A DNA stretch of 64,000 nt from Streptomyces hoynatensis (GTDB taxonomy: Bacteria; Actinomycetota; Actinomycetes; Streptomycetales; Streptomycetaceae). Shown piece by piece: positions 1 through 64,000 of the stretch; positions within the stretch are counted from its first letter, which is position 1; every line of letters begins with the position of its first letter. The stretch covers positions 1-64,000 of the forward strand of contig NZ_RBAL01000026.1 in NCBI RefSeq assembly GCF_003626535.1, read 5' to 3'. The position numbers and the translations under genes are program-made. A model generated the notes under the pieces. It searched no databases and was not told the origin of the DNA. It was given only the letters and a program-made list of their open reading frames with translations.

Positions 1-9
1 TCTCTGAGT

Positions 10-129
10 GTTCCGGTGGTCATGGCGGAGGGGAAACGCCCGGTTACATTCCGAACCCGGAAGCTAAGCCTTCCAGCGCCGATGGTACTGCACGGGGGAC
101 CGTGTGGGAGAGTAGGACACCGCCGGAAT
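10..129 (+). rRNA. rrf: 5S ribosomal RNA
   Basis: A 120-nt segment with the typical actinobacterial 5S sequence. It includes the conserved loop around CCGAACCCGGAAGCTAAG and the GGGAGAGTAGG block near the 3' end. The terminal stem closes between TTCCGG at 11-16 and CCGGAA at 123-128, which sets the ends. It is the last rRNA gene of an rRNA operon whose 16S and 23S genes must lie upstream of the window. Confidence 0.95.
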
Positions 130-132
130 TCT

Positions 133-208
133 GCCCCAATAGCTCAGTCGGCAGAGCGTCTCCATGGTAAGGAGAAGGTCAACGGTTCGATTCCGTTTTG
201 GGGCTCCA
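133..208 (+). tRNA. tRNA-Thr (anticodon GGT)
   Basis: A 76-nt cloverleaf follows the 5S gene by 3 nt. The acceptor stem pairs GCCCCAA (133-139) with TTGGGGC (198-204). The T arm carries GGTTCGATTCC and the 3' CCA is encoded at 206-208. The 7-nt anticodon loop ATGGTAA places GGT at positions 34-36, so it reads ACC and ACU threonine codons. It is probably cotranscribed with the rRNA operon. Confidence 0.93.
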
Positions 209-256
209 GCCACCCGGTCCAGGCATCGGGAAAAGGCAATGGAAGACAGTGAGGAT

Positions 257-296
257 ACGGAAAAGGCCCTCGCCATGCGGCGGGGGCCTTTTCCGT
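257..296. terminator. Bidirectional rho-independent terminator
   Basis: Near-perfect hairpin with arms ACGGAAAAGGCCC and GGGGGCCTTTTCCGT around a short GCCATGCGGC region. It has A-rich and T-rich flanks on the two sides. It sits between the tRNA gene (plus) and the end of osaC (minus), so it can end both convergent transcripts. Confidence 0.85.
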
Positions 297-305
297 CGTT
301 CCTGA

Positions 306-2915
306 TTACTCGGGGATGCGCAGCGTCAGAATGGCCATGTCGTCGGACGGGGCGTCGGAGGCGAAACGCTCGACGGCCCGCAGCACGCGGGCGGCCACGG
401 CGCCGGCCGTCATCCCCGTACAGGTGCTGAGGACGTCCGTCAGGCCGTCGTCGCCCAGCATCCGGGTGCCCTCCCGGCGTTCGGTGACGCCGTCGGTCAC
501 GCACAGCAGCACATCCCCCGGATTGAGCCTGGTGGTCTGCTCGTACAGCTCCAGGTCCTCCAGCACGCCGAGCAGCGGCTGCGGGCTGGCCGCCGGCTCC
601 ACCTCGCCGTCCGGGGTGAGGCGCAGCGGCAGCGGGTGCCCGGCGCACACCATCTTCAGCTCCGCGCCGCCCTCGGGCTGCGGCCACAGCTCCCCGTAGA
701 GCAGAGTCAGGAAACGGCCACGCGAACCCTCCTCCAGGATCGCGGAGTTGAGCCGTTCCAGCACGGCAGGCCCGCCGAGGCCCTCCCTGGCCAGCAGGCG
801 CAGCGCGTGCCTGGCCAGCCCGGTGACCGCGGCCGCCAGCGGCCCGGTGCCGCAGACGTCGCCGATCGCGAAGCCGTACGCGCCGTCCCTGATGGGGAAG
901 ACGTCGTAGAAGTCGCCGCCGACCTCGTTGCCCTCGCCCGCCGCGCGGTAGATGACCTCCACCTCGACGCCGTCGATCGCCGGCAACTCGGGCGGCAGCA
1001 GGCTGCGTTGCAGGGACTGGCTGATCGCCGTGCGCTCGCTGTAGAGCCGGGCGTTGTCCAGGGCGAGTGCCGCCCGGCGGGCGAGGTCCTCGGCGAGTTC
1101 CAGGATGTCCTGGCGGAAGCGCTCGTCGGTGGGCTTCCCCAGGGCGAGCAGGCCGATCACGCGGTTCCTCGCGTTGAGCGGGAGGACGATGGTCTCGCCG
1201 CCGACCGCGGCGGCCGTGGCGAGGCTGGTGCCAGGGGCCTCCTGGGAGGAGGGCGGCTTGCCGAGGGACAGGCTGCGCAGCGAGGTGCGCAGCGCGGTGT
1301 TGCGGGCCGCGTCGGCCGGCGCGGCCCAGGGGCGGACGCCGAGCTCGATGTCGGGGTCGGGCGGCGGGACCCGTTCGAGGAGGGCCTTGATGCCGTCGAT
1401 GCGTTCCTCGTCCTCGTGCAGGACGTAGGAGAGGACGGGTTCGGAGCCGAACTCGGAGATCGTGTAGACCGCGCACCAGGTGGCGAGGGTCGGGACGGTC
1501 ATCTGCGCCATGAGGGCGAGGGTCTGGTTGCGGTCGAGGGTGCCGGCGAGCAGCTCCGAGGCCTCCACGAGGAACGCGAGCGAGCCGCGGCGCAGGCGTT
1601 CCAGCTCGGTGAGGCGGGCCGACTCGACGGCCAGGGCGATGCGGTCGGCGGCGAACTGGAGGCGCAGCGCCTCCTCGTTGCTGTAGCGGCCCGGGGTTTC
1701 GGAGGCGACCCCGAGGGAGCCGGTGAGCCTGCCCTCGACCTTGAGCGGGACCGTGACGACGGCGTGCATGCCGGTGCCGGACAGCAGTGGGACGGCGCCG
1801 GGCGCGGCGGCCAGGTCGTCGTGGACGGAGGGCATCCGGGCCGAGCCGTAGCGTCCGCTGCCGGTCTCGACGGGGACGCGGGCGAAGCGCTGGCGGGCGG
1901 AGGGCAGGCCGGTGGTGGCGCGGACCTCGAGCTCGGTCTCGTCGTCGGTGGCGAGCAGCAGGAACGCGGCATCGCCGTCGAGCATGTCACGGGCCCGTTC
2001 GACGGTGCGCTGCAGCAGGCCGTCGAGGTCGTCGGGCGGCGGGGAGCCGATGAGGGCGTCGAGCGGATCGCCGGTGCGGTCGAGGACCTCCTGCCCGCCG
2101 GCGTGCACGGGGAGCCGGGTGGGGCTCTGGAGGATGGCGCGTTCCTGGTCGCGGACGATGAGGCAGACGGTGGTGGGCTCGCCGTTGGCGTCGCGGACGC
2201 GGAGGTGGCAGGCGTAGACGGGGACGGTGCGGCCCGCGGAGTCGCGCAGGCCGTAGCTGCCCTCCCAGCGGGAGAGGGCCAGGGCCTCGGCGATGCCGGT
2301 GCCGGTGCCCGGGGTCTGGGGCCAGGCGGCGAGGTCGGAGAGCGGCTTGCCGACGACTTGCTCCGCGGTGTAGCCGAAGAGGGCGGTGGCGTCGTCGTTC
2401 CAGACGCTGATGGTGTCGGCGCGGTCGACCTGGACGACGGCGACGTGGACCCTGGTCTCGCTGACGGGCAGGGCCTCGTCGGGCAGCACGGGCCCGGCGG
2501 ATCTCGTGCCGACCGGCATGGCCTGCTGGTCGAGGCGGAACCAGACGCGCTTGTCGGAGGCCGTGTAGTCGACGCCCCAGCGGGAGGCGAGCGCGGCGCA
2601 GAGCATCAGGCCGCGGCCGCCCTCGCTGCTGAGGTCGAGCTGGCCGCGGGAGACCTCGGCGAGCGGCAGCTCGCGCTCCGGGTGGCGGTCGACGACCTCG
2701 ATGCGGACGCCGTCCTTGTCGCGCAGGCAGTGGACCTCGGCGGCGGTGCCGGCGTGGACGACGGCGTTGGTGACCAGCTCGCTGGTGAGGACGACGGCGT
2801 CCTCGGTGAGGTCGGTGAGTCCCCAGCCCTGGAGGGTGTCCCGGACGAAGCCTCGCGCGGTCGCCACGGAGCGCCCAACCGGTTCGAAGGTGGCCGCAGC
2901 TCGCGCGGTGATCAC
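306..2915 (-). CDS. osaC: OsaC-like multidomain SpoIIE phosphatase / anti-sigma regulator
   Basis: The 869-residue protein starts at GTG 2915 behind a GGGGGA ribosome site. An N-terminal HATPase anti-sigma-like domain covers about 15-135 (N box ELVTNAVVHAG, G box SEGGRGLML). Then come a PAS domain (about 155-260), two GAF-like domains (about 310-640) and a C-terminal SpoIIE/PP2C phosphatase (about 655-869). The phosphatase has the metal-binding motifs EVGGDFYD, IGDVCGTG and a late SDDMA. Such proteins are cytoplasmic and control anti-sigma or anti-anti-sigma factors. In Streptomyces coelicolor, OsaC next to osaAB has been linked to turning down SigB after osmotic stress. The assignment rests on this domain order and on the neighbouring divergent osaA gene. 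The substrate is inferred, not visible. Confidence 0.85.
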   Translation of the reverse strand: MITARAAATFEPVGRSVATARGFVRDTLQGWGLTDLTEDAVVLTSELVTNAVVHAGTAAEVHCLRDKDGVRIEVVDRHPERELPLAEVSRGQLDLSSEGGRGLMLCAALASRWGVDYTASDKRVWFRLDQQAMPVGTRSAGPVLPDEALPVSETRVHVAVVQVDRADTISVWNDDATALFGYTAEQVVGKPLSDLAAWPQTPGTGTGIAEALALSRWEGSYGLRDSAGRTVPVYACHLRVRDANGEPTTVCLIVRDQERAILQSPTRLPVHAGGQEVLDRTGDPLDALIGSPPPDDLDGLLQRTVERARDMLDGDAAFLLLATDDETELEVRATTGLPSARQRFARVPVETGSGRYGSARMPSVHDDLAAAPGAVPLLSGTGMHAVVTVPLKVEGRLTGSLGVASETPGRYSNEEALRLQFAADRIALAVESARLTELERLRRGSLAFLVEASELLAGTLDRNQTLALMAQMTVPTLATWCAVYTISEFGSEPVLSYVLHEDEERIDGIKALLERVPPPDPDIELGVRPWAAPADAARNTALRTSLRSLSLGKPPSSQEAPGTSLATAAAVGGETIVLPLNARNRVIGLLALGKPTDERFRQDILELAEDLARRAALALDNARLYSERTAISQSLQRSLLPPELPAIDGVEVEVIYRAAGEGNEVGGDFYDVFPIRDGAYGFAIGDVCGTGPLAAAVTGLARHALRLLAREGLGGPAVLERLNSAILEEGSRGRFLTLLYGELWPQPEGGAELKMVCAGHPLPLRLTPDGEVEPAASPQPLLGVLEDLELYEQTTRLNPGDVLLCVTDGVTERREGTRMLGDDGLTDVLSTCTGMTAGAVAARVLRAVERFASDAPSDDMAILTLRIPE

Positions 2916-3156
2916 GTCGTTCCCCCAAGGGTCGTTCTCGCTTCGCTGTCCGGTCCCTCACGGGCAGCTGGATGCCAGGTTACTGACGTTGCCCGGCCAC
3001 GCGGACGGCGCATCCGCCGATTTCCCCCTCACCGGGAAAACAGTGGTATGCGATGCTGCCGAACTGTTATCGCCCGGTCGGTCGAGAGTGAAACACTGGG
3101 AGGGCTCGACGTGAGAGTTGCCCGGGCGGAATGGTCGATCCTGCGGGAGGGACACA

Positions 3157-8712
<5,556 letters not shown>

Positions 8713-8721
8713 TCTGCCACA

Positions 8722-8759
8722 CCCCGGCCGCCCGCGGGGAACTTGCGGGCGGCCGGGGG
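8722..8759 (+). terminator. Hairpin terminator after osaA
   Basis: Arms CCCCGGCCGCCCGC and GCGGGCGGCCGGGG pair perfectly around a GGGGAACTT-type loop, starting 9 nt after the osaA stop. There is no clear U tract, as is common in high-GC actinobacteria. It may end or attenuate the osaA transcript before osaB. Confidence 0.7.
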
Positions 8760-9098
8760 CGTTGTGGTAGTGCGTATCAACGCGGTTCGCCGGGTCCTGG
8801 GGTGCGTGGTATCGTGACGCAGCGCGATGCGCTGATCACCGGGCGCCTTGCGTTCCGGCCACCTGGCAGGTGGTGGAACGATCGTCGGTGCAGCGGGGGT
8901 CAAGGCCGGAAGGGCAGCGGCTCCTCGCGACGGGGCGAGGGCTCTCGGAGACCATCGCGTACGGTTGCGCGCTGGACGGGCTCACTGGCATGGCCGCCGG
9001 TGAGGATGCCACCATGTCCGGCACAGGACCGGACGGCGTGAGGGTGCCGTCCACTACGGCGGTGCCGCGGGGTGCCGCAGGGGCGAGGAGGACGGGCC
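8760..9098 (+). promoter_or_regulatory. Structured non-coding leader of osaB
   Basis: No frame here looks like a gene. Two clear inverted repeats are visible. One is CAGCGC-gat-GCGCTG at 8820-8834, flanked by GTGA and TCAC. The other is a long stem at 8851-8880, with CGTTCC/GGAACG outside and CCACCT/AGGTGG inside. A GC-rich foldable stretch follows at about 8905-8955. The region probably contains the osaB promoter and 5' leader. No promoter hexamers could be assigned with confidence. Confidence 0.4.
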
Positions 9099-9770
9099 AT
9101 GGTGCAGAAGGCCAAGATCCTTCTGGTCGATGACCGGCCCGAGAATCTGCTGGCGTTGGAGGCCATCCTCTCCGCGCTCGACCAGACACTCGTCCGGGCA
9201 TCGTCAGGGGAAGAGGCGCTCAAGGCGCTGCTGACGGAGGACTTCGCGGTCATCCTGCTCGACGTGCAGATGCCCGGCATGGACGGCTTCGAGACGGCCG
9301 CGCACATCAAGCGGCGCGAGCGGACGCGGGACATCCCCATCATCTTCCTGACGGCGATCAACCACGGCCCGCACCACACCTTCCGCGGGTATGCGGCGGG
9401 CGCGGTCGACTACATCTCCAAGCCCTTCGACCCGTGGGTGCTGCGGGCGAAGGTCTCGGTCTTCGTCGAACTGCACATGAAGAACGTGCAGCTGCGCGAG
9501 CAGGCGGCGCTGCTGCGGCGCGAGCTGGAGGGCGGCCAGACGGCCCCGGACGCCGAGCACGGCGCGGGCGGCCTGCTGCCCGAGCTCTCGGCGAGGCTGG
9601 CCGCGGTCGAGGAGCAGGCCGAGGTGCTCTCCAAGGAGCTGGCCGAGTCGGGCGGCGGAGCCGCGGTGTCGACGGCGGCCCACCTGGAGCGCAAGCTGGC
9701 CGGCCTGCGCCGGGCCCTGGACGCGTTGCAGCCGGGCGCGGGCGAGCCGCACTCGGTCGAGACGAGGTAG
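9099..9770 (+). CDS. osaB: OsaB-like single-domain response regulator
   Basis: ATG 9099 is chosen because GAGGAGG lies 7 nt upstream. An upstream in-frame start at 9072 has no such signal. The 223-residue protein begins with a receiver domain (about 5-125): acidic pair VDD, phosphoacceptor Asp55 in [13 protein letters not shown], threonine in LTA, and lysine in SKPF. The remaining hundred residues are rich in Glu, Leu and Ala and look like coiled coil. There is no DNA-binding domain. It is the likely phosphotransfer partner of OsaA and would act by protein-protein contact. In Streptomyces coelicolor, osaB is reported to be needed for aerial growth under hyperosmotic conditions. Confidence 0.85.
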
Positions 9771-9873
9771 GCCGGCCGCCTCCCCCCACCCGGACCCGGG
9801 CGGCGGGCTGCTGACGCGGCGTCGGCCTGCGCCCTCCGTGCTCAGGCGCGTTCGCCCCGGTACGCTCACCCCC

Positions 9874-12645
9874 ATGGCCTCACGTACGTCCGGCAAGGGT
9901 TCCCAGGGCGCGCGCGCCGGGCGCACCGGCGGGGGAGCGGCGAAGAAGGCGCCGGCCAAGAAGGCGCCGGCGAAGAAGGCACCCGCCAAGAAGGCGCCGC
10001 CGAAGCCGCCCGCGCCGCCCGCCGCGAACGTCGCCTTCCGCGTCCTCAAGGCGCTCTGGCTGGGGATCGCGCACCCGGTGGGTGCGCTGCTGCGCGGGAT
10101 AGGGCGTGGCGCCAAGGGCCTGGACCCGGCGCACCGCAAGGACGGTCTTGCGCTGCTGCTGCTCGGCCTCGCGCTGGTCTCGGCCGTGGGCACCTGGTCG
10201 AGCCTGCAGGGGCCGGTCGGGGACCTGGTGACGACGGTGGTGACCGGCGCGCTTGGCCGCCTGGACCTGATCTTCCCGCTGATCCTCGGCTTCATCGCGG
10301 TGCGGCTGATCAGGCACCCGGAGCAGCAGGACGCCAACGGGCGCATCGTCATCGGCCTGACCGCCCTGCTGGTGGGGGTGCTCGGCCTGGTGCACATCGC
10401 CACGGGCGCGCCCGACCGCGGCGAGGGCGCCCAGGCGCTGCGGGACACCGGCGGGAACCTCGGCTGGGCGGCCTCGCGCCCGCTCATCCTGGCCGTGGGC
10501 GAGCCGCTGGCGGCGGCGCTGCTGGCGCTGCTGACCACCTTCGGGCTGCTGGTGGTGACGGCCACGCCGGTCAACGCCATCCCGCGGCGGCTGCGGGCGG
10601 CCGCCGTCCGGCTCGGCCTGATGCCGCAGCCCGCCAAGGACCGCGAGGACCTCACCCTTCCGGGTGAGGAAGACGCCGCGGAGGAGGCCGGGTTCGCGCC
10701 CGAACGGTACCTGGAGGACGCGGACCGGCCGGCCGGCCGCGGTCGCGGACGCCGCCGGCCCGCCGGGGAGCGGGACGGGGCGGAGGAGGCCAGGGAGCGG
10801 GCCGAGCGTTCCGCGCTGGAGTCCCGCCGCGGGCCGCGCCGCAGGCCGCGGCGGGACTCCGAGCCCGACCCGGTGGACGTGGCCGCCGCGGCGGCGGCCT
10901 CGCTGGACGGGGCGGTCCTGCACGGGGTGCAGCCCTCGCCGCTGGTCGCCGACCTCAGCAGCCGCGTGGTCAGCGGCAGGTCCCGCCAGGAGCGGCGCGG
11001 GCGGCAGCCCGAGGAGGAGGGCGCGCAGCTTCCCGACCCGCGCGCCGAGGAGCCCGCGAGCGAGGCGGCCTCGCCCTCGGAGGGCGTGGGCAGCGCGGTC
11101 CCCGACCTGACGAAGGCGGCTCCCCCGCCGGCGGAGCCGCTGCCGCCGCGCGCCGAGCAGTTGCAGCTCTCCGGGGACATCACCTATGCGCTGCCCTCGG
11201 TGGAGCTGCTGGTGCGCGGCGGCCCGGGCCGTACCCGCAGCGCCGCCAACGACGCGGTGGTCGACTCGCTGACCACCGTGTTCCGCGAGTTCAAGGTGGA
11301 CGCGCGGGTCACCGGGTTCACCCGCGGCCCGACGGTGACCCGCTACGAGGTCGAGCTCGGCCCCGCCGTGAAGGTGGAGAAGATCACCGCGCTGACCAAG
11401 AACATCGCCTACGCGGTGGCCAGCCCGGACGTGCGGATCATCAGCCCCATCCCGGGCAAGTCGGCCGTCGGCATCGAGATCCCCAACAGCGACCGCGAGA
11501 TGGTCAACCTGGGCGACGTGCTGCGCACGGCGGACGCGGTCGGCGACGAGCACCCGCTGGTGGTCGGCCTCGGCAAGGACGTCGAGGGCGGCTACGTGAT
11601 GGCCAACCTGGCGAAGATGCCGCACCTGCTGGTGGCCGGCGCGACGGGGTCCGGCAAGTCCTCCTGCATCAACTGCCTGATCACCTCGATCATGATGCGG
11701 GCCACCCCGGAGGACGTGCGGCTGGTGCTCGTGGACCCCAAGCGGGTCGAGCTGACGGCCTACGAGGGCATCCCGCACCTCATCACGCCGATCATCACCA
11801 ACCCCAAGCGGGCCGCCGAGGCCCTGCAGTGGGTGGTGCGGGAGATGGACCTGCGCTACGACGACCTCGCGGCCTACGGGTACCGGCACATCGACGACTT
11901 CAACGCCGCGGTGCGCAGCGGGAAGGTGAGCCCGCCGCCGGGCAGCGAGCGGGAGTTGTCGCCCTATCCGTACCTGCTGGTCATCGTGGACGAGCTGGCC
12001 GACCTGATGATGGTGGCGCCGCGCGACGTGGAGGACGCGATCGTCCGCATCACGCAGCTGGCGCGGGCCGCCGGGATTCACCTGGTGCTGGCCACCCAGC
12101 GGCCGAGCGTGGACGTGGTCACCGGGCTGATCAAGGCGAACGTGCCCTCCCGGCTCGCCTTCGCGACCTCCTCGCTGGCCGACAGCCGGGTCATCCTCGA
12201 CCAGGCCGGGGCGGAGAAGCTCATCGGCAAGGGCGACGGGCTGTTCCTGCCGATGGGCGCGAACAAGCCGGTGCGCATGCAGGGCGCCTACGTCACCGAG
12301 GAGGAGGTGGCCGCGGTCGTGGCGCACTGCAAGGAGCAGATGGCGCCGGTCTTCCGGGACGACGTGGCCGTGGGCACCGCGAAGAAGAAGGAGATCGACG
12401 AGGACATCGGCGACGACCTGGACCTGCTGTGCCAGGCGGCCGAGCTGGTCGTGTCGACCCAGTTCGGATCCACCTCCATGTTGCAGCGCAAGCTGCGGGT
12501 GGGCTTCGCCAAGGCGGGCCGGCTGATGGACCTGATGGAGTCGCGCGGCGTGGTGGGGCCCAGCGAGGGCTCGAAGGCGAGGGACGTGCTTGTCAAGCCG
12601 GACGAGCTGGATGGCGTGCTCGCGGTGATCCGGGGAGAAGAATGA
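9874..12645 (+). CDS. ftsK: FtsK/SpoIIIE-type DNA translocase
   Basis: The protein has about 923 residues from ATG 9874. The in-frame GTG 9838 upstream is less likely, and neither start has a strong ribosome site. It begins with a basic, repetitive Lys-Ala-Pro segment, then about four membrane helices (roughly 75-240). A variable charged linker follows, then the motor: Walker [10 protein letters not shown] near residue 588, Walker [12 protein letters not shown], and a RecA-like hexamer fold. A C-terminal gamma winged helix ([11 protein letters not shown] onward) reads polar KOPS-like sequences. It pumps chromosomal DNA out of closing septa, in Streptomyces mainly during sporulation. The length is in the normal range. 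Confidence 0.95.
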
Positions 12646-12693
12646 GGTAGGGGGGCGCCGGCGCGGCGTGGGCGGGCCATCCCGTTGGCGGAC

Positions 12694-12712
12694 AAACGGG
12701 CTCGGCCCGGTT
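12694..12712 (+). terminator. Short hairpin with T-rich tail after ftsK
   Basis: AACGGGC pairs with GCCCGGTT (one bulged G) around TCG and is followed by a T-rich TTGCTCGTTTTCT. It lies 50 nt downstream of the ftsK stop and could act as an intrinsic terminator. Confidence 0.45.
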
Positions 12713-12782
12713 GCTCGTTTTCTCCGCGGCCCCCCTAGACTTATATGCACAGCACGTGGCTTCACGCTCGAAAGGCGACCCC

Positions 12783-13613
12783 GTGTCCAGTGGCAACTCC
12801 TTCGCCGAGGACCGGCCTTCCGTCGGTCGAACCCTCCACCAAGCGCGCATCGCGGCAAAGCTGACCGTGGATGACGTCAGTTCGACCACGCGAGTGCGCA
12901 TTCCGATCGTTCAGGCCATCGAGCAGGACGATTTCTCGCGCTGTGGTGGCGATGTCTACGCCCGTGGGCACATCAGAACGCTGGCGCGCGCGGTCGGTCT
13001 CGACCCGGCCGAGCTGGTCACGATGTACAACGAGCAGCAGGGCACCCACCCCCAGCCGCTCGACCTGTCCTCCGGACCGCTGTTCGAAGCCGAGCGCATC
13101 CGGCCCGAGCCGCGCCGCCCGAACTGGACGGCGGCCATGGTGGCCGCGATCGTCGCGGTGATCGGCTTCGTCGGCTTCACCTTCTTCAGCGGCGGCGACT
13201 CCTCCGACCCGGGCTCCGTGGCCGAGGACACCCCCTCGCCCGATCACAGCGCGCGCGAGGAAGGCACCGGGGAGCAGCCGGTCAACGAGCCGGCCCAGCC
13301 GGGCCCCGACGACCCCGACTCCTCCGAGAGCGCGGTGGCGGCGGCGCCCGCCGACAAGGTCACCGTGAAGGTCACCGTCGAGGACGGCAGCAGCTGGATC
13401 TCCGCGAAGGACAGCAGCGGCCAGCTGATCTTCGAGGGGGTGCTGCACGGCGGGGACTCCGAGACGTTCACCGACGACGACCGGATCGATCTGGTCCTGG
13501 GCAACGCGGGCGCCGTGCAACTGCACGTCAACGGGCGGGAGATCCACGACGACTTCGAAATGGGGCAGGTACAGCGCCTGAGCTACACGCCGGGCGACCC
13601 CGAGGAGGGCTGA
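12783..13613 (+). CDS. RodZ-like membrane-anchored helix-turn-helix protein
   Basis: Start GTG 12783 gives 276 residues. Upstream in-frame codons encode unlikely sequence, and an AAAGG lies just ahead of this start. A helix-turn-helix of the RodZ/HTH_25 type covers about residues 12-85 (GRTLHQARIAAKLTVDDVSSTTRV). A single transmembrane helix lies at about 115-135. After an acidic, proline-rich extracellular linker comes a DUF4115-like beta domain (about 195-276). The topology is that of RodZ, which links cell-wall machinery to the cytoskeleton in rod-shaped bacteria. Its position between ftsK and rimO is conserved in actinomycetes. Its exact role here is not known, and a transcriptional role is also possible. 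Confidence 0.75.
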   Translation: MSSGNSFAEDRPSVGRTLHQARIAAKLTVDDVSSTTRVRIPIVQAIEQDDFSRCGGDVYARGHIRTLARAVGLDPAELVTMYNEQQGTHPQPLDLSSGPLFEAERIRPEPRRPNWTAAMVAAIVAVIGFVGFTFFSGGDSSDPGSVAEDTPSPDHSAREEGTGEQPVNEPAQPGPDDPDSSESAVAAAPADKVTVKVTVEDGSSWISAKDSSGQLIFEGVLHGGDSETFTDDDRIDLVLGNAGAVQLHVNGREIHDDFEMGQVQRLSYTPGDPEEG

Positions 13614-13620
13614 GGGTTCC

Positions 13621-13670
13621 CTGGGCCGGCCCGCCCGGGGTCACCCGGTGGGCGGGGGCGACCGGCCCGG
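13621..13670 (+). terminator. Nested hairpin between the RodZ-like gene and rimO
   Basis: Outer arms GGGCCGG (13623-13629) and CCGGCCC (13662-13668) enclose inner arms CCCGCC and GGCGGG. It lies directly after the stop codon and about 20 nt before rimO. It may be a terminator or a processing site. Confidence 0.45.
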
Positions 13671-13689
13671 GACGAAGTAGGCTGAGCCC

Positions 13690-15225
13690 ATGTCCGAACG
13701 CCGTACCGTCGCCCTGGTCACCCTTGGTTGCGCCCGTAATGAGGTGGATTCAGAAGAGCTGGCGGGGCGCCTGGCCGCGGACGGCTGGGAGCTCGTGGCC
13801 GATGCCGCGGAGGCCGAGGTCGCGGTCGTCAACACCTGCGGCTTCGTCGATGCCGCCAAGAAGGACTCCGTCGACGCGCTGCTGGAGGCGGGGGAGCTGA
13901 AGGCCGCCGCGGGCGAGGGCGGGGGGCGGACGCGGGCCGTGGTCGCCGTCGGCTGCATGGCCGAGCGCTACGGCAAGGAGCTCGCCGACGCCCTGCCCGA
14001 GGCCGACGCCGTGCTCGGCTTCGACGACTACGCCGACATCTCCGAGCGGCTGCGCACCATCCTGGCCGGCGGCGTCCACGCCCCGCACGTGCCGCGGGAC
14101 CGGCGCAAGCTGCTGCCGCTGAGCCCGGTGGACAGACAGGGGGCCGAGGTGGCGCTGCCCGGGCACGGGCAGGCCGCCGCGCAGGGCCAGGCCATAGCCG
14201 ACCTGCCGGCGGGTCTTGCCCCCGCCTCGGGGCCCCGGGCGCCGCTGCGCAGGCGGCTGGGCAGCAGCCCGGTGGCCTCGCTGAAGCTGGCCTCGGGCTG
14301 CGACCGGCGGTGCAGCTTCTGCGCCATCCCCTCCTTCCGCGGCTCCTTCGTCTCCCGCCGCCCCGCCGACGTCCTCGCCGAGGCGCGCTGGCTGGCCGGG
14401 CAGGGCGTGAAGGAGATCATGCTGGTCTCGGAGAACAACACGTCCTACGGCAAGGACCTGGGCGACATCAGGCTGCTGGAGGCCCTGCTGCCGGAACTGG
14501 CCGCCGTGGACGGCCTGGAGCGCATCCGCGTCAGCTATCTGCAGCCTGCCGAGCTGCGGCCGGGGCTGGTCGACGTGCTGACGGGCACCGAGAAGGTGGC
14601 CCCGTACTTCGACCTCTCCTTCCAGCACTCCGCTCCCCAAGTGCTGCGCGCCATGCGGCGCTTCGGCGACACCGAACGCTTCCTCGAACTGCTCGGCGGC
14701 ATCCGGGCCAAGGCGCCCCTGGCCGGGGTCAGGTCCAACTTCATCGTCGGCTTCCCCGGGGAGCGCGAGGAGGATGTGGAGGAGCTGATCCGGTTCCTGA
14801 GCGCGGCCAGGCTGGACGCCATCGGGATCTTCGGGTATTCGGACGAGGAGGGCACCGAGGCGGCCGGGTACGAGGGCAAGCACGACCCCGAGGTGGTGGC
14901 CGAGCGGCTGGCCAGGGTGTCCGAGCTCGCCGACGAGCTCATCGCGCAGCGCGCCGAGGAGCGCATCGGCGAGCGGGCGCGCGTGCTGGTGGAGTCGCTT
15001 GACCCGGACGACGAGCCGGAGGGGGAGGTGATCGCGGTGGGCCGTGCGGCACACCAGGCACCGGAAACGGACGGGCACGTCAAGATCGTCGACGTGAAGG
15101 GGGAGGGCCCGGCACTCTCCGTCGGCCACTTCGTGGACGTCGAGATCGTCGCGGCGCAGGGAGTCGACCTGGTCGCCGCGCTTGTGCCACCGGCCGACGG
15201 CGGCGCCGCCGGGGCCGGCAGATGA
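13690..15225 (+). CDS. rimO: Ribosomal protein uS12 methylthiotransferase RimO
   Basis: The 511-residue protein adds a methylthio group to the conserved aspartate of ribosomal protein uS12. An N-terminal UPF0004 domain holds an Fe-S cluster through cysteines in LGCARN, NTCGFVD and VGCMAE. A central radical-SAM domain has the CxxxCxxC motif [10 protein letters not shown]-terminal TRAM domain (about 440-505) binds RNA or protein. RimO is separated from MiaB by the LGCARNxVDSE opening and the SYLQP and FDLSFQHS blocks. A linker of about 60 residues between the first two domains is typical of Streptomyces homologues. Its stop overlaps the pgsA start by four bases, so the two genes are translationally coupled. 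Confidence 0.93.
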
Positions 15226-15875
15226 CCGACATGCCGGCCTCGGCCGCCGGGAGGGGACGGGTGGCAGATCAGGGGCGGGCCGCCGCGGCTCCCGCGCTGT
15301 GGAACATCGCCAATATCCTGACCATGGTCCGGCTCCTGCTGGTGCCCGGATTCGTCCTGCTGATGTTCGCCGAGGGCGGACACGATCCCGCCTGGCGCTC
15401 GCTGGCCTGGGCGGCGTTCACCGTGGCCATGATCACCGACCTGTTCGACGGGGAGCTGGCCAGGCGGCGCAACCTGGTCACCGACTTCGGCAAGATCGCC
15501 GATCCGATCGCCGACAAGGCGATCATGGGGGCGGCCCTGATCTGCCTGTCGTTGCTCGACGACGTGCCGTGGTGGGTGACCGTGGTGATCCTCGTCAGGG
15601 AGCTGGGCATCACGGCGCTGCGGTTCTGGGTGATCAGGCACGGCGTGATCCCCGCCAGCAGGGGCGGGAAGCTCAAGACGCTGACCCAGGGCGTCGCCGT
15701 GGGCATGTACATCCTGGCGCTGACCGGGCCGCTCGCCTCGATGCGGTGGTGGGCGATGGCGGCGGCCGTGGTGCTGACCGTGGTGACCGGGCTCGACTAC
15801 ATCCGCCAGGCGGTGGTGCTGCGGCGGGCCGGCCTGGCCAGGCAGCGGGCGGCGCGGCCGGCGGACGGCGGGTAG
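15222..15875 (+). CDS. pgsA: CDP-diacylglycerol-glycerol-3-phosphate 3-phosphatidyltransferase
   Basis: A 217-residue integral membrane enzyme that makes phosphatidylglycerophosphate, the precursor of phosphatidylglycerol and cardiolipin. The CDP-alcohol phosphotransferase signature is intact. D-LF-DG is followed by AR, then G, and two further aspartates in KIADPIAD (around residues 73-95). Several hydrophobic helices follow. ATG 15222 overlaps the rimO stop (ATGA), and cinA begins 2 nt after its stop. The three genes therefore form a tight operon. The first 25 residues are polar and poorly conserved, so a start slightly downstream is possible. Confidence 0.9.
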
Positions 15876-15877
15876 CG

Positions 15878-16405
15878 ATGGGCGGGCAGCCGCCCGGGGA
15901 CGCCCTGGGCCCGGCCGGGGACGCCCTCGGCGTGGCGGCGGAGGTGCTTGAGCTGCTGGCGGGGAGGGGGCAGACCCTCGCCGTCGCCGAGTCGCTGACC
16001 GGCGGGCTGGTCGCCGGGACGCTGACCGCGGTCCCCGGCGCCTCGCGGGTCTTCCGCGGCTCGGTCACCGCCTACGCCACGGACGTCAAGCGGGACGTGC
16101 TGGCCGTGGACGGCGCGCTGCTCGCCGCCAGGGGGCCGGTGGACGCCGAGGTGGCCCGGCAGCTGGCGGCGGGGGTGCGCAGGCTGCTGGGGGCCGACTG
16201 GGGACTGGCCACCACGGGGGTGGCCGGTCCTGGGCCGCAGGACGGCCACTCGGCGGGAACGGTGCACGTGGCGGTTTCGGGGCCGGGATGCGGGGGAGCC
16301 GTCAGTCAGCGACTGCGGCTGCGCGGGGACCGGACCGCGGTCAGGACGGGCAGCGTGGAAGCGGTGCTGGGCCTGCTGCGAGGTCGGCTGATCCACTCCG
16401 ACTGA
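15878..16405 (+). CDS. CinA C-terminal domain protein (NMN amidohydrolase PncC type)
   Basis: The 175-residue protein corresponds to the stand-alone C-terminal domain of CinA. Members of this family deamidate nicotinamide mononucleotide in pyridine-nucleotide recycling. The conserved AESLTGG near residue 35, the segment [18 protein letters not shown], and [12 protein letters not shown] followed by GTVHVAV are all present. The N-terminal competence/damage domain of long CinA proteins is absent, as usual in Streptomyces. Start ATG 15878 lies 2 nt after pgsA, implying coupled translation. Confidence 0.88.
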
Positions 16406-16572
16406 GCCACCACTCCGGCCGCCGGGGAGGGGCAGGATACGGAACAGAACGGAGGGGATGGATGTTTGCAGCCCTGAGTGAACAAGACATCGCTCCCCGC
16501 GCGGTGGGAGTCCGAGGCGGTACGGTGGGGCATGAAGCAAGCGAGGCCAACGGTCCGAGGAGGGAGCCACCG

Positions 16573-16962
16573 ATGATCCTGCTCCGTCGCCTGCTGGGTG
16601 ACGTGCTGCGTCGGCAGCGCCAACGTCAGGGCCGCACTCTGCGTGAAGTGTCCTCCTCGGCACGGGTCTCCCTCGGATATCTCTCCGAGGTGGAACGCGG
16701 GCAGAAGGAAGCCTCATCCGAGTTGCTGGCCGCCATCTGCGATGCGCTCGATCTGCGGATGTCCGAGCTGCTGCGTGAGGTCAGCGACGAGCTGGCCCTG
16801 GCGGAGCTCGCCCAGTCCGCCGCGAGCGACACCGTTCCGTCCCCGATGCGCCCGATGCTCAACCCCGTGCGTGTGCCGCGGGTGACGTCGGTGACGCACC
16901 ACCCCGACGAGCGGGTCACGATCAAGGCTCCCAGCGAGGCAGTCGACGTCGTAGCCGCCTGA
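16573..16962 (+). CDS. clgR: ClgR-type XRE transcriptional regulator of Clp proteolysis
   Basis: The 129-residue protein starts at ATG 16573, 6-7 nt behind a strong AGGAGGGAG. An XRE helix-turn-helix covers about residues 8-65 ([21 protein letters not shown]). The basic N-terminus, the tail and the position just after pgsA-cinA match ClgR. That regulator activates clpP1P2, clpC and lon in actinobacteria. The protein ends in Val-Ala-Ala. Terminal alanines are known to make ClgR and PopR substrates of ClpP, so the tail fits a feedback loop in which the protease destroys its own activator. The targets are inferred from the family. Confidence 0.82.
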
Positions 16963-17006
16963 GTGCGCACGGTGACCGGGTCTGCGCCCGGGGCCGGTCA
17001 CCCGCC

Positions 17007-17040
17007 AACCGCCGCCTCCCGTTTGGGGTCGCGGCGGTTT
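17007..17040 (+). terminator. Terminator after clgR
   Basis: AACCGCCGC (17007-17015) pairs with GCGGCGGTT (17031-17039) around a 15-nt loop and is followed by T-containing sequence. It separates clgR from the convergent lhr gene. Confidence 0.75.
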
Positions 17041-17220
17041 CGCATGCCCGGGCGCGGGGGCCCGCCGCCCGTGGAACCAAGCGCGGTCCGCCGCCCCGCC
17101 CCGGCCCCGGCCGGATGAACGCGCCTGGCCGAGGGAGCGGGCCCGCCACGGGTGCCCGAGCCGGGCCGGCGGGCACCGGCCCTTCCCTTCGCCGCGGGCA
17201 CCGGGGCCCTGCGGCGTGGC

Positions 17221-20200
17221 TCAGGGACGCAGCCGCAGCCCGCGGGGGGTCGCGTGGAAGCCCGCCCCCTCCAGCAGCCCGGTCCACCACGGGTCGGCCA
17301 GAACCGGGGAGCCGTTGACCCGCTCCACCGTCAGCGTGCCGAGTGAGCCCTCGCGGGCGGCCTGGGCCAGGGCCTCGGCGGCCGGCCGCAGCGCCTCCAG
17401 GGCCGCCCCCGGCTCTTCCCGGCCACGCTGCCCGGGCCAGGCGAGCAGCGTGCGCCCCCCGCGCTCCAGGTAGAGCGCCAGCTCGCCCCCCACCAGCACC
17501 ACCAGCGCCCCCGCCTTGCGCCCCGGCTTGTGCCCTGCCCCGTGCGGCGGCTCGGGCCAGGGCAGGGCGGCCCCGTAGGCGTTCGCCGGGTCGGCGGCGG
17601 CCAGCACGGTGGCGCGCGGCTCGGCCGCCGGGGCGCCGCGCTCCGCCGCCGAGGCGATGGCCCGCAGCCGGTCCACCGCCCCGTCCATCGCGAACTGGGC
17701 GGCGCCGAGCCCCTCCACCACGTAGCCCCGCCTGGCCTGGCCGCTGTCCTCGAAGGCCGAGAGCACCCGGTAGGCGGCCGAGAAGCCCCCCTCGACGCCC
17801 TCCGCGGCCACCGCGCCCCGGGTGACCACCCCGTGCCGGTCGAGCAGCGTACGGGCCAGGGCGTGGGCCCGCAGCGTGGTCTCCTCCTCCCGGGGCGGCA
17901 GCAGGGACCAGCGCCCGCCCACGGTCGGCGGGCCGTTCCGCCCGGCCGTGGGGCGCCTGGCCTGGCCGGTGCCGATGGCCAGGGAGCCGTACCTGCCGCG
18001 CGGGACCTGGCGCCTGCCGCGGTGGGCGACCGAGCCCGCGGTGCGGCCGGAACCGAGCAGGGCGCGCAGCGGGGCCAGGGTGTCGTTGGTCAGGCGGCCC
18101 GACCAGGCCAGCTCCCAGATCACCTCGGCGAGCCTGGCGTCTTGCACCTCCTCGCCCGCGGCCCGCACCTGCTCGGCTATCTGCCGGAAGAACAGCCCGT
18201 AGCCGCCGGACAGGGCCGCGAGCACCGCCGAGTGCGCCGGGGACAGCTCCAGGGGATGCGGGGGCGGCAGCAGCAACGGAGCGGAGTCGGCCGGGTACAG
18301 CGAGATCCAGCCGTCCTTGCCGGGCAGCGCACCGGCGCCCGCCCACACCACCTCTCCCGAGGCGGTCAGCTCGTCGAGCAGCGGCGGCGCGTACCCGGAC
18401 ACGCGCGAGGGCAGCACCAGCCGCTCCAGGGCCGAGGCGGGCACCGGGGCGCCCTGCAACTGCTCGACGGCGCGCACCAGTCCGTCGATGCCGCGCAGCC
18501 CGCCGCGGCCGGGGAGCGGGCCGACGTGCTGCCACTGGGGCAGGAACGCGGCGAGCGCGGCCGGCGCCACCGGCTCGAGCTCCTCGCGCAGCACGGCGAG
18601 CGAACGCCGCCGCAGCCGCCGCAGGACGGCCGGGTCGCACCACTCGTGGCCCACGCCGCCCGGCCTGAACTCGCCCTGGACCAGGCGGCCGTCGGCGGCC
18701 AGCCGCTGCAGGACCCCGTCGGCCACCGCGGTGCCGAGGCCGAAGTGGGCCGCGGCCTGGGCCGAGGTGAAGGGGCCGTGCGTGCGGGCGTAGCGGGCGA
18801 GCAGGTCGCCCAGGGGGTCGGCGAGCGGCTCGGTGAACGCCTCGGGGACGCCCACGGGCAGCGCGGCGCCCAACGCGTCCCGCAGCCGCCCCGCGTCCTC
18901 GACGGCGGCCCAGCGCTCCTGTCCCGCGAACCTGATCCGGATGGCGCGGCGGGCGGCGGCCAGCTCGCGGGCCCACTCCGGACGCGCTCCCCGCTCGGCG
19001 AGCTCCGCCTCGCCGAGCGGGCCGAGGACCCGCAGCAGGTCGGCGACGCCTTCCGCGTCCCGCACCCGGCGCTCCTCGGTCAGCCACTGCAACTCCCTCT
19101 CCAGATCGGCCAGGACGCCCGGATCGAGGAGCTCGCGCAGCTCCGCCTGGCCGAGCAGCTCGGCGAGCAGCCTGGAGTCGAGGGAGAGGGCGGCGGCCCG
19201 GCGCTCGGCCAGGGGCGAGTCGCCCTCGTAGAGGTACTGCGCGACGTAGCCGAAGAGCAGGGAACGGGCGAAGGGCGAGGGGTCCTTGGTGGTCACCTCG
19301 ACCAGCCGCACCCGCCGCGCCTCCACGTCGGCCATCAACTCGGTGAGGCCCGGCACGTCGAAGACGTCCTGCAGGCACTCGCGGACCGCCTCCAGCACGA
19401 TGGGGAAGGAGCCGAACTCGCTGGCCACGGACAGCAGTTGCGCCGCGCGCTGGCGCTGCTGCCACAGCGGCGTGCGCCGGCCGGGGTCGCGCCGGGGCAG
19501 CAGCAGGGCCCGGGCCGCACACTCCCTGAAGCGGGAGGCGAACAGCGCAGATCCGCCCACCTGGTCGGTGACCAGCTGCTCGACCTCGCCCTTGTCGAAG
19601 AGGACGTCCTCCGCGCCGACCGGGGCGCGGCCGTCGTCGAACAGCCCGGCGCCCGGCTCGGCCCCGGCCGGCCCGCCCTCCCCGGCGAGCCCGGCCCCGG
19701 CCGCCGACAGGTCGGCGTCGGGCAGGCGCAGCACGATGCCGTCGTCCGCGTGCAGCACCTGGGCGTCCATGCCGAAGCGCTCGGTGAGCCTGGCCCCCAG
19801 GGCGAGCGCCCAGGGCGCGTGGACCTGGGCCCCGAAGGGGGAGTGCACCACGATCCGCCAGTCGCCAAGCTCGTCGCGGAAGCGCTCGACCACGATCGTG
19901 CGGTCGTCGGGGAGGTGGCCGGTGGCCTGGCGCTGCTCCTCCAGGTAGGCCAGGACGTTGTCCACGGCCCAGGCGTCGAGGCCGGCGGCCGACAGCCGCT
20001 CGCGGGCCGCCTCGGGGGCGAGGCCGCCGATCTCGCGCAGGAAGGCGCCCAGGGCGCGGCCCAGCTCCAGGGGGCGCCCCAGCTGGTCGCCCTTCCAGAA
20101 CGGCAGCCGCCCCGGGACCCCGGGGGCCGGGCTGACCAGGACCCGGTCGCGGGTGATGTCCTCGATCCGCCAGGAGGTGGTGCCGAGGGTGAAGACGTCG

Positions 20201-21966
20201 CCCACCCTGGACTCGTAGACCATCTCCTCGTCCAGCTCGCCGACCCGGCCGCCGCCCCGCTTCGGGTCCGCGCCCGCCAGGAAGACCCCGAAGAGGCCGC
20301 GGTCGGGGATGGTGCCGCCCGAGGTCACCGCGAGGCGCTGGGCGCCGGGGCGCCCGGTGACCGTGTGGGCCACCCGGTCCCACACCAGGCGGGGGCGCAG
20401 CTCGGCGAAGGCGTCCGAGGGGTAGCGGCCGGCCAGCATGTCGAGCACCGCGTGGTAGGCCGACTCGGGCAGGGCGGCGAACGGCGCGGCCCGGCGCACG
20501 AGGGCGAGCAGCTCGTCCACGTCCCAGCTGTCCATCGCCACCATCGCGACGATCTGCTGGGCCAGCACGTCCAGCGGGTTGGCCGGGATGCGCAGGGACT
20601 CGATGGCCCCGGCCCGCATCCGCTCGGTGACGACGGCGGACTGCACGAGGTCCCCGCGGTACTTGGGGAAGACCACGCCGGTGGAGACCGCCCCCACCTG
20701 GTGGCCGGCGCGGCCGACGCGCTGCAGCCCCGAGGCCACCGAGGGCGGCGACTCGACCTGGACGACGAGGTCCACCGCCCCCATGTCGATGCCGAGTTCG
20801 AGGCTTGAGGTGGCGACGACGGCGGGCAGCCGGCCGGCCTTGAGGTCCTCCTCGATGTGGGCACGCTGCTCCTTGGAGACCGAGCCGTGGTGCGCCCTGG
20901 CCAGCAGGCCGGGCGCACCCCTGGCCGCGCCCGAGCCGCCCATCAGCGCGGCCGGCGCGTGCTCCTCGGGGAGCGGCTCGCCGGTGGCGCGTTCGTGGGC
21001 GATCTCGTTCATCCTGTTGCACAGGCGCTCGGCGAGGCGGCGGGAGTTGGCGAAGACGATCGTGGAGCGGTGGGCCTGGGCGAGGTCGACGATCCGCTCC
21101 TCGACCGAGGGCCAGATCGAGGGCAGCTCGCCCGAACCCGGCGCGTCCGGCACCGGGGAGCCGCCGAGCTCGCCCATGTCGGCCACGGGGACCACCACGG
21201 AGAGGTCGAACTCCTTGCCGGAGGGCGGCTGGACGATCTTGGCGCGGCGCTGGGGGGAGAGGAACCTGGCCACCTCGTCCACCGGCCGCACCGTCGCGGA
21301 CAGGCCGATGCGGCGGGCCGGCCGGGGCAGGAGGGCGTCGAGCCGTTCGAGGGAGAGGGCCAGGTGGGCGCCGCGCTTGGTGCCGGCCACGGCGTGGACC
21401 TCGTCGAGGATCACCGTCTCCACCCCGGCCAGGGCCTCGCGCGCGGCCGAGGTGAGCATCAGGAACAGGGACTCGGGGGTGGTGATCAGGATGTCCGGGG
21501 GCCTCCTGGCCAGGGACCTGCGATCGGCGGCCGGGGTGTCGCCGGTGCGGATGCCGACCCTGATGTCGGGCTCGGGCAGGCCGAGCCTGACCGACTCCTG
21601 CCTGATGCCGGTGAGCGGACTGCGGAGGTTGCGCTCGACGTCGACGGCCAGGGCCTTCAGGGGCGAGACGTAGAGCACCCGGCAGCGCTTGTGGGGCTCG
21701 GCGGGCGGGGCGGTCGCGGCCAGCCGGTCGAGGGAGGCGAGGAAGGCGGCCAGGGTCTTGCCGGAGCCGGTGGGCGCGACCACCAGGGCGTCCGCCTCCT
21801 CGGCGATGGCCTGCCAGGCGCCCTCCTGCGCCGCCGTGGGCGCGTGGAAGGCGCCGGAGAACCACGCGCGGGTGGCAGGCGAGAAGGCGGCGAGCGCGCT
21901 CGCCTCGCCGGGAGCGCTCCGTCCTTCGCGGGGGTGTGGTGCCTGTCCTTCGCCGTGCCGTGCCAT
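17221..21966 (-). CDS. lhr: Lhr-type large DEAD/DEAH helicase
   Basis: About 1581 residues from ATG 21966. Residues upstream of this start are low-complexity and were not counted. The first 450 residues hold the two RecA lobes: Walker A VAPTGSGKT, TTPESLFLML, the DEVH box and SATV. A second-lobe motif QRVGRAGHQ follows. The rest contains the Lhr-specific winged-helix and core domain and a long C-terminal extension. Lhr proteins are 3'-to-5' DNA/RNA-DNA helicases acting in DNA repair. The length is close to the full-length E. coli type (about 1540). It is convergent with clgR, and the nearest upstream minus-strand gene (22204-23145) is 237 bp away. Confidence 0.9.
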   Translation of the reverse strand: MARHGEGQAPHPREGRSAPGEASALAAFSPATRAWFSGAFHAPTAAQEGAWQAIAEEADALVVAPTGSGKTLAAFLASLDRLAATAPPAEPHKRCRVLYVSPLKALAVDVERNLRSPLTGIRQESVRLGLPEPDIRVGIRTGDTPAADRRSLARRPPDILITTPESLFLMLTSAAREALAGVETVILDEVHAVAGTKRGAHLALSLERLDALLPRPARRIGLSATVRPVDEVARFLSPQRRAKIVQPPSGKEFDLSVVVPVADMGELGGSPVPDAPGSGELPSIWPSVEERIVDLAQAHRSTIVFANSRRLAERLCNRMNEIAHERATGEPLPEEHAPAALMGGSGAARGAPGLLARAHHGSVSKEQRAHIEEDLKAGRLPAVVATSSLELGIDMGAVDLVVQVESPPSVASGLQRVGRAGHQVGAVSTGVVFPKYRGDLVQSAVVTERMRAGAIESLRIPANPLDVLAQQIVAMVAMDSWDVDELLALVRRAAPFAALPESAYHAVLDMLAGRYPSDAFAELRPRLVWDRVAHTVTGRPGAQRLAVTSGGTIPDRGLFGVFLAGADPKRGGGRVGELDEEMVYESRVGDVFTLGTTSWRIEDITRDRVLVSPAPGVPGRLPFWKGDQLGRPLELGRALGAFLREIGGLAPEAARERLSAAGLDAWAVDNVLAYLEEQRQATGHLPDDRTIVVERFRDELGDWRIVVHSPFGAQVHAPWALALGARLTERFGMDAQVLHADDGIVLRLPDADLSAAGAGLAGEGGPAGAEPGAGLFDDGRAPVGAEDVLFDKGEVEQLVTDQVGGSALFASRFRECAARALLLPRRDPGRRTPLWQQRQRAAQLLSVASEFGSFPIVLEAVRECLQDVFDVPGLTELMADVEARRVRLVEVTTKDPSPFARSLLFGYVAQYLYEGDSPLAERRAAALSLDSRLLAELLGQAELRELLDPGVLADLERELQWLTEERRVRDAEGVADLLRVLGPLGEAELAERGARPEWARELAAARRAIRIRFAGQERWAAVEDAGRLRDALGAALPVGVPEAFTEPLADPLGDLLARYARTHGPFTSAQAAAHFGLGTAVADGVLQRLAADGRLVQGEFRPGGVGHEWCDPAVLRRLRRRSLAVLREELEPVAPAALAAFLPQWQHVGPLPGRGGLRGIDGLVRAVEQLQGAPVPASALERLVLPSRVSGYAPPLLDELTASGEVVWAGAGALPGKDGWISLYPADSAPLLLPPPHPLELSPAHSAVLAALSGGYGLFFRQIAEQVRAAGEEVQDARLAEVIWELAWSGRLTNDTLAPLRALLGSGRTAGSVAHRGRRQVPRGRYGSLAIGTGQARRPTAGRNGPPTVGGRWSLLPPREEETTLRAHALARTLLDRHGVVTRGAVAAEGVEGGFSAAYRVLSAFEDSGQARRGYVVEGLGAAQFAMDGAVDRLRAIASAAERGAPAAEPRATVLAAADPANAYGAALPWPEPPHGAGHKPGRKAGALVVLVGGELALYLERGGRTLLAWPGQRGREEPGAALEALRPAAEALAQAAREGSLGTLTVERVNGSPVLADPWWTGLLEGAGFHATPRGLRLRP

Positions 21967-22203
21967 GTGCCCATCGTGCACCCCGGCACTGACAGCGGCA
22001 CCGGCCGCCGGCCCGGGAGGCGCCGTGCGAGGGGCAGGCACGGGACGCCGCGTGGGGCCCGTCGTGGATGCCGTGCGGGGGCGGCCCTGGGTCGTGGTGG
22101 GGGGCACGGCCCTGGGCTGCGGTGGGGGCGGCCCGGACGCCCCGCGTGGGCCGGCCGGGGGCGCCGCGCGGGGGAGCGGGAACGTGCGGGGTTCCGGGGC
22201 GGG

Positions 22204-23145
22204 TCAGGGGGAGGCCGAAGGCGGGGCCGGGGCGGGGGCGGCGAGGTCGTGGCCGAAGGCGCGGAGGGTGAGCAGTGCCTCGATGGTGTGAATCGGGCGC
22301 CACTCGACCACGCTGCCCGGGGCCCAGGCCGGGTGCCTGGCGGGCCAGCCGCCGTCCGCGCACTGCCGGGCGGCGAGGTGGGCGACGCCGCGGGCCAGCT
22401 CGGCCTCGGAGAACCAGCGCCGCGCCAGCGAGTTCGGGCTGCGGGCGTAGTCGCAGACGAAGTGCAGCTCGTCGGGCCCGTACCCGGCCGGGGGCGCGAA
22501 GGCGTGCGCCCGGTCGGGATCGGTGACGACCAGCCGCTGGTCGCGCACCAGTCCGCCGAGCCGGTCGGCCACGGTCTCGGCCCGCGCCCGGTCGGGGGCG
22601 CTGTCGAGGAAGGCGAGGGCGGCCAGCGCCTGCCTCGGGTGGGTGTGGCCCAGGCGCTCGATCGCCGACCAGCAGTAGTCGGTGGCGCGGAAGAGCCAGG
22701 CGTCCCAGACGTCGTTGCGGTGCAGCAGGCCGACGGCGGGGCCGGTGGCGAGCAGGTCGCTTCCGGTGGAGGGGATCGGCAGGAAACGGGCGGCGGGGTA
22801 GCCGCGCTGGCTCGGGTGCACGGCGGGCAGGGCGCCCTCGTGGGTGGAGACGGAGGTGAGGTAGCGGCAGATGCGCTCGGTGTGCCGGCCGTGGCAGCGG
22901 CCCGTCTCGTCCAGGATCTGCAGGGCGGCGACCGTGTGCAGCGGCTGGCTGAGCGGGCCGCGCAGGTCGGGCAGCAGGGCGTGGCCGAAGCCGTGGTCGG
23001 GGTTGCGGTAGGCGGCGAGCGCGGTCTCCACGGCCTCGGGCGGGCCGTCGAGGAAGAGGTGGGCGAATCGTCGCTGCTCCAGCACCCGGGCGGTGAGCCA
23101 CACGAAGTGCTCGGCGCGGGCGAGGAGGGATCTTCCTGGGGGCAC
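22204..23145 (-). CDS. Hypothetical protein with squalene-cyclase-like alpha/alpha repeats
   Basis: The frame opens at 23226. An ATG there would overlap the divergent gene at 23225, so GTG 23145 (about 313 residues) is preferred, without a clear ribosome site. Segments such as NPDHGFGHALLPDLRG and a late DGGWPARHP resemble the glycine/tryptophan repeats of prenyltransferase and squalene-cyclase toroids. No DXDD catalytic motif was seen. There is no signal peptide or membrane segment. It lies between lhr and the DUF3046/recA locus. The function is unknown. The similarity is to a fold, and an enzymatic role cannot be claimed. Confidence 0.6.
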   Translation of the reverse strand: MPPGRSLLARAEHFVWLTARVLEQRRFAHLFLDGPPEAVETALAAYRNPDHGFGHALLPDLRGPLSQPLHTVAALQILDETGRCHGRHTERICRYLTSVSTHEGALPAVHPSQRGYPAARFLPIPSTGSDLLATGPAVGLLHRNDVWDAWLFRATDYCWSAIERLGHTHPRQALAALAFLDSAPDRARAETVADRLGGLVRDQRLVVTDPDRAHAFAPPAGYGPDELHFVCDYARSPNSLARRWFSEAELARGVAHLAARQCADGGWPARHPAWAPGSVVEWRPIHTIEALLTLRAFGHDLAAPAPAPPSASP

Positions 23146-23224
23146 TCTGGTGACCGTAGGGCCGGGACGGCCCCCGGGCAGGGGAACGGCCGCGGTTGCA
23201 CCCGCGCGGCGGGATACTGGTGGC

Positions 23225-23419
23225 ATGCGGTTGACGGACTTCTGGCAGCGAATGGCGGAGCACTTCGGTCCCGCGTACGCGGATTCCTTCGCCAGGGACC
23301 ACGTGATGTCGGAGCTCGGCGGCCGAACCGTTTACGAGGCGCTGGACGCGGGGTGGGACGCGAAGGACGTCTGGCGCGTGGTCTGCGCGGCAATGGATGT
23401 GCCCCGGCACCTGCGCTGA
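23225..23419 (+). CDS. DUF3046 family small protein
   Basis: The 64-residue protein begins MRLTDFWQRM and contains the family-typical FGPAYADSFARDHVM and GGRTVYEALDAG segments. It ends DVPRHLR. DUF3046 proteins are short, actinobacterial, of unknown function, and are often found just ahead of recA, as here. An earlier in-frame start at 23093 would run across the divergent gene's start and encodes unconserved sequence. Confidence 0.85.
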   Translation: MRLTDFWQRMAEHFGPAYADSFARDHVMSELGGRTVYEALDAGWDAKDVWRVVCAAMDVPRHLR

Positions 23420-23467
23420 CGCCTCTGACCTGGGCTTTTTGAGTTATCCACAGGTTGCGGGCCCGGC

Positions 23468-23499
23468 TTGACACGAAAATCGAACAGCCATTCTCATGT
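23468..23499 (+). promoter_or_regulatory. recA promoter with LexA-like SOS operator
   Basis: A consensus -35 hexamer TTGACA lies at 23468-23473. Overlapping the spacer and the expected -10 zone is CGAACAGCCATTCT (23481-23494). It matches the actinobacterial/Bacillus SOS box CGAAC-N4-GTTCG at all but two positions. LexA bound there would block RNA polymerase and relieve it after DNA damage. The -10 hexamer itself is weak (TTCTCA or TCTCAT). Confidence 0.7.
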
Positions 23500-23604
23500 A
23501 GGGGCGGGCGCGGCGTCCGGATCGGCGGTGAGGCCGATTGTCAGTGGCAGGCGCTAGCGTCCGTGGACGTGAAGCGATCGAATCAGACGGACCGGGTGGC
23601 ACCC

Positions 23605-24729
<1,125 letters not shown>

Positions 24730-24731
24730 CG

Positions 24732-25322
24732 GTGACGCGGCGCAGCGAGTGGCCCGAGCCGCCGGCGGGCGCGGGCGGCGAGGCCCCGCGGCGGGCGGCG
24801 GGCGCCTCGCCGCGGGACCCGGTGGAGCGGGCGCGGGCGATCTGCCTGCGGCTGCTCACCGGGACCCCGCGCACGCGGCGGCAGTTGGCCGAGGCGCTGC
24901 GGGCGCGGGAGATCCCCGAGCCGGCGATCGCCGAGGTGCTCGACAGGTTCGAGGAGGTGGGGCTCATCGACGACGCGGCCTTCGCGGGGGCCTGGGTGGA
25001 GTCCCGCCACCACGGGCGGGGGCTGGCGCGCCGGGCGCTGGCCAGGGAGTTGCGGACGAAGGGAGTGGCGCAGGGACTGATCGACGAGGCCGTCGGCCTG
25101 CTGGACGCCGAGCGGGAGGAGGCGACCGCCAGGGCCCTGGTGGCCCGCAGGCTCCCCGCCACGCGGGGGCTGCCCCCGGAGAAGCGGATGCGGCGGCTGG
25201 CCGGGATGCTGGGCCGCAAGGGCTATCCGGAAGGGCTGGCCCTGCGGGTGGTTCGCGAGGCCCTGGCGGCGGAGGACGAGGACCCCGAGCTGCTCGACGA
25301 GTACCTGGGGGGCGGGGCGTAG
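24732..25322 (+). CDS. recX: RecA regulatory protein RecX
   Basis: The 196-residue protein starts at GTG 24732, 2 nt after the recA stop. About 35 N-terminal residues are Pro/Gly/Ala-rich, followed by the three-helix repeats of the RecX family (RARAICLRLLTGTPRTRRQLAEAL, FEEVGLIDDAAFAGAWVESR and LARELRTKGVAQ). RecX binds RecA filaments and limits their extension. Transcriptional coupling to recA keeps the two in proportion, as in other actinomycetes. Confidence 0.92.
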   Translation: MTRRSEWPEPPAGAGGEAPRRAAGASPRDPVERARAICLRLLTGTPRTRRQLAEALRAREIPEPAIAEVLDRFEEVGLIDDAAFAGAWVESRHHGRGLARRALARELRTKGVAQGLIDEAVGLLDAEREEATARALVARRLPATRGLPPEKRMRRLAGMLGRKGYPEGLALRVVREALAAEDEDPELLDEYLGGGA

Positions 25323-25382
25323 CAGGAGCCGGCCTCCGCCTCGGGGGCCGGGCGTTCACGGGGCCGCGGGGGGGCCCGGTGG

Positions 25383-26933
25383 TCACCCGGCCGGGGTGCC
25401 TCTGAGGGAGCGGGCGCAGGATTCGAGGGACTGCTGGTCCGCGCCGGGGAACGCGGCGGCCAGGTGGCCGTCGGGGCGGACGAGGAGCAGGGTGTGCGCG
25501 GGGGCACCCGGGTACTCCTCGGTGACCAGCAGCTCGGCGGGCAGCGGGAGCGTGCGCGCCGCGGCGGCCAGCTCCGGCATCAGGCCGGCCGTCAGCCAGT
25601 GCCTGGCGTCCCACACCCGGGAGCCCGGCGCGGTGAGCACCAGCAGCAGCGGGCCGCCGAGCCGGTCGCGCAGGCGGCTCTGGGTGCCGTCGAGGGCGAT
25701 CACCGGCACGTCGGCCACGGGGGAGCCGACGGGGGTGTGCGTCGCCACGGGCACGCGGGGGGTGCAGGAGAGGGGCGAGGCGGGATGGCCCTTCGGGCCG
25801 CCGAGCGAGCCGCGGCCCAGGTGGCCCTCGGCGAGGAGGGTGAGGCGCCCGCGGCCCCGGCCGGTGAGCCGGGCGGCCAGCCCGCCGCCGCGCACCAGCG
25901 GCAGGGCCTGGTCGACCGCGCGCAGCCGGGCGCCCACGGCGGTGCGGCGTTCGGCCTCGTAACTGTCGAGCAGGGTCTCGGCGTTGCCCTCGTGGCAGGC
26001 GACGGCGAGTTTCCACGCGAGGTTCTCGACGTCCCGCAGGCCCTCGGCGACCTGCTGGGTGCCGAGCGCTCCGAGCAGGTGGGCGGCGTCGCCGGCCAGG
26101 AAGACGCGCCCCGCGCGCCAGCGGCGGGCCAGGCGCTGGTGGCAGATGTGCACGCCGGTGTCGAGGAGTTCGTAGGGGGGAAGTTCCCCGCCGTGCCAGG
26201 CGGTGAGGGTGCCGTGGACGCGTTCCAGCATCGACTCCGGGGTCACCAGGGCGCCGTCCGGCGGGAGCGGCCAGTCGAGCCGCCACCTGTCCTCCGTCAG
26301 GGGGCGGGCGGTGACCTCCCCGTAGCCGGGGGCCCGGTGCAGTCCCGCCTCGCCGGGCCAGGGCAGTTCGGCGCGGAGCGCGGCCACGGCGTAGCGCTCG
26401 ACGTCCGTGCGGCCGGGGAATCCGGCGCCGAGCAGCTTGCGGACGGTGGAGCGGGCGCCGTCGCAGCCGACGAGGTAGCTGCCGCGGTAGGTCCTGGCCT
26501 GCCCGCGGCGGCCCTCGGGGGCCCGGCGCACGACGTGGGCGGTGAGGTCGGTCTCGCGTTGTTCGAGGTCGGTGAGGCGGTGGCCGGCGACGAGGGTCAC
26601 CAGCTGGTGGCCTTCGGCCGCCTCGCGCAGGGCGAGTTCCAGCACGTGCTGCGGCACGTGGCGCGGCGCCGCGGCCTCGGTGAACTCCTCGTGCCAGACG
26701 GTCTTTTCGCGGTGCGTGGTGCGCCAGCCCCGCCAGGCCGCCGCGTGCCGCCCGACGCCCGGCAGGGCGAGGAGGCGTTCGGCGTCGCCCGTCAGGACGC
26801 AGGTCCTGGCCAGGCGCCTGGCGGGTGGCTCGCCTGTGCCGTCGAGGACGACGGCCGGTACCCCGTACCCGGCCAGGGCAAGCGCCAGCGCGAGCCCCGT
26901 GGGGCCCGCGCCGGCAATGATCACGGGGAGCAC
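25383..26933 (-). CDS. FAD-dependent monooxygenase (PHBH/MhpA family)
   Basis: Start GTG 26933 (about 516 residues) puts the dinucleotide-binding glycine motif GAGPTG at residue 8, as in relatives. TTG 26969 is the outer limit. The DG motif lies in YLVGCDGARSTVRKLLG. The GD motif lies in VFLAGDAAHLLGALGTQQVAEGLRDVENLAWKLA. A thioredoxin-like C-terminal domain follows. Such group A flavoenzymes hydroxylate aromatic or polyketide substrates with NAD(P)H and oxygen. In the usual HxxPPxGGQG segment the Pro-Pro is replaced (HLLGALGTQQ), so substrate and activity are uncertain. It lies 65 bp downstream of gluD on the same strand, beyond a weak hairpin. Confidence 0.75.
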   Translation of the reverse strand: MLPVIIAGAGPTGLALALALAGYGVPAVVLDGTGEPPARRLARTCVLTGDAERLLALPGVGRHAAAWRGWRTTHREKTVWHEEFTEAAAPRHVPQHVLELALREAAEGHQLVTLVAGHRLTDLEQRETDLTAHVVRRAPEGRRGQARTYRGSYLVGCDGARSTVRKLLGAGFPGRTDVERYAVAALRAELPWPGEAGLHRAPGYGEVTARPLTEDRWRLDWPLPPDGALVTPESMLERVHGTLTAWHGGELPPYELLDTGVHICHQRLARRWRAGRVFLAGDAAHLLGALGTQQVAEGLRDVENLAWKLAVACHEGNAETLLDSYEAERRTAVGARLRAVDQALPLVRGGGLAARLTGRGRGRLTLLAEGHLGRGSLGGPKGHPASPLSCTPRVPVATHTPVGSPVADVPVIALDGTQSRLRDRLGGPLLLVLTAPGSRVWDARHWLTAGLMPELAAAARTLPLPAELLVTEEYPGAPAHTLLLVRPDGHLAAAFPGADQQSLESCARSLRGTPAG

Positions 26934-26972
26934 AGCACGTATGCAACCCAGCGGGTGATCAGGCGTCAAGTC

Positions 26973-26998
26973 GGGTCCGGTGCCCGGTGACCGGTCCC
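26973..26998 (-). terminator. Hairpin at the end of gluD
   Basis: GGG-t-CCGGT and ACCGG-t-CCC pair around an 8-nt loop, touching the gluD stop codon. It may end the glu transcript before the flavoprotein gene. There is no U tract. Confidence 0.4.
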
Positions 26999-27933
26999 TA
27001 ACCCTTGGCCACCGTGGCGGGGGGAGCCGGGGGCGCCACCGTCGTCTCGAGGTTCCCCGTGGCGCCGTCCCCGAGGTCCGCCGGTCCCTGGGCCACGACG
27101 GCCCCGGTGCCGCGGGTGCCGCGCCTGATGCGCCGCTCCAGCCAGCCGGCGAGCTGGCTGAGGAGGAAGTTGATCACCACGAATATCGCGGCGGCCACGG
27201 TGTAGGCGGCGATCGTGTTCGAGTAGTTCGAGGAGATGAGGCGCGCGGCGCTCAGCAGCTCCTGGTAGCTCAGGATGGCCCCGCCGAGCGTGGTGTCCTT
27301 CACGATCACGACCAGCTGGCTGATGATCGCGGGCAGCATCGCGGTGACCGCCTGCGGGAGCAGCACGTTGGTCATGATCTGGCCCTTGCGCAGGCCGAGC
27401 GCGCGGCCCGCGTCCTCCTGCCCGCGGGGCAGCGAGAGCACGCCGGCGCGGACGATCTCGGCCAGCACCGAGGCGTTGTACAGCACCAGGCCGGTCACCA
27501 GGGCGTACATCGGCCTTATGTCGCGGTCGACGGTCGACCACTGCGCGTACGCCTCGTTGGCGAAGACGATCATCAGCAGTACGGGGATCGCCCGGAAGAA
27601 CTCGACGACCACGTCGCAGGGCCGGCGAATCCACCAGTGGTCCGAGAGCCGCCCGATGCCGAAGATCGCGCCGAGGGGGAGCGCGATCACCAGCGCGAGG
27701 CCGGCGGCCTCCAGCGTCTTGCGCAGGCCGGGCAGCAGGAAGGTCGTCCAGACGTTGCCGTCGTTGATGAACGGCTCCCACTTCTCGCCGTCGAGCTGGT
27801 GCTTGTCGTCGAGTTCGCCGTACACCCACCAGGCGAGGGCGAGGAACAGCAGGACGAACACCACGGCGTACACGGCGTGCCAGCGCCTGGCGCGCGGCCC
27901 CGGCGCGTCGTAGAGGACGGACAGGTTGGTCAT
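26998..27933 (-). CDS. gluD: Glutamate-type ABC transporter permease GluD
   Basis: The 311-residue integral membrane protein has an N-terminal helix (about 20-40), a His/Glu/Gln-type BPD_transp_1 domain and five further helices. The EAA loop is recognisable at RALGLRKGQIMTNVLLPQAV, the contact surface for the ATPase. The proline- and alanine-rich C-terminal tail is variable. It pairs with GluC, whose stop it overlaps by four bases, to form the membrane channel of a polar amino acid importer. Confidence 0.88.
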   Translation of the reverse strand: MTNLSVLYDAPGPRARRWHAVYAVVFVLLFLALAWWVYGELDDKHQLDGEKWEPFINDGNVWTTFLLPGLRKTLEAAGLALVIALPLGAIFGIGRLSDHWWIRRPCDVVVEFFRAIPVLLMIVFANEAYAQWSTVDRDIRPMYALVTGLVLYNASVLAEIVRAGVLSLPRGQEDAGRALGLRKGQIMTNVLLPQAVTAMLPAIISQLVVIVKDTTLGGAILSYQELLSAARLISSNYSNTIAAYTVAAAIFVVINFLLSQLAGWLERRIRRGTRGTGAVVAQGPADLGDGATGNLETTVAPPAPPATVAKG

Positions 27934-28604
27934 CGCTTCACCGCCATGCGCTTGGCCACCCAGCCGAGGAGCAGTCCGGTCGGCAGGGTGAGGATGATGA
28001 ACCCGAGGGCGAAGAGCAGGGCAATCGGGATCAGCTGGGCCTCGTTCTCGATCATCTCGCTCATCAGGGCGGCGGCCTCGGCCACGCCGATGGCGGAGGC
28101 CACCGTGGTGTTCTTCGTCAGGGCGATCAGGATGTTCGCCAGCGGTGCGATCACCGAGCGGAAGGCCTGCGGGAGCACGATCAGCCGCAGCACCTGCGAG
28201 AAGCTCAGGCCGAGCGCCCTGGCCGCCTCCGCCTGGCCGACGGGCACCGTGTTGATGCCGGAGCGCAGCGCCTCGCAGACGAAGGCCGAGGTGTAGACGA
28301 CGAAGCCGAGGATCGCCAGCCGGTAGTTCGTCGGGTCGACCGAGCCGTCGGTGAACATCGTCACCCGCAGCGTCTGGCCCAGCCCGATCGAGCAGAAGAC
28401 GATGATGAGGGTCAGGGGGATGTTCCGGAAGATGTTCACGTACGCGGTGCCGAAGGCACGCATGACGGGCACCGGGCTGACGCGCATGGCCGCGAGGACG
28501 GTCCCCCAGATGAGGGAGCCGACCCCGGCGAAGAACGTCAGCTGGATCGTTGTCCAGAACGCCCCGAAAAGGTCGTATTCATCGAGATCTAGGAAGTCGA
28601 ACAC
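27930..28604 (-). CDS. gluC: Glutamate-type ABC transporter permease GluC
   Basis: The 224-residue permease has the BPD_transp_1 fold and the EAA loop AARALGLSFSQVLRLIVLPQAF. Four to five membrane helices are visible. The gene overlaps gluD by 4 bp and follows gluB by 85 bp, a gap that contains a very stable hairpin. With GluD, GluB and GluA it forms a complete importer of the glutamate/glutamine/aspartate family. Confidence 0.88.
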   Translation of the reverse strand: MFDFLDLDEYDLFGAFWTTIQLTFFAGVGSLIWGTVLAAMRVSPVPVMRAFGTAYVNIFRNIPLTLIIVFCSIGLGQTLRVTMFTDGSVDPTNYRLAILGFVVYTSAFVCEALRSGINTVPVGQAEAARALGLSFSQVLRLIVLPQAFRSVIAPLANILIALTKNTTVASAIGVAEAAALMSEMIENEAQLIPIALLFALGFIILTLPTGLLLGWVAKRMAVKR

Positions 28605-28641
28605 GGAGTCTCTCAGCCTCGACTAGGGGGGTGGAATGGAT

Positions 28642-28672
28642 GTGGCGCGCCGCCAGAGTGGCGGCGCGCCAC
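28642..28672 (-). terminator. Perfect 13-bp hairpin between gluB and gluC
   Basis: GTGGCGCGCCGCC and GGCGGCGCGCCAC pair without mismatch around the loop AGAGT. Its position after the binding-protein gene inside the operon suggests partial termination or protection of the 3' end of the gluB message. Either would give more binding protein than permease. Confidence 0.75.
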
Positions 28673-28689
28673 CGGGGGACCCGGAGGGG

Positions 28690-29535
28690 TCAGCTGGTTT
28701 CCGTGATCTCGGGGGCTTCCTCAGCCTCGTAGTTGGCGGGGCCGAAGTTCCGCTCGATGGCCTCCTGCCAGGAGCCGTCCTCCTCCATCTCCCGGATCGC
28801 GTCGTTGATCTGCTCCTGCAGCTCGGTGTCGCCGTGCGGGATGCCGACGCCGTAGGGCTCGTCGCTCAGCTCCAGGCCGGCGAGCTCGAACTTGCCCTGG
28901 TTCTGCTCCTGGGCGGCGTAGCCGGCGAGGATGGAGTCGTCCGTGGTCAGGGCGTCCACCGCGCCGCTCTCCAGGCCGGTCAGGCACTCGGAGTAGGTGC
29001 CGAACTCCTGCAGCTGCGCGTCGGGAGCGAAGTCGTCGTGCACGTGCTGGGCCGAGGTCGAGCCGGTGACCGAGCAGAGGGTCAGGTCGTTGATCTCGTC
29101 CGGGTTGGAGACGCCCTCGCCGGCGCGCATCAGCAGGTCCTGGTGGGCCATGAAGTACGGCCCGGCGAAGCTGACCTGCTCCTTGCGCTCGTCGGTGATC
29201 GAGTAGCTGGCGACGATGAAGTCGACATCGCCGCGCTTGAGCAGGTTCTCGCGCTCGGCGCTCGGCGCCTCGACCCACTCGATGTTCTCCGGGGAGACGC
29301 CGAGCTTGCCGGCGATGTAGGTGGCGACGTCGACGTCGAAGCCGGTGTAGTCGCCCTCCGGGGTCTTCAGGCCGAGACCCGGCTGGTCGAACTTGATGCC
29401 GATGGTCAGGGAGTCGCCGTCGCCGCTGCCGCCCCCGCCCGAGCCCTCGTCGTCATCGTTGGAGCCACAAGCGGTGGCGGTCAGCGAGAGCGCGAGGACC
29501 GCGGCGGCCAGAGCGCTTGCCTTACGGAGTTTCAT
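28690..29535 (-). CDS. gluB: Glutamate-binding lipoprotein GluB
   Basis: The 281-residue protein starts at ATG 29535. A lipoprotein signal peptide ends in LSLTATAC, so Cys23 is the lipidated residue, followed by an acidic/glycine linker. The mature part is a family 3 solute-binding protein, with LTIGIKFDQPGLG, YTGFDVDVATYIAGKLG and the hinge DFIVASYSITDERKEQVSFAGPY. It captures an acidic or amide amino acid outside the membrane and passes it to GluCD. The glutamate assignment comes from family and synteny. Confidence 0.88.
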   Translation of the reverse strand: MKLRKASALAAAVLALSLTATACGSNDDDEGSGGGGSGDGDSLTIGIKFDQPGLGLKTPEGDYTGFDVDVATYIAGKLGVSPENIEWVEAPSAERENLLKRGDVDFIVASYSITDERKEQVSFAGPYFMAHQDLLMRAGEGVSNPDEINDLTLCSVTGSTSAQHVHDDFAPDAQLQEFGTYSECLTGLESGAVDALTTDDSILAGYAAQEQNQGKFELAGLELSDEPYGVGIPHGDTELQEQINDAIREMEEDGSWQEAIERNFGPANYEAEEAPEITETS

Positions 29536-29629
29536 GTGGTGTTCCCTTGTTGTCTTCAGGCGGTGAGTCGCGGGGGGATGCGCGTGCGGGGAACGCGCGG
29601 GTCTTGCGCGGGTGGAACGGCCGGGCCGG

Positions 29630-30415
29630 TCAGTGCGCGAGGATCTTCGAGAGGAAGTCCCTGGCCCGGTCGCTGCGCGGATTGTCGAAGAACTGGTGGG
29701 GGTCTGCCTCTTCGACGATCCGGCCGTCAGCCATGAACACCACGCGGTTCGCGGCGGAGCGGGCGAAGCCCATCTCATGGGTGACGACGACCATGGTCAT
29801 GCCTTCGCTGGCGAGCTGCCGCATGACCTCAAGCACCTCATTGATCATTTCCGGGTCGAGCGCGGAGGTGGGCTCGTCGAAGAGCATCACCTTCGGCTCC
29901 ATCGCCAGGGCCCTCGCGATGGCCACCCGCTGCTGCTGGCCGCCGGACAGCTGCGCGGGGTACTTGTCGGCCTGGCTGCCCACGCCGACCCGGTCGAGAA
30001 GCATCCTGGCCCGGGCCTCGACCTGGGCCTTGTCCTGACGCCTGACCTTGATCGGGCCGAGCATCACGTTCTGCAACACGGTCTTGTGCGCGAAGAGGTT
30101 GAAGGACTGGAAGACCATGCCCACGTCGGCGCGCAGCCGGGCCAGTTCCCTGCCCTCCGCGGGCAGCGGATTGTTGTCGATGGTGATCGTGCCGGAGTCG
30201 ATGGTCTCCAGGCGGTTGATCGTCCGGCAGAGCGTGGACTTGCCCGAGCCGGACGGGCCGATCACCACGACCACCTCGCCGCGCTTGATGGTCAGGTTGA
30301 TGTCCTGGAGCACGTGGAGCGCACCGAAGTGCTTGTTCACGCCGTCCAGGATGACCAGGTCCTCGGCGAGAGGCGCGGCGTCCTCGATTTCCTTGGTCAG
30401 CGACGCGTCGCTCAT
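29630..30415 (-). CDS. gluA: Glutamate ABC transporter ATP-binding protein GluA
   Basis: The 261-residue ATPase starts at ATG 30415. An upstream extension to 30541 would cross the divergent promoter region. Walker A is GPSGSGKST, the Q-loop VFQSFNLF, the signature LSGGQQQR, Walker [13 protein letters not shown], and the H-loop VVTHE. It is the first gene of gluABCD and energises import. Confidence 0.92.
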
Positions 30416-30450
30416 CGTTGGCTTGCTCCGTCCTCGTCGGTTGGCACCGG

Positions 30451-30480
30451 ACCATAGCCAGCTACGCAACGCAGCGTCAG
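30451..30480 (-). promoter_or_regulatory. Candidate gluA promoter
   Basis: Read on the minus strand, CTGACG is followed by 18 nt and then TATGGT, a reasonable sigma-70-type (HrdB) pair ending 36 nt before the gluA start codon. An opposite promoter for the response regulator must lie in the same 218-bp gap. Confidence 0.4.
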
Positions 30481-30633
30481 CAGATCTGAGCGGAAATTGA
30501 GCATCACGATGTGATCGCGGTCTCGTTGCGCACCGTGCCATTCGGTGACCGCTTGTGAGCGGCGGATAACGGTAGCGTTCAGCTCCTGGGCGGCCTCTTG
30601 ACGTGCACCCCGCTCATCGGCGTGGATGCCAAG

Positions 30634-31326
30634 ATGAGACTGCTGCTGGTCGAGGACGACGAGCACGTCGCCGCGGCCCTGGTCGCCGTACTCTCCAGGC
30701 ACGGCTTCGAAGTGGTCCGCGCCCGGGGCGGCGAGGAGGCCGTCGCGCAGGTGCGGGATCGCAGCTTCGGCGTCGTCCTGCTCGACCTGGGGCTGCCCGA
30801 CGTGGACGGCTTCGAGGTGTGCGGCCGCATCCGCCGCATCGCCTCGGTGCCGGTGATCATGGTGACCGCCCGCTCCGACGTCAGGTCCAGGATTCACGGC
30901 CTGAACCTCGGCGCCGACGACTACGTGGTGAAGCCGTACGACACCGGGGAGCTGCTCGCCCGCATCCACGCCGTGAGCAGGCGCACCGGGCCCGAGGAGG
31001 AGCCGGCCGGACAGGAGGAACCCGCCGGGGTGCTGACGCTCGGCCCGATCACGGTGGAGACCGCCACCCGCCAGGTGTCGGTGGACGGCGAGCAGATCGC
31101 GCTCACCCGCAAGGAGTTCGACCTGCTCGCGCTGCTGGCCCAGCGGCCCGGCGTGGTCTTCCGCCGCGAGCAGATCATCAGCGACGTGTGGCAGACCAGC
31201 TGGGAGGGAACCGGCCGCACGCTTGAGGTGCACATCGCCTCGCTGCGGGCCAAGCTGCGCAGGCCGGAGCTCGTCGAGACCGTCCGCGGCGTCGGCTACC
31301 GGCTGGCCCTGCCCCCCACCCCGTGA
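30634..31326 (+). CDS. OmpR/PhoB-family response regulator
   Basis: The 230-residue protein starts at ATG 30634. GTG 30622 is an alternative. The receiver domain has the acidic pair EDD, phosphoacceptor Asp51 in VVLLDLGLPDVDG and lysine in VVKPYD. A winged-helix DNA-binding domain (about 135-225) carries LTRKEFDLLALLAQRPGVVFRREQI and ends RGVGYRL. It is the transcriptional output of the kinase encoded 15 nt downstream. The signal and targets are unknown. The divergent glu operon is an obvious possible target. Confidence 0.9.
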   Translation: MRLLLVEDDEHVAAALVAVLSRHGFEVVRARGGEEAVAQVRDRSFGVVLLDLGLPDVDGFEVCGRIRRIASVPVIMVTARSDVRSRIHGLNLGADDYVVKPYDTGELLARIHAVSRRTGPEEEPAGQEEPAGVLTLGPITVETATRQVSVDGEQIALTRKEFDLLALLAQRPGVVFRREQIISDVWQTSWEGTGRTLEVHIASLRAKLRRPELVETVRGVGYRLALPPTP

Positions 31327-31341
31327 CCGGACCCCTTCCCC

Positions 31342-32811
31342 ATGCGCTCACGTCTCCTTCCGCTCCTCATCGTGCTGCTGGCCGGGGTGCTCCTCGCGCT
31401 CGGCATCCCGCTCGCCGTCAGCCAGGCCCACAGCGCGCAGCAGCGCGTCGTCGTCGACCGGATCGACGACACCGCCCGCTTCGCCTCGCACGCCCAGTTC
31501 GCCAGTGACACCGGGACCGGGCGGCACAGCCAGCAGATCTCCGCCCTCCAGGACGAGCTCGACCGCTACTACGAGGTCTACGGAATCAAGGCCGGCGTCT
31601 TCCAGCGCGACGGCCGCCCCATCGCCGTGGCCCCGCACGGCTGGTCCCCGCCGGGCGGCGCGGACGGCGAGGAGTTCGGCGAGGCGCTCGCCGGGCGCCG
31701 CAGCTCGGGCCCCAGCCAGGTGTGGCCGTGGAACAGCGACCGGCGGCTGCTCGTCGCCTCCCCGGTGATCAGGGACGGCGACGTGATCGCCGTCGTCTTC
31801 ACCGACTCGCCCACCGGGCCGCTGCGCTCGCACATCCTGCACAGCTGGCTGCCCACCGTGGGCGGGGAGGCCGCGGCGATGCTGCTCGCGGTCGTCGCCG
31901 CCTTCCAGCTGACCCGCTGGGTGCTGCGCCCGGTGCGGGTCCTCGACCGGGCCACCCACGCGATCGCCACCGGCCGGCTGACCGCCCGCGTGGCCCCGGC
32001 GGGCGGCCCGCCGGAACTGCGGCGGCTGGCGCTGTCCTTCAACGAGATGGCCGACCACGTCGAGAACGTCCTGGAGCAGCAGCGCGCCTTCGTCGCCGAC
32101 GCCTCCCACCAGCTGCGCAACCCGCTGGCCGCGCTGCTGCTCCGCATCGACCTGCTCGGTCTCGAACTGCCCGAGGACAGCGAGGAGTTCGCCTCGGTCC
32201 GCGCCGAGGGCAAGCGGCTGGCCAAGGTGCTGGACGGCCTGCTCGACCTGGCGCTGGCCGAGCACAGCTCCGCCGACCTGCGGGTGACCGACGTCGCGCG
32301 CCTGGCCGGCGAGCGGGTGGACGCCTGGCGCCCGGTCGCCGACCGGCGCGGGGTGACGCTGCGGGTCGCCGGCGCGATCGCGGTGACCGGCTGGGCCGAC
32401 CCGGTGAGCCTGTCGAGCGCGCTGGACGCCGTCGTGGACAACGCGCTCAAGTTCACCCCGGGCGGCGGCAGCGTCACCGTGACCGTCACCCGCGACAGCG
32501 ACCACGTCGCCATCGAGACGGCCGACGACGGGCCAGGACTCGACGACGCCGAGCTCGAACGCATCGGCGACCGCTTCTGGCGCAGCGGCCGCCACCAGAA
32601 CGTCAACGGCTCCGGGCTCGGCCTCTCCATCGTCGACGCCCTGCTCGCCGCCGGCGGCGCGGCCATCTCCTACGCCCACAACCAGCCGCACGGGCTGCGG
32701 GTGACCATCTCGGTGCCCAGGGCCAAACCGGAGGAACCACCGGGGAACGAGGGCACCGGGACGGTCCCCGCCCAGGTCAGCCTGCCGCGCCGGGTGTCAG
32801 CCGCAGAGTGA
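31342..32811 (+). CDS. Membrane sensor histidine kinase
   Basis: The 489-residue protein has two membrane helices (about 5-27 and 170-195) enclosing an extracellular sensor region of about 140 residues. A HAMP domain (about 195-248) and a HisKA domain follow, with phosphoacceptor His256 in DASHQLRNPL. The HATPase has N box DNALKF, DDGPGLDD and GSGLGLSIVDALL. It phosphorylates the regulator encoded 15 nt upstream. The last 35 bp overlap the 3' end of the convergent alpha-mannosidase gene. Confidence 0.9.
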   Translation: MRSRLLPLLIVLLAGVLLALGIPLAVSQAHSAQQRVVVDRIDDTARFASHAQFASDTGTGRHSQQISALQDELDRYYEVYGIKAGVFQRDGRPIAVAPHGWSPPGGADGEEFGEALAGRRSSGPSQVWPWNSDRRLLVASPVIRDGDVIAVVFTDSPTGPLRSHILHSWLPTVGGEAAAMLLAVVAAFQLTRWVLRPVRVLDRATHAIATGRLTARVAPAGGPPELRRLALSFNEMADHVENVLEQQRAFVADASHQLRNPLAALLLRIDLLGLELPEDSEEFASVRAEGKRLAKVLDGLLDLALAEHSSADLRVTDVARLAGERVDAWRPVADRRGVTLRVAGAIAVTGWADPVSLSSALDAVVDNALKFTPGGGSVTVTVTRDSDHVAIETADDGPGLDDAELERIGDRFWRSGRHQNVNGSGLGLSIVDALLAAGGAAISYAHNQPHGLRVTISVPRAKPEEPPGNEGTGTVPAQVSLPRRVSAAE

Positions 32812-35800
32812 GGACCTGGAAGGGCCGCAGCGCGAGTTCCACGCCGTCGCCGGTGGCCCGCCAGGTGCCCTCCTGCGCCGCCGCCGCCTCGCGCGCCGGG
32901 CCCGCCGCCTCGGCCGACGCGGCCAGGGGCCGCTCCAGCAGGTCGGTGGCCGTGACCGCGGCCACCGGGAAGGCGGCCCGCAGCCGCCCGCGCGACCTGC
33001 CGCCCGAGGCCTCGTACACCCGGACCACGAGGTCGCCGCTGCGGTCGTCCGCCAGCTTCACCGCCGACACCACGAGGTGCTCCTCGCTCCCGGGGCCGCC
33101 CAGCCCCTCGCCGTCGAGCGTCACCAGCGGCGCGACCTCCCGGCCGCCGGGCACCGCGCGCTCGGGCAGGTTGATCCGGTGCCCCTCCCGGACGGCGTCG
33201 GCGAGCGTGGCGCCGGGGACCAGGGCGTACCGCAGCCGGTGGGCGCCCTGGTCGGTCTCCGGGTCGGGATAGCGCGGCGCCCGCAGCAGGGACAGCCGCA
33301 CGGTGGTCGTCTGCCCGCCGTCGGGCCGCACGGTGCGGGTGACGTCGTGCCCGTAGGTGGAGTCGTTGACCACCGCGGCGCCCCAGCCCGTCTCGGCCAC
33401 CCGCAGCCAGCGGTGCGCGCAGATCTCGAACTTGGCAGCCTCCCAGGAGGTGTTGGTGTGGGTGGGCCGCCGCACGTGGCCGAACTGGGTCTCGGCCTCG
33501 GAGTGGTCGGCCTTCACGTCCAGCGGGAAGGCGGCCTTCAGGATCTTCTCCCGCTCGTGCCAGTCGAGGTCCGTGTCCACGTCGAGAACCCGCTCCCCGG
33601 CGCGCAGCGTCAGGCGCTGCGTCACCCGGGAGGAGCCGAAGGAACGCGTCACCTCGACGGTGGCCGCCCCGCCCTGGGCCTGAAGCGTCAGCGAGTCCAC
33701 CTCCACCAGGTCGGTCACGCTGTTGCGGTAGAACTCGTCCACGTCCCAGGCGTCCCAGTCGTTGGGCAGGTCGCGGTGCAGCTGGAGCAGGTTGCCCGCC
33801 TGGCCGGGCGCGATGGCCTCGCGGCCGGCCGTCAGGTCGACCGCGGAGACCACGAGGCCGCGGGCGTCGATCTCCACCCGCAGCAGGCCGTTGTCCAGCG
33901 CGAAGCCGCCGTCCTCGCGCCGCGTCGCGGCGACCGGCGCCTCCTGCGCCGCCCCCCGGCGGACGACCGCGCCGCCCGCGGGGACGCCGCCCCTGGCGTG
34001 CGGGGCGGCGTTGAACACCACGGTGCCCTCGCCCCCGTCCTCGCCCTCGCCGGCCAGCGCCCGCTGGGCCGCGTCCACCAGGCCGAGCAGCTCGCCGCGC
34101 ACCCGCGCGTAGGTCTCCCGGGCCTCCCGGTGCACCCAGGCGATCGAGGAGCCGGGCAGGATGTCGTGGAACTGGTGCAGCAGCACCGTCTTCCACAGCC
34201 GCTCCAGGTCCTCGTACGGGTAGGCGTAGCCGGGGACGCGCAGCGCGGCGGTCGCCGCCCACAGCTCGGCCTCGCGCAGCAGGGATTCGCTGCGCCTGTT
34301 GCCCTGCTTGGTCTTGGCCTGCGAGGTGTACGTGCCGCGGTGCAGCTCCAGGTACAGCTCGCCCACCCACACCGGCGCGGCCTCGTGGTACTCGGCGTGC
34401 GCCTGCTCGAAGAAGGCGGTGGGCGGCTCGATCTCCACCCGCGGCGAGCCCTCCAGGTCGCGCGTCCTGCGGGCCCTGGCCAGCATCTCGCGGGTGGGGC
34501 CGCCCCCGCCGTCGCCCCAGCCGAAGGGCACCAGGGAACGCGAACCCCTGCCCTTCTCGCGGTAGTTGCGGGCGGCGTGGGCCAGTTCCCGGCCGCTCAG
34601 GTCGGAGTTGTAGGTGTCCACGGGCGGGAAGTGGGTGAAGACGCGGGTGCCGTCGATCCCCTCCCACCAGAACGTGTGGTGCGGGAAGTCGTTGGTGCGG
34701 TTCCAGGAGATCTTCTGCGTCAGGAACCAGGAGGAGCCGGAGAGCCGCACCAGCTGCGGCAGCGCCGCGGTGTAGCCGAAGGAGTCGGGCAGCCACACCT
34801 CGCGGGTCTCGATCCCGAACTCCTCCAGGAAGAAGCGCTTGCCGTAGACGAACTGCCTGGCCATCGCCTCGGAGCCGACCATGTTGGTGTCCGACTCCAC
34901 CCACATGCCGCCCACCGGCACGAAGGTGCCCTCCGCCACCTTCTTCTTGACCCGCGCGAACACCTCGGGCCGGTGCTCCTTGATCCAGGCGAGCTGCTGC
35001 GCCTGGGACATCGCGAAGACGAACTCGGGGTGCTCGTCCATCAGCGCCACCACGTTGGCCGAGGTGCGGGCGACCTTCCGCACGGTCTCGCGCAGCGGCC
35101 ACAGCCAGGCCGAGTCGATGTGCGCGTGGCCGACGGCGGAGATGCGGTGCGCCGAGGCGCGCGCCGGGGCGCGCAGCACGCCCGCGAGCCGCTGCCTGGC
35201 GGCGGGCGCGGTGGCCGCCACGGTGGCGGGGTCGGTCAGGTCGAGCGCGTCGAGCGCGGCGTCGACGGCCCGCAGCACCTCGTAGCGCCTGGCGTCCTCG
35301 GCCGGCAGCTCGGCCATCAGCCCGCCGAGCACCTCCAGATCGAGGGTCAGCTCCCACACCTGCGGCTCGAAGACCGTGAGGTCCATCCGTTCCACCAGGT
35401 ACAGCGGCCGGTCCCCGGCCGTCAGCCGGTCGCCGAGCCGGGTCGGCCGCGGCTCGTTGAGGATCGGGTTGGCCGCCGCCTCCACGTAGAGGAGGACCTC
35501 CTCGCCGCCCTTGACGTTCTCGCCGACGCGGACCCAGTCGTTGAACGGGTGCAGGCCCTTGACCGCCTCCCCGTCGGGCCGGTAGACGAGGCCCTCGCAC
35601 TGGAACCCGGGCAACCCGCGGTCGAAGCCGAGGTCGAGCACCGCCTCCACGGTGCGGCCCGCCCACTCCCGGGGCACCCGGCCGCTCACCCGGAACCAGG
35701 TCGTTCCCCAGGCGGGCCCCCACGGATCGCCCGCGGCGGCCGGCCGGTAGGGGGCCGAGAGCCCCTCGGCGACGGGAACCGGCTCGCCCGGGGCGTCCCA

Positions 35801-35905
35801 GCGTTCGATGGTCAACGGCACCGGGTCCCGGTGGACCGCGGGCCTGATCCGCTCGGTCAGGGCCCGGCGCAGGCGTTGTTCGACGAGGCTGCGGTCGTCA
35901 TGCAT
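32777..35905 (-). CDS. Alpha-mannosidase, glycoside hydrolase family 38
   Basis: About 1042 residues from ATG 35905, with GGAG 8 nt upstream. The N-terminal beta region is followed by the GH38 catalytic domain: metal ligands in AHIDSAWLWPLRE (around residue 260), ESDTNMVGSEAMARQF, and the nucleophile aspartate in WLPDSFGYTAALPQ (around residue 373). A further metal ligand region is TRVFTHFPPVDTY, and large beta domains follow. There is no signal peptide, so it is cytoplasmic. It would remove alpha-linked mannose from imported oligosaccharides or glycoconjugates. No sugar transporter or regulator gene adjoins it. Confidence 0.9.
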   Translation of the reverse strand: MHDDRSLVEQRLRRALTERIRPAVHRDPVPLTIERWDAPGEPVPVAEGLSAPYRPAAAGDPWGPAWGTTWFRVSGRVPREWAGRTVEAVLDLGFDRGLPGFQCEGLVYRPDGEAVKGLHPFNDWVRVGENVKGGEEVLLYVEAAANPILNEPRPTRLGDRLTAGDRPLYLVERMDLTVFEPQVWELTLDLEVLGGLMAELPAEDARRYEVLRAVDAALDALDLTDPATVAATAPAARQRLAGVLRAPARASAHRISAVGHAHIDSAWLWPLRETVRKVARTSANVVALMDEHPEFVFAMSQAQQLAWIKEHRPEVFARVKKKVAEGTFVPVGGMWVESDTNMVGSEAMARQFVYGKRFFLEEFGIETREVWLPDSFGYTAALPQLVRLSGSSWFLTQKISWNRTNDFPHHTFWWEGIDGTRVFTHFPPVDTYNSDLSGRELAHAARNYREKGRGSRSLVPFGWGDGGGGPTREMLARARRTRDLEGSPRVEIEPPTAFFEQAHAEYHEAAPVWVGELYLELHRGTYTSQAKTKQGNRRSESLLREAELWAATAALRVPGYAYPYEDLERLWKTVLLHQFHDILPGSSIAWVHREARETYARVRGELLGLVDAAQRALAGEGEDGGEGTVVFNAAPHARGGVPAGGAVVRRGAAQEAPVAATRREDGGFALDNGLLRVEIDARGLVVSAVDLTAGREAIAPGQAGNLLQLHRDLPNDWDAWDVDEFYRNSVTDLVEVDSLTLQAQGGAATVEVTRSFGSSRVTQRLTLRAGERVLDVDTDLDWHEREKILKAAFPLDVKADHSEAETQFGHVRRPTHTNTSWEAAKFEICAHRWLRVAETGWGAAVVNDSTYGHDVTRTVRPDGGQTTTVRLSLLRAPRYPDPETDQGAHRLRYALVPGATLADAVREGHRINLPERAVPGGREVAPLVTLDGEGLGGPGSEEHLVVSAVKLADDRSGDLVVRVYEASGGRSRGRLRAAFPVAAVTATDLLERPLAASAEAAGPAREAAAAQEGTWRATGDGVELALRPFQVLTLRLTPGAAG

Positions 35906-36149
35906 GGTGCGACTCCGTGGGAGGTGCGGGTGCGGGGGAGTTGCGCGCGCGTGCGCCGGGTATGCGGGCACGGGAAGGCGCGCGAGGGGTGCTTCGTCGG
36001 GGCGTTCTGGGTGGGGTCGGCGATGAGGTCAGTGAGGATTCTCGGTCATCTCGGCGGGATTCGCCCCGGTATGTGACGGTTCTTACTGTCCCGCGGTTGC
36101 GTGCAGGCCGAACGCGGCGCGGGGGCGGCCCCGGCGGCGGGTGAGGGGC

Positions 36150-37175
36150 CTAGTACTTGACCGACCGGTAGTAGTCGCGGGCCCCGGGGTGCAGTTCGAG
36201 CGGCCCGGTGTAGATCGCGGTGCGCAGGTCCACCCGCTGGGCCGCGTGCACCTCCTGCCCGATGCGGTCGCGGCCGTTGATCACCGAGCGGGTGAGCTGC
36301 TCGGCGATGTCGTGCTCGGTCGAGTCCATGGTGATCAGCAGGTTGGCCACCGCCAGGGTGTCGATCACGTGGGAGCCGACGATGTCGGGATAGGCGTCGG
36401 GCGGCAGCACCGCCGCCCGGTAGTAGGCGTTCTGCGGGCCGAGGCGGTTCAGCTCCGGGAGGAGGTCGCCGAGCGGCACCAGCCGGATGTCGGTGTACTC
36501 GGCGAGCTGCTCGATGGCCGAGGTGGGCAGCCCGCCCGACCAGAAGAAGGCGTCCAGGCGCTTGGCCTCCAGCATGGTCGGCATCGTGTCGATGCCCGCG
36601 TTGACCGGCTGGATGTCCGTCTCCATGTCGAGCCCGGCCGCGGCCAGCAGCTCCCGGGCGGCCGGCTGCACCCCGGACTGGTCCTGGCCCACCCCCACCC
36701 GCAGCCCCGCCAGGTCGGAGACCTCGGTGACCGGGGAGTCGGCGGGGACCACCAGCTGGATGTAGTCGTCGTAGAGCCGCGCGCAGGCCCGCAGGTGTGC
36801 GGCGCCCGGGCCGCCGGAGGTCTGGTAGGCGGCGATCGCGTCCGCGGTGGCGATGGCGAAGTCCGCCTCGCCCGACACGAGTCGCTCGATGTTCTCCACC
36901 GAGCCCTCGCTCGACCGCAGCGTGATCGTCAGCCCCGGCGCGTCCGCGGCGAGCTGCCCCCGCAGCAACTGCCCGTAGCGGGCGTAGACCCCCGTGGTCA
37001 CGCCGGTGCTCAGCACGACCGAGCCGCGCGGGCGGTGATCGTCCGCGAGGACCGGGCGCCACAGCACCCCCGTCACCACGGCGAGCGCGAGCACCGCGCA
37101 CAGCAGCACCTGCACGGGCCGCCTGCGCAGGTCGAGCGCGGCGAGGCGGCCGCGAACCGGCGAGCTGGGAGCCAT
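36150..37175 (-). CDS. TAXI-family solute-binding protein
   Basis: The 341-residue protein has an N-terminal membrane helix (about 23-42) that may be an uncleaved anchor, as no clear cleavage site follows. The rest is the TAXI (TRAP-associated extracytoplasmic immunogenic) fold: [67 protein letters not shown] and [15 protein letters not shown]. These proteins bind carboxylates such as glutamate for TRAP transporters, yet no TRAP membrane subunit is encoded nearby. The gene is divergent from miaB across a 78-bp gap. Confidence 0.85.
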
Positions 37176-37253
37176 CCTCGCAAGCTACCAGCGGAACGTA
37201 GACTTGGGGACTGCCCACCGCTGGTCTCCCGTCGATTTGGATCGAGTTCTCGC

Positions 37254-38741
37254 ATGCCGGAAGTCGCGCGCACCTACGAAGTCAGGACGTTTGGCTGCCA
37301 GATGAACGTCCACGACTCCGAGCGGATGGCCGGGCTCCTCGAGGCCGCGGGCTACGTCCGGGCCGAGGAGGGCGCGGAGAGCGCCGACGTCGTCGTCTTC
37401 AACACCTGCGCGGTGCGGGAGAACGCCGACAACCGGCTGTACGGCAACCTCGGCCAGCTCGCCCCGAAGAAGAACGCCCGCCCCGGCATGCAGATCGCCG
37501 TCGGCGGCTGCCTGGCGCAGAAGGACCGCGACGCGATCGTGCGCCGCGCCCCGTGGGTGGACGTGGTCTTCGGCACCCACAACGTCGGCCGGCTGCCCGC
37601 CCTGCTGGAGCGGGCCAGGATCCAGCGCGAGGCGCAGGTCGAGATCGCCGAGTCCCTGGAGGCCTTCCCCTCCACCCTGCCCACCCGCCGCGAGAGCGCC
37701 TACGCGGCCTGGGTCGCCATTTCCGTGGGCTGCAACAACACCTGCACCTTCTGCATCGTCCCCTCCCTGCGCGGCAGGGAGAAGGACCGCAGGCCGGGCG
37801 ACATCCTCGCCGAGGTGGAGGCGCTGGTCGCCGAGGGGGTCGTGGAGATCACCCTGCTCGGGCAGAACGTCAACGCGTACGGCTCGGACATCGGCGACCG
37901 CCGGGCCTTCTCCGAGCTGCTGCGCGCCTGCGGGCGCGTCGAGGGCCTGGAGCGGGTCCGCTTCACCTCGCCCCACCCCAGGGACTTCACCGACGACGTG
38001 ATCGAGGCGATGGCCGAGACGCCGAACGTCATGCCGCAGCTGCACATGCCGCTGCAGTCCGGCTCCTCCAGGGTGCTGCGCGCCATGCGCCGCTCCTACC
38101 GGCAGGAGCGCTACCTGGGGATCATCGAGAAGGTGCGGGCGGCCATTCCGGAGGCCGCGATCACCACGGACATCATCGTGGGCTTCCCCGGGGAGACCGA
38201 GGAGGACTTCCAGGAGACGCTGCACGTGGTGCGCGAGGCCCGCTTCGCCCAGGCGTTCACCTTCCAGTACTCCAAGCGGCCGGGCACCCCGGCCGCCGAG
38301 ATGCCGGGGCAGGTGCCCAAGGAGGTCGTGCAGGACCGCTACGAGCGCCTGGTCGCCCTCCAGGACGACATCTCCTGGGCGGAGAACAAGCGCCAGGTCG
38401 GCCGCACGGTGGAGGTGCTGGTCGCCGAGGGCGAGGGCCGCAAGGACGAGACCACCAGGCGGCTGAGCGGACGCGCCCCGGACAACAGGCTGGTGCACTT
38501 CAGCCGCCCGGCCGAGCCGGTCAGGCCGGGCGACGTGGCCACGGTGGAGATCACCTACGCCGCCCCGCACCACCTGCTGGCCGAGGGCGAGGCGAGGGCG
38601 GTGCGCCGCACCCGCGCCGGGGACGCCTGGGAGCTGCGCAACGCCGCGCCCGCGCGGCCGGCCGGGGTGATGCTGGGGCTGCCCTCGGTGGGCGCTCCCG
38701 CCCCGCTGCCCGAGCCGGCCGGGGGCTGCGGCGCGGCCTGA
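37254..38741 (+). CDS. miaB: tRNA-2-methylthio-N6-isopentenyladenosine methylthiotransferase MiaB
   Basis: The 495-residue protein starts at ATG 37254 ([25 protein letters not shown]). The first Fe-S cluster uses cysteines in [14 protein letters not shown] and VGGCLAQ. The radical-SAM cluster uses CNNTCTFC, and a TRAM domain covers about 370-440. It methylthiolates i6A37 in tRNAs reading UNN codons. Its substrate is made by MiaA, encoded 3.2 kb downstream. A tail of about 50 residues rich in Ala and Pro is unconserved. Frames upstream of 37254 run antisense through the TAXI gene and were rejected. Confidence 0.95.
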
Positions 38742-38846
38742 GCCGGGGCCGCCGGCGGCCACGAGGACGCCGGGCGCGCGGGAGCACCGGGTGAGCGCGG
38801 AGTAACCGGGAAGAGACCGCGGGGATACGCCGCGCAGGGGGCGGAG

Positions 38847-39137
38847 ATGAGCGAGGAGAGCGCCGACTGGCTGCTCACCGTGGAGGGCCGCATCACGATG
38901 GGCCACTACGACTGCCAGGTCCTGGAAGAGGTGCGCGGCACCCACCTGCAGGCCATGGAGGCCCTGTGGCGGCACGTCCACCTGTACAACCCGCCGCGCC
39001 CGCTCCAGGCGCGCCGCCGGTGGATCTACCGGGACGCGGACGGGTACCTGGCCCGCTACCTCGGCTCCGCGGGCGGCCACTACGTCTACACCTTCCTGGT
39101 GCGGCGGCTGGTCTGGGACTCGGAGAGGGACGGATAG
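38847..39137 (+). CDS. Conserved hypothetical protein
   Basis: The 96-residue soluble protein starts at ATG 38847 behind GGGGGCGGAG. It is rich in aromatic residues and arginine (WLLTVEGRITMGHYDCQVLEEV, RRRWIYRDADGYLARYLG). There are no membrane helices and no motif I recognise. Its place between miaB and the LigB-like gene fits a small conserved Streptomyces gene. The function is unknown. Confidence 0.6.
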   Translation: MSEESADWLLTVEGRITMGHYDCQVLEEVRGTHLQAMEALWRHVHLYNPPRPLQARRRWIYRDADGYLARYLGSAGGHYVYTFLVRRLVWDSERDG

Positions 39138-39202
39138 CGCCCCGCCTGCCGCAACGGGCGGCAGCGGCCGAGGGGCGGGCGGCGCGGCGTTAGGCTGCCC
39201 GC

Positions 39203-39949
39203 ATGCTTGTCGCCGCCGCGGTCTGCCCCTGCCCCCCGTTGCTCGTGCCCGAGGTCGCCGCGGGCGCGGCCCACGAACTGGACGCCGCACGGGCCGCCTG
39301 TGACGACGCGCTCGCCGTGCTCGCGGCCGCAAGGCCCGAGCGGCTGGTCCTGGTGGGCCCGGCCGAGCGGCCGGGGCGCGGCCCCTTTCCGGCCGGGACC
39401 CCGGGCTCGCTGCGTGGCTTCGGGGTGGACGTCGAGGTGACCCTCGGGGCCGCCCCCGCCCAGGCGGAGAAGGCGGCGCCAGGAAGCGGGCCGGAGGAGG
39501 CCGCGCGCGAGTTGCCGCCCTCGCTGACCGTGGGGGCCTGGCTGCTGGAGCGGACCGCCTGGCAGGCCGCGCCCGTCGAGGGGCTCGGCGTGGGGGAGCC
39601 GCTGGACCCGGAGCGCTGCGCCGCGGCCGGGCGCGAGCTGTCCGCCGGTGGCGAGCGGCTCGCGCTGCTGGTGCTCGGCGACGGCAGCGCCTGCCGTTCC
39701 GCGAAGGCGCCGGGCGCCTTCGACGGGCGCGCGGCGGCCTTCGACGAGGCCGTGGCGCGCGCCCTGGGCGCGGCCGACACCGCGGCGCTCGCGGCGCTCG
39801 ATGCCGACCTTGCCGCGGAGCTGCACGCCGCGGGAAGGTCCTGCTGGCAGGTGCTCGCCGGAGCGGCGGCCGGGAGCGGGCTCGCCGGCCGGCTGCTCTA
39901 CGACGAGGCCCCTTACGGCGTCGGGTACTTCGTGGCCGCCTGGTCCTGA
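39203..39949 (+). CDS. Class III extradiol dioxygenase-like (LigB superfamily) protein
   Basis: The 248-residue protein starts MLVAAAVCPCPPLLVPEVA, which resembles the opening of LigB/MEMO-like proteins in actinomycetes. It is very Ala-rich. Two later segments, ERLVLVGPAE and RLALLVLGDGSACRSAKAPGAFDGRAAAFDEAV, fit the alternating strand-helix pattern. The usual metal-binding histidines are not obvious, so enzymatic activity is uncertain. It lies between miaB and miaA, a conserved position. Confidence 0.6.
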   Translation: MLVAAAVCPCPPLLVPEVAAGAAHELDAARAACDDALAVLAAARPERLVLVGPAERPGRGPFPAGTPGSLRGFGVDVEVTLGAAPAQAEKAAPGSGPEEAARELPPSLTVGAWLLERTAWQAAPVEGLGVGEPLDPERCAAAGRELSAGGERLALLVLGDGSACRSAKAPGAFDGRAAAFDEAVARALGAADTAALAALDADLAAELHAAGRSCWQVLAGAAAGSGLAGRLLYDEAPYGVGYFVAAWS

Positions 39950-39971
39950 CGGCGGCCCCCGGGCCGGGGGC

Positions 39972-40181
39972 TCAGCTGCCCGGCCGGGAGCCCTTGCGGT
40001 GCCTGCCCTCGCCGGCGACGCGGCCCAGGGCGGTCTTCGCCTTGTCCGTCCCGTCGACGATCTGGCGCTTGAAGCGGCCCTTGGTGGCCGAGTCGGCCGC
40101 GTGGGCGGCCCGGTCCATGCCGCTCTCCACCTTGCCGCGGTTCTGCACGAGCTTCTCCCTCATGCGCTCCGTGAAGTTCAC
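39972..40181 (-). CDS. Antitoxin-like protein (MT0933/Rv0909 family)
   Basis: A 69-residue basic, Lys/Arg-rich helical protein starting at GTG 40181, with AGGAGAGG 5 nt upstream. The segment KVESGMDRAAHAADSATKGRFKRQIVDGTDKAK matches the short actinobacterial antitoxin family typified by Rv0909. The usual partner toxin (a SRPBCC-type protein) is not adjacent. It may be an orphan or have another role, such as a small stress or nucleoid protein. Confidence 0.65.
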   Translation of the reverse strand: MNFTERMREKLVQNRGKVESGMDRAAHAADSATKGRFKRQIVDGTDKAKTALGRVAGEGRHRKGSRPGS

Positions 40182-40480
40182 GGTCCTCTCCTCTCACCGG
40201 CACGTTTCCCCGGCACGTTTCCCCGGCGCGGTTTCCCGGCGGGTTTCCCGCCGCGTTGTCCCGGCGGGGAGCCGGACGCGCGGGTGGCCCGTGCCTGACA
40301 CCGGCCGAAGGCGCCGGCCGCACGAACGAAGCCGACGCGCAAGCCGGGCAGCTCACGCCGGGCGCCTCGCACCGGACACCCCGCACCGGACATAAGGTGC
40401 ATATCAGCTTTCCATGCTAGGCAATCGGGTGAAATCCCGCACGTCAAGCGGCCCCGCGCCCGGTCTGGGAGACTGCCCGG

Positions 40481-41428
40481 GTGAACGCGTCTTCGTCCGC
40501 CCCCCTGGTCGTCGCCGTCGTCGGGGCCACCGCGGTCGGCAAGTCGGATCTCGGCGTCGCGCTCGCCAGGCGGCTGGGCGGCGAGGTGGTCAACGCGGAC
40601 TCGATGCAGCTGTACCGCGGCATGGACATCGGCACCGCGAAGCTCACCCCCGCCGAGCGGCAGGGCGTCCCGCACCACCTGCTCGACGTCTGGGAGGTGA
40701 CCAGGACGGCGAGCGTGGCCGAGTACCAGCGGCTCGCCCGCGACACCATCGACCGCCTGCTGGCGGCCGGGCGCACCCCCGTCCTGGTCGGCGGCTCCGG
40801 GCTCTACGTGCGCGGCGCCCTCGACGCCCTCGACTTCCCCGGCACCGACCCCGCGATCAGGTCCAGGCTGGAGGCCGAGCTGGCGGCGGAGGGCAGCGGG
40901 GCGCTGCACGCCAGGCTGGCCGCGGCCGACCCGCGCGCCGCCGAGGCCATCCTGCCGAGCAACGGCCGGCGGATCGTGCGCGCCCTGGAGGTCGTGGAGC
41001 TCACCGGCCGCCCGTTCACCGCGCAGCTGCCAGGGCCGGGGGAGGACCCCAGCGTCTACCCCACCGTGCAGTTCGGCATCGCGCTCGACCGGCCGGTCCT
41101 CGACGAGCGGATCGCGGCGCGCGTGGACCGCATGTGGGAGGCGGGACTGGTCGAGGAGGTGCGCGGCCTGGAGCGCGCGGGACTGCGCGCCGGGCGCACC
41201 GCCTCGCGCGCGCTCGGCTACCAGCAGGTGCTCGCGGCGCTCGCCGGGGAGTGCACCGCGGAGGAGGCGCGCGAGGAGACGGTTCGCGCCACCCGGCGCT
41301 TCGCCCGCAGGCAGGAGAGCTGGTTCCGCCGCGACCCGCGCGTGCGCTGGCTGAGCGGGGCGCAGGAGGGCCCGGAGGCGCTCCTGGAACGGGCCTGGGA
41401 AGCGCTCGAACGGACGGTCACATCCTGA
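40481..41428 (+). CDS. miaA: tRNA dimethylallyltransferase MiaA
   Basis: The 315-residue protein starts at GTG 40481. It opens with the P-loop VGATAVGKSDL (about 14-24), then ADSMQLYRGMDIGTAK, VPHHLLD, and VLVGGSGLYVRGALD. A C-terminal RxGRTASRALGYQQ segment binds the tRNA. It transfers the dimethylallyl group to A37 of tRNAs, the first step before MiaB. It is probably the first gene of a group with the membrane protein and dapF downstream. Confidence 0.96.
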   Translation: MNASSSAPLVVAVVGATAVGKSDLGVALARRLGGEVVNADSMQLYRGMDIGTAKLTPAERQGVPHHLLDVWEVTRTASVAEYQRLARDTIDRLLAAGRTPVLVGGSGLYVRGALDALDFPGTDPAIRSRLEAELAAEGSGALHARLAAADPRAAEAILPSNGRRIVRALEVVELTGRPFTAQLPGPGEDPSVYPTVQFGIALDRPVLDERIAARVDRMWEAGLVEEVRGLERAGLRAGRTASRALGYQQVLAALAGECTAEEAREETVRATRRFARRQESWFRRDPRVRWLSGAQEGPEALLERAWEALERTVTS

Positions 41429-41533
41429 TCACGTGATGGCATCGGGACGCTCCAAGCGACCGGGAGCGGCCCGCGCGCGTGCCATTATCGAGCAATGCAC
41501 CAGCAGCCGTGAAGCCGTGGAGTAGGAGGGCGC

Positions 41534-42256
41534 GTGGCGATGGAGGCCGGCCCTCGCGAAAGCAACGGCACCGCCGAAGGCGTTCCGCGGCCCTCGCGGT
41601 CCGGGCTCGCTGGGGCAGAACGGACCGGGAACAAGGCCGGCCGGGAGGCCGCGGGCCCCGAGCCCGGCGCCCCCGGGCACGAGCCGCCCACTCCCGCGCA
41701 CTCGACCGCCGAGGCCCCCCCTGGCGCCGCCGGCCTCGGCGCCCCCACGGACCAGGAGCCGCAGGAGACCGTCCCGCCGCAGGGCACGGGCCCCGCGGAC
41801 TTCGCCGCCCAGCCCACGGGGCCCGCGCCGCTTCCTGGCGCCTACCCGGGGCCAGGAGGCGGCCCCGGCCGGGGAGAGCCCGGGGAGGCGGGGGAGGCGC
41901 TCGACGCCGCGGACCAGGCCGAGTCCTATGCCGAACTGCGCCCGCCGCGGCGGCTGCGGCCCTCGCTCTTCGCCCCGATCGTGCTGCTGAGCCTGCTCGG
42001 CTCGCTCATGTTCGCCTTCCCGCTCGCCTTCGCCTTCGACGAGGCGGGCGCCGTGGTCGCCATGCTCGGCCTGCTCATCGGGTGCAGCGCGGCCGGGTGG
42101 GGCATGATGGCGGCCCGCCGCGTGGGATACACCTGGCCGGGGCTGCCGCCGCGCGGCTCGGGCCGCCGCCCCGACTGGCGGCTGCTCCTGCTCTACGGCC
42201 TGGGGCTCGTCATCCTCGGCGCCCTGGCCGTCTGGCGGGTGGCCGAGCTGCGCTGA
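41534..42256 (+). CDS. Proline-rich membrane protein of unknown function
   Basis: The 240-residue protein starts at GTG 41534, or ATG 41540, behind AGGAGGG. The first 135 residues are a disordered Pro/Gly/Ala/Glu-rich cytoplasmic segment. Three hydrophobic helices follow (about 145-165, 170-192 and 215-233). No family was recognised. It lies between miaA and dapF, as in related Streptomyces. The function is unknown. Confidence 0.65.
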   Translation: MAMEAGPRESNGTAEGVPRPSRSGLAGAERTGNKAGREAAGPEPGAPGHEPPTPAHSTAEAPPGAAGLGAPTDQEPQETVPPQGTGPADFAAQPTGPAPLPGAYPGPGGGPGRGEPGEAGEALDAADQAESYAELRPPRRLRPSLFAPIVLLSLLGSLMFAFPLAFAFDEAGAVVAMLGLLIGCSAAGWGMMAARRVGYTWPGLPPRGSGRRPDWRLLLLYGLGLVILGALAVWRVAELR

Positions 42257-42285
42257 GCGGAGCGGCGCGCCGTAGGATCGGGCCC

Positions 42286-43188
42286 GTGACCGCCGCACCG
42301 CAGCCCGTGCCCTTCCTCAAGGGGCACGGCACCGAGAACGACTTCGTGATCATCCCCGACCCGGAGGGGCGCCTGGAGCTGTCCGCCGAGACGGTCGCGT
42401 GGCTGTGCGACCGGCGCGCCGGGATCGGCGCGGACGGGGTCCTGCGGGTGGTCCGCTCGGCCGCGGACCCCGCCGCCCGCGAACAGGCCGCCGGCGCCGA
42501 GTGGTTCATGGACTACCGCAACGCCGACGGCAGCATCGCCGAGATGTGCGGCAACGGCGCCCGGGTCTTCGCCCACTACCTGCGGCGGGCCGGGCTGGTC
42601 AAGGACGCCGAGTTCGCGGTGGCCACCAGGGCCGGGCTGCGACGGGTGCGCTTCACCGGCGCGGCGGCCGGAGGCGGTGGAGACGCCGGAGACGGTGGAG
42701 AGATCGTCGTGGACATGGGGCGGGCCGGGCTGCCCGCGGGCCCCGAGCCCTCGGTCACCGTCACCGTGGGGAGCCTGAGCCTGCCGGCCAGGCACGTGGA
42801 CATGGGCAACCCGCACGCGGTGGCCTTCGTGGACCGGCTGGAGGACGCCGGGCGGCTCCTCGATCCCCCGGGCCTGGCCCCGGCAGAGGCGTATCCGGCG
42901 GGCGCCAACGTGGAGTTCGCCGTCGACCGCGGACCGCGCCACCTCGCGCTGCGGGTGCACGAACGCGGCTCGGGCGAGACCAGGTCCTGCGGCACCGGCG
43001 CCTGCGCGGTCGCGGTCGCCGCCGCCCGCCGCGACGGGCTCGACCCCGCGGCCGACGGCCGCCCGGCCGAGTACCTCGTGGACGTGCCGGGCGGCAGGCT
43101 GCGGGTGACCGAGGCGCCCGACGGCACGGTCACCCTGGCAGGTCCCGCCGTCATCGTGGCCGAGGGCACGGTCCACCTCCCGGCCTGA
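42286..43188 (+). CDS. dapF: Diaminopimelate epimerase
   Basis: The 300-residue protein starts at GTG 42286. It interconverts LL- and meso-diaminopimelate for lysine and peptidoglycan synthesis. The two catalytic cysteines are Cys88 in AEMCGNGARV and Cys235 in ETRSCGTGACAVAVA. The opening LKGHGTENDFVII and the metal-free dimer fold residues MGNPHAVAFV are typical. Streptomyces cell walls contain LL-diaminopimelate, so the enzyme mainly supplies meso-DAP for lysine. It starts 29 nt after the membrane-protein gene. Confidence 0.96.
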   Translation: MTAAPQPVPFLKGHGTENDFVIIPDPEGRLELSAETVAWLCDRRAGIGADGVLRVVRSAADPAAREQAAGAEWFMDYRNADGSIAEMCGNGARVFAHYLRRAGLVKDAEFAVATRAGLRRVRFTGAAAGGGGDAGDGGEIVVDMGRAGLPAGPEPSVTVTVGSLSLPARHVDMGNPHAVAFVDRLEDAGRLLDPPGLAPAEAYPAGANVEFAVDRGPRHLALRVHERGSGETRSCGTGACAVAVAAARRDGLDPAADGRPAEYLVDVPGGRLRVTEAPDGTVTLAGPAVIVAEGTVHLPA

Positions 43189-43453
43189 GGCGCCGGGCCC
43201 CGAGGGTTCGCGGGCGCGAAGGCGCCAATCCCGGCCGCCCGCCCGCGTCTTTCGGCCAGCTTTCCTCGGACATAAGTCACTCGGATGGGTGATCCACCAC
43301 GTTAGGGGCGGCCGCCGGGCGGCCGGGCGTGGTGGGCTCGGTAGCATCAAGCACCGGCGCCGCTGCGGAAACACGGGTCACGGACACCACCCGGACGATC
43401 CGGGGCAATCCGCGCCGCGGTCCGGTCAGGAGACCGCGGGAGGTGCGCACCCC

Positions 43454-45595
43454 ATGAGCGCTGAGGCGAGCACGTCGAGCGGGATGGCCCGCGGGCGGAG
43501 GGGGCACCGCAGGGACGTGCTGAGGCTGCGTCAGCTGGGCCGTGCCGCCGTCTTCGGGAGCGCCGACCGTTCGCACCGGCTGCCCGATGCGATCGAGCAC
43601 GTCGCGCAGGTGCACCGCAGGCACCATCCACGGGCCGACCTCGGCATCCTGCGCCGGGCCTACCTGCTGGCCGAGTCCGCACACCGCGGCCAGTTCCGCA
43701 AGAGCGGCGAGCCCTACATCACCCACCCGCTCGCGGTCACCCTCATCCTGGCCGAACTCGGCGCCGAGACCACCACGTTGACCGCCTCGCTGCTGCACGA
43801 CACCGTCGAGGACACCGAGGTGACGCTGGACCAGGTCCGCGCGGACTTCGGCGAGGAGGTCTGCCACCTGGTCGACGGGGTCACCAAGCTGGAGAAGGTC
43901 GACTACGGCGCCGCCGCCGAGCCGGAGACCTTCCGCAAGATGCTGGTGGCGACGGGCAGCGACGTGCGGGTGATGTCGATCAAGCTCGCCGACCGGCTGC
44001 ACAACATGCGCACCCTGGGCGTCATGCGCCCGGAGAAGCAGGCCAGGATCGCCCGCGTCACCGGGGACGTGCTGATCCCGCTCGCCGAGCGGCTCGGGGT
44101 GCAGGCCGTGAAGACCGAGCTGGAGGACCTGGTCTTCGCCATCCTCCAGCCCGAGGAGCACGCCAGGGCCCGGGAGCTGATCCTGGAGCACGGCCGCGAG
44201 CCGGAGCCGCTGGCCGAGGTCGCCGAGGCGGTGCGCGGCGTGCTGCGCGAGGCGGGGATCAGCGCCGAGGTGCTGATCCGGCCGCGGCACGTGCTGTCCG
44301 TGCACCGGGCCCGGCTCAAACGCGGCTCGCTCGGCCCCTGCGACTACGGCAGGCTGCTGATCCTGGTGGCGGAGGACGCGGACTGCTACGCGGCGCTCGG
44401 CGAGCTGCACACCTGTTTCTCGCCGATCGTCTCGGAGTTCAAGGACTTCATCGCCGCCCCCAAGTTCAACCTCTACCAGTCCCTGCACACCGCCGTCGCC
44501 GACGAGTCGGGCCGGGTCGCGGAGATCCTGGTCCGCACCCACCGGATGCACCGGGTGGCGGAGACCGGCGTCGTCGCGCTCGGCGACCCGCACCGGTCCG
44601 CCGAGGGCGAGGCCGCGGGGGAGGAGGGGGAGCGCGCCGATCCGACGCGGCCCGGCTGGCTGTCGCGGCTGCTGGAGTGGCAGCGCCAGGCGACGGACCC
44701 GGACACCTTCTGGACCGAGCTGCGCGACGAGCTGGCGCGGGACCGGGAGATCACCGTCTTCGCCGCCGCCCCCGAGGAGGGCCCCCTCCAGCTCCCCGCG
44801 GGCGCGACCTGCGTGGACGCGGCCTACGCCCGGCACGGGGAGGCGGCGCACGCCTGCATCGGGGCCCGCGTCAACGGGCGGCTCGCCACGCTGCGCACCG
44901 TGCTGCGGGACGGGGACACGCTGCAGCTGCTGCTGGCGCCCGACGGGAGCTCGGGTCCCTCCCCGGAGTGGCTCGGCTACGCCATCACCCCGGCGGCCAG
45001 GATTCCCATCCGGCGCTGGCTGGACAGCGGGGGGGCCGGGGAGGCCGGGCCGGGCGCGGAGCCGGGGGCGGAGGCCGCGCAGGCGCCGGAGCACCCGCCC
45101 TCGCCCGTGGCGCGCGAAAGGCAGCGCACCTCCCCGCGCGAGGCGGGCGTCGTGGTCGCGGGCGCCCCCGGTGCGCCGGTGCGCCTGGCGCGTTGCTGTA
45201 CCCCGGTGCCCCCGGACCGCGCCCTGGGCTTCCTGGTGCGCGGGGGCACCGTCACCGTGCACCGGGAGAGCTGCCAGGCCGCCCTGCGGATGGCGGCGGC
45301 GGGCCGGCGGGCCCTGGAGGTGGGCTGGACCTCCGGCCTGGTGGGCTGCCGGGTCACCCTCCACGCCGAGGCCCTCGGCCGCCCCGAATTGCTCGCCGAC
45401 CTGACCGAGGCGCTGGCCGCCGAGGGAGCGGCCGTGCTCCGGGCCGCGGTGGAGCCGCCGCGGCAGCAGCGGGTGCGGCACACCTACACGCTGCGTCTTG
45501 CCGACGCCTCGGAGTTGCCGCGGGTGATGCGGGCGATGCGCCGGGTGCCCGGCGTGTACGACGTCTCGCGCGCCGTGCGGCCCCCGTCGAGCTGA
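43454..45595 (+). CDS. rshA: RelA/SpoT homologue RshA, (p)ppGpp synthetase/hydrolase
   Basis: Start ATG 43454 gives 713 residues; an earlier frame start at 43289 lacks a signal. The N-terminal HD hydrolase (about 60-220) has LLHDTVEDTEV and the ED/HD metal motifs. The synthetase domain (about 250-380) is diverged. The Mg-binding aspartate survives in CDYGRLLILV, but the usual E-x-Q-I-R-T reads AEILVRT and the HW after it is lost. KFNLYQSLHTAV is intact. A TGS domain (about 440-500), a zinc-finger-like CCTPVPPDR segment and an ACT domain follow. It is a second RSH protein beside RelA. Hydrolysis is likely; synthesis is less certain. Confidence 0.85.
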   Translation: MSAEASTSSGMARGRRGHRRDVLRLRQLGRAAVFGSADRSHRLPDAIEHVAQVHRRHHPRADLGILRRAYLLAESAHRGQFRKSGEPYITHPLAVTLILAELGAETTTLTASLLHDTVEDTEVTLDQVRADFGEEVCHLVDGVTKLEKVDYGAAAEPETFRKMLVATGSDVRVMSIKLADRLHNMRTLGVMRPEKQARIARVTGDVLIPLAERLGVQAVKTELEDLVFAILQPEEHARARELILEHGREPEPLAEVAEAVRGVLREAGISAEVLIRPRHVLSVHRARLKRGSLGPCDYGRLLILVAEDADCYAALGELHTCFSPIVSEFKDFIAAPKFNLYQSLHTAVADESGRVAEILVRTHRMHRVAETGVVALGDPHRSAEGEAAGEEGERADPTRPGWLSRLLEWQRQATDPDTFWTELRDELARDREITVFAAAPEEGPLQLPAGATCVDAAYARHGEAAHACIGARVNGRLATLRTVLRDGDTLQLLLAPDGSSGPSPEWLGYAITPAARIPIRRWLDSGGAGEAGPGAEPGAEAAQAPEHPPSPVARERQRTSPREAGVVVAGAPGAPVRLARCCTPVPPDRALGFLVRGGTVTVHRESCQAALRMAAAGRRALEVGWTSGLVGCRVTLHAEALGRPELLADLTEALAAEGAAVLRAAVEPPRQQRVRHTYTLRLADASELPRVMRAMRRVPGVYDVSRAVRPPSS

Positions 45596-45599
45596 GGCG

Positions 45600-45640
45600 G
45601 CGCGCGCCCGCGCGCCCCGGGGAGGCGCGCGCGGGGGCGG
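45600..45640 (+). terminator. Terminator after rshA
   Basis: Very GC-rich hairpin: CCCGCGCGCC (45607-45616) pairs with GGCGCGCG and further G residues (45624-45635) around a short loop. It begins within 10 nt of the rshA stop. Confidence 0.6.
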
Positions 45641-45661
45641 CGTTATCCGGGTGACGCGTCG

Positions 45662-45679
45662 ATGGTGGCGTGCCACCAT
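45662..45679. promoter_or_regulatory. Perfect inverted repeat upstream of hflX
   Basis: ATGGTGGC and GCCACCAT are separated by GT, giving 8-bp perfect arms, 114 bp before the hflX start. The short spacer fits a dimeric repressor site better than a terminator. The regulator is unknown. Confidence 0.5.
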
Positions 45680-45793
45680 GTGGGAGGCCCCTCAAGGGCC
45701 CGCCGGGAATTCTCCGCCTTGCACAGGCGTTGTCCCGGCTGAGAACCCGGCGGCGCTCCCCGCCCGCCGGACCCGTCTACGCGAAGGATTCCC

Positions 45794-47281
45794 TTGACCT
45801 TTTCTTCCCTTCCTCAGGACCACCAGCGCCGCACCGCGGGCCGCCGGGCCGACGCCCTGATGGATGAGGACGTGGCCTGGAGCGAGAGCGACGAGGAGCG
45901 CGACGGCGAGCAGTTCGACCGCGAGGACCGGGCCGCGCTGCGCCGCGTGGCCGGGCTCTCCACGGAGCTCGAGGACGTCACCGAGGTCGAGTACCGCCGG
46001 CTGCGGCTGGAGCGCGTCGTCCTCGTCGGGGTCTGGACCTCCGGCACGGTCAAGGACGCGGAGAACTCCCTGGCGGAGCTCGCCGCCCTGGCGGAGACCG
46101 CGGGCGCGCTGGTGCTCGACGGCGTGATCCAGCGCCGTGACAAGCCGGACCCGGCCACCTACATCGGCTCGGGCAAGGCGCAGGAGCTGCGTGACGTGGT
46201 GCTGGAGACCGGCGCGGACACGGTGGTGTGCGACGGCGAGCTCACGCCGGGGCAGCTGATCCACCTCGAAGACGTCGTCAAGGTGAAGGTGGTCGACAGG
46301 ACCGCCCTGATCCTGGACATCTTCGCCCAGCACGCCAAGTCCCGCGAGGGCAAGGCGCAGGTCTCGCTGGCGCAGATGCAGTACATGCTGCCGCGGCTGC
46401 GCGGCTGGGGTCAGTCCCTGTCCCGGCAGATGGGCGGCGGTGGCTCCAGCAGCGGGGGCGGCGGGATGGCCACCCGCGGTCCCGGTGAGACCAAGATCGA
46501 GACCGATCGGCGCCGCATCCGCGAGAAGATGGCGAAGATGCGCCGCGAGATCGCCGAGATGCGCACCGACCGCGAGGTCAAGCGGCAGGAGCGCAAGCGC
46601 AACCGGGTGCCCTCGGTGGCCATCGCCGGCTACACCAACGCGGGCAAGTCCTCGCTGCTCAACCAGCTGACCGGGGCGGGCGTGCTGGTGGAGAACGCGC
46701 TGTTCGCCACCCTGGACCCGACGGTGCGCCGGGCCGAGACGCCGAGCGGCCGGGTCTACACGCTGACCGACACCGTCGGCTTCGTCAGGCACCTGCCGCA
46801 CGACCTGGTGGAGGCCTTCCGTTCCACGATGGAGGAGGTCGGGGAGGCCGACCTGATCCTGCACGTGGTGGACGGCTCGCACCCGGCGCCCGAGGAGCAG
46901 CTGGCCGCGGTCCGCTCGGTGGTCAGGGAGGTCGGCGCGCACGACATTCCCGAGATCGTCGTCGTCAACAAGGCGGATGTGGCCGACGAGCTGACCGTGC
47001 AGCGGCTGCTGCGGCAGGAGAAGCGGGCGATCGCGGTCTCCGCGCACTCCGGGCTCGGCATCGAGCAGTTGCTGGCGTGGATCGACGCGGACCTGCCGCG
47101 GCCGGGCGTCGAGCTTGAGGTGCTGGTGCCCTACACGCAGGGGGCGCTGGTCTCGCGGGTGCACGCCGAGGGCGAGGTGCTCTCCGAGGAGCACACGCCC
47201 GAGGGGACCCTGCTGAAGGCCCAGGTGCACCAGGAGCTGGCGGCCCTGCTGGAGCCGTACGCGCCCGCCGCCAGGAGCTGA
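45794..47281 (+). CDS. hflX: GTPase HflX
   Basis: The 495-residue protein starts at TTG 45794, with GAAGGA 5 nt upstream. The sequence MTFSSLPQDHQR fits Streptomyces HflX N-termini. The N-terminal nucleotide-binding HflX domain includes PDPATYIGSGKAQEL. A linker with GRGPGETK-like ATRGPGETKIETDRR and a long helix follows. The Obg-like GTPase domain has G1 GYTNAGKSSL, G3 DTVGF and G4 NKAD. HflX splits stalled or stress-inactivated 70S ribosomes. Residues 205-220 are a glycine/serine-rich insert. Confidence 0.95.
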   Translation: MTFSSLPQDHQRRTAGRRADALMDEDVAWSESDEERDGEQFDREDRAALRRVAGLSTELEDVTEVEYRRLRLERVVLVGVWTSGTVKDAENSLAELAALAETAGALVLDGVIQRRDKPDPATYIGSGKAQELRDVVLETGADTVVCDGELTPGQLIHLEDVVKVKVVDRTALILDIFAQHAKSREGKAQVSLAQMQYMLPRLRGWGQSLSRQMGGGGSSSGGGGMATRGPGETKIETDRRRIREKMAKMRREIAEMRTDREVKRQERKRNRVPSVAIAGYTNAGKSSLLNQLTGAGVLVENALFATLDPTVRRAETPSGRVYTLTDTVGFVRHLPHDLVEAFRSTMEEVGEADLILHVVDGSHPAPEEQLAAVRSVVREVGAHDIPEIVVVNKADVADELTVQRLLRQEKRAIAVSAHSGLGIEQLLAWIDADLPRPGVELEVLVPYTQGALVSRVHAEGEVLSEEHTPEGTLLKAQVHQELAALLEPYAPAARS

Positions 47282-47306
47282 TCGAGGCCGCGCCGGCCCC
47301 GCCTCA

Positions 47307-47354
47307 CGCCCGCGCCCCCGCTCTCCCGTCCCACGGGAGGCGGGGGCGCGGGCG
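47307..47354. terminator. Strong bidirectional terminator after hflX
   Basis: CGCCCGCGCCCCCG pairs with CGGGGGCGCGGGCG, extended by TCCCGT/ACGGGA, around CCC. It lies between the convergent ends of hflX and the tetR gene. Confidence 0.8.
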
Positions 47355-47369
47355 TGGTGCGCCGTGGCC

Positions 47370-47933
47370 TCAGGAGCGGTGGGTGAGGCCGCGCAGGATG
47401 AGGGTGACCCAGCGGCGGCGGGCGGGCTCGGGGAGTTCGTCCCCGGGCAGGGTGCTCATCGTCAGGACGAGGTCGGCGGCGGTGACGTCGGGGTGCAGGG
47501 TGCCCTCGGCGTGGCCCGCCTCGACGATGCGGGCGAGCCCGGCCATGGCGCGGTCCTTCAGCTCGGGGGCCGCCTCGATGCCCAGGTTGCTCATGGCGGC
47601 CTTCACCGTGCGGTCCTCGCCGGCGGCCGTGCTGATCCGCTCGGTGAGGGTGGTCAGCTCCTCCAGGGCGCTGCCCCCGGCGTCGATGCGCGCCACGGCC
47701 TCGTCGAGCGCCGTGAAGATGCGGTCGGACAGCTCCGAGGTGATGGCGCCGATGAGGTCGGCCTTGGTCGGGAAGTGCCGGTAGAGGGTCCCGACGGCGA
47801 GGCCGGCCTCCTTGGCGATCTCGTCCATGCCCACCGAGCCGCCGCGCGCGGCGAAGAGGGTGCGCGCGGTGCGCAGGATCTTTTCCCGGTTGCGTGCGGC
47901 GTCGGCGCGCAGCCGGTGTGGTGCGGTAGTCAT
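47370..47933 (-). CDS. TetR-family transcriptional repressor
   Basis: The 187-residue protein starts at ATG 47933 behind GGAGG. The N-terminal helix-turn-helix (about 13-60) reads KILRTARTLFAARGGSVGMDEIAKEAGLAVGTLYRHFPTK, the TetR pattern. The C-terminal domain is all-helical and variable, for ligand binding and dimerisation. It is divergent from an MMPL exporter gene across 220 bp, the standard layout for a repressor that controls its neighbour and itself. The ligand is unknown. Confidence 0.9.
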   Translation of the reverse strand: MTTAPHRLRADAARNREKILRTARTLFAARGGSVGMDEIAKEAGLAVGTLYRHFPTKADLIGAITSELSDRIFTALDEAVARIDAGGSALEELTTLTERISTAAGEDRTVKAAMSNLGIEAAPELKDRAMAGLARIVEAGHAEGTLHPDVTAADLVLTMSTLPGDELPEPARRRWVTLILRGLTHRS

Positions 47934-47998
47934 CCCAACCTCCGCCTCGTCGTTCGCAGATGGCTCGCAACTCCGTGGTGCGTGTTGCCCGCCTAACA

Positions 47999-48012
47999 TG
48001 AATGATGGTTCA
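47999..48012. promoter_or_regulatory. Candidate TetR operator in the tetR-MMPL gap
   Basis: TGAA-N6-TTCA inverted repeat, roughly midway in the divergent gap and next to an A+T-rich CACTATAGG that could serve as a -10 element. The arms are short, so this is only a candidate. Confidence 0.35.
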
Positions 48013-48153
48013 CTATAGGTGTCTGTTCGTGGGGAACTCCCTTGCGCAGCAGGGACACCTGGCATGCCCATCAACGATACCGGGGCCCGGGTCCGGCCCG
48101 TTCCGGCCAACGCGAGCCGTCTCGCCCCGGCCTGACGCACCCTTGGAGACCCG

Positions 48154-50376
48154 ATGTCCACACTCGCCCGCTGGTGCCACCGCCGCCGGCTCCTGGTCCT
48201 CTTACTCTGGCTCGCCTGCCTCGTCGGCCTCGGCGTCGCAAGCGGCGTCGCGGGTGACGGCTACCGGACCGACTTCACCCTGCCGGACAGCGAGTCGAGC
48301 ACCGCGCTCGACCTGATGAGCGAGGCGACCCCGGACACGGCCGGCGCGACCGCCGGCGTCGTGTGGGAGGTCGACGAGGGCTCGGTCGCCGATGCCGCGC
48401 CGCGCGACCGCGTCGAGGCGGCGCTCGCGCAGATCGCGGCCCTGCCGGGCGTCGGCTCGGTCGTCGGCCCCTGGGACGAGGGCGGCGCGGGCCAGATCGG
48501 GGCGGGCGAACGCATCGCCTACGCCAGAATCGCCTTCACCGAGCAGAGTTACGAGCTGGACAAGGGCCTGGTCCAGAACGTCATCGACACCGCGCGGGCC
48601 GCCGCGACCGAGGGCCTCACCGTGGAACTCGGCGGGGAGGCGATCTCCGTCGCGGAGGAGCCCTCGGCCGCGGCCAGCGAGATCGTCGCCGTCGTCTTCG
48701 GCGCCGTCGTGCTGTTCGTCGCCTTCGGCTCGCTCGTCGGGATGGCCGTGCCCCTGGTCATCGCCGTGGCCGGGGTCGGCACCGCGATGCTCTCCATGGG
48801 GCTGCTCGCCCACGGCATCGGCATCGCCGACATCGCGCCCACCCTCGGCGCGCTGATCGGCCTCGGCGTCGGCATCGACTACGCCCTGTTCATCGTGACC
48901 AGGCACAGGTCGGGGCTCAAGGCCGGGCTCGGCCCCGAGGAGTCCGTGGTCACGGCGCTCGACACCGCGGGCCGCGCGGTGGTCTTCGCCGCGATCACCG
49001 TCATCCTGTCCGTCCTCGGCCTGTTCGCCCTCGGCATGGGCTTCCTCAACGGCGTCGCCATCGCCGCCGCGCTCACCGTCCTGTGCACCGTCCTCGCCTC
49101 GGTGACCCTGCTGCCCGCGCTGCTCGGCTTCATGGGGATGCGGGTGCTCAGGCCGCGGGAACGCCGCGAGCTCGCCGAGCAGGGGCCGGCCGCCGCGCCC
49201 GCCAGGCCCGGCCTGATCGCCCGCTGGGCCGCCGTCGTCGAGCGCCGCCCGCTGCTGCTCTCCGCCGTCGCCGTGCTGGTCATCGCGGTGCTGGCGGCGC
49301 CCACCCTCTCGCTGCGGCTGGGCAACTCGGACCAGGGCACCAACCCCGACTCCTTCACCAGCCGCAAGGCGTACGACATGCTCGCCGAGGGCTTCGGACC
49401 CGGCTTCAACGGGCCGCTGCTGCTGGTCGCCGAGGCCGGGGACGAGGCGGGGCGGCAGGCGCTCGGCGCGCTGACCCGGGACCTGCCGGGCGTGCCGGGC
49501 GTGGCCGAGGTGCACGCCTACCCGATGCAGGCCGGCTCGCCGATCGGCATCGTCCAGGTCACCCCCCGCACCTCGCCCCAGGCCGAGGAGACCTCGGAGC
49601 TCATCTCGCGGCTGCGCGAGGAGGTCATCCCCCAGGCCGCGGAGGGCACGGACCTGCACGTCTACGTCGGCGGCCAGACCGCGGTCAACGACGACTTCTC
49701 CGACACGATCGCCGACCGGATGTTCCTGTTCATCGGCGTGATCGTCGCCCTGGGCTGCCTGTTGCTGCTGCTGGCCTTTCGCAGCCTGGTGATCCCGCTG
49801 ACCGCGGCGGTGATGAACCTGATGGCCGCGCTGGCCGCGTTCGGCGTGGTGGTCGCCGCCTTCCAGTGGGGCTGGGTGTCCGACGCGGTGGGCATGGGCA
49901 CCGGCCCGGTGGAGCCCTTCCTTCCCGTGCTGATGCTGCCGGTGCTGTTCGGGCTCTCCATGGACTACCAGGTCTTCCTCGTCAGCCGCATGCACGAGGA
50001 ATGGGTGCACGGCAGGGACAACCGGCGGGCCGTGATCGTCGGGCAGTCGGAGACCGGCCGGGTCATCACGGCGGCCGCCACCATCATGATCGCCGTCTTC
50101 CTCGCCTTCATCCTGGGCGGCCAGCGGGTCATCTCGATGTTCGGCGCCGGGCTCGCGGTGGCCGTCGCGCTGGACGCCTTCATCCTGCGGACCGTCCTCG
50201 TGCCCGCCGCGATGCACGTCCTGGGCCGCTCCAACTGGTGGCTGCCCGGGTGGCTCGACCGCGTCCTGCCGCACCTGTCCGTGGAACGCCCCGGCTCCCC
50301 GGCCGCGCGCCCGCCCGCCGGGGCCACGGCCGCGCCGGCCGCGGACGCCTCCGCGCCGGTCGGGTCCGGGCACTGA
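48154..50376 (+). CDS. MMPL/RND-family exporter
   Basis: The 740-residue protein starts at ATG 48154 with GGAG 5 nt upstream. It shows two homologous halves with one helix, a periplasmic loop, then five helices each: about 10-30 and 175-330 in the first half, 365-385 and 525-690 in the second. Conserved MMPL motifs include GVGIDYALFIVTR and GLSMDYQVFLVSRMHEEW, each with an Asp-Tyr pair in the proton path. Members export lipids, antibiotics or hydrophobic compounds by proton motive force. The control is probably by the divergent TetR. It may serve the adjacent polyketide cluster or be a generic efflux pump. Confidence 0.92.
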   Translation: MSTLARWCHRRRLLVLLLWLACLVGLGVASGVAGDGYRTDFTLPDSESSTALDLMSEATPDTAGATAGVVWEVDEGSVADAAPRDRVEAALAQIAALPGVGSVVGPWDEGGAGQIGAGERIAYARIAFTEQSYELDKGLVQNVIDTARAAATEGLTVELGGEAISVAEEPSAAASEIVAVVFGAVVLFVAFGSLVGMAVPLVIAVAGVGTAMLSMGLLAHGIGIADIAPTLGALIGLGVGIDYALFIVTRHRSGLKAGLGPEESVVTALDTAGRAVVFAAITVILSVLGLFALGMGFLNGVAIAAALTVLCTVLASVTLLPALLGFMGMRVLRPRERRELAEQGPAAAPARPGLIARWAAVVERRPLLLSAVAVLVIAVLAAPTLSLRLGNSDQGTNPDSFTSRKAYDMLAEGFGPGFNGPLLLVAEAGDEAGRQALGALTRDLPGVPGVAEVHAYPMQAGSPIGIVQVTPRTSPQAEETSELISRLREEVIPQAAEGTDLHVYVGGQTAVNDDFSDTIADRMFLFIGVIVALGCLLLLLAFRSLVIPLTAAVMNLMAALAAFGVVVAAFQWGWVSDAVGMGTGPVEPFLPVLMLPVLFGLSMDYQVFLVSRMHEEWVHGRDNRRAVIVGQSETGRVITAAATIMIAVFLAFILGGQRVISMFGAGLAVAVALDAFILRTVLVPAAMHVLGRSNWWLPGWLDRVLPHLSVERPGSPAARPPAGATAAPAADASAPVGSGH

Positions 50377-50390
50377 CCGCGCCGGAGGGA

Positions 50391-50452
50391 TCGGGCCGGT
50401 CCCAGGGCGGTCGGCGTACCCTCCTTCGCCGGCCGCCCGCGGACCGGCCCGG
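50391..50452. terminator. Long nested hairpin between MMPL and SARP genes
   Basis: Outer arms CGGGCCGGTCC (50392-50402) and GGACCGGCCCG (50441-50451) are perfect. Inside them GGGCGG-t-CGGCG pairs with CGCCG-g-CCGCCC. The loop is TACCCTCCTT. The symmetric stem lies between two convergent genes and should stop both transcripts. Confidence 0.8.
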
Positions 50453-50464
50453 TCCCCGGCCGGC

Positions 50465-51229
50465 TCAGGCCCCCGACCTCGCGGCGACCGCCCCGCCGGC
50501 GAGGATCGCCTGGTGCGCGGCCCGCAGCCGGCGCCCCGGCTCGACTCCCGCCTCGTCGCGGAGAGTTCTGCGGGCCCTGCGGTACACCTCCAGGGCGTCC
50601 GCCTTCCGTTCCGACAGGTACAGCGCCAGCATCAGGTAGCGGTAGAGCGACTCCCGCAGCGGGTGCTCCGCGATCAGCGAGTACAGCTGGCCCACCGTCT
50701 CCCGGTGGCGGCCCAGCTGGAAGTACGCCTCCATCAGCAGCTCCGTGCACTCCACCCGCGACTCCGTGAGACTGCCCGCCCAGGCCCCGGCCAGGGGCCC
50801 GACCGGCAGGTCGTCCAGCGCGGGCCCGCGCCACAGCGCGAGCGCCGCCTCGCAGGCCGGCACCGCCGCGGTGGCCCGGCGTTCCCTGAGGGCCTGCCGC
50901 CCCTCGTCGAGGAGCCGCCGGAAGTCCACCGCGTCCCGCTCGCCCGAGGCCCCGTCGAGGAGGTAGCCCAGCGGCCTGGTCACGATCGGATTGGCCGCGC
51001 CCGGGCGGTCGAGGGCCTTCCGCAACTGCGAGACGTGCACGTAGAGAGAGGCCTCGGCGCGGCGCGGCGCGTGGTGCCGCCACACCTCGGTGATGAGCTG
51101 GTCGGTGGTCAGCACCTCGTCCGGGCGGGAGAGGAAAGCGGCCAGCAGGACCTGCACCTTGGGTGCGTTGATCAAAACTTCCCGGCCGCCGTCCAGTACC
51201 CGCAAATTCCCCAGTACTTCGTACCTCAT
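50465..51229 (-). CDS. SARP-family pathway activator
   Basis: The 254-residue protein starts at ATG 51229. An OmpR-type winged-helix DNA-binding domain (about 1-90) carries RYEVLGNLRVLDGG and VHVSQLRKAL. A bacterial transcriptional activator (BTAD) helical domain (about 95-245) carries VDFRRLLDEGRQAL and ALEVYRRARRTLRDEAGVEPGRRL. It has no NB-ARC or TPR extension, so it is a small SARP like ActII-ORF4 or RedD. Such proteins bind heptamer repeats one helical turn apart and activate antibiotic genes. It marks the left part of the polyketide cluster. Confidence 0.92.
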   Translation of the reverse strand: MRYEVLGNLRVLDGGREVLINAPKVQVLLAAFLSRPDEVLTTDQLITEVWRHHAPRRAEASLYVHVSQLRKALDRPGAANPIVTRPLGYLLDGASGERDAVDFRRLLDEGRQALRERRATAAVPACEAALALWRGPALDDLPVGPLAGAWAGSLTESRVECTELLMEAYFQLGRHRETVGQLYSLIAEHPLRESLYRYLMLALYLSERKADALEVYRRARRTLRDEAGVEPGRRLRAAHQAILAGGAVAARSGA

Positions 51230-51362
51230 GGCGCTCCCATTCCCCGTGTTCCCCCTGGTCGAATGTGCTCATGCCGTGCGGCGCATACAGCCTGCCATCC
51301 GCTTCCTTTACCTCCCAACCCCTAATCTGCACGCCCCCTGCCCGATGTAAATTGCAGAGTGA

Positions 51363-51380
51363 TTTAGACCCGCTTTAGAT
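51363..51380. promoter_or_regulatory. Candidate SARP binding site A
   Basis: Heptamers TTTAGAC (51363-51369) and TTTAGAT (51374-51380) repeat with an 11-bp period, with a poorer third copy GTCGAAT at 51385. It lies 134 bp upstream of the SARP start and may mediate autoregulation. Confidence 0.5.
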
Positions 51381-51450
51381 GCGCGTCGAATGATGTCTCC
51401 TGGAGCGATAACTCCGGGGGGAGCCGGCCTGAGTGGCTTACGGGGGGCCA

Positions 51451-51468
51451 CTTAGGTCGGCTTTAGAC
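51451..51468. promoter_or_regulatory. Candidate SARP binding site B
   Basis: Heptamers CTTAGGT (51451-51457) and TTTAGAC (51462-51468) again repeat with an 11-bp period, 65 bp upstream of the barrel-protein start codon. The second copy is identical to the first heptamer of site A. Confidence 0.5.
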
Positions 51469-51532
51469 GCCTCAATGACGCTTGCCGACGGCACTTGACA
51501 GGCCACGATGTCGACCAGCAGAGAGGTACCTG

Positions 51533-52078
51533 ATGAACGTGAAGGAAAGGCGGCGGGCGCGCGGCAAGCGGGCCACGGTTATCGCGGCCGCCGCCTCGGC
51601 CATTTCTCTCGCGGCGGTGCTCGCGCCGCAGACCGCGTCCGCGGCAGCGCCCGAGCACCACGGGAACGGAGGCCGGTCCATCGGCACGAACTGCGTGTCG
51701 CACGACGACATCTCGGAGTTCGTGACCGGTGGCACCGGCAGCGTCATCGAGCCGGGAAACCAGGGCACTTACCAGACGATTCTGTCGAACTCCGAGGGTG
51801 AGCAGATCGGCTCCGTCGACGCCGATGTCACGGTGCTGTGGCAGAACCCGGCGAACGACCACTGGTTCTACTACATCACCGAGACGATCACGCTGGAGGA
51901 CGGCACCCTGCGGACCGCGGGCATCATCGACCACACCGCCGTCAGCCAGGGGCAGACCCCCTACCTGCCGGCGTTCGGCGTCAGCGGTGTCTACCGCGGC
52001 AAGGTCGGCGGCCGGCAGTTCGAGATCGTGGAGGAGCCGGTCAACTGGGCCACGCACATCATCCTGTGCGGCAGGTGA
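51533..52078 (+). CDS. Secreted allene-oxide-cyclase-like beta-barrel protein
   Basis: The 181-residue protein starts at ATG 51533 with AGAGAGG upstream. A classical signal peptide has a basic N-region (KERRRARGKR), an Ala-rich core, and likely cleavage after Ala37 (TASA) or Ala39. The mature part of about 143 residues is beta-rich. It includes GTYQTILSNSEGEQIGSVDADVTV, TLEDGTLRTAGIID and a closing AFGVSGVYRGKVGGRQFEI, which resembles allene oxide cyclase/dirigent-like barrels. Only two cysteines remain, Cys54 and Cys179, and could form a disulfide. AbyU-type polyketide cyclases share this small barrel fold, but they are not secreted. Enzymatic function is inference. Confidence 0.65.
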   Translation: MNVKERRRARGKRATVIAAAASAISLAAVLAPQTASAAAPEHHGNGGRSIGTNCVSHDDISEFVTGGTGSVIEPGNQGTYQTILSNSEGEQIGSVDADVTVLWQNPANDHWFYYITETITLEDGTLRTAGIIDHTAVSQGQTPYLPAFGVSGVYRGKVGGRQFEIVEEPVNWATHIILCGR

Positions 52079-52197
52079 CCACTCCTCGTCCCGTGGCCCG
52101 GGGCCGGGAGCGCGGGGCAAAGGCGCCCCGCCCCCGGCCACCGGGCCGATCGGCGCCCGCCGCGCCGCGGGCAGCGGAAGGAGAGCAGGACACCACC

Positions 52198-52983
52198 ATG
52201 GCAACGACCCCACCCCAGCGCACCGGGTACCTGCCGGGCGACCCCGTCCCCGACGCGCCGCTGCGCCTGGTGTGCTTCCACCACGCGGGCGGCTCCGCCT
52301 CGGTCTTCGCCGGCTGGCAGCGCGCCCTCGGCCCCGGCGTCGCGGTCCTCCCGGTGCAGCTGCCTGGCCGCGAGCGCCGGTACGACGAGCCGCGGCCGCG
52401 GCATCTGCCCACCCTCCTCGCCGAGCTCGACGCCGAGCTCGACCCCTGGCTGCAGGCGCCGTGGACCTGCTACGGGCACAGCATGGGCGCCCTGCTGGCC
52501 TACTCCCTCGTCAGCCGCCGCGCCGCCGCCGGGCGGACCCTGCCGGAGCGGCTGATGGTCGGCGCGCTGCCCGCCCCGCACCGGCCGCGGGTGACGGTGG
52601 ACCACGAGGGGCTGAGCGAGGAGGAGTTCGCCCAGCGCCTCGTCGAACTCGGCGGGATCTCGCCCACCGTCCGGGCCTACCCCCGATGGCTGCGCGCCGC
52701 CGCCTCCCTCGCCCGCGACGACCTCGCCCTGTGCGCGGGCCCCCCGCTGCGCGCGTGGGAGCCGCTGCCCTGCCCGGTGGACGTGTTCACCGGACAGGAG
52801 GACCCGCTGATGCGGGAGGGCGACGCGGACGAGTGGGCCGAGCACACCAGGGCGACGTTCACCATTCAGCGCATCCCCGGGGGCCACTTCTTCCCCTGGG
52901 AGTCGCCCGACGTCTTCCTCGGCCGGCTCGCCGACTGCCTGCGCCTGGCCGCAGGCGGGATGCGCCGCGGCTCCCTGGCCTGA
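52198..52983 (+). CDS. Type II thioesterase
   Basis: The 261-residue alpha/beta hydrolase starts at ATG 52198. The nucleophile is Ser95 in CYGHSMGALLA, the acid is probably the aspartate in FTGQEDPL, and the histidine lies in PGGHFFPW. The opening LVCFHHAGGSASVFAGWQ and QLPGRERR are diagnostic for stand-alone thioesterases of polyketide and nonribosomal clusters. These remove wrong or decarboxylated acyl groups from ACPs and keep the line moving. It follows the barrel gene by 119 bp in the same direction. Confidence 0.93.
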   Translation: MATTPPQRTGYLPGDPVPDAPLRLVCFHHAGGSASVFAGWQRALGPGVAVLPVQLPGRERRYDEPRPRHLPTLLAELDAELDPWLQAPWTCYGHSMGALLAYSLVSRRAAAGRTLPERLMVGALPAPHRPRVTVDHEGLSEEEFAQRLVELGGISPTVRAYPRWLRAAASLARDDLALCAGPPLRAWEPLPCPVDVFTGQEDPLMREGDADEWAEHTRATFTIQRIPGGHFFPWESPDVFLGRLADCLRLAAGGMRRGSLA

Positions 52984-53002
52984 GGCCGCGCGGGCGCCCC
53001 GG

Positions 53003-54322
53003 CTACGCGGCGGCGCCCGCCTGGCAGGCGGCCCGCAGGTCGTAGAACCAGGACAGGTACGCGTCGTGGACCTGGCGGCCCATGATGCGCAGCTGCGAAT
53101 CGTCCGAGTTCTCCAGGTGCGTGAAGTTGGCGCTGCCGGTGTAGACCCGCGGCACGAGGTCGTCGTCGTAGAAGCCGTCGGTGAGCATCACCTTGGCGTG
53201 CGGGCGCACCTCGTGCCCCGCGGCCACGTCGTGGGTGCAGGGCGTCAGCTGGATCTCCTTGCCGTTGGACGCGGTCCTGCGCAGGGTGCTCAGCACGTCG
53301 CTCTCGATGCCCTGCGCGGCGTACACGACGTCGATCCAGCAGTTCTCGCCGCGCAGCCGCAGCAACTCGTCGGCGATCGCCTGGCGGTTTCCGGTGAAGG
53401 AGGAGATCACCAGCCTGATGTCGGTCTGGTGGGTGCTGCCGCCGTCCTGGTAGGAGCACTCGATGCCGCGCAGCACGTTCACCACGGGGTCGCCCGTGCC
53501 GAGGGCCCGCGGGTAGAACAGGGCCTTGTAGGTGCTGCCCGAGGGCGTGGCCCAGAAGTAGTCCGGGTCCACCGCCGACCTGCGGCCGGCCTGCAGGTCG
53601 CCGAAGTGGGTCTGGTACGCCTGGTGGATCGCGGCGTCGGCGAGGGTGTAGGCGTCGTTGTACGAGGTGAAGACGTACCAGTCGGTGAGGTTGGACGAGC
53701 TCTGCCACACCACGTTCTGCGTGCTGGTGCCGTCCGCCCAGGCGACCCTGGAGAAGAGCGCGAACTTCTCGTGCGAGTAGTTCCGCGCGAGGCAGCCGCG
53801 GGCCGAGGACGCGTAGTCGCCGCAGCCGACCACCCAGGACGCGGCCGACTCGTCGTGCCCGAGCGCGGCGTCCAGCAGGTCCCGCATCGGCTGATTCTTC
53901 GCCGAGGTGTTCAGCACCAGCTGCACGTCGACGCCCCGGTCGTGGGCGGCGATCAGGCGCTCGGCGACCTGCTGCGGCGCGCCGCTGGCGCCCGCGACCC
54001 ACTCGAACATCGCCAGGCGGATGCGCTCGCCCGAGGGAACCGCGTCGATCAGGCCGATGAGCTGGTCGAAGACGGCGCGCTGCGCGGCCGTGGCCGCCCC
54101 GCTCGCCGGCCCCGCCGCCGGGTCGTTGAACACCGGCCCGTCCAGCACCACCTGCGCGCCGGCCGCGGTCAGCCGCGTCTGCCCGGCGGCCGCCTGCGCC
54201 GCCCCGGGGGCCGGGTCCGGCTCCGCCGCCCGGCTCGCCGCCTGTGCGGGCCCCGCCGTCAGCAGCCAGGCGAGCAGGCAGCACACCAGTGCCGCCGGCG
54301 GCAGCACGCGCCGTCCACGCAT
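53003..54322 (-). CDS. Secreted phospholipase D-like protein
   Basis: Start ATG 54322 (about 439 residues) is preferred for its AAGGAAGG signal. The Sec signal peptide ends near GPAQA-AS. Two PLD half-sites are visible. The first, HEKFALFS, has serine where the HxKxxxxD motif needs aspartate, though SSSNLT follows. The second, HAKVMLTD with GSANFT, is complete. PLD enzymes need both halves, so activity may be altered, or the protein may bind without cleaving. It is convergent with the thioesterase gene (19-bp gap). Its link to polyketide synthesis is unclear. Confidence 0.82.
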   Translation of the reverse strand: MRGRRVLPPAALVCCLLAWLLTAGPAQAASRAAEPDPAPGAAQAAAGQTRLTAAGAQVVLDGPVFNDPAAGPASGAATAAQRAVFDQLIGLIDAVPSGERIRLAMFEWVAGASGAPQQVAERLIAAHDRGVDVQLVLNTSAKNQPMRDLLDAALGHDESAASWVVGCGDYASSARGCLARNYSHEKFALFSRVAWADGTSTQNVVWQSSSNLTDWYVFTSYNDAYTLADAAIHQAYQTHFGDLQAGRRSAVDPDYFWATPSGSTYKALFYPRALGTGDPVVNVLRGIECSYQDGGSTHQTDIRLVISSFTGNRQAIADELLRLRGENCWIDVVYAAQGIESDVLSTLRRTASNGKEIQLTPCTHDVAAGHEVRPHAKVMLTDGFYDDDLVPRVYTGSANFTHLENSDDSQLRIMGRQVHDAYLSWFYDLRAACQAGAAA

Positions 54323-54349
54323 GGGCACCTTCCTTCCCTCGCTTCGCAT

Positions 54350-54363
54350 GTGAGCATGCTCAC
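54350..54363. promoter_or_regulatory. 14-bp perfect palindrome upstream of the PLD-like gene
   Basis: GTGAGCATGCTCAC is fully self-complementary and centred about 34 bp ahead of the start codon at 54322. That is a typical operator position. The regulator is unknown. Confidence 0.5.
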
Positions 54364-54423
54364 CTCAAGCAAGGGTGAACCCCCGGCGGACGCCCAGGGA
54401 ACCCCCCGGCGCCCGCCGGGAGT

Positions 54424-55749
54424 TCAGGCGCGCTGCGCCGCCGCCGCGTTGCGGACCGGGGCACCCGTGCTCGCCAGCCGCTCCAGCAGCGCCACCGCCC
54501 GGCCCGGCGCCTCCTCGGGCGGCGCCTGGGCGCGGATCTCCTCGGCCCTGGCCCGGTAGGCGGGATCGCCCGCCACCCGCAGCACCGCGGACCTGACGGC
54601 GGCGGCCCGCGGCCGGTCCGAACGCAGGTCGATCCCGCAGCCCGCGTACTCCACCCGGGCGGCCACGTCGCCCTTGTCGTCGACCTTGCCCGCCACCACC
54701 AGCGGCAGCCCGGCGGCGATGCTCGTCTGCACGCTGCCGAACCCGCCGTTGGTGACGAACACCGAGCACAGCGGCAGCAGCCGCCCGTAGGGCAGGTAAC
54801 GCGCCACCCGGGTGTTGGCCGGCACCTCGCCGAGCGCCGCCGGGTCGCCGCCGCCCATGACGGCGACGACGAACACGTCCTCGCCCGCCAGCCCGGCGAT
54901 CGCCGGCTTCAGCAGCATCTCCGGATCGTTCTCCACGGTGCCCTGCGACACCGCGACCACCGGCCGGCCCGCCCGGCGCGCGGCCTCCAGCTCAGGCCAC
55001 CACGCGGGCGGCTCCCAGGAGTCGCCGGAGGGCAGCGGCATCGAGCCGACGAAGTGCACCGTGGGCGGCAGGTCGGTGCGCGGGTACTCGGCCCCCGGCG
55101 CGCAGAACTCGAGGAACAGCTCGGGCCTGATGACGGAGGCGTCGAAGATGGTGCCCTTGACCGGCGGCAGCCCCACCTTCGCCCGCTGCGCCGCGTACTC
55201 GCGGGTGGTGCCGCCGAAGACCGCCCGCCTGATCACGGCGTTCAGCAGCCGGTTCCGCAGCCGCCCGGCCCAGCCGGTGCGCAGCCGCAGCGAAAGACCC
55301 GGCGGCGGCACCTGCGGACTCAGGTAGGGCAGCAGCGTCACCCCGCACAGCGCCAGCGGCAGGGGCGCGAGCGCCTGCACGAAGTTGGCGCCGACGAAGC
55401 CGAGGTCGGCCACCAGCGCGTCGGCTGGCTCCTCCGCCAGCAGGCCCAGGATGTTGCGGGCCTGGTCGGCGGCGGGCGCGACCAGCGTCTTCTCCATGTC
55501 GAACTGGAGCTTGCGCACCCGGGACAGCTTCGCCCGCTCGGGGAACTTGGCGTCCGGGTCGCGCCAGTCGAAGTCGTGCTGCTCGGGGATCGGGAAGAAA
55601 CGCGCACCGGCCTCGGTGACCTTCTCCTCGAAGTGCCGCCCGGTGACGAAGCGGACATCGTGCCCGGCGTCCACCAGGGGCCGCACCAGGGAAAGCACCG
55701 GGTTGACGTGGCCCTGCACGGGCACGGCGGCGAGCATGAATCGGGACAT
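54424..55749 (-). CDS. GT1-family glycosyltransferase (macrolide type)
   Basis: The 441-residue protein starts at ATG 55749, with GGAGA upstream. The N-terminal acceptor domain begins MSRFMLAAVPVQGHVNPVLSL. The donor domain has VVAVSQGTVEND and the nucleotide-sugar motif region FVTNGGFGSVQTSIAAGLPLVVAGKVDDKGDVAARVEYAGCGIDL. The usual HGG is NGG here, a change seen in some members. The role would be to attach a sugar to the polyketide, or to inactivate a macrolide in self-protection. No deoxysugar genes lie in the window. The gene is 35 bp downstream of the exporter gene. Confidence 0.88.
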   Translation of the reverse strand: MSRFMLAAVPVQGHVNPVLSLVRPLVDAGHDVRFVTGRHFEEKVTEAGARFFPIPEQHDFDWRDPDAKFPERAKLSRVRKLQFDMEKTLVAPAADQARNILGLLAEEPADALVADLGFVGANFVQALAPLPLALCGVTLLPYLSPQVPPPGLSLRLRTGWAGRLRNRLLNAVIRRAVFGGTTREYAAQRAKVGLPPVKGTIFDASVIRPELFLEFCAPGAEYPRTDLPPTVHFVGSMPLPSGDSWEPPAWWPELEAARRAGRPVVAVSQGTVENDPEMLLKPAIAGLAGEDVFVVAVMGGGDPAALGEVPANTRVARYLPYGRLLPLCSVFVTNGGFGSVQTSIAAGLPLVVAGKVDDKGDVAARVEYAGCGIDLRSDRPRAAAVRSAVLRVAGDPAYRARAEEIRAQAPPEEAPGRAVALLERLASTGAPVRNAAAAQRA

Positions 55750-55784
55750 GCCGAATCTCCTTAGAGGCGTGGGTGGGCGTGCGC

Positions 55785-57329
55785 TCAGGCGCCGCCGCCG
55801 GGCGGCGTCGCCGCCTGCAGGTCGGCGGCCCTGACGCGGGTGGCGGCCAGGACGACGACCAGGGCGCAGGCCGTGAACAGCGCCCCTACCGTGAAGGCCG
55901 AGTGGAGGCCCTCGACCAGCAGGTGACCCGCCTGCTCCCCGGGCCCCGCGTCCGCCGGGAGGTCCCCGGCCGCGCCGCGGCTGGCCGAGCCGAACACGGT
56001 GACCATCACGGACAGGCCGAGGGCGGAGCCGCCCTGCTGGGAGGTGTCGAGCAGCCCCGAGGCCGCCCCCGACTCCTCCGGCCGCACCCCGAGGAACGCC
56101 ACCAGCGCCACCGGCACGTACACCGCGCCGATGCCGAGCCCGAGCAGCAGCCCGGGCAGCAGGATGCCGGTGACGTAGCCGGAGTCCTCGGCCAGCCGCG
56201 CCAGCCACAGCATCCCGCAGGTCGTCAGGACCGCGCCGCCCGCCATGAACGGCCGGGCGCCGAGCCGCGGCATCAGCCCACTCGACACCTGCGCCGCCAC
56301 CACGATCGCGACCGTCACCGGCAGGAACGAGATGCCGGTGCGCAGGGCGCTGTAGCCGAGGACCTCCTGCACGTACTGGGTGAGGAAGAAGAACATCCCG
56401 CCCATGGCGGCCGCGGTCAGCAGCATCAGCAGGTAGGCGCCGGCCCGGTTCCGGTCGCGGAACAGCCGCAGCGGCGTGATCGGCTGCCTGGCGCGGCTCT
56501 CGATCAGCGCGAACGAGGCCAGCAGCACGCCGCCCACCGCGAAGGACCCCAGCGCCAGGCCGTCGCTCCAGCCCTCGTCCCCCGTCCTGATCAGCCCGTA
56601 CACGACGGCGAGCAGCCCCCCGGTGGAGGCGGCGGCCCCGGCCACGTCGAAGCGGCCCGGCTGCGGCTCCGACTCCTTGATCAGCCGCGGCACGGCGATC
56701 AGCAGCAGCGCCGCGACGGGCAGGTTGACCAGCAGCACCCAGCGCCAGGACGCCCCGGAGACCAGCACGCCGCCCAGGATCAGGCCGAGGGCGGAGCCGG
56801 AGACGGAGGCCGCGGCGTAGCCGGCGAACGCCTGGTTGCGGTCCCTGCCCTCGCGGAAGTTGGTCGTGATCAGGGACAGCGCCGTCGGGGAGGCGATCGC
56901 GGCACCCATCCCCTGCAGGGCCCGCGACACCAGCAGCCACGCTTCGTTCCCGGCCAGGCCGCCGCTGAGCGAGGCCAGGCCGAACAGGGCGATGCCGGCC
57001 ATCAGCACCCGGCGGCGGCCCAGGATGTCGCCCGCCCTGCCGCCGAGCAGCAGCAGGCCGCCGAAGGCGAGGATGTAGGCGTTCACCACCCAGGACAGGC
57101 TGGTGGGGGAGAAGCCGAGGTGCTCGTGGATGTCGGGCAGCGCAACGGTCACGATCGTCCCGTCCAGCACCAGCATCAGCTGGCAGACGGCGATGATCAG
57201 CAGCCTGGGGCCGGTGCGGGAATCGCTTCCCGCGGCCCCGGCGCCCGCCGGGGCCGGCCCGCCGGACTCGGGGGAGCCGGGGGCCGCGGCGGACATCTCG
57301 GTTCTGGACACGTCCACTCCGTCCGTCAC
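55785..57329 (-). CDS. DHA2-type MFS exporter
   Basis: GTG 57329 overlaps the stop of the upstream gene (GTGA), suggesting coupling. GTG 57314 with GGAG upstream is an alternative. The protein of about 514 residues has 14 membrane helices. It shows the antiporter motifs LVLDGTIVTVALPDI, GRAGDILGRRRVLMAG and SGLLDTSQQGGSALGLSV of EmrB/QacA-type drug exporters. It is the likely exporter or self-resistance pump for the cluster product. Confidence 0.9.
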   Translation of the reverse strand: MTDGVDVSRTEMSAAAPGSPESGGPAPAGAGAAGSDSRTGPRLLIIAVCQLMLVLDGTIVTVALPDIHEHLGFSPTSLSWVVNAYILAFGGLLLLGGRAGDILGRRRVLMAGIALFGLASLSGGLAGNEAWLLVSRALQGMGAAIASPTALSLITTNFREGRDRNQAFAGYAAASVSGSALGLILGGVLVSGASWRWVLLVNLPVAALLLIAVPRLIKESEPQPGRFDVAGAAASTGGLLAVVYGLIRTGDEGWSDGLALGSFAVGGVLLASFALIESRARQPITPLRLFRDRNRAGAYLLMLLTAAAMGGMFFFLTQYVQEVLGYSALRTGISFLPVTVAIVVAAQVSSGLMPRLGARPFMAGGAVLTTCGMLWLARLAEDSGYVTGILLPGLLLGLGIGAVYVPVALVAFLGVRPEESGAASGLLDTSQQGGSALGLSVMVTVFGSASRGAAGDLPADAGPGEQAGHLLVEGLHSAFTVGALFTACALVVVLAATRVRAADLQAATPPGGGA

Positions 57330-58198
57330 AGCCCGGCCACGGCCGGAATGATCTTGTCGCCGACCAGTTCCAGGGACTTCAGCGCCCACACCTCGTTGAC
57401 CGAGCCGAACACCGTGGTCACCCCGTGCTCCGCGAGACGGCCGAGGAAGTCCACGATCTGCTGCGGCGACATCCCCTTGTCGCCGACGTTGAACGGCACG
57501 AAGCAGGTCTTCTCGATCTCGTCGTAGTCCCGGCCGACCTCCTCGCAGTGCCGCCGGAGCACCTCCAGCTTCCGGCCCATGCCGGGGGAGGGAAACAGGT
57601 TGCAGGCCTGGGCGTACCTGGCGACCAGCCGCAGCGTCTTCTTCTCGCCCGAACCGCCGATCATGATCGGCGGGTGGGGCGCCGTCAGCGGCCGCGGCGA
57701 GTCAAGCGTCCGCTCCAGGTGATAGTGCTTGCCGTGGTAGGGGCCGTCCTCCTCGCTCCACATCCGGAGCACGATCTGCACCGCCTCCTCCAGATGCTCG
57801 AACCGCTCGGCCAGCGGCGGGAAGGGAATGCCGAGCCCCCGGGCCTCCTCCTCCATCCAGGCCGCGCCGATGCCGAGCCAGGCCCGGCCGCCCGAGAGGA
57901 CGTCGAGCGTGGACACCGTCTTCGCCAGCACCCCCGGGTACCGGTAGACGGCGCCCGAGACCAGCGTCAGCAGCTTGACCCGCTCGGTGTGCGCGGCGAT
58001 GAACCCCAGCGCCGTGTACGCCTCGAGCATCTCCCGCTCCACGGGACCGATGTGCGGGATCTGGAAGAAGTGGTCCATCAGCGTGATGTGGGAGAAGCCG
58101 GCCTCCTCGGCCGTCCTGGAGATCTCCGCCAGGCCCTTCCCCATCCGGGCCGGTCCCTCCGGCCACGTGAAATCGGCTATCTGCAGGCCGATCTGCAT
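57326..58198 (-). CDS. Luciferase-like (LLM) F420-dependent oxidoreductase
   Basis: The 290-residue TIM-barrel protein starts at ATG 58198 behind AAAGGA. Segments such as HITLMDHFFQIPHIG, TERVKLLTLVSGAVYRYPGVLAKTVSTLDVLSGGRAWLGIGAAW and HPPIMIGGSGEKKTLRLVARYA are typical of the F420-dependent LLM group. It could reduce or oxidise a polyketide intermediate with F420, but flavin-dependent monooxygenation is also possible. It follows the PKS gene by 47 bp and overlaps the exporter start, so it is in the PKS operon. Confidence 0.85.
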   Translation of the reverse strand: MQIGLQIADFTWPEGPARMGKGLAEISRTAEEAGFSHITLMDHFFQIPHIGPVEREMLEAYTALGFIAAHTERVKLLTLVSGAVYRYPGVLAKTVSTLDVLSGGRAWLGIGAAWMEEEARGLGIPFPPLAERFEHLEEAVQIVLRMWSEEDGPYHGKHYHLERTLDSPRPLTAPHPPIMIGGSGEKKTLRLVARYAQACNLFPSPGMGRKLEVLRRHCEEVGRDYDEIEKTCFVPFNVGDKGMSPQQIVDFLGRLAEHGVTTVFGSVNEVWALKSLELVGDKIIPAVAGL

Positions 58199-58245
58199 GG
58201 TGGGTGTCCTTTCGTGTCGTGCGTCCTGTGGTGGGTGCGCCCCGG

Positions 58246-61200
58246 TCAGAGGTCGGCGGTCGCGGCGGCCGAGACCAGCTCCGCGTGCAGGTAGGAGGCC
58301 AGCGAGGCGGGCGCCGGATGGTCGAAGATCACGGCGGCCGACAGTTCCAGGCCGGTCGATTCGGTGAGCTTGGCCGTCAGCTCCATCGTGGTGAGCGAGG
58401 TGAACCCCAGCTCGATGAAGTCCTTGTCCTCGTCGAGGGCTTCGGCGGAGGCGTGCCCGAGCGCGGCGGCCGCACTGCTGAACACCAGCCGCCGCACGAG
58501 CCGTTCGCTCTCCTCGGGCGTCGCGGCCACGACCTGCCGCAGCAGCCCCTCGGGGCCCCCGGGCACGGCCTCGGCACCGGCCGGCCCCGCGGCGGCGCGG
58601 GCCGCGACCTCGGGCAGCTCGTCGAACAGGCGGGTCGGCGGGTGCTCAGCGCCACCCGGCGCGAACGCGGCCCAGTCGACGTCCGCGAGGTGCACCGCCG
58701 TCTCCCCGCGGAGCAGCGCCTGCCGCAGCGCGGCGAGCACGCCGGCGAGCGGCATCAACCGCAGCCCGGCGGGCACCCCCTCCGCCCAGGACGCGCCTGA
58801 CCCGCCCGCGCCCTCGGCGCCGGCCGCCAACCACGGGCCCAGGGTGACGGCGGTGCCGGGACGGCCCTGCGCGGCACGCCGGGCGGCCAGCGCCCGGCCC
58901 CACGCGGCCGTGCCCCGCCCGTCGGCCGGCCCGCCGAGCGCCGGCTCCGCCTCGTCGAAGACCACGAAGGCCGTCAGCGCCGCCTCCTCGGCCTCCGTCA
59001 GCGCCGCCTGGACGGCCGCGGCCGAGGCGGCGCCCGCGGTGGCGAACACGGCCGTCAGCGGAAGGCCCTCCGGCGCCTGGTCCAGCACCCCGCGCAGCGC
59101 CCCGGCCTCCGTGGGATCGCAGGCCACGACGGTGGCGGAGCCGCCCAGGGACCGCACCTCGGCCTCCAGCATCCCCACCTCGGCGAGCGCCCGCCGCGAG
59201 CCCACCGTCAGCAGCAGGTGCCGCACGCCGTTGCGCACCAGCCACCGGGCCAGCGCGGCGCCCCAGGCGCCCGCCCCCTCCACCACGAGGGCCGTACCCG
59301 AGGGCCGCCACTGGCCGGCCCCGCCACCGCCCCCGGCGCGAACCAGGCGCCTGACGAGAACGCCCGAGGCGCGGACCGCCCACTCGCGCTCCCCCTCCGC
59401 GTCCCCGCCCGCCCCGCCGAGCAGCCCGGCGAGGGACTGCCAGGCGCGGCCGTCGGGGACGGGCGGCAGGTCGACCAGGTGCGCCCAGCCGCGGGGGCGT
59501 TCCGCCCCGGCCGCGCCGCCCAGGTCCCACAGCCTGGCCCGCTCGGGCACGGCGGGCCGCTCCGTGCGGTCCACCGCCACCGCGCCACGGGTCGCCAGCC
59601 ACACCTCCGCCTTGCCGAGCCCGGCCTCCGGCAGGGCCTCGCGCAGCGCATCGGCCGCCGTGGCCCCGCACAGGGACAGCACCCCGGACACGGGCCCTTC
59701 CGCGGCGACCGCCTCCCGCAGCGCCGCCGCCAACTCGGCGGGCCGCACGCCGCCTTCGCGGCCCTCGTCCACCGGGAGCACGACCGGCCTGGCGCCGCGC
59801 TCGGCGAGCGCCGCCACCGCACCGGCCGCCGCCTCGCCCCCGGCCCCCGCCTCGCCCTCGGCCGCCGCCGGGACGAGCACCAGCCAGACCCCGTCCGGCA
59901 CCCCCGCCGGGGCCGGCACCTGCCGCCACACCGGCCGGTACCGCCAGGCGCGGGAACGGCGCCGGGCCGCAAGCGCGGGCAGCACGGCGTCCAGGGACGG
60001 TTCACGGTCGAGGTCCAGCGCCCTGACCAGCAACTCCGGGTCCTCCCGTTCCACCGCCTCCCAGAACTCGGCCTCCTCGGGCGCCGCCGCCTCCGGTCCC
60101 CCCGGCGCCGGCGCGTCGTGGAGCCAGTACGCCTCGCGCCGGAAGGGATACGTGGGCAGCGGTACCGGAACCGCGGGCCGGTGCAGCAGTCGCGCCCAGT
60201 CCGGGCGGGTGCCCTGGACGTGCAGGCGGGCCAGGGCCGCCGGATAGGCCACCCCCTCCGCCTGGTCGCGGCGCAGCACCGGAAACGCCCCCGACTCCGG
60301 CCCGCCCGCCGCCGCCAGCGTCTCCCGCGTCAGGTGCGTGAGCGAGGCATCGGGCCCCAACTCCAGGTAGGTGGTGGTGTCGTGGGTGTGGAGGGTGGTG
60401 ATGCCCTGGGCGTAGTGGACGGTGTTTCGGATGTGGTGGGTCCAGTAGGCGGGGTCGGTGAGTTGTTCGGTGGTGGCGAGGTTGCCGGTGGTGTTGGAGA
60501 TGACCGGGATCGTCGGTGGGTGGTAGGTGAGGGTGGTGGCGGTGGCGTGGAACTGGTCGAGGATGGGGTCCATGTGGGGGGAGTGGAAGGCGTGGGAGAC
60601 GGTGAGTTCGCGGGTGCGGATGCCGTGGTCGGCGAAGTGGCGGGCGATGGCGCGTGTGGGTTCGGTGTCTCCGGCGATGACGGTGGTGGTGGGGGAGTTG
60701 ATCGCGGCGAGGGTGACGGTGCCGTGGGTCTCGGCGAGGTGGGGGGTGATCTCCTCGTGGGGGGTGTTGATGGCGATCATGGTTCCGCCGGGGGTGGCGG
60801 CCTGCATGAGGCGGGCGCGGGTGGTGATCAGGGTCGCGGCGTCGTTGAGGGTGAGGACTCCTGCCACGTGCGCTGCGGTGAGTTCGCCGAGTGAGTGCCC
60901 GGTGAGGTAGTCGGGGGTGATGCCGTGGTGGGTCAGGAGCCGGTAGAGGGCGACTTCCAGGGCGAACAACGCGGGCTGGGTGTAGCGGGTTTGGTTGAGC
61001 AGCCCGGCCTCTTCCGTTCCTTCCTCGGCGAACATGAGGGATTTCAGTGGCCGGTCGAGGTGGGGGTCGAGGGCGGCGCAGGTCTCGTCGAGGGCGGTGG
61101 CGAAGACGGGATAGGTGTCGTAGAGGTCGCGGCCCATGCCGGGGCGCTGGCTGCCCTGGCCCGAGAAGACGAACGCCACCTTGCCCGGCAGCGTCGTACC

Positions 61201-62898
61201 CCGCACCACCTGCGGCAGCGCCTCACCGTCCTCGATGGCCCGCAGTCCGGCCAGCAGGTCCCCCGGGTCCGTGGCCACGACCGCCGCGCGGTGCTCGAAG
61301 GCCCCCCGGGTGGTGGCCAGGGCCCAGCCCACGGCCATCGGGTCCGCCTCGGGGCCGGTCAGCAGGCGCGCACGGAGGTTTCGCGCCTGGGCGCGCAGGC
61401 CCTCCGGCGTGCGCCCGGACAGCACCCACGGCACGGCCGCCCGCGCCCCCGCGGAGGGCAGGCCCGCGGCGGCCTCCGCTTCCGCGGGCTCCTCCTCGGG
61501 GGCCTGTTCGATGATGAGGTGGGCGTTGGTGCCGGAGACGCCGAAGGAGGAGACGGCGGCGCGGCGGGGGTGGCCGGTGTCGGGCCAGGTCCTGGCCTCC
61601 GTCAGCAGTTCGACGGCTCCCGCGGTCCAGTCGACGTGGGGGGTGGGCTCGTCGATGTGGAGGGTTTTGGGCAGCACCCCGTTGCGCAGGGCCATGACCA
61701 TTTTGATGACGCCGCCGACGCCTGCGGCGGCCTGGGTGTGGCCGATGTTGGATTTGAGGGAGCCCAGCCACAGCGGCCGGTCTTCCGGCCGGTCCTGGCC
61801 GTACGTGGCGAGCAGCGCCTGCGCCTCGATGGGGTCGCCCAGCGTGGTCGCCGTCCCGTGGCCCTCCACCGCGTCCACCTGGTCCGCCGTCAGCCCCGCG
61901 TCCTCCAGCGCGGCGAGGATGACGCGTTGCTGGGAAGGGCCGTTGGGGGCGGTGAGGCCGTTGCTTGCGCCGTCCTGGTTCACCGCGGAGCCGCGCAGCA
62001 CCGCGAGCACGGGGTGGCCGTTCCTGCGGGCGTCCGACAGCCGTTCCAGCAGCACCAGGCCCACGCCCTCGCCCCAGCCGGTGCCGTCGGCCCCGCCCGC
62101 GAACGAGCGGCAAAGACCGTCGGGGGACAGCCCCCGCTGCCTGCTGAACTCCGTGAAGACCCCCGGCGTGGACAGCACCGTCACCCCGCCGGCCAGGGCC
62201 AGGGAGCACTCGCCCGCGCGCAGCGCCCGCGACGCGAGGTGCAGCGCCACCAGGGAGGAGGAGCAGGCGGTGTCCACGGTGACGGCCGGGCCCTCGAAGC
62301 CGAAGGTGTACGAGACGCGGCCCGTCGCCACGCTGCCCGCGCTGCCGTTGCCGAGGAAGCCCTCCAGATCCTCGGGGACGCTGTGCAGGCGGCTGCCGTA
62401 GTCGCCGTACATCACCCCGGTGAACACGCCGGTGCGGCTGCCCCGCAGGCTCGCCGGGTCGATGCCCGCCCGCTCCAGGGTCTCCCAGGCGGTCTCAAGC
62501 AGCAGCCGCTGCTGCGGGTCCATCGCCAGGGCCTCGCGCGGGCTGATGCCGAAGAACCCCGGGTCGAACTCGGCCGCGTCGTACAGGAACGAGCCCTGCC
62601 GCGCGTACATCTTCCCCGGCTTGCCCGGCTCAGGGTCGTACAGCTCGTCGAGGTCCCAGCCGCGGTCAGCGGGGAACTCCCCGGCGGTGGCCACCTCGCC
62701 CACGACCAGTTCCCACAGGTCCTCGGCGGAGCGCACGCCACCCGGGTAGCGGCAGCCGAGCGACACGATCGCGATCGGCTCCCGCAGCTCCGCCTCCACC
62801 TCCCGCAGGCGCTGCCGCGTGCGGTGCAGGTCGGCCGTGACCCACTTCAGGTAGTCGACGAGTTTCTGCTCGCTGGGCTGGTCGGTTTCGTTCGTCAT
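58246..62898 (-). CDS. Type I PKS, single module KS-AT-KR(inactive)-ACP
   Basis: The 1550-residue protein starts at ATG 62898, with GGGAGGGA upstream. An N-terminal coiled-coil docking segment (about 8-40) is followed by the KS (about 41-465). Its active Cys212 lies in VDTACSSS and its histidines in EGHGTA (around 347) and NIGHT (around 388). The AT (about 570-870) has Ser669 in GHSLGE and HAFH at 769-772, which predicts malonyl-CoA. A KR-sized region (about 960-1420) has lost the NADPH motif (VEGAGAWG replaces TGGTGxLG) and the Ser/Tyr/Asn triad, so the keto group stays. An ACP has Ser1501 in LGFTSL. The protein ends soon after, with no docking helix and no thioesterase. Confidence 0.93.
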
Positions 62899-62943
62899 GG
62901 TCGGTGTTCCCTCCCTCTGTCGGCGCGGCGTGGCTCGAAGCGG

Positions 62944-64000
62944 TCAGTCCAGGGCACGGCCGAGTTCCTGATCGATGAAGTCGAAGATTTCGGAGGCGCC
63001 GGCGGCTTCGAGCGCGTCGGCCACCGAGGCCCCGCGGCTCTCCTCCGCGGCGCCGTTCCACTGCGCGAGGAGGGCACCCAGGCGCGTGGCCACCTTGGCG
63101 CGCAGCGCGCCGTCGGGGGCCGCGGCCGTCAGGCTCCGCTCCAGCCGGTCGAGTTCGTCGAGGACCGAACGCGCCCGCGCCCCGTCCCCCGCGCCCTCGC
63201 GCGGCGCCAGCCCCTCGCCCAGGTAGCCGGCCAGCGCGGCGGGCGTCGGGTAGTCGAAGACGAGGGTGGCCGGCAGCCGCAGGCCGGTGGCGGCGCCCAG
63301 GCGGTTGCGCAGTTCCACGGCCGTCAGCGAGTCGAAGCCGAGGTCCTTGAAGGCCCGCTCCGGCTCCACCTCTCCCGGCGAGCCGTAGCTGAGCACGAGG
63401 GCCACCTGGGTGCGCACCAGCTCGGTGAGCAGCTCCGCCCGCTCCGCCTCGGCGAGCGTGGCGAGCCGCTGCCTGAGGGCGCCCGCGCCCGGGGCGCCCG
63501 CCCCGGCGGAGGCGGCGCGCCTGGCCCGCCCGCGCACCAGGCCCCGCAGGATCGCCGGGACCTCGTCGAGGCCCCGCAGCGCCGAGGCGTCGATCCGCGT
63601 CGTCACCAGGAACGCGGCCCCGTGGGCGCGGCCCGCGTCGTACAGCGCCAGGCCCTCCTCGGCCGAGAGCGCCCCGATGCCGGTGCGGGCCATCCGCGAC
63701 ACGTCCACCTCGCCGAGGTGTCCGGTCATGCCGCTGGCCTGGGCCCAGTAGCCCCAGGCGAGGGAGGTGGCGGGCAGTCCGCGGGCGCGGCGGTGGGCGG
63801 CGAGGGCGTCGAGGTAGACGTTGGCGGCGGCGTAGTTGGCCTGTCCCGCGTTGCCGAGGGTGCCGGCGGCGGAGGAGAAGAGGACGAACTCGGCCAGGTT
63901 CAGGTCGCGGGTGAGTTCGTGCAGGTGCCAGGCCGCGTCCGCCTTCGGCCGCAGCACCGCGTCCAGCCGCCCCCGGGTCTGCGCCTCCAGGACGCCGTCG
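62944..64000 (-). CDS. Type I PKS, C-terminal part (KR-ACP-docking), cut by window end
   Basis: The frame runs in from beyond base 64000. The visible C-terminus of about 351 residues has the second half of a KR with intact catalytic residues in [21 protein letters not shown]. There is no Trp ahead of the Tyr, which points to a B-type alcohol. An ACP follows with [17 protein letters not shown]-terminal docking domain ([11 protein letters not shown], then [11 protein letters not shown]) suits the N-terminal coiled coil of the next protein. The 45-bp gap to the following PKS and this docking match imply direct transfer from this module to that one. Confidence 0.92.

Follow-up and report, generated by a model that had tools for sequence, protein, structure and literature searches.

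In described relatives of the locus reported here, the polyketide synthase (PKS) assembly line ends without a thioesterase (TE). In the tetromadurin PKS, terminal module 14 lacks a TE and has an apparently inactive ketoreductase (KR), consistent with a C3 ketone, with a type II TE predicted in the cluster (PMC7489565), and the abyssomicin protein AbyB3 has the composition KS-AT-ACP in a cluster with a SARP regulator, the EmrB-type AbyD, the luciferase-like AbyE and the type II TE AbyT (PMC3625739). Here a cluster of Streptomyces hoynatensis is compared with these systems; its terminal PKS gene lies in a window of 64,000 nucleotides (the whole stretch of DNA analysed), to which coordinates refer unless a contig is named.

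The terminal PKS module

The terminal gene, which the first-pass annotation had delimited correctly but without a strand, is a single intact open reading frame on the minus strand whose limits are precisely 58246-62898. Its features are:

58246..62898, minus strand: terminal PKS subunit of one module (docking-KS-AT-PKS_DE-dead KR-ACP), 1550 residues, without TE or C-terminal docking
62791..62874, minus strand: N-terminal docking helix (Pfam PF08990), residues 9-36
61654..62781, minus strand: ketosynthase (KS) domain, residues 40-415, active site VDTACSSSL (Pfam and motif)
60205..61173, minus strand: acyltransferase (AT) domain, residues 576-898, GHSLGE and HAFH, malonyl type (Pfam and motif)
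58774..59298, minus strand: dead KR core, residues ~1201-1375, with VEGAGAWG and a 19-column deletion, catalytic Lys, Ser, Tyr and Asn lost, predicted fold kept
58288..58470, minus strand: terminal acyl carrier protein (ACP), residues 1477-1537, GFTSLT, Thr replacing Asp before the phosphopantetheine Ser (residue 1501)

The KS motif TACSSSL, the AT motif GHSxGE and the ACP attachment Ser are those of a modular type I extension module; a PKS_DE domain is found at residues 942-986 (Pfam), and HAFH is taken, by the motif rule, to mark a malonyl-type AT. The protein does end just past the ACP, as had been noticed. Pfam detects no TE in the 1550 residues, only 13 residues remain beyond the ACP model, and 53 residues follow the ACP motif; in the four other PKS proteins of the cluster whose C-terminus is complete, this stretch has 121-149 residues and carries docking-type sequence. 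With 47 bp between the stop codon and the start of the next gene there is no room for a TE, and a TE or docking remnant beyond the ACP was rejected on this ground. Neither an integrated TE nor a PKS accepting the chain was seen, the subunit having no exit docking and the contig no KS match downstream.

The Pfam KR match (residues 1201-1303) covers only model positions 1-104 of 180. Alignment with the other KRs of the cluster, of which eight were available, reveals a 19-column deletion removing the LRPK lysine region, which all eight others retain, a change of FSS to FDE, and replacement of the Tyr and Asn of GQxNYxxxN by Gly and Ala, which bears out the earlier claim that the catalytic residues are lost. 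The same annotation held the NADPH glycine motif to be lacking, but TGGTGxLG has become VEGAGAWG, in which the GxGxxG spacing is retained, and the motif is degraded rather than absent. The predicted fold of the domain is kept: the AlphaFold2 model (pLDDT 90.1) has TM 0.83-0.86 to DEBS KR1 and the Lsd14 KRs, although it was built from an alignment mostly of ordinary KRs that may bias it toward a KR fold. Under the C-type and C2-type definitions as we apply them, sequence and model thus point to a redox-inactive C-type KR that has lost Lys, Ser, Tyr and Asn within a predicted KR fold. A C2-type (epimerising) KR needs an alpha-substituent and remaining catalytic Tyr and Ser; it is ruled out by the malonyl-type AT and the absence of both residues. 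A module that has a malonyl-type AT but neither a functional KR nor a TE implies a beta-ketoacyl-ACP that has to be released by something else, in agreement with the first-pass annotation.

Cluster content and boundaries

The terminal module closes a KSQ-primed line of probably nine extension modules, ordered over contigs C13-C36-C18 by contig-end overlaps rather than continuous sequence, in a 52-contig draft genome whose completeness is given as 99.72%. The neighbouring genes are:

62944..64000, minus strand: 3' part of the preceding PKS gene (two modules, running to C18:74964, C-terminal docking-type sequence)
57326..58198, minus strand: luciferase-like F420-dependent oxidoreductase (TIGR03560)
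55785..57329, minus strand: EmrB/LmrA-like MFS exporter, scoring under the NCBIfam cut-offs for these types
54424..55737, minus strand: macrolide-type glycosyltransferase, EryCIII-like C-terminal domain
53003..54307, minus strand: PLD-like protein with a signal-like N-terminus (by eye)
52198..52983, plus strand: discrete type II TE (PF00975), GHSMG, Asp and His assigned by eye; candidate release enzyme
51533..52078, plus strand: AOC_like eight-stranded beta-barrel protein, homologue of the [4+2] cyclases AbyU, AbmU and PyrI4, signal-peptide-like N-terminus
50465..51157, minus strand: SARP-type regulator (BTAD)
48154..50376, plus strand: MMPL-type exporter within an inserted segment
47370..47933, minus strand: TetR regulator, first gene after hflX

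More than one SARP is encoded in the cluster. In three of five genomes checked, the gene directly after hflX is the one that lies beyond the cluster on C13 here, and this bounds the cluster. PanD, beside the cluster on C13, is the sole PanD found in the genome, and no inference as to beta-alanine supply or a self-resistance copy is drawn from it.

The search for a separate TE that had been recommended was successful: the product of 52198-52983 is a stand-alone PF00975 protein with GHSxG, Asp and His. Its nearest solved relatives are RifR and other stand-alone TEs, and similar discrete TEs lie beside the glycerate operon in several tetronate-bearing comparison regions; the presence of this gene is therefore no pointer to release.

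Search for the glycerate operon

The glycerate operon comprises FkbH, a stand-alone ACP, a FabH-like KSIII and two tailoring enzymes (an acyltransferase and a dehydratase/hydrolase). All five genes occur in 8 of 13 comparison regions, including G038, the source of the queries. None of the five proteins was matched on C18, C13 or C36, so that the KSIII-like release enzyme suggested for checking by the first-pass annotation was not found on the cluster contigs, and FkbH was not found in the whole assembled genome by a search positive in 8 of 8 comparison genomes (on the barrel-gene contig in four, on other contigs in four). Five KSIII-bearing stretches are present in the genome. Two of them give no match to the tetronate KSIII and the other three reach 27-33%, compared with 56-66% for the comparison clusters. 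A PyrE3-like FAD decalin cyclase is a feature of class II spirotetronate pathways; the G038 oxygenase query had no match among the cluster genes on C18, C13 and C36, and the FAD oxygenase at 25383-26933 (C18 match 25872-26930) was rejected for this role, being ~20 kb outside the cluster and 32% identical.

Tetronate release by an FkbH operon of its own is thus unsupported, FkbH not having been found by a search that is positive in the comparison genomes, and is kept as a rival on account of the draft state of the genome. The locus would then be an ordinary (spiro)tetronate cluster whose operon was missed through an assembly gap or divergence, which would suit the terminal-module anatomy, the beta-barrel cyclase, the accessory genes and a genome in 52 pieces. 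However, both flanks reach core genes that are neighbours in three of five relatives, what breaks remain lie within AT/DH regions of PKS genes and are probably too small for a multi-gene operon, and the failure to find FkbH at the stated completeness argues further against this explanation, to which we assign a low probability.

A signature in the terminal ACP

The conserved Asp before the attachment Ser is replaced by Ser or Thr in 8 of 8 TE-less termini from five lineages (delimited by judgement, with G105, G047, G184 and G050 pooled as one) versus 4 of 118 other ACPs. Classes were set by tail length, not domain search: among the 126 ACPs counted, the seven with a tail of <=75 residues all lack the Asp, as does G045, which is TE-less by tail length but, with a tail of 76, lies just above the cut and was assigned by hand. 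With each of the five lineages counted once, the association has a Fisher p of 5.8e-7, from a search pattern open at the tested residue, in which ACPs misfitting the remaining pattern were uncounted and identical 35-residue contexts were counted once. Two cases that were new after the signature had been noticed, G164 and G045, both fit; the abyssomicin-like contigs G097, G020 and G116 end before the terminal ACP and G312 has no PKS frame, and these speak neither for nor against it. Literature searches, not aimed at the motif itself, yielded no report of it, and the change is offered as a putative signature noticed here in sequence comparisons, not as an established criterion of tetronate-type termini.

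In a tree of 60 of 91 KS sequences the terminal KS groups with the other KSs of its own cluster (support 99), not with other terminal KSs, while an ACP tree (81 rows, tested residue masked) places the terminal ACPs on one side of a branch with support 63. Common ancestry of the terminal modules is therefore not supported, the KS tree speaking against it and the ACP tree being too weak.

Retention of this signature where its associated operon is not found might be expected of a decaying relic that has lost its release operon and whose products are no more than stalled or edited chains. By way of the luciferase-like gene, which at E up to 1e-100 is matched in 4 of 392 genomes (one of them its own, three at 56-58%), no orthologous cluster was seen. 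Decay is nevertheless improbable, given that, on C18, C36 and C13 alike, the PKS genes that were read have open frames in which KS, AT and ACP motifs can be recognised, LRPK is kept in eight KRs, and the regulator, exporter and glycosyltransferase frames are intact. Macrolide lines of S. noursei and Streptantibioticus were rejected as orthologues at ~40% identity, their termini being read as TE.

The beta-barrel protein

The protein encoded at 51533-52078 shares sequence homology with AbyU and PyrI4, and its model is an eight-stranded AOC-like barrel with a Foldseek TMt of 0.84-0.87 to AbyU and LucK. The same barrel is found in AbyU, AbmU, PyrI4, AbnU, PloI4, Cyc15 and the barrel protein LucK, at 20-27% identity in structure alignments, and eight columns are invariant in an alignment with 15 homologues; the protein is thus a putative [4+2] cyclase. 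Unlike AbyU-type barrels it has a signal-like N-terminus, and its cluster predicts no tetronate or tetramate dienophile.

The N-terminus resembles a secretion signal, has a pLDDT <50 over residues 4-49, and the protein contains two Cys; the signal-like N-terminus and the Cys pair are odd for an intracellular cyclase and count against the explanation preferred below. A hydrophobic N-terminus is common to the G105-type homologues, the others being without one. As the comparison clusters were found via the barrel gene, part of the association of barrel and TE-less terminus stems from this selection, and no TE-less terminus was seen in the stretches read around the barrel genes of G371, G181, G036 and G048.

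PyrI4-type barrels also act in tetramate pathways, and in pyrroindomycin an NRPS-type partner gives the tetramate. PyrI4 is among the barrel-protein matches and the genome contains further KSIII and KS genes, so the chain could conceivably be passed to a partner encoded elsewhere, of NRPS type or a stand-alone KS joining two chains. We give this little weight: no such gene was recognised within the bounded cluster, and similarity of the KSIII stretches to the tetronate KSIII is weak or lacking.

Proposed product and release

The explanation we prefer, with slightly less than even confidence, is a tetronate-independent release of a decalin beta-ketoacyl chain, with a barrel-catalysed [4+2] reaction and either the discrete TE or spontaneous release. 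The terminal module would load malonyl and leave the C3 ketone, giving a 3-oxo-4-methyl-4-enoyl-ACP chain in which this ketone may activate C4=C5 as dienophile for the C10-C15 triene expected from the upstream modules. The barrel protein would catalyse the intramolecular closure to a decalin, which we liken to the lower half of class II spirotetronates; the aglycone predicted on this basis is a C26-27 decalin. Release would occur without a glycerate-derived tetronate, its most likely routes being the discrete TE and a spontaneous reaction; hydrolysis either way would yield a beta-keto acid able to decarboxylate to a methyl ketone, with glycosylation and export of the product presumably following. 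A product name was not assigned, the literature on furanone, akaeolide, lucensimycin and decalin compounds containing no defensible match.

Spontaneous release could also take the form of capture of the beta-ketothioester by an internal hydroxyl, or hydrolysis without an enzyme. Module 2, with a KR and no DH or ER seen, is predicted to provide a free hydroxyl (C17-OH), but a simple alpha-pyrone cannot form since no C5 oxygen is predicted, and large lactone formation without a TE is unusual; this alternative is very improbable.

A wider form of the preferred explanation, which we regard as speculative and rather unlikely as a whole, would make the locus a tetronate-independent offshoot of the spirotetronate family: its terminus, with dead KR, no TE and an Asp-less ACP, would release a decalin beta-keto acid or methyl ketone glycoside, the barrel would act on an acyclic enone, and the change of Asp to Ser/Thr would be a general marker of termini handing the chain to a trans-acting release enzyme. 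If right, the TE-less beta-keto terminus would be separated from the glycerate operon with which it co-occurs in the clusters examined, and the cluster would offer a natural way of testing whether a tetronate or tetramate dienophile is a requirement of beta-barrel [4+2] cyclases. The signature, if valid in named clusters, would let genome miners read non-TE release from sequence and would point to how the release enzyme recognises the last ACP.

Comparison with known systems

The terminus has the traits of tetronate-type systems, namely no TE, a beta-ketone left by a dead KR, and Ser/Thr for Asp in the terminal ACP, while the five-gene operon of tetronate biosynthesis was not found; the tetronate-type nature of the terminus had gone unrecognised in the first-pass annotation. 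The clusters of G105/G047/G184, G164, G045 and G038 likewise have a TE-less terminal module (by Pfam in G105 and G038, by tail length as one-module frames in G047, G184, G164 and G045), an ACP with GF[ST]S or GLSS, a FAD oxygenase beside this module, and a beta-barrel homologue nearby. Where inspected, their terminal KR is dead (G105, G047, G164) or absent (G038), and in G050 the TE-less terminus was seen as a C-terminal piece only. Unlike the present cluster, G105, G164, G045 and G038 have the five-gene operon in the stretch read, and in G184 and G047 FkbH lies on the same contig, release genes being nearby or on the same contig wherever tested.

Tetromadurin shares the TE-less last module with an apparently inactive KR and a predicted type II TE, but has homologues of all five operon genes and the FabH-like release enzyme Mad16, none of which was found here (PMC7489565). 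Abyssomicin shares a one-module TE-less terminal gene, SARP and TetR regulators, an EmrB/QacA-type exporter, a luciferase-like monooxygenase, a type II TE and a YD-repeat/beta-barrel protein; no KR is listed for AbyB3, whereas a dead one is present here, the listed tetronate genes abyA1-A5 and P450s were not found among the cluster genes, and the glycosyltransferase and MMPL exporter set the present cluster apart (PMC3625739). The terminus is therefore of a known type, and what is new is the missing operon together with the ACP signature.

The terminal PKS module

The last PKS gene of the cluster is an intact open reading frame on the minus strand (exactly window 58246-62898, 1550 aa), in which Pfam recognizes docking, KS, AT, PKS_DE, partial KR and ACP regions. 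As proposed in the first-pass annotation, the protein stops just past the ACP with neither a TE nor C-terminal docking: its C-terminus lies 13 residues beyond the ACP model, whereas longer, docking-type tails are seen in all four of the remaining complete PKS C-termini. Downstream, the stop is 47 bp from the next gene start. The AT carries HAFH, the motif of the malonyl type. The same annotation held that the KR keeps its bulk and has lost its catalytic residues, and both the structural model and an alignment with the eight other available KRs of the cluster bear this out; in the alignment the catalytic Ser, Tyr and Asn positions are gone from the terminal KR and a 19-column deletion spans the catalytic-lysine region. 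Its statement that the NADPH glycine motif is absent was too strong, as VEGAGAWG, with changed Rossmann glycines, retains the GxGxxG spacing. An AlphaFold2 model, built on a 47-row alignment consisting mostly of ordinary KRs, reached a pLDDT of 90.1, and Foldseek matched it to KR1 of DEBS and the Lsd14 KR (TM 0.83-0.86). Judged from model and alignment, the KR is a domain that retains its bulk and predicted fold and has lost its chemistry, and by its sequence the terminal module lacks a TE, exit docking and a working reductase.

Terminal modules in related genomes

The terminal genes of relatives were reached by following homologues of the cluster's AOC_like barrel protein. Their build is nearly that of our gene in comparison genomes G105, G047, G184, G050, G164, G045 and G038. 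G105 (1572 aa) and G047 (1576 aa) read KS-AT-dead KR-ACP; G184 has the same end, and G050 provides a C-terminal piece only. The G164 gene (1634 aa) has a KR without the catalytic pattern, as read by eye, and the G038 gene (1108 aa) lacks one altogether. For G105 and G038 Pfam showed no TE; for G047, G184, G050, G164 and G045 its absence was read from the tail length. Ser or Thr replaces the Asp preceding the attachment serine in all eight TE-less terminal ACPs, our own included (residue 1500; the others at comparison loci L095, L096, L097, L100, L103, L129 and L135). Among 126 ACPs counted, this Asp is absent in 7/7 with a tail of <=75 residues, in that of G045 (tail 76), and in four of the other 118 (Fisher p = 5.8e-7, one count per lineage, 5 lineages). 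The signature was first seen on six of the eight cases; G164 and G045 were found later and both fit. In an ACP tree (81 rows, tested residue masked) the terminal ACPs lie on one side of a branch with support 63 and the Asp loss amounts to four changes, and in a KS tree (60 of 91 sequences) the terminal KS groups with its own cluster, so that shared descent of the terminal type is not demonstrated. We consider it highly probable that the module is a tetronate-type terminus.

Search for the glycerate operon

Tetronates are made with a glycerate operon, and its KSIII, FkbH, ACP, acyltransferase and hydrolase from G038 served as queries. All five matched in eight of the 13 regions compared (G020, G038 as query source, G045, G097, G105, G116, G164 and G312) and two of five in the G184 stretch; none matched in the G036, G048, G371 and G181 regions, nor on C18 (the contig of the window), C13 and C36 of our genome. 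Among five KSIII-bearing stretches of this genome, two gave no match to the tetronate KSIII and the other three matched it at 27-33%. A profile search found no FkbH in the genome, and at least one in each of eight comparison genomes, in four of them on the barrel gene's contig. FkbH also serves pathways other than tetronate formation, and the eight positive genomes thus show that the search works rather than a tetronate cluster in each.

Assembly line and cluster borders

The genome is a draft (7.26 Mb, 52 contigs), and C18, of which the window is positions 1-64000, extends beyond it to 89398, with further minus-strand PKS genes. The final 127 bases of C18 recur in reverse complement at the beginning of C36, and the opening 127 bases of C13 are found within an AT of C18; C36 and C18 begin at one and the same position in a DH, the C36 end lies in a DH and the C13 end in an AT. 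The simplest contig order is C13, C36, C18.

Assembly line by contig
C13: KSQ loading, module 1 (beginning)
C36: module 1 (remainder), modules 2 and 3, module 4 (beginning)
C18: module 4 (remainder), modules 5-9

Domain content predicts a propionate starter and the extenders methylmalonyl (mm), mm, malonyl (m), mm, m, mm, mm, mm, m; the chain would have a triene over C10-C15, a saturated stretch at C6-C9, a C4(Me)=C5 double bond and a ketone at C3. Contigs C51, C35, C38 and C2 hold more large modular PKS genes, also split at repeated domains.

The cluster is flanked by hflX on the left (C18) and by a putative lipoprotein gene on C13. These two genes are directly adjacent in three of five genomes checked (G165, G031 and G154; the 20 kb read in G105 and G047 did not contain the C13 genes), and C13 and C18 therefore border one inserted cluster. 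The whole PKS cluster (window 47370-64000 plus C13:1-7702) is an insertion between them. The inserted segment also contains, on C13 beside the cluster, the only PanD (aspartate decarboxylase) gene found in the genome (C13:7292-7702); no PanD turned up in G165, G031 and G154 when they were searched in the same way.

Neighbouring genes and the barrel protein

The genes downstream of the terminal one encode an F420 oxidoreductase of luciferase-like type, a glycosyltransferase of macrolide type, a discrete type II TE, the barrel protein and a PLD-like protein, together with exporters of the MFS (EmrB-like) and MMPL types and the regulators SARP and TetR; a second SARP-like gene, on C13, shares 49% identity with this SARP. 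A divergent FAD oxygenase (window 25383-26933, minus strand), some 20 kb away from the cluster, is 32% identical to the G038 cluster oxygenase.

The barrel protein (window 51533-52078) matches AbmU, AbyU and PyrI4 in sequence, and PloI4 weakly (E about 0.01). Its eight-stranded model (pLDDT 78.9) matches LucK, AbmU, AbyU and PyrI4 in structure (E about 2e-11), and spirotetronate cyclases are described as barrels of eight strands that share little identity with one another (PMC10946715). A search of 392 sampled genomes of the genus at E up to 1e-5 gave matches to the protein in 18, our own included. Its N-terminus is signal-like, which is at odds with a cytoplasmic cyclase, and we cannot reconcile the two. 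Such N-termini and paired Cys are shared with G105-type homologues (loci L080, L083, L084 and L085 compared); AbyU-like homologues have neither, and the G038 type has Cys and, by eye, no signal. At L104 (G181, 7623-9765) the neighbours of an AOC-barrel gene look P450-like and SnoaL-like by eye, and the PKS there has a TE-like C-terminus by eye; AOC-type barrels may thus serve TE-ended lines as well.

The cluster contains a TE as well as a homologue of [4+2] cyclases. The unreduced C3 ketone would polarise C4=C5 into the dienophile that reacts with the C10-C13 diene; decalin closure would fall to the barrel protein, and a beta-keto acid would be liberated by the discrete TE or by water. We regard this release step as possible rather than probable.

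Comparison with known systems

For tetromadurin, whose last PKS module (module 14) has no TE and an apparently inactive KR, release by the FabH-like Mad16 is described (PMC7489565). For abyssomicin, PMC3625739 gives the terminal protein AbyB3 as KS-AT-ACP; also listed are AbyE (luciferase-like), AbyD (EmrB-type), AbyT (a type II TE) and abyA1-A5, the tetronate genes. In contrast to abyssomicin, our terminal protein has a dead KR in addition, and the operon queries find no counterpart on C18, C13 and C36. What is unusual here is a dead KR and a missing TE without a glycerate operon; the two features themselves are, from their likeness to the literature clusters, ordinary for the tetronate class.
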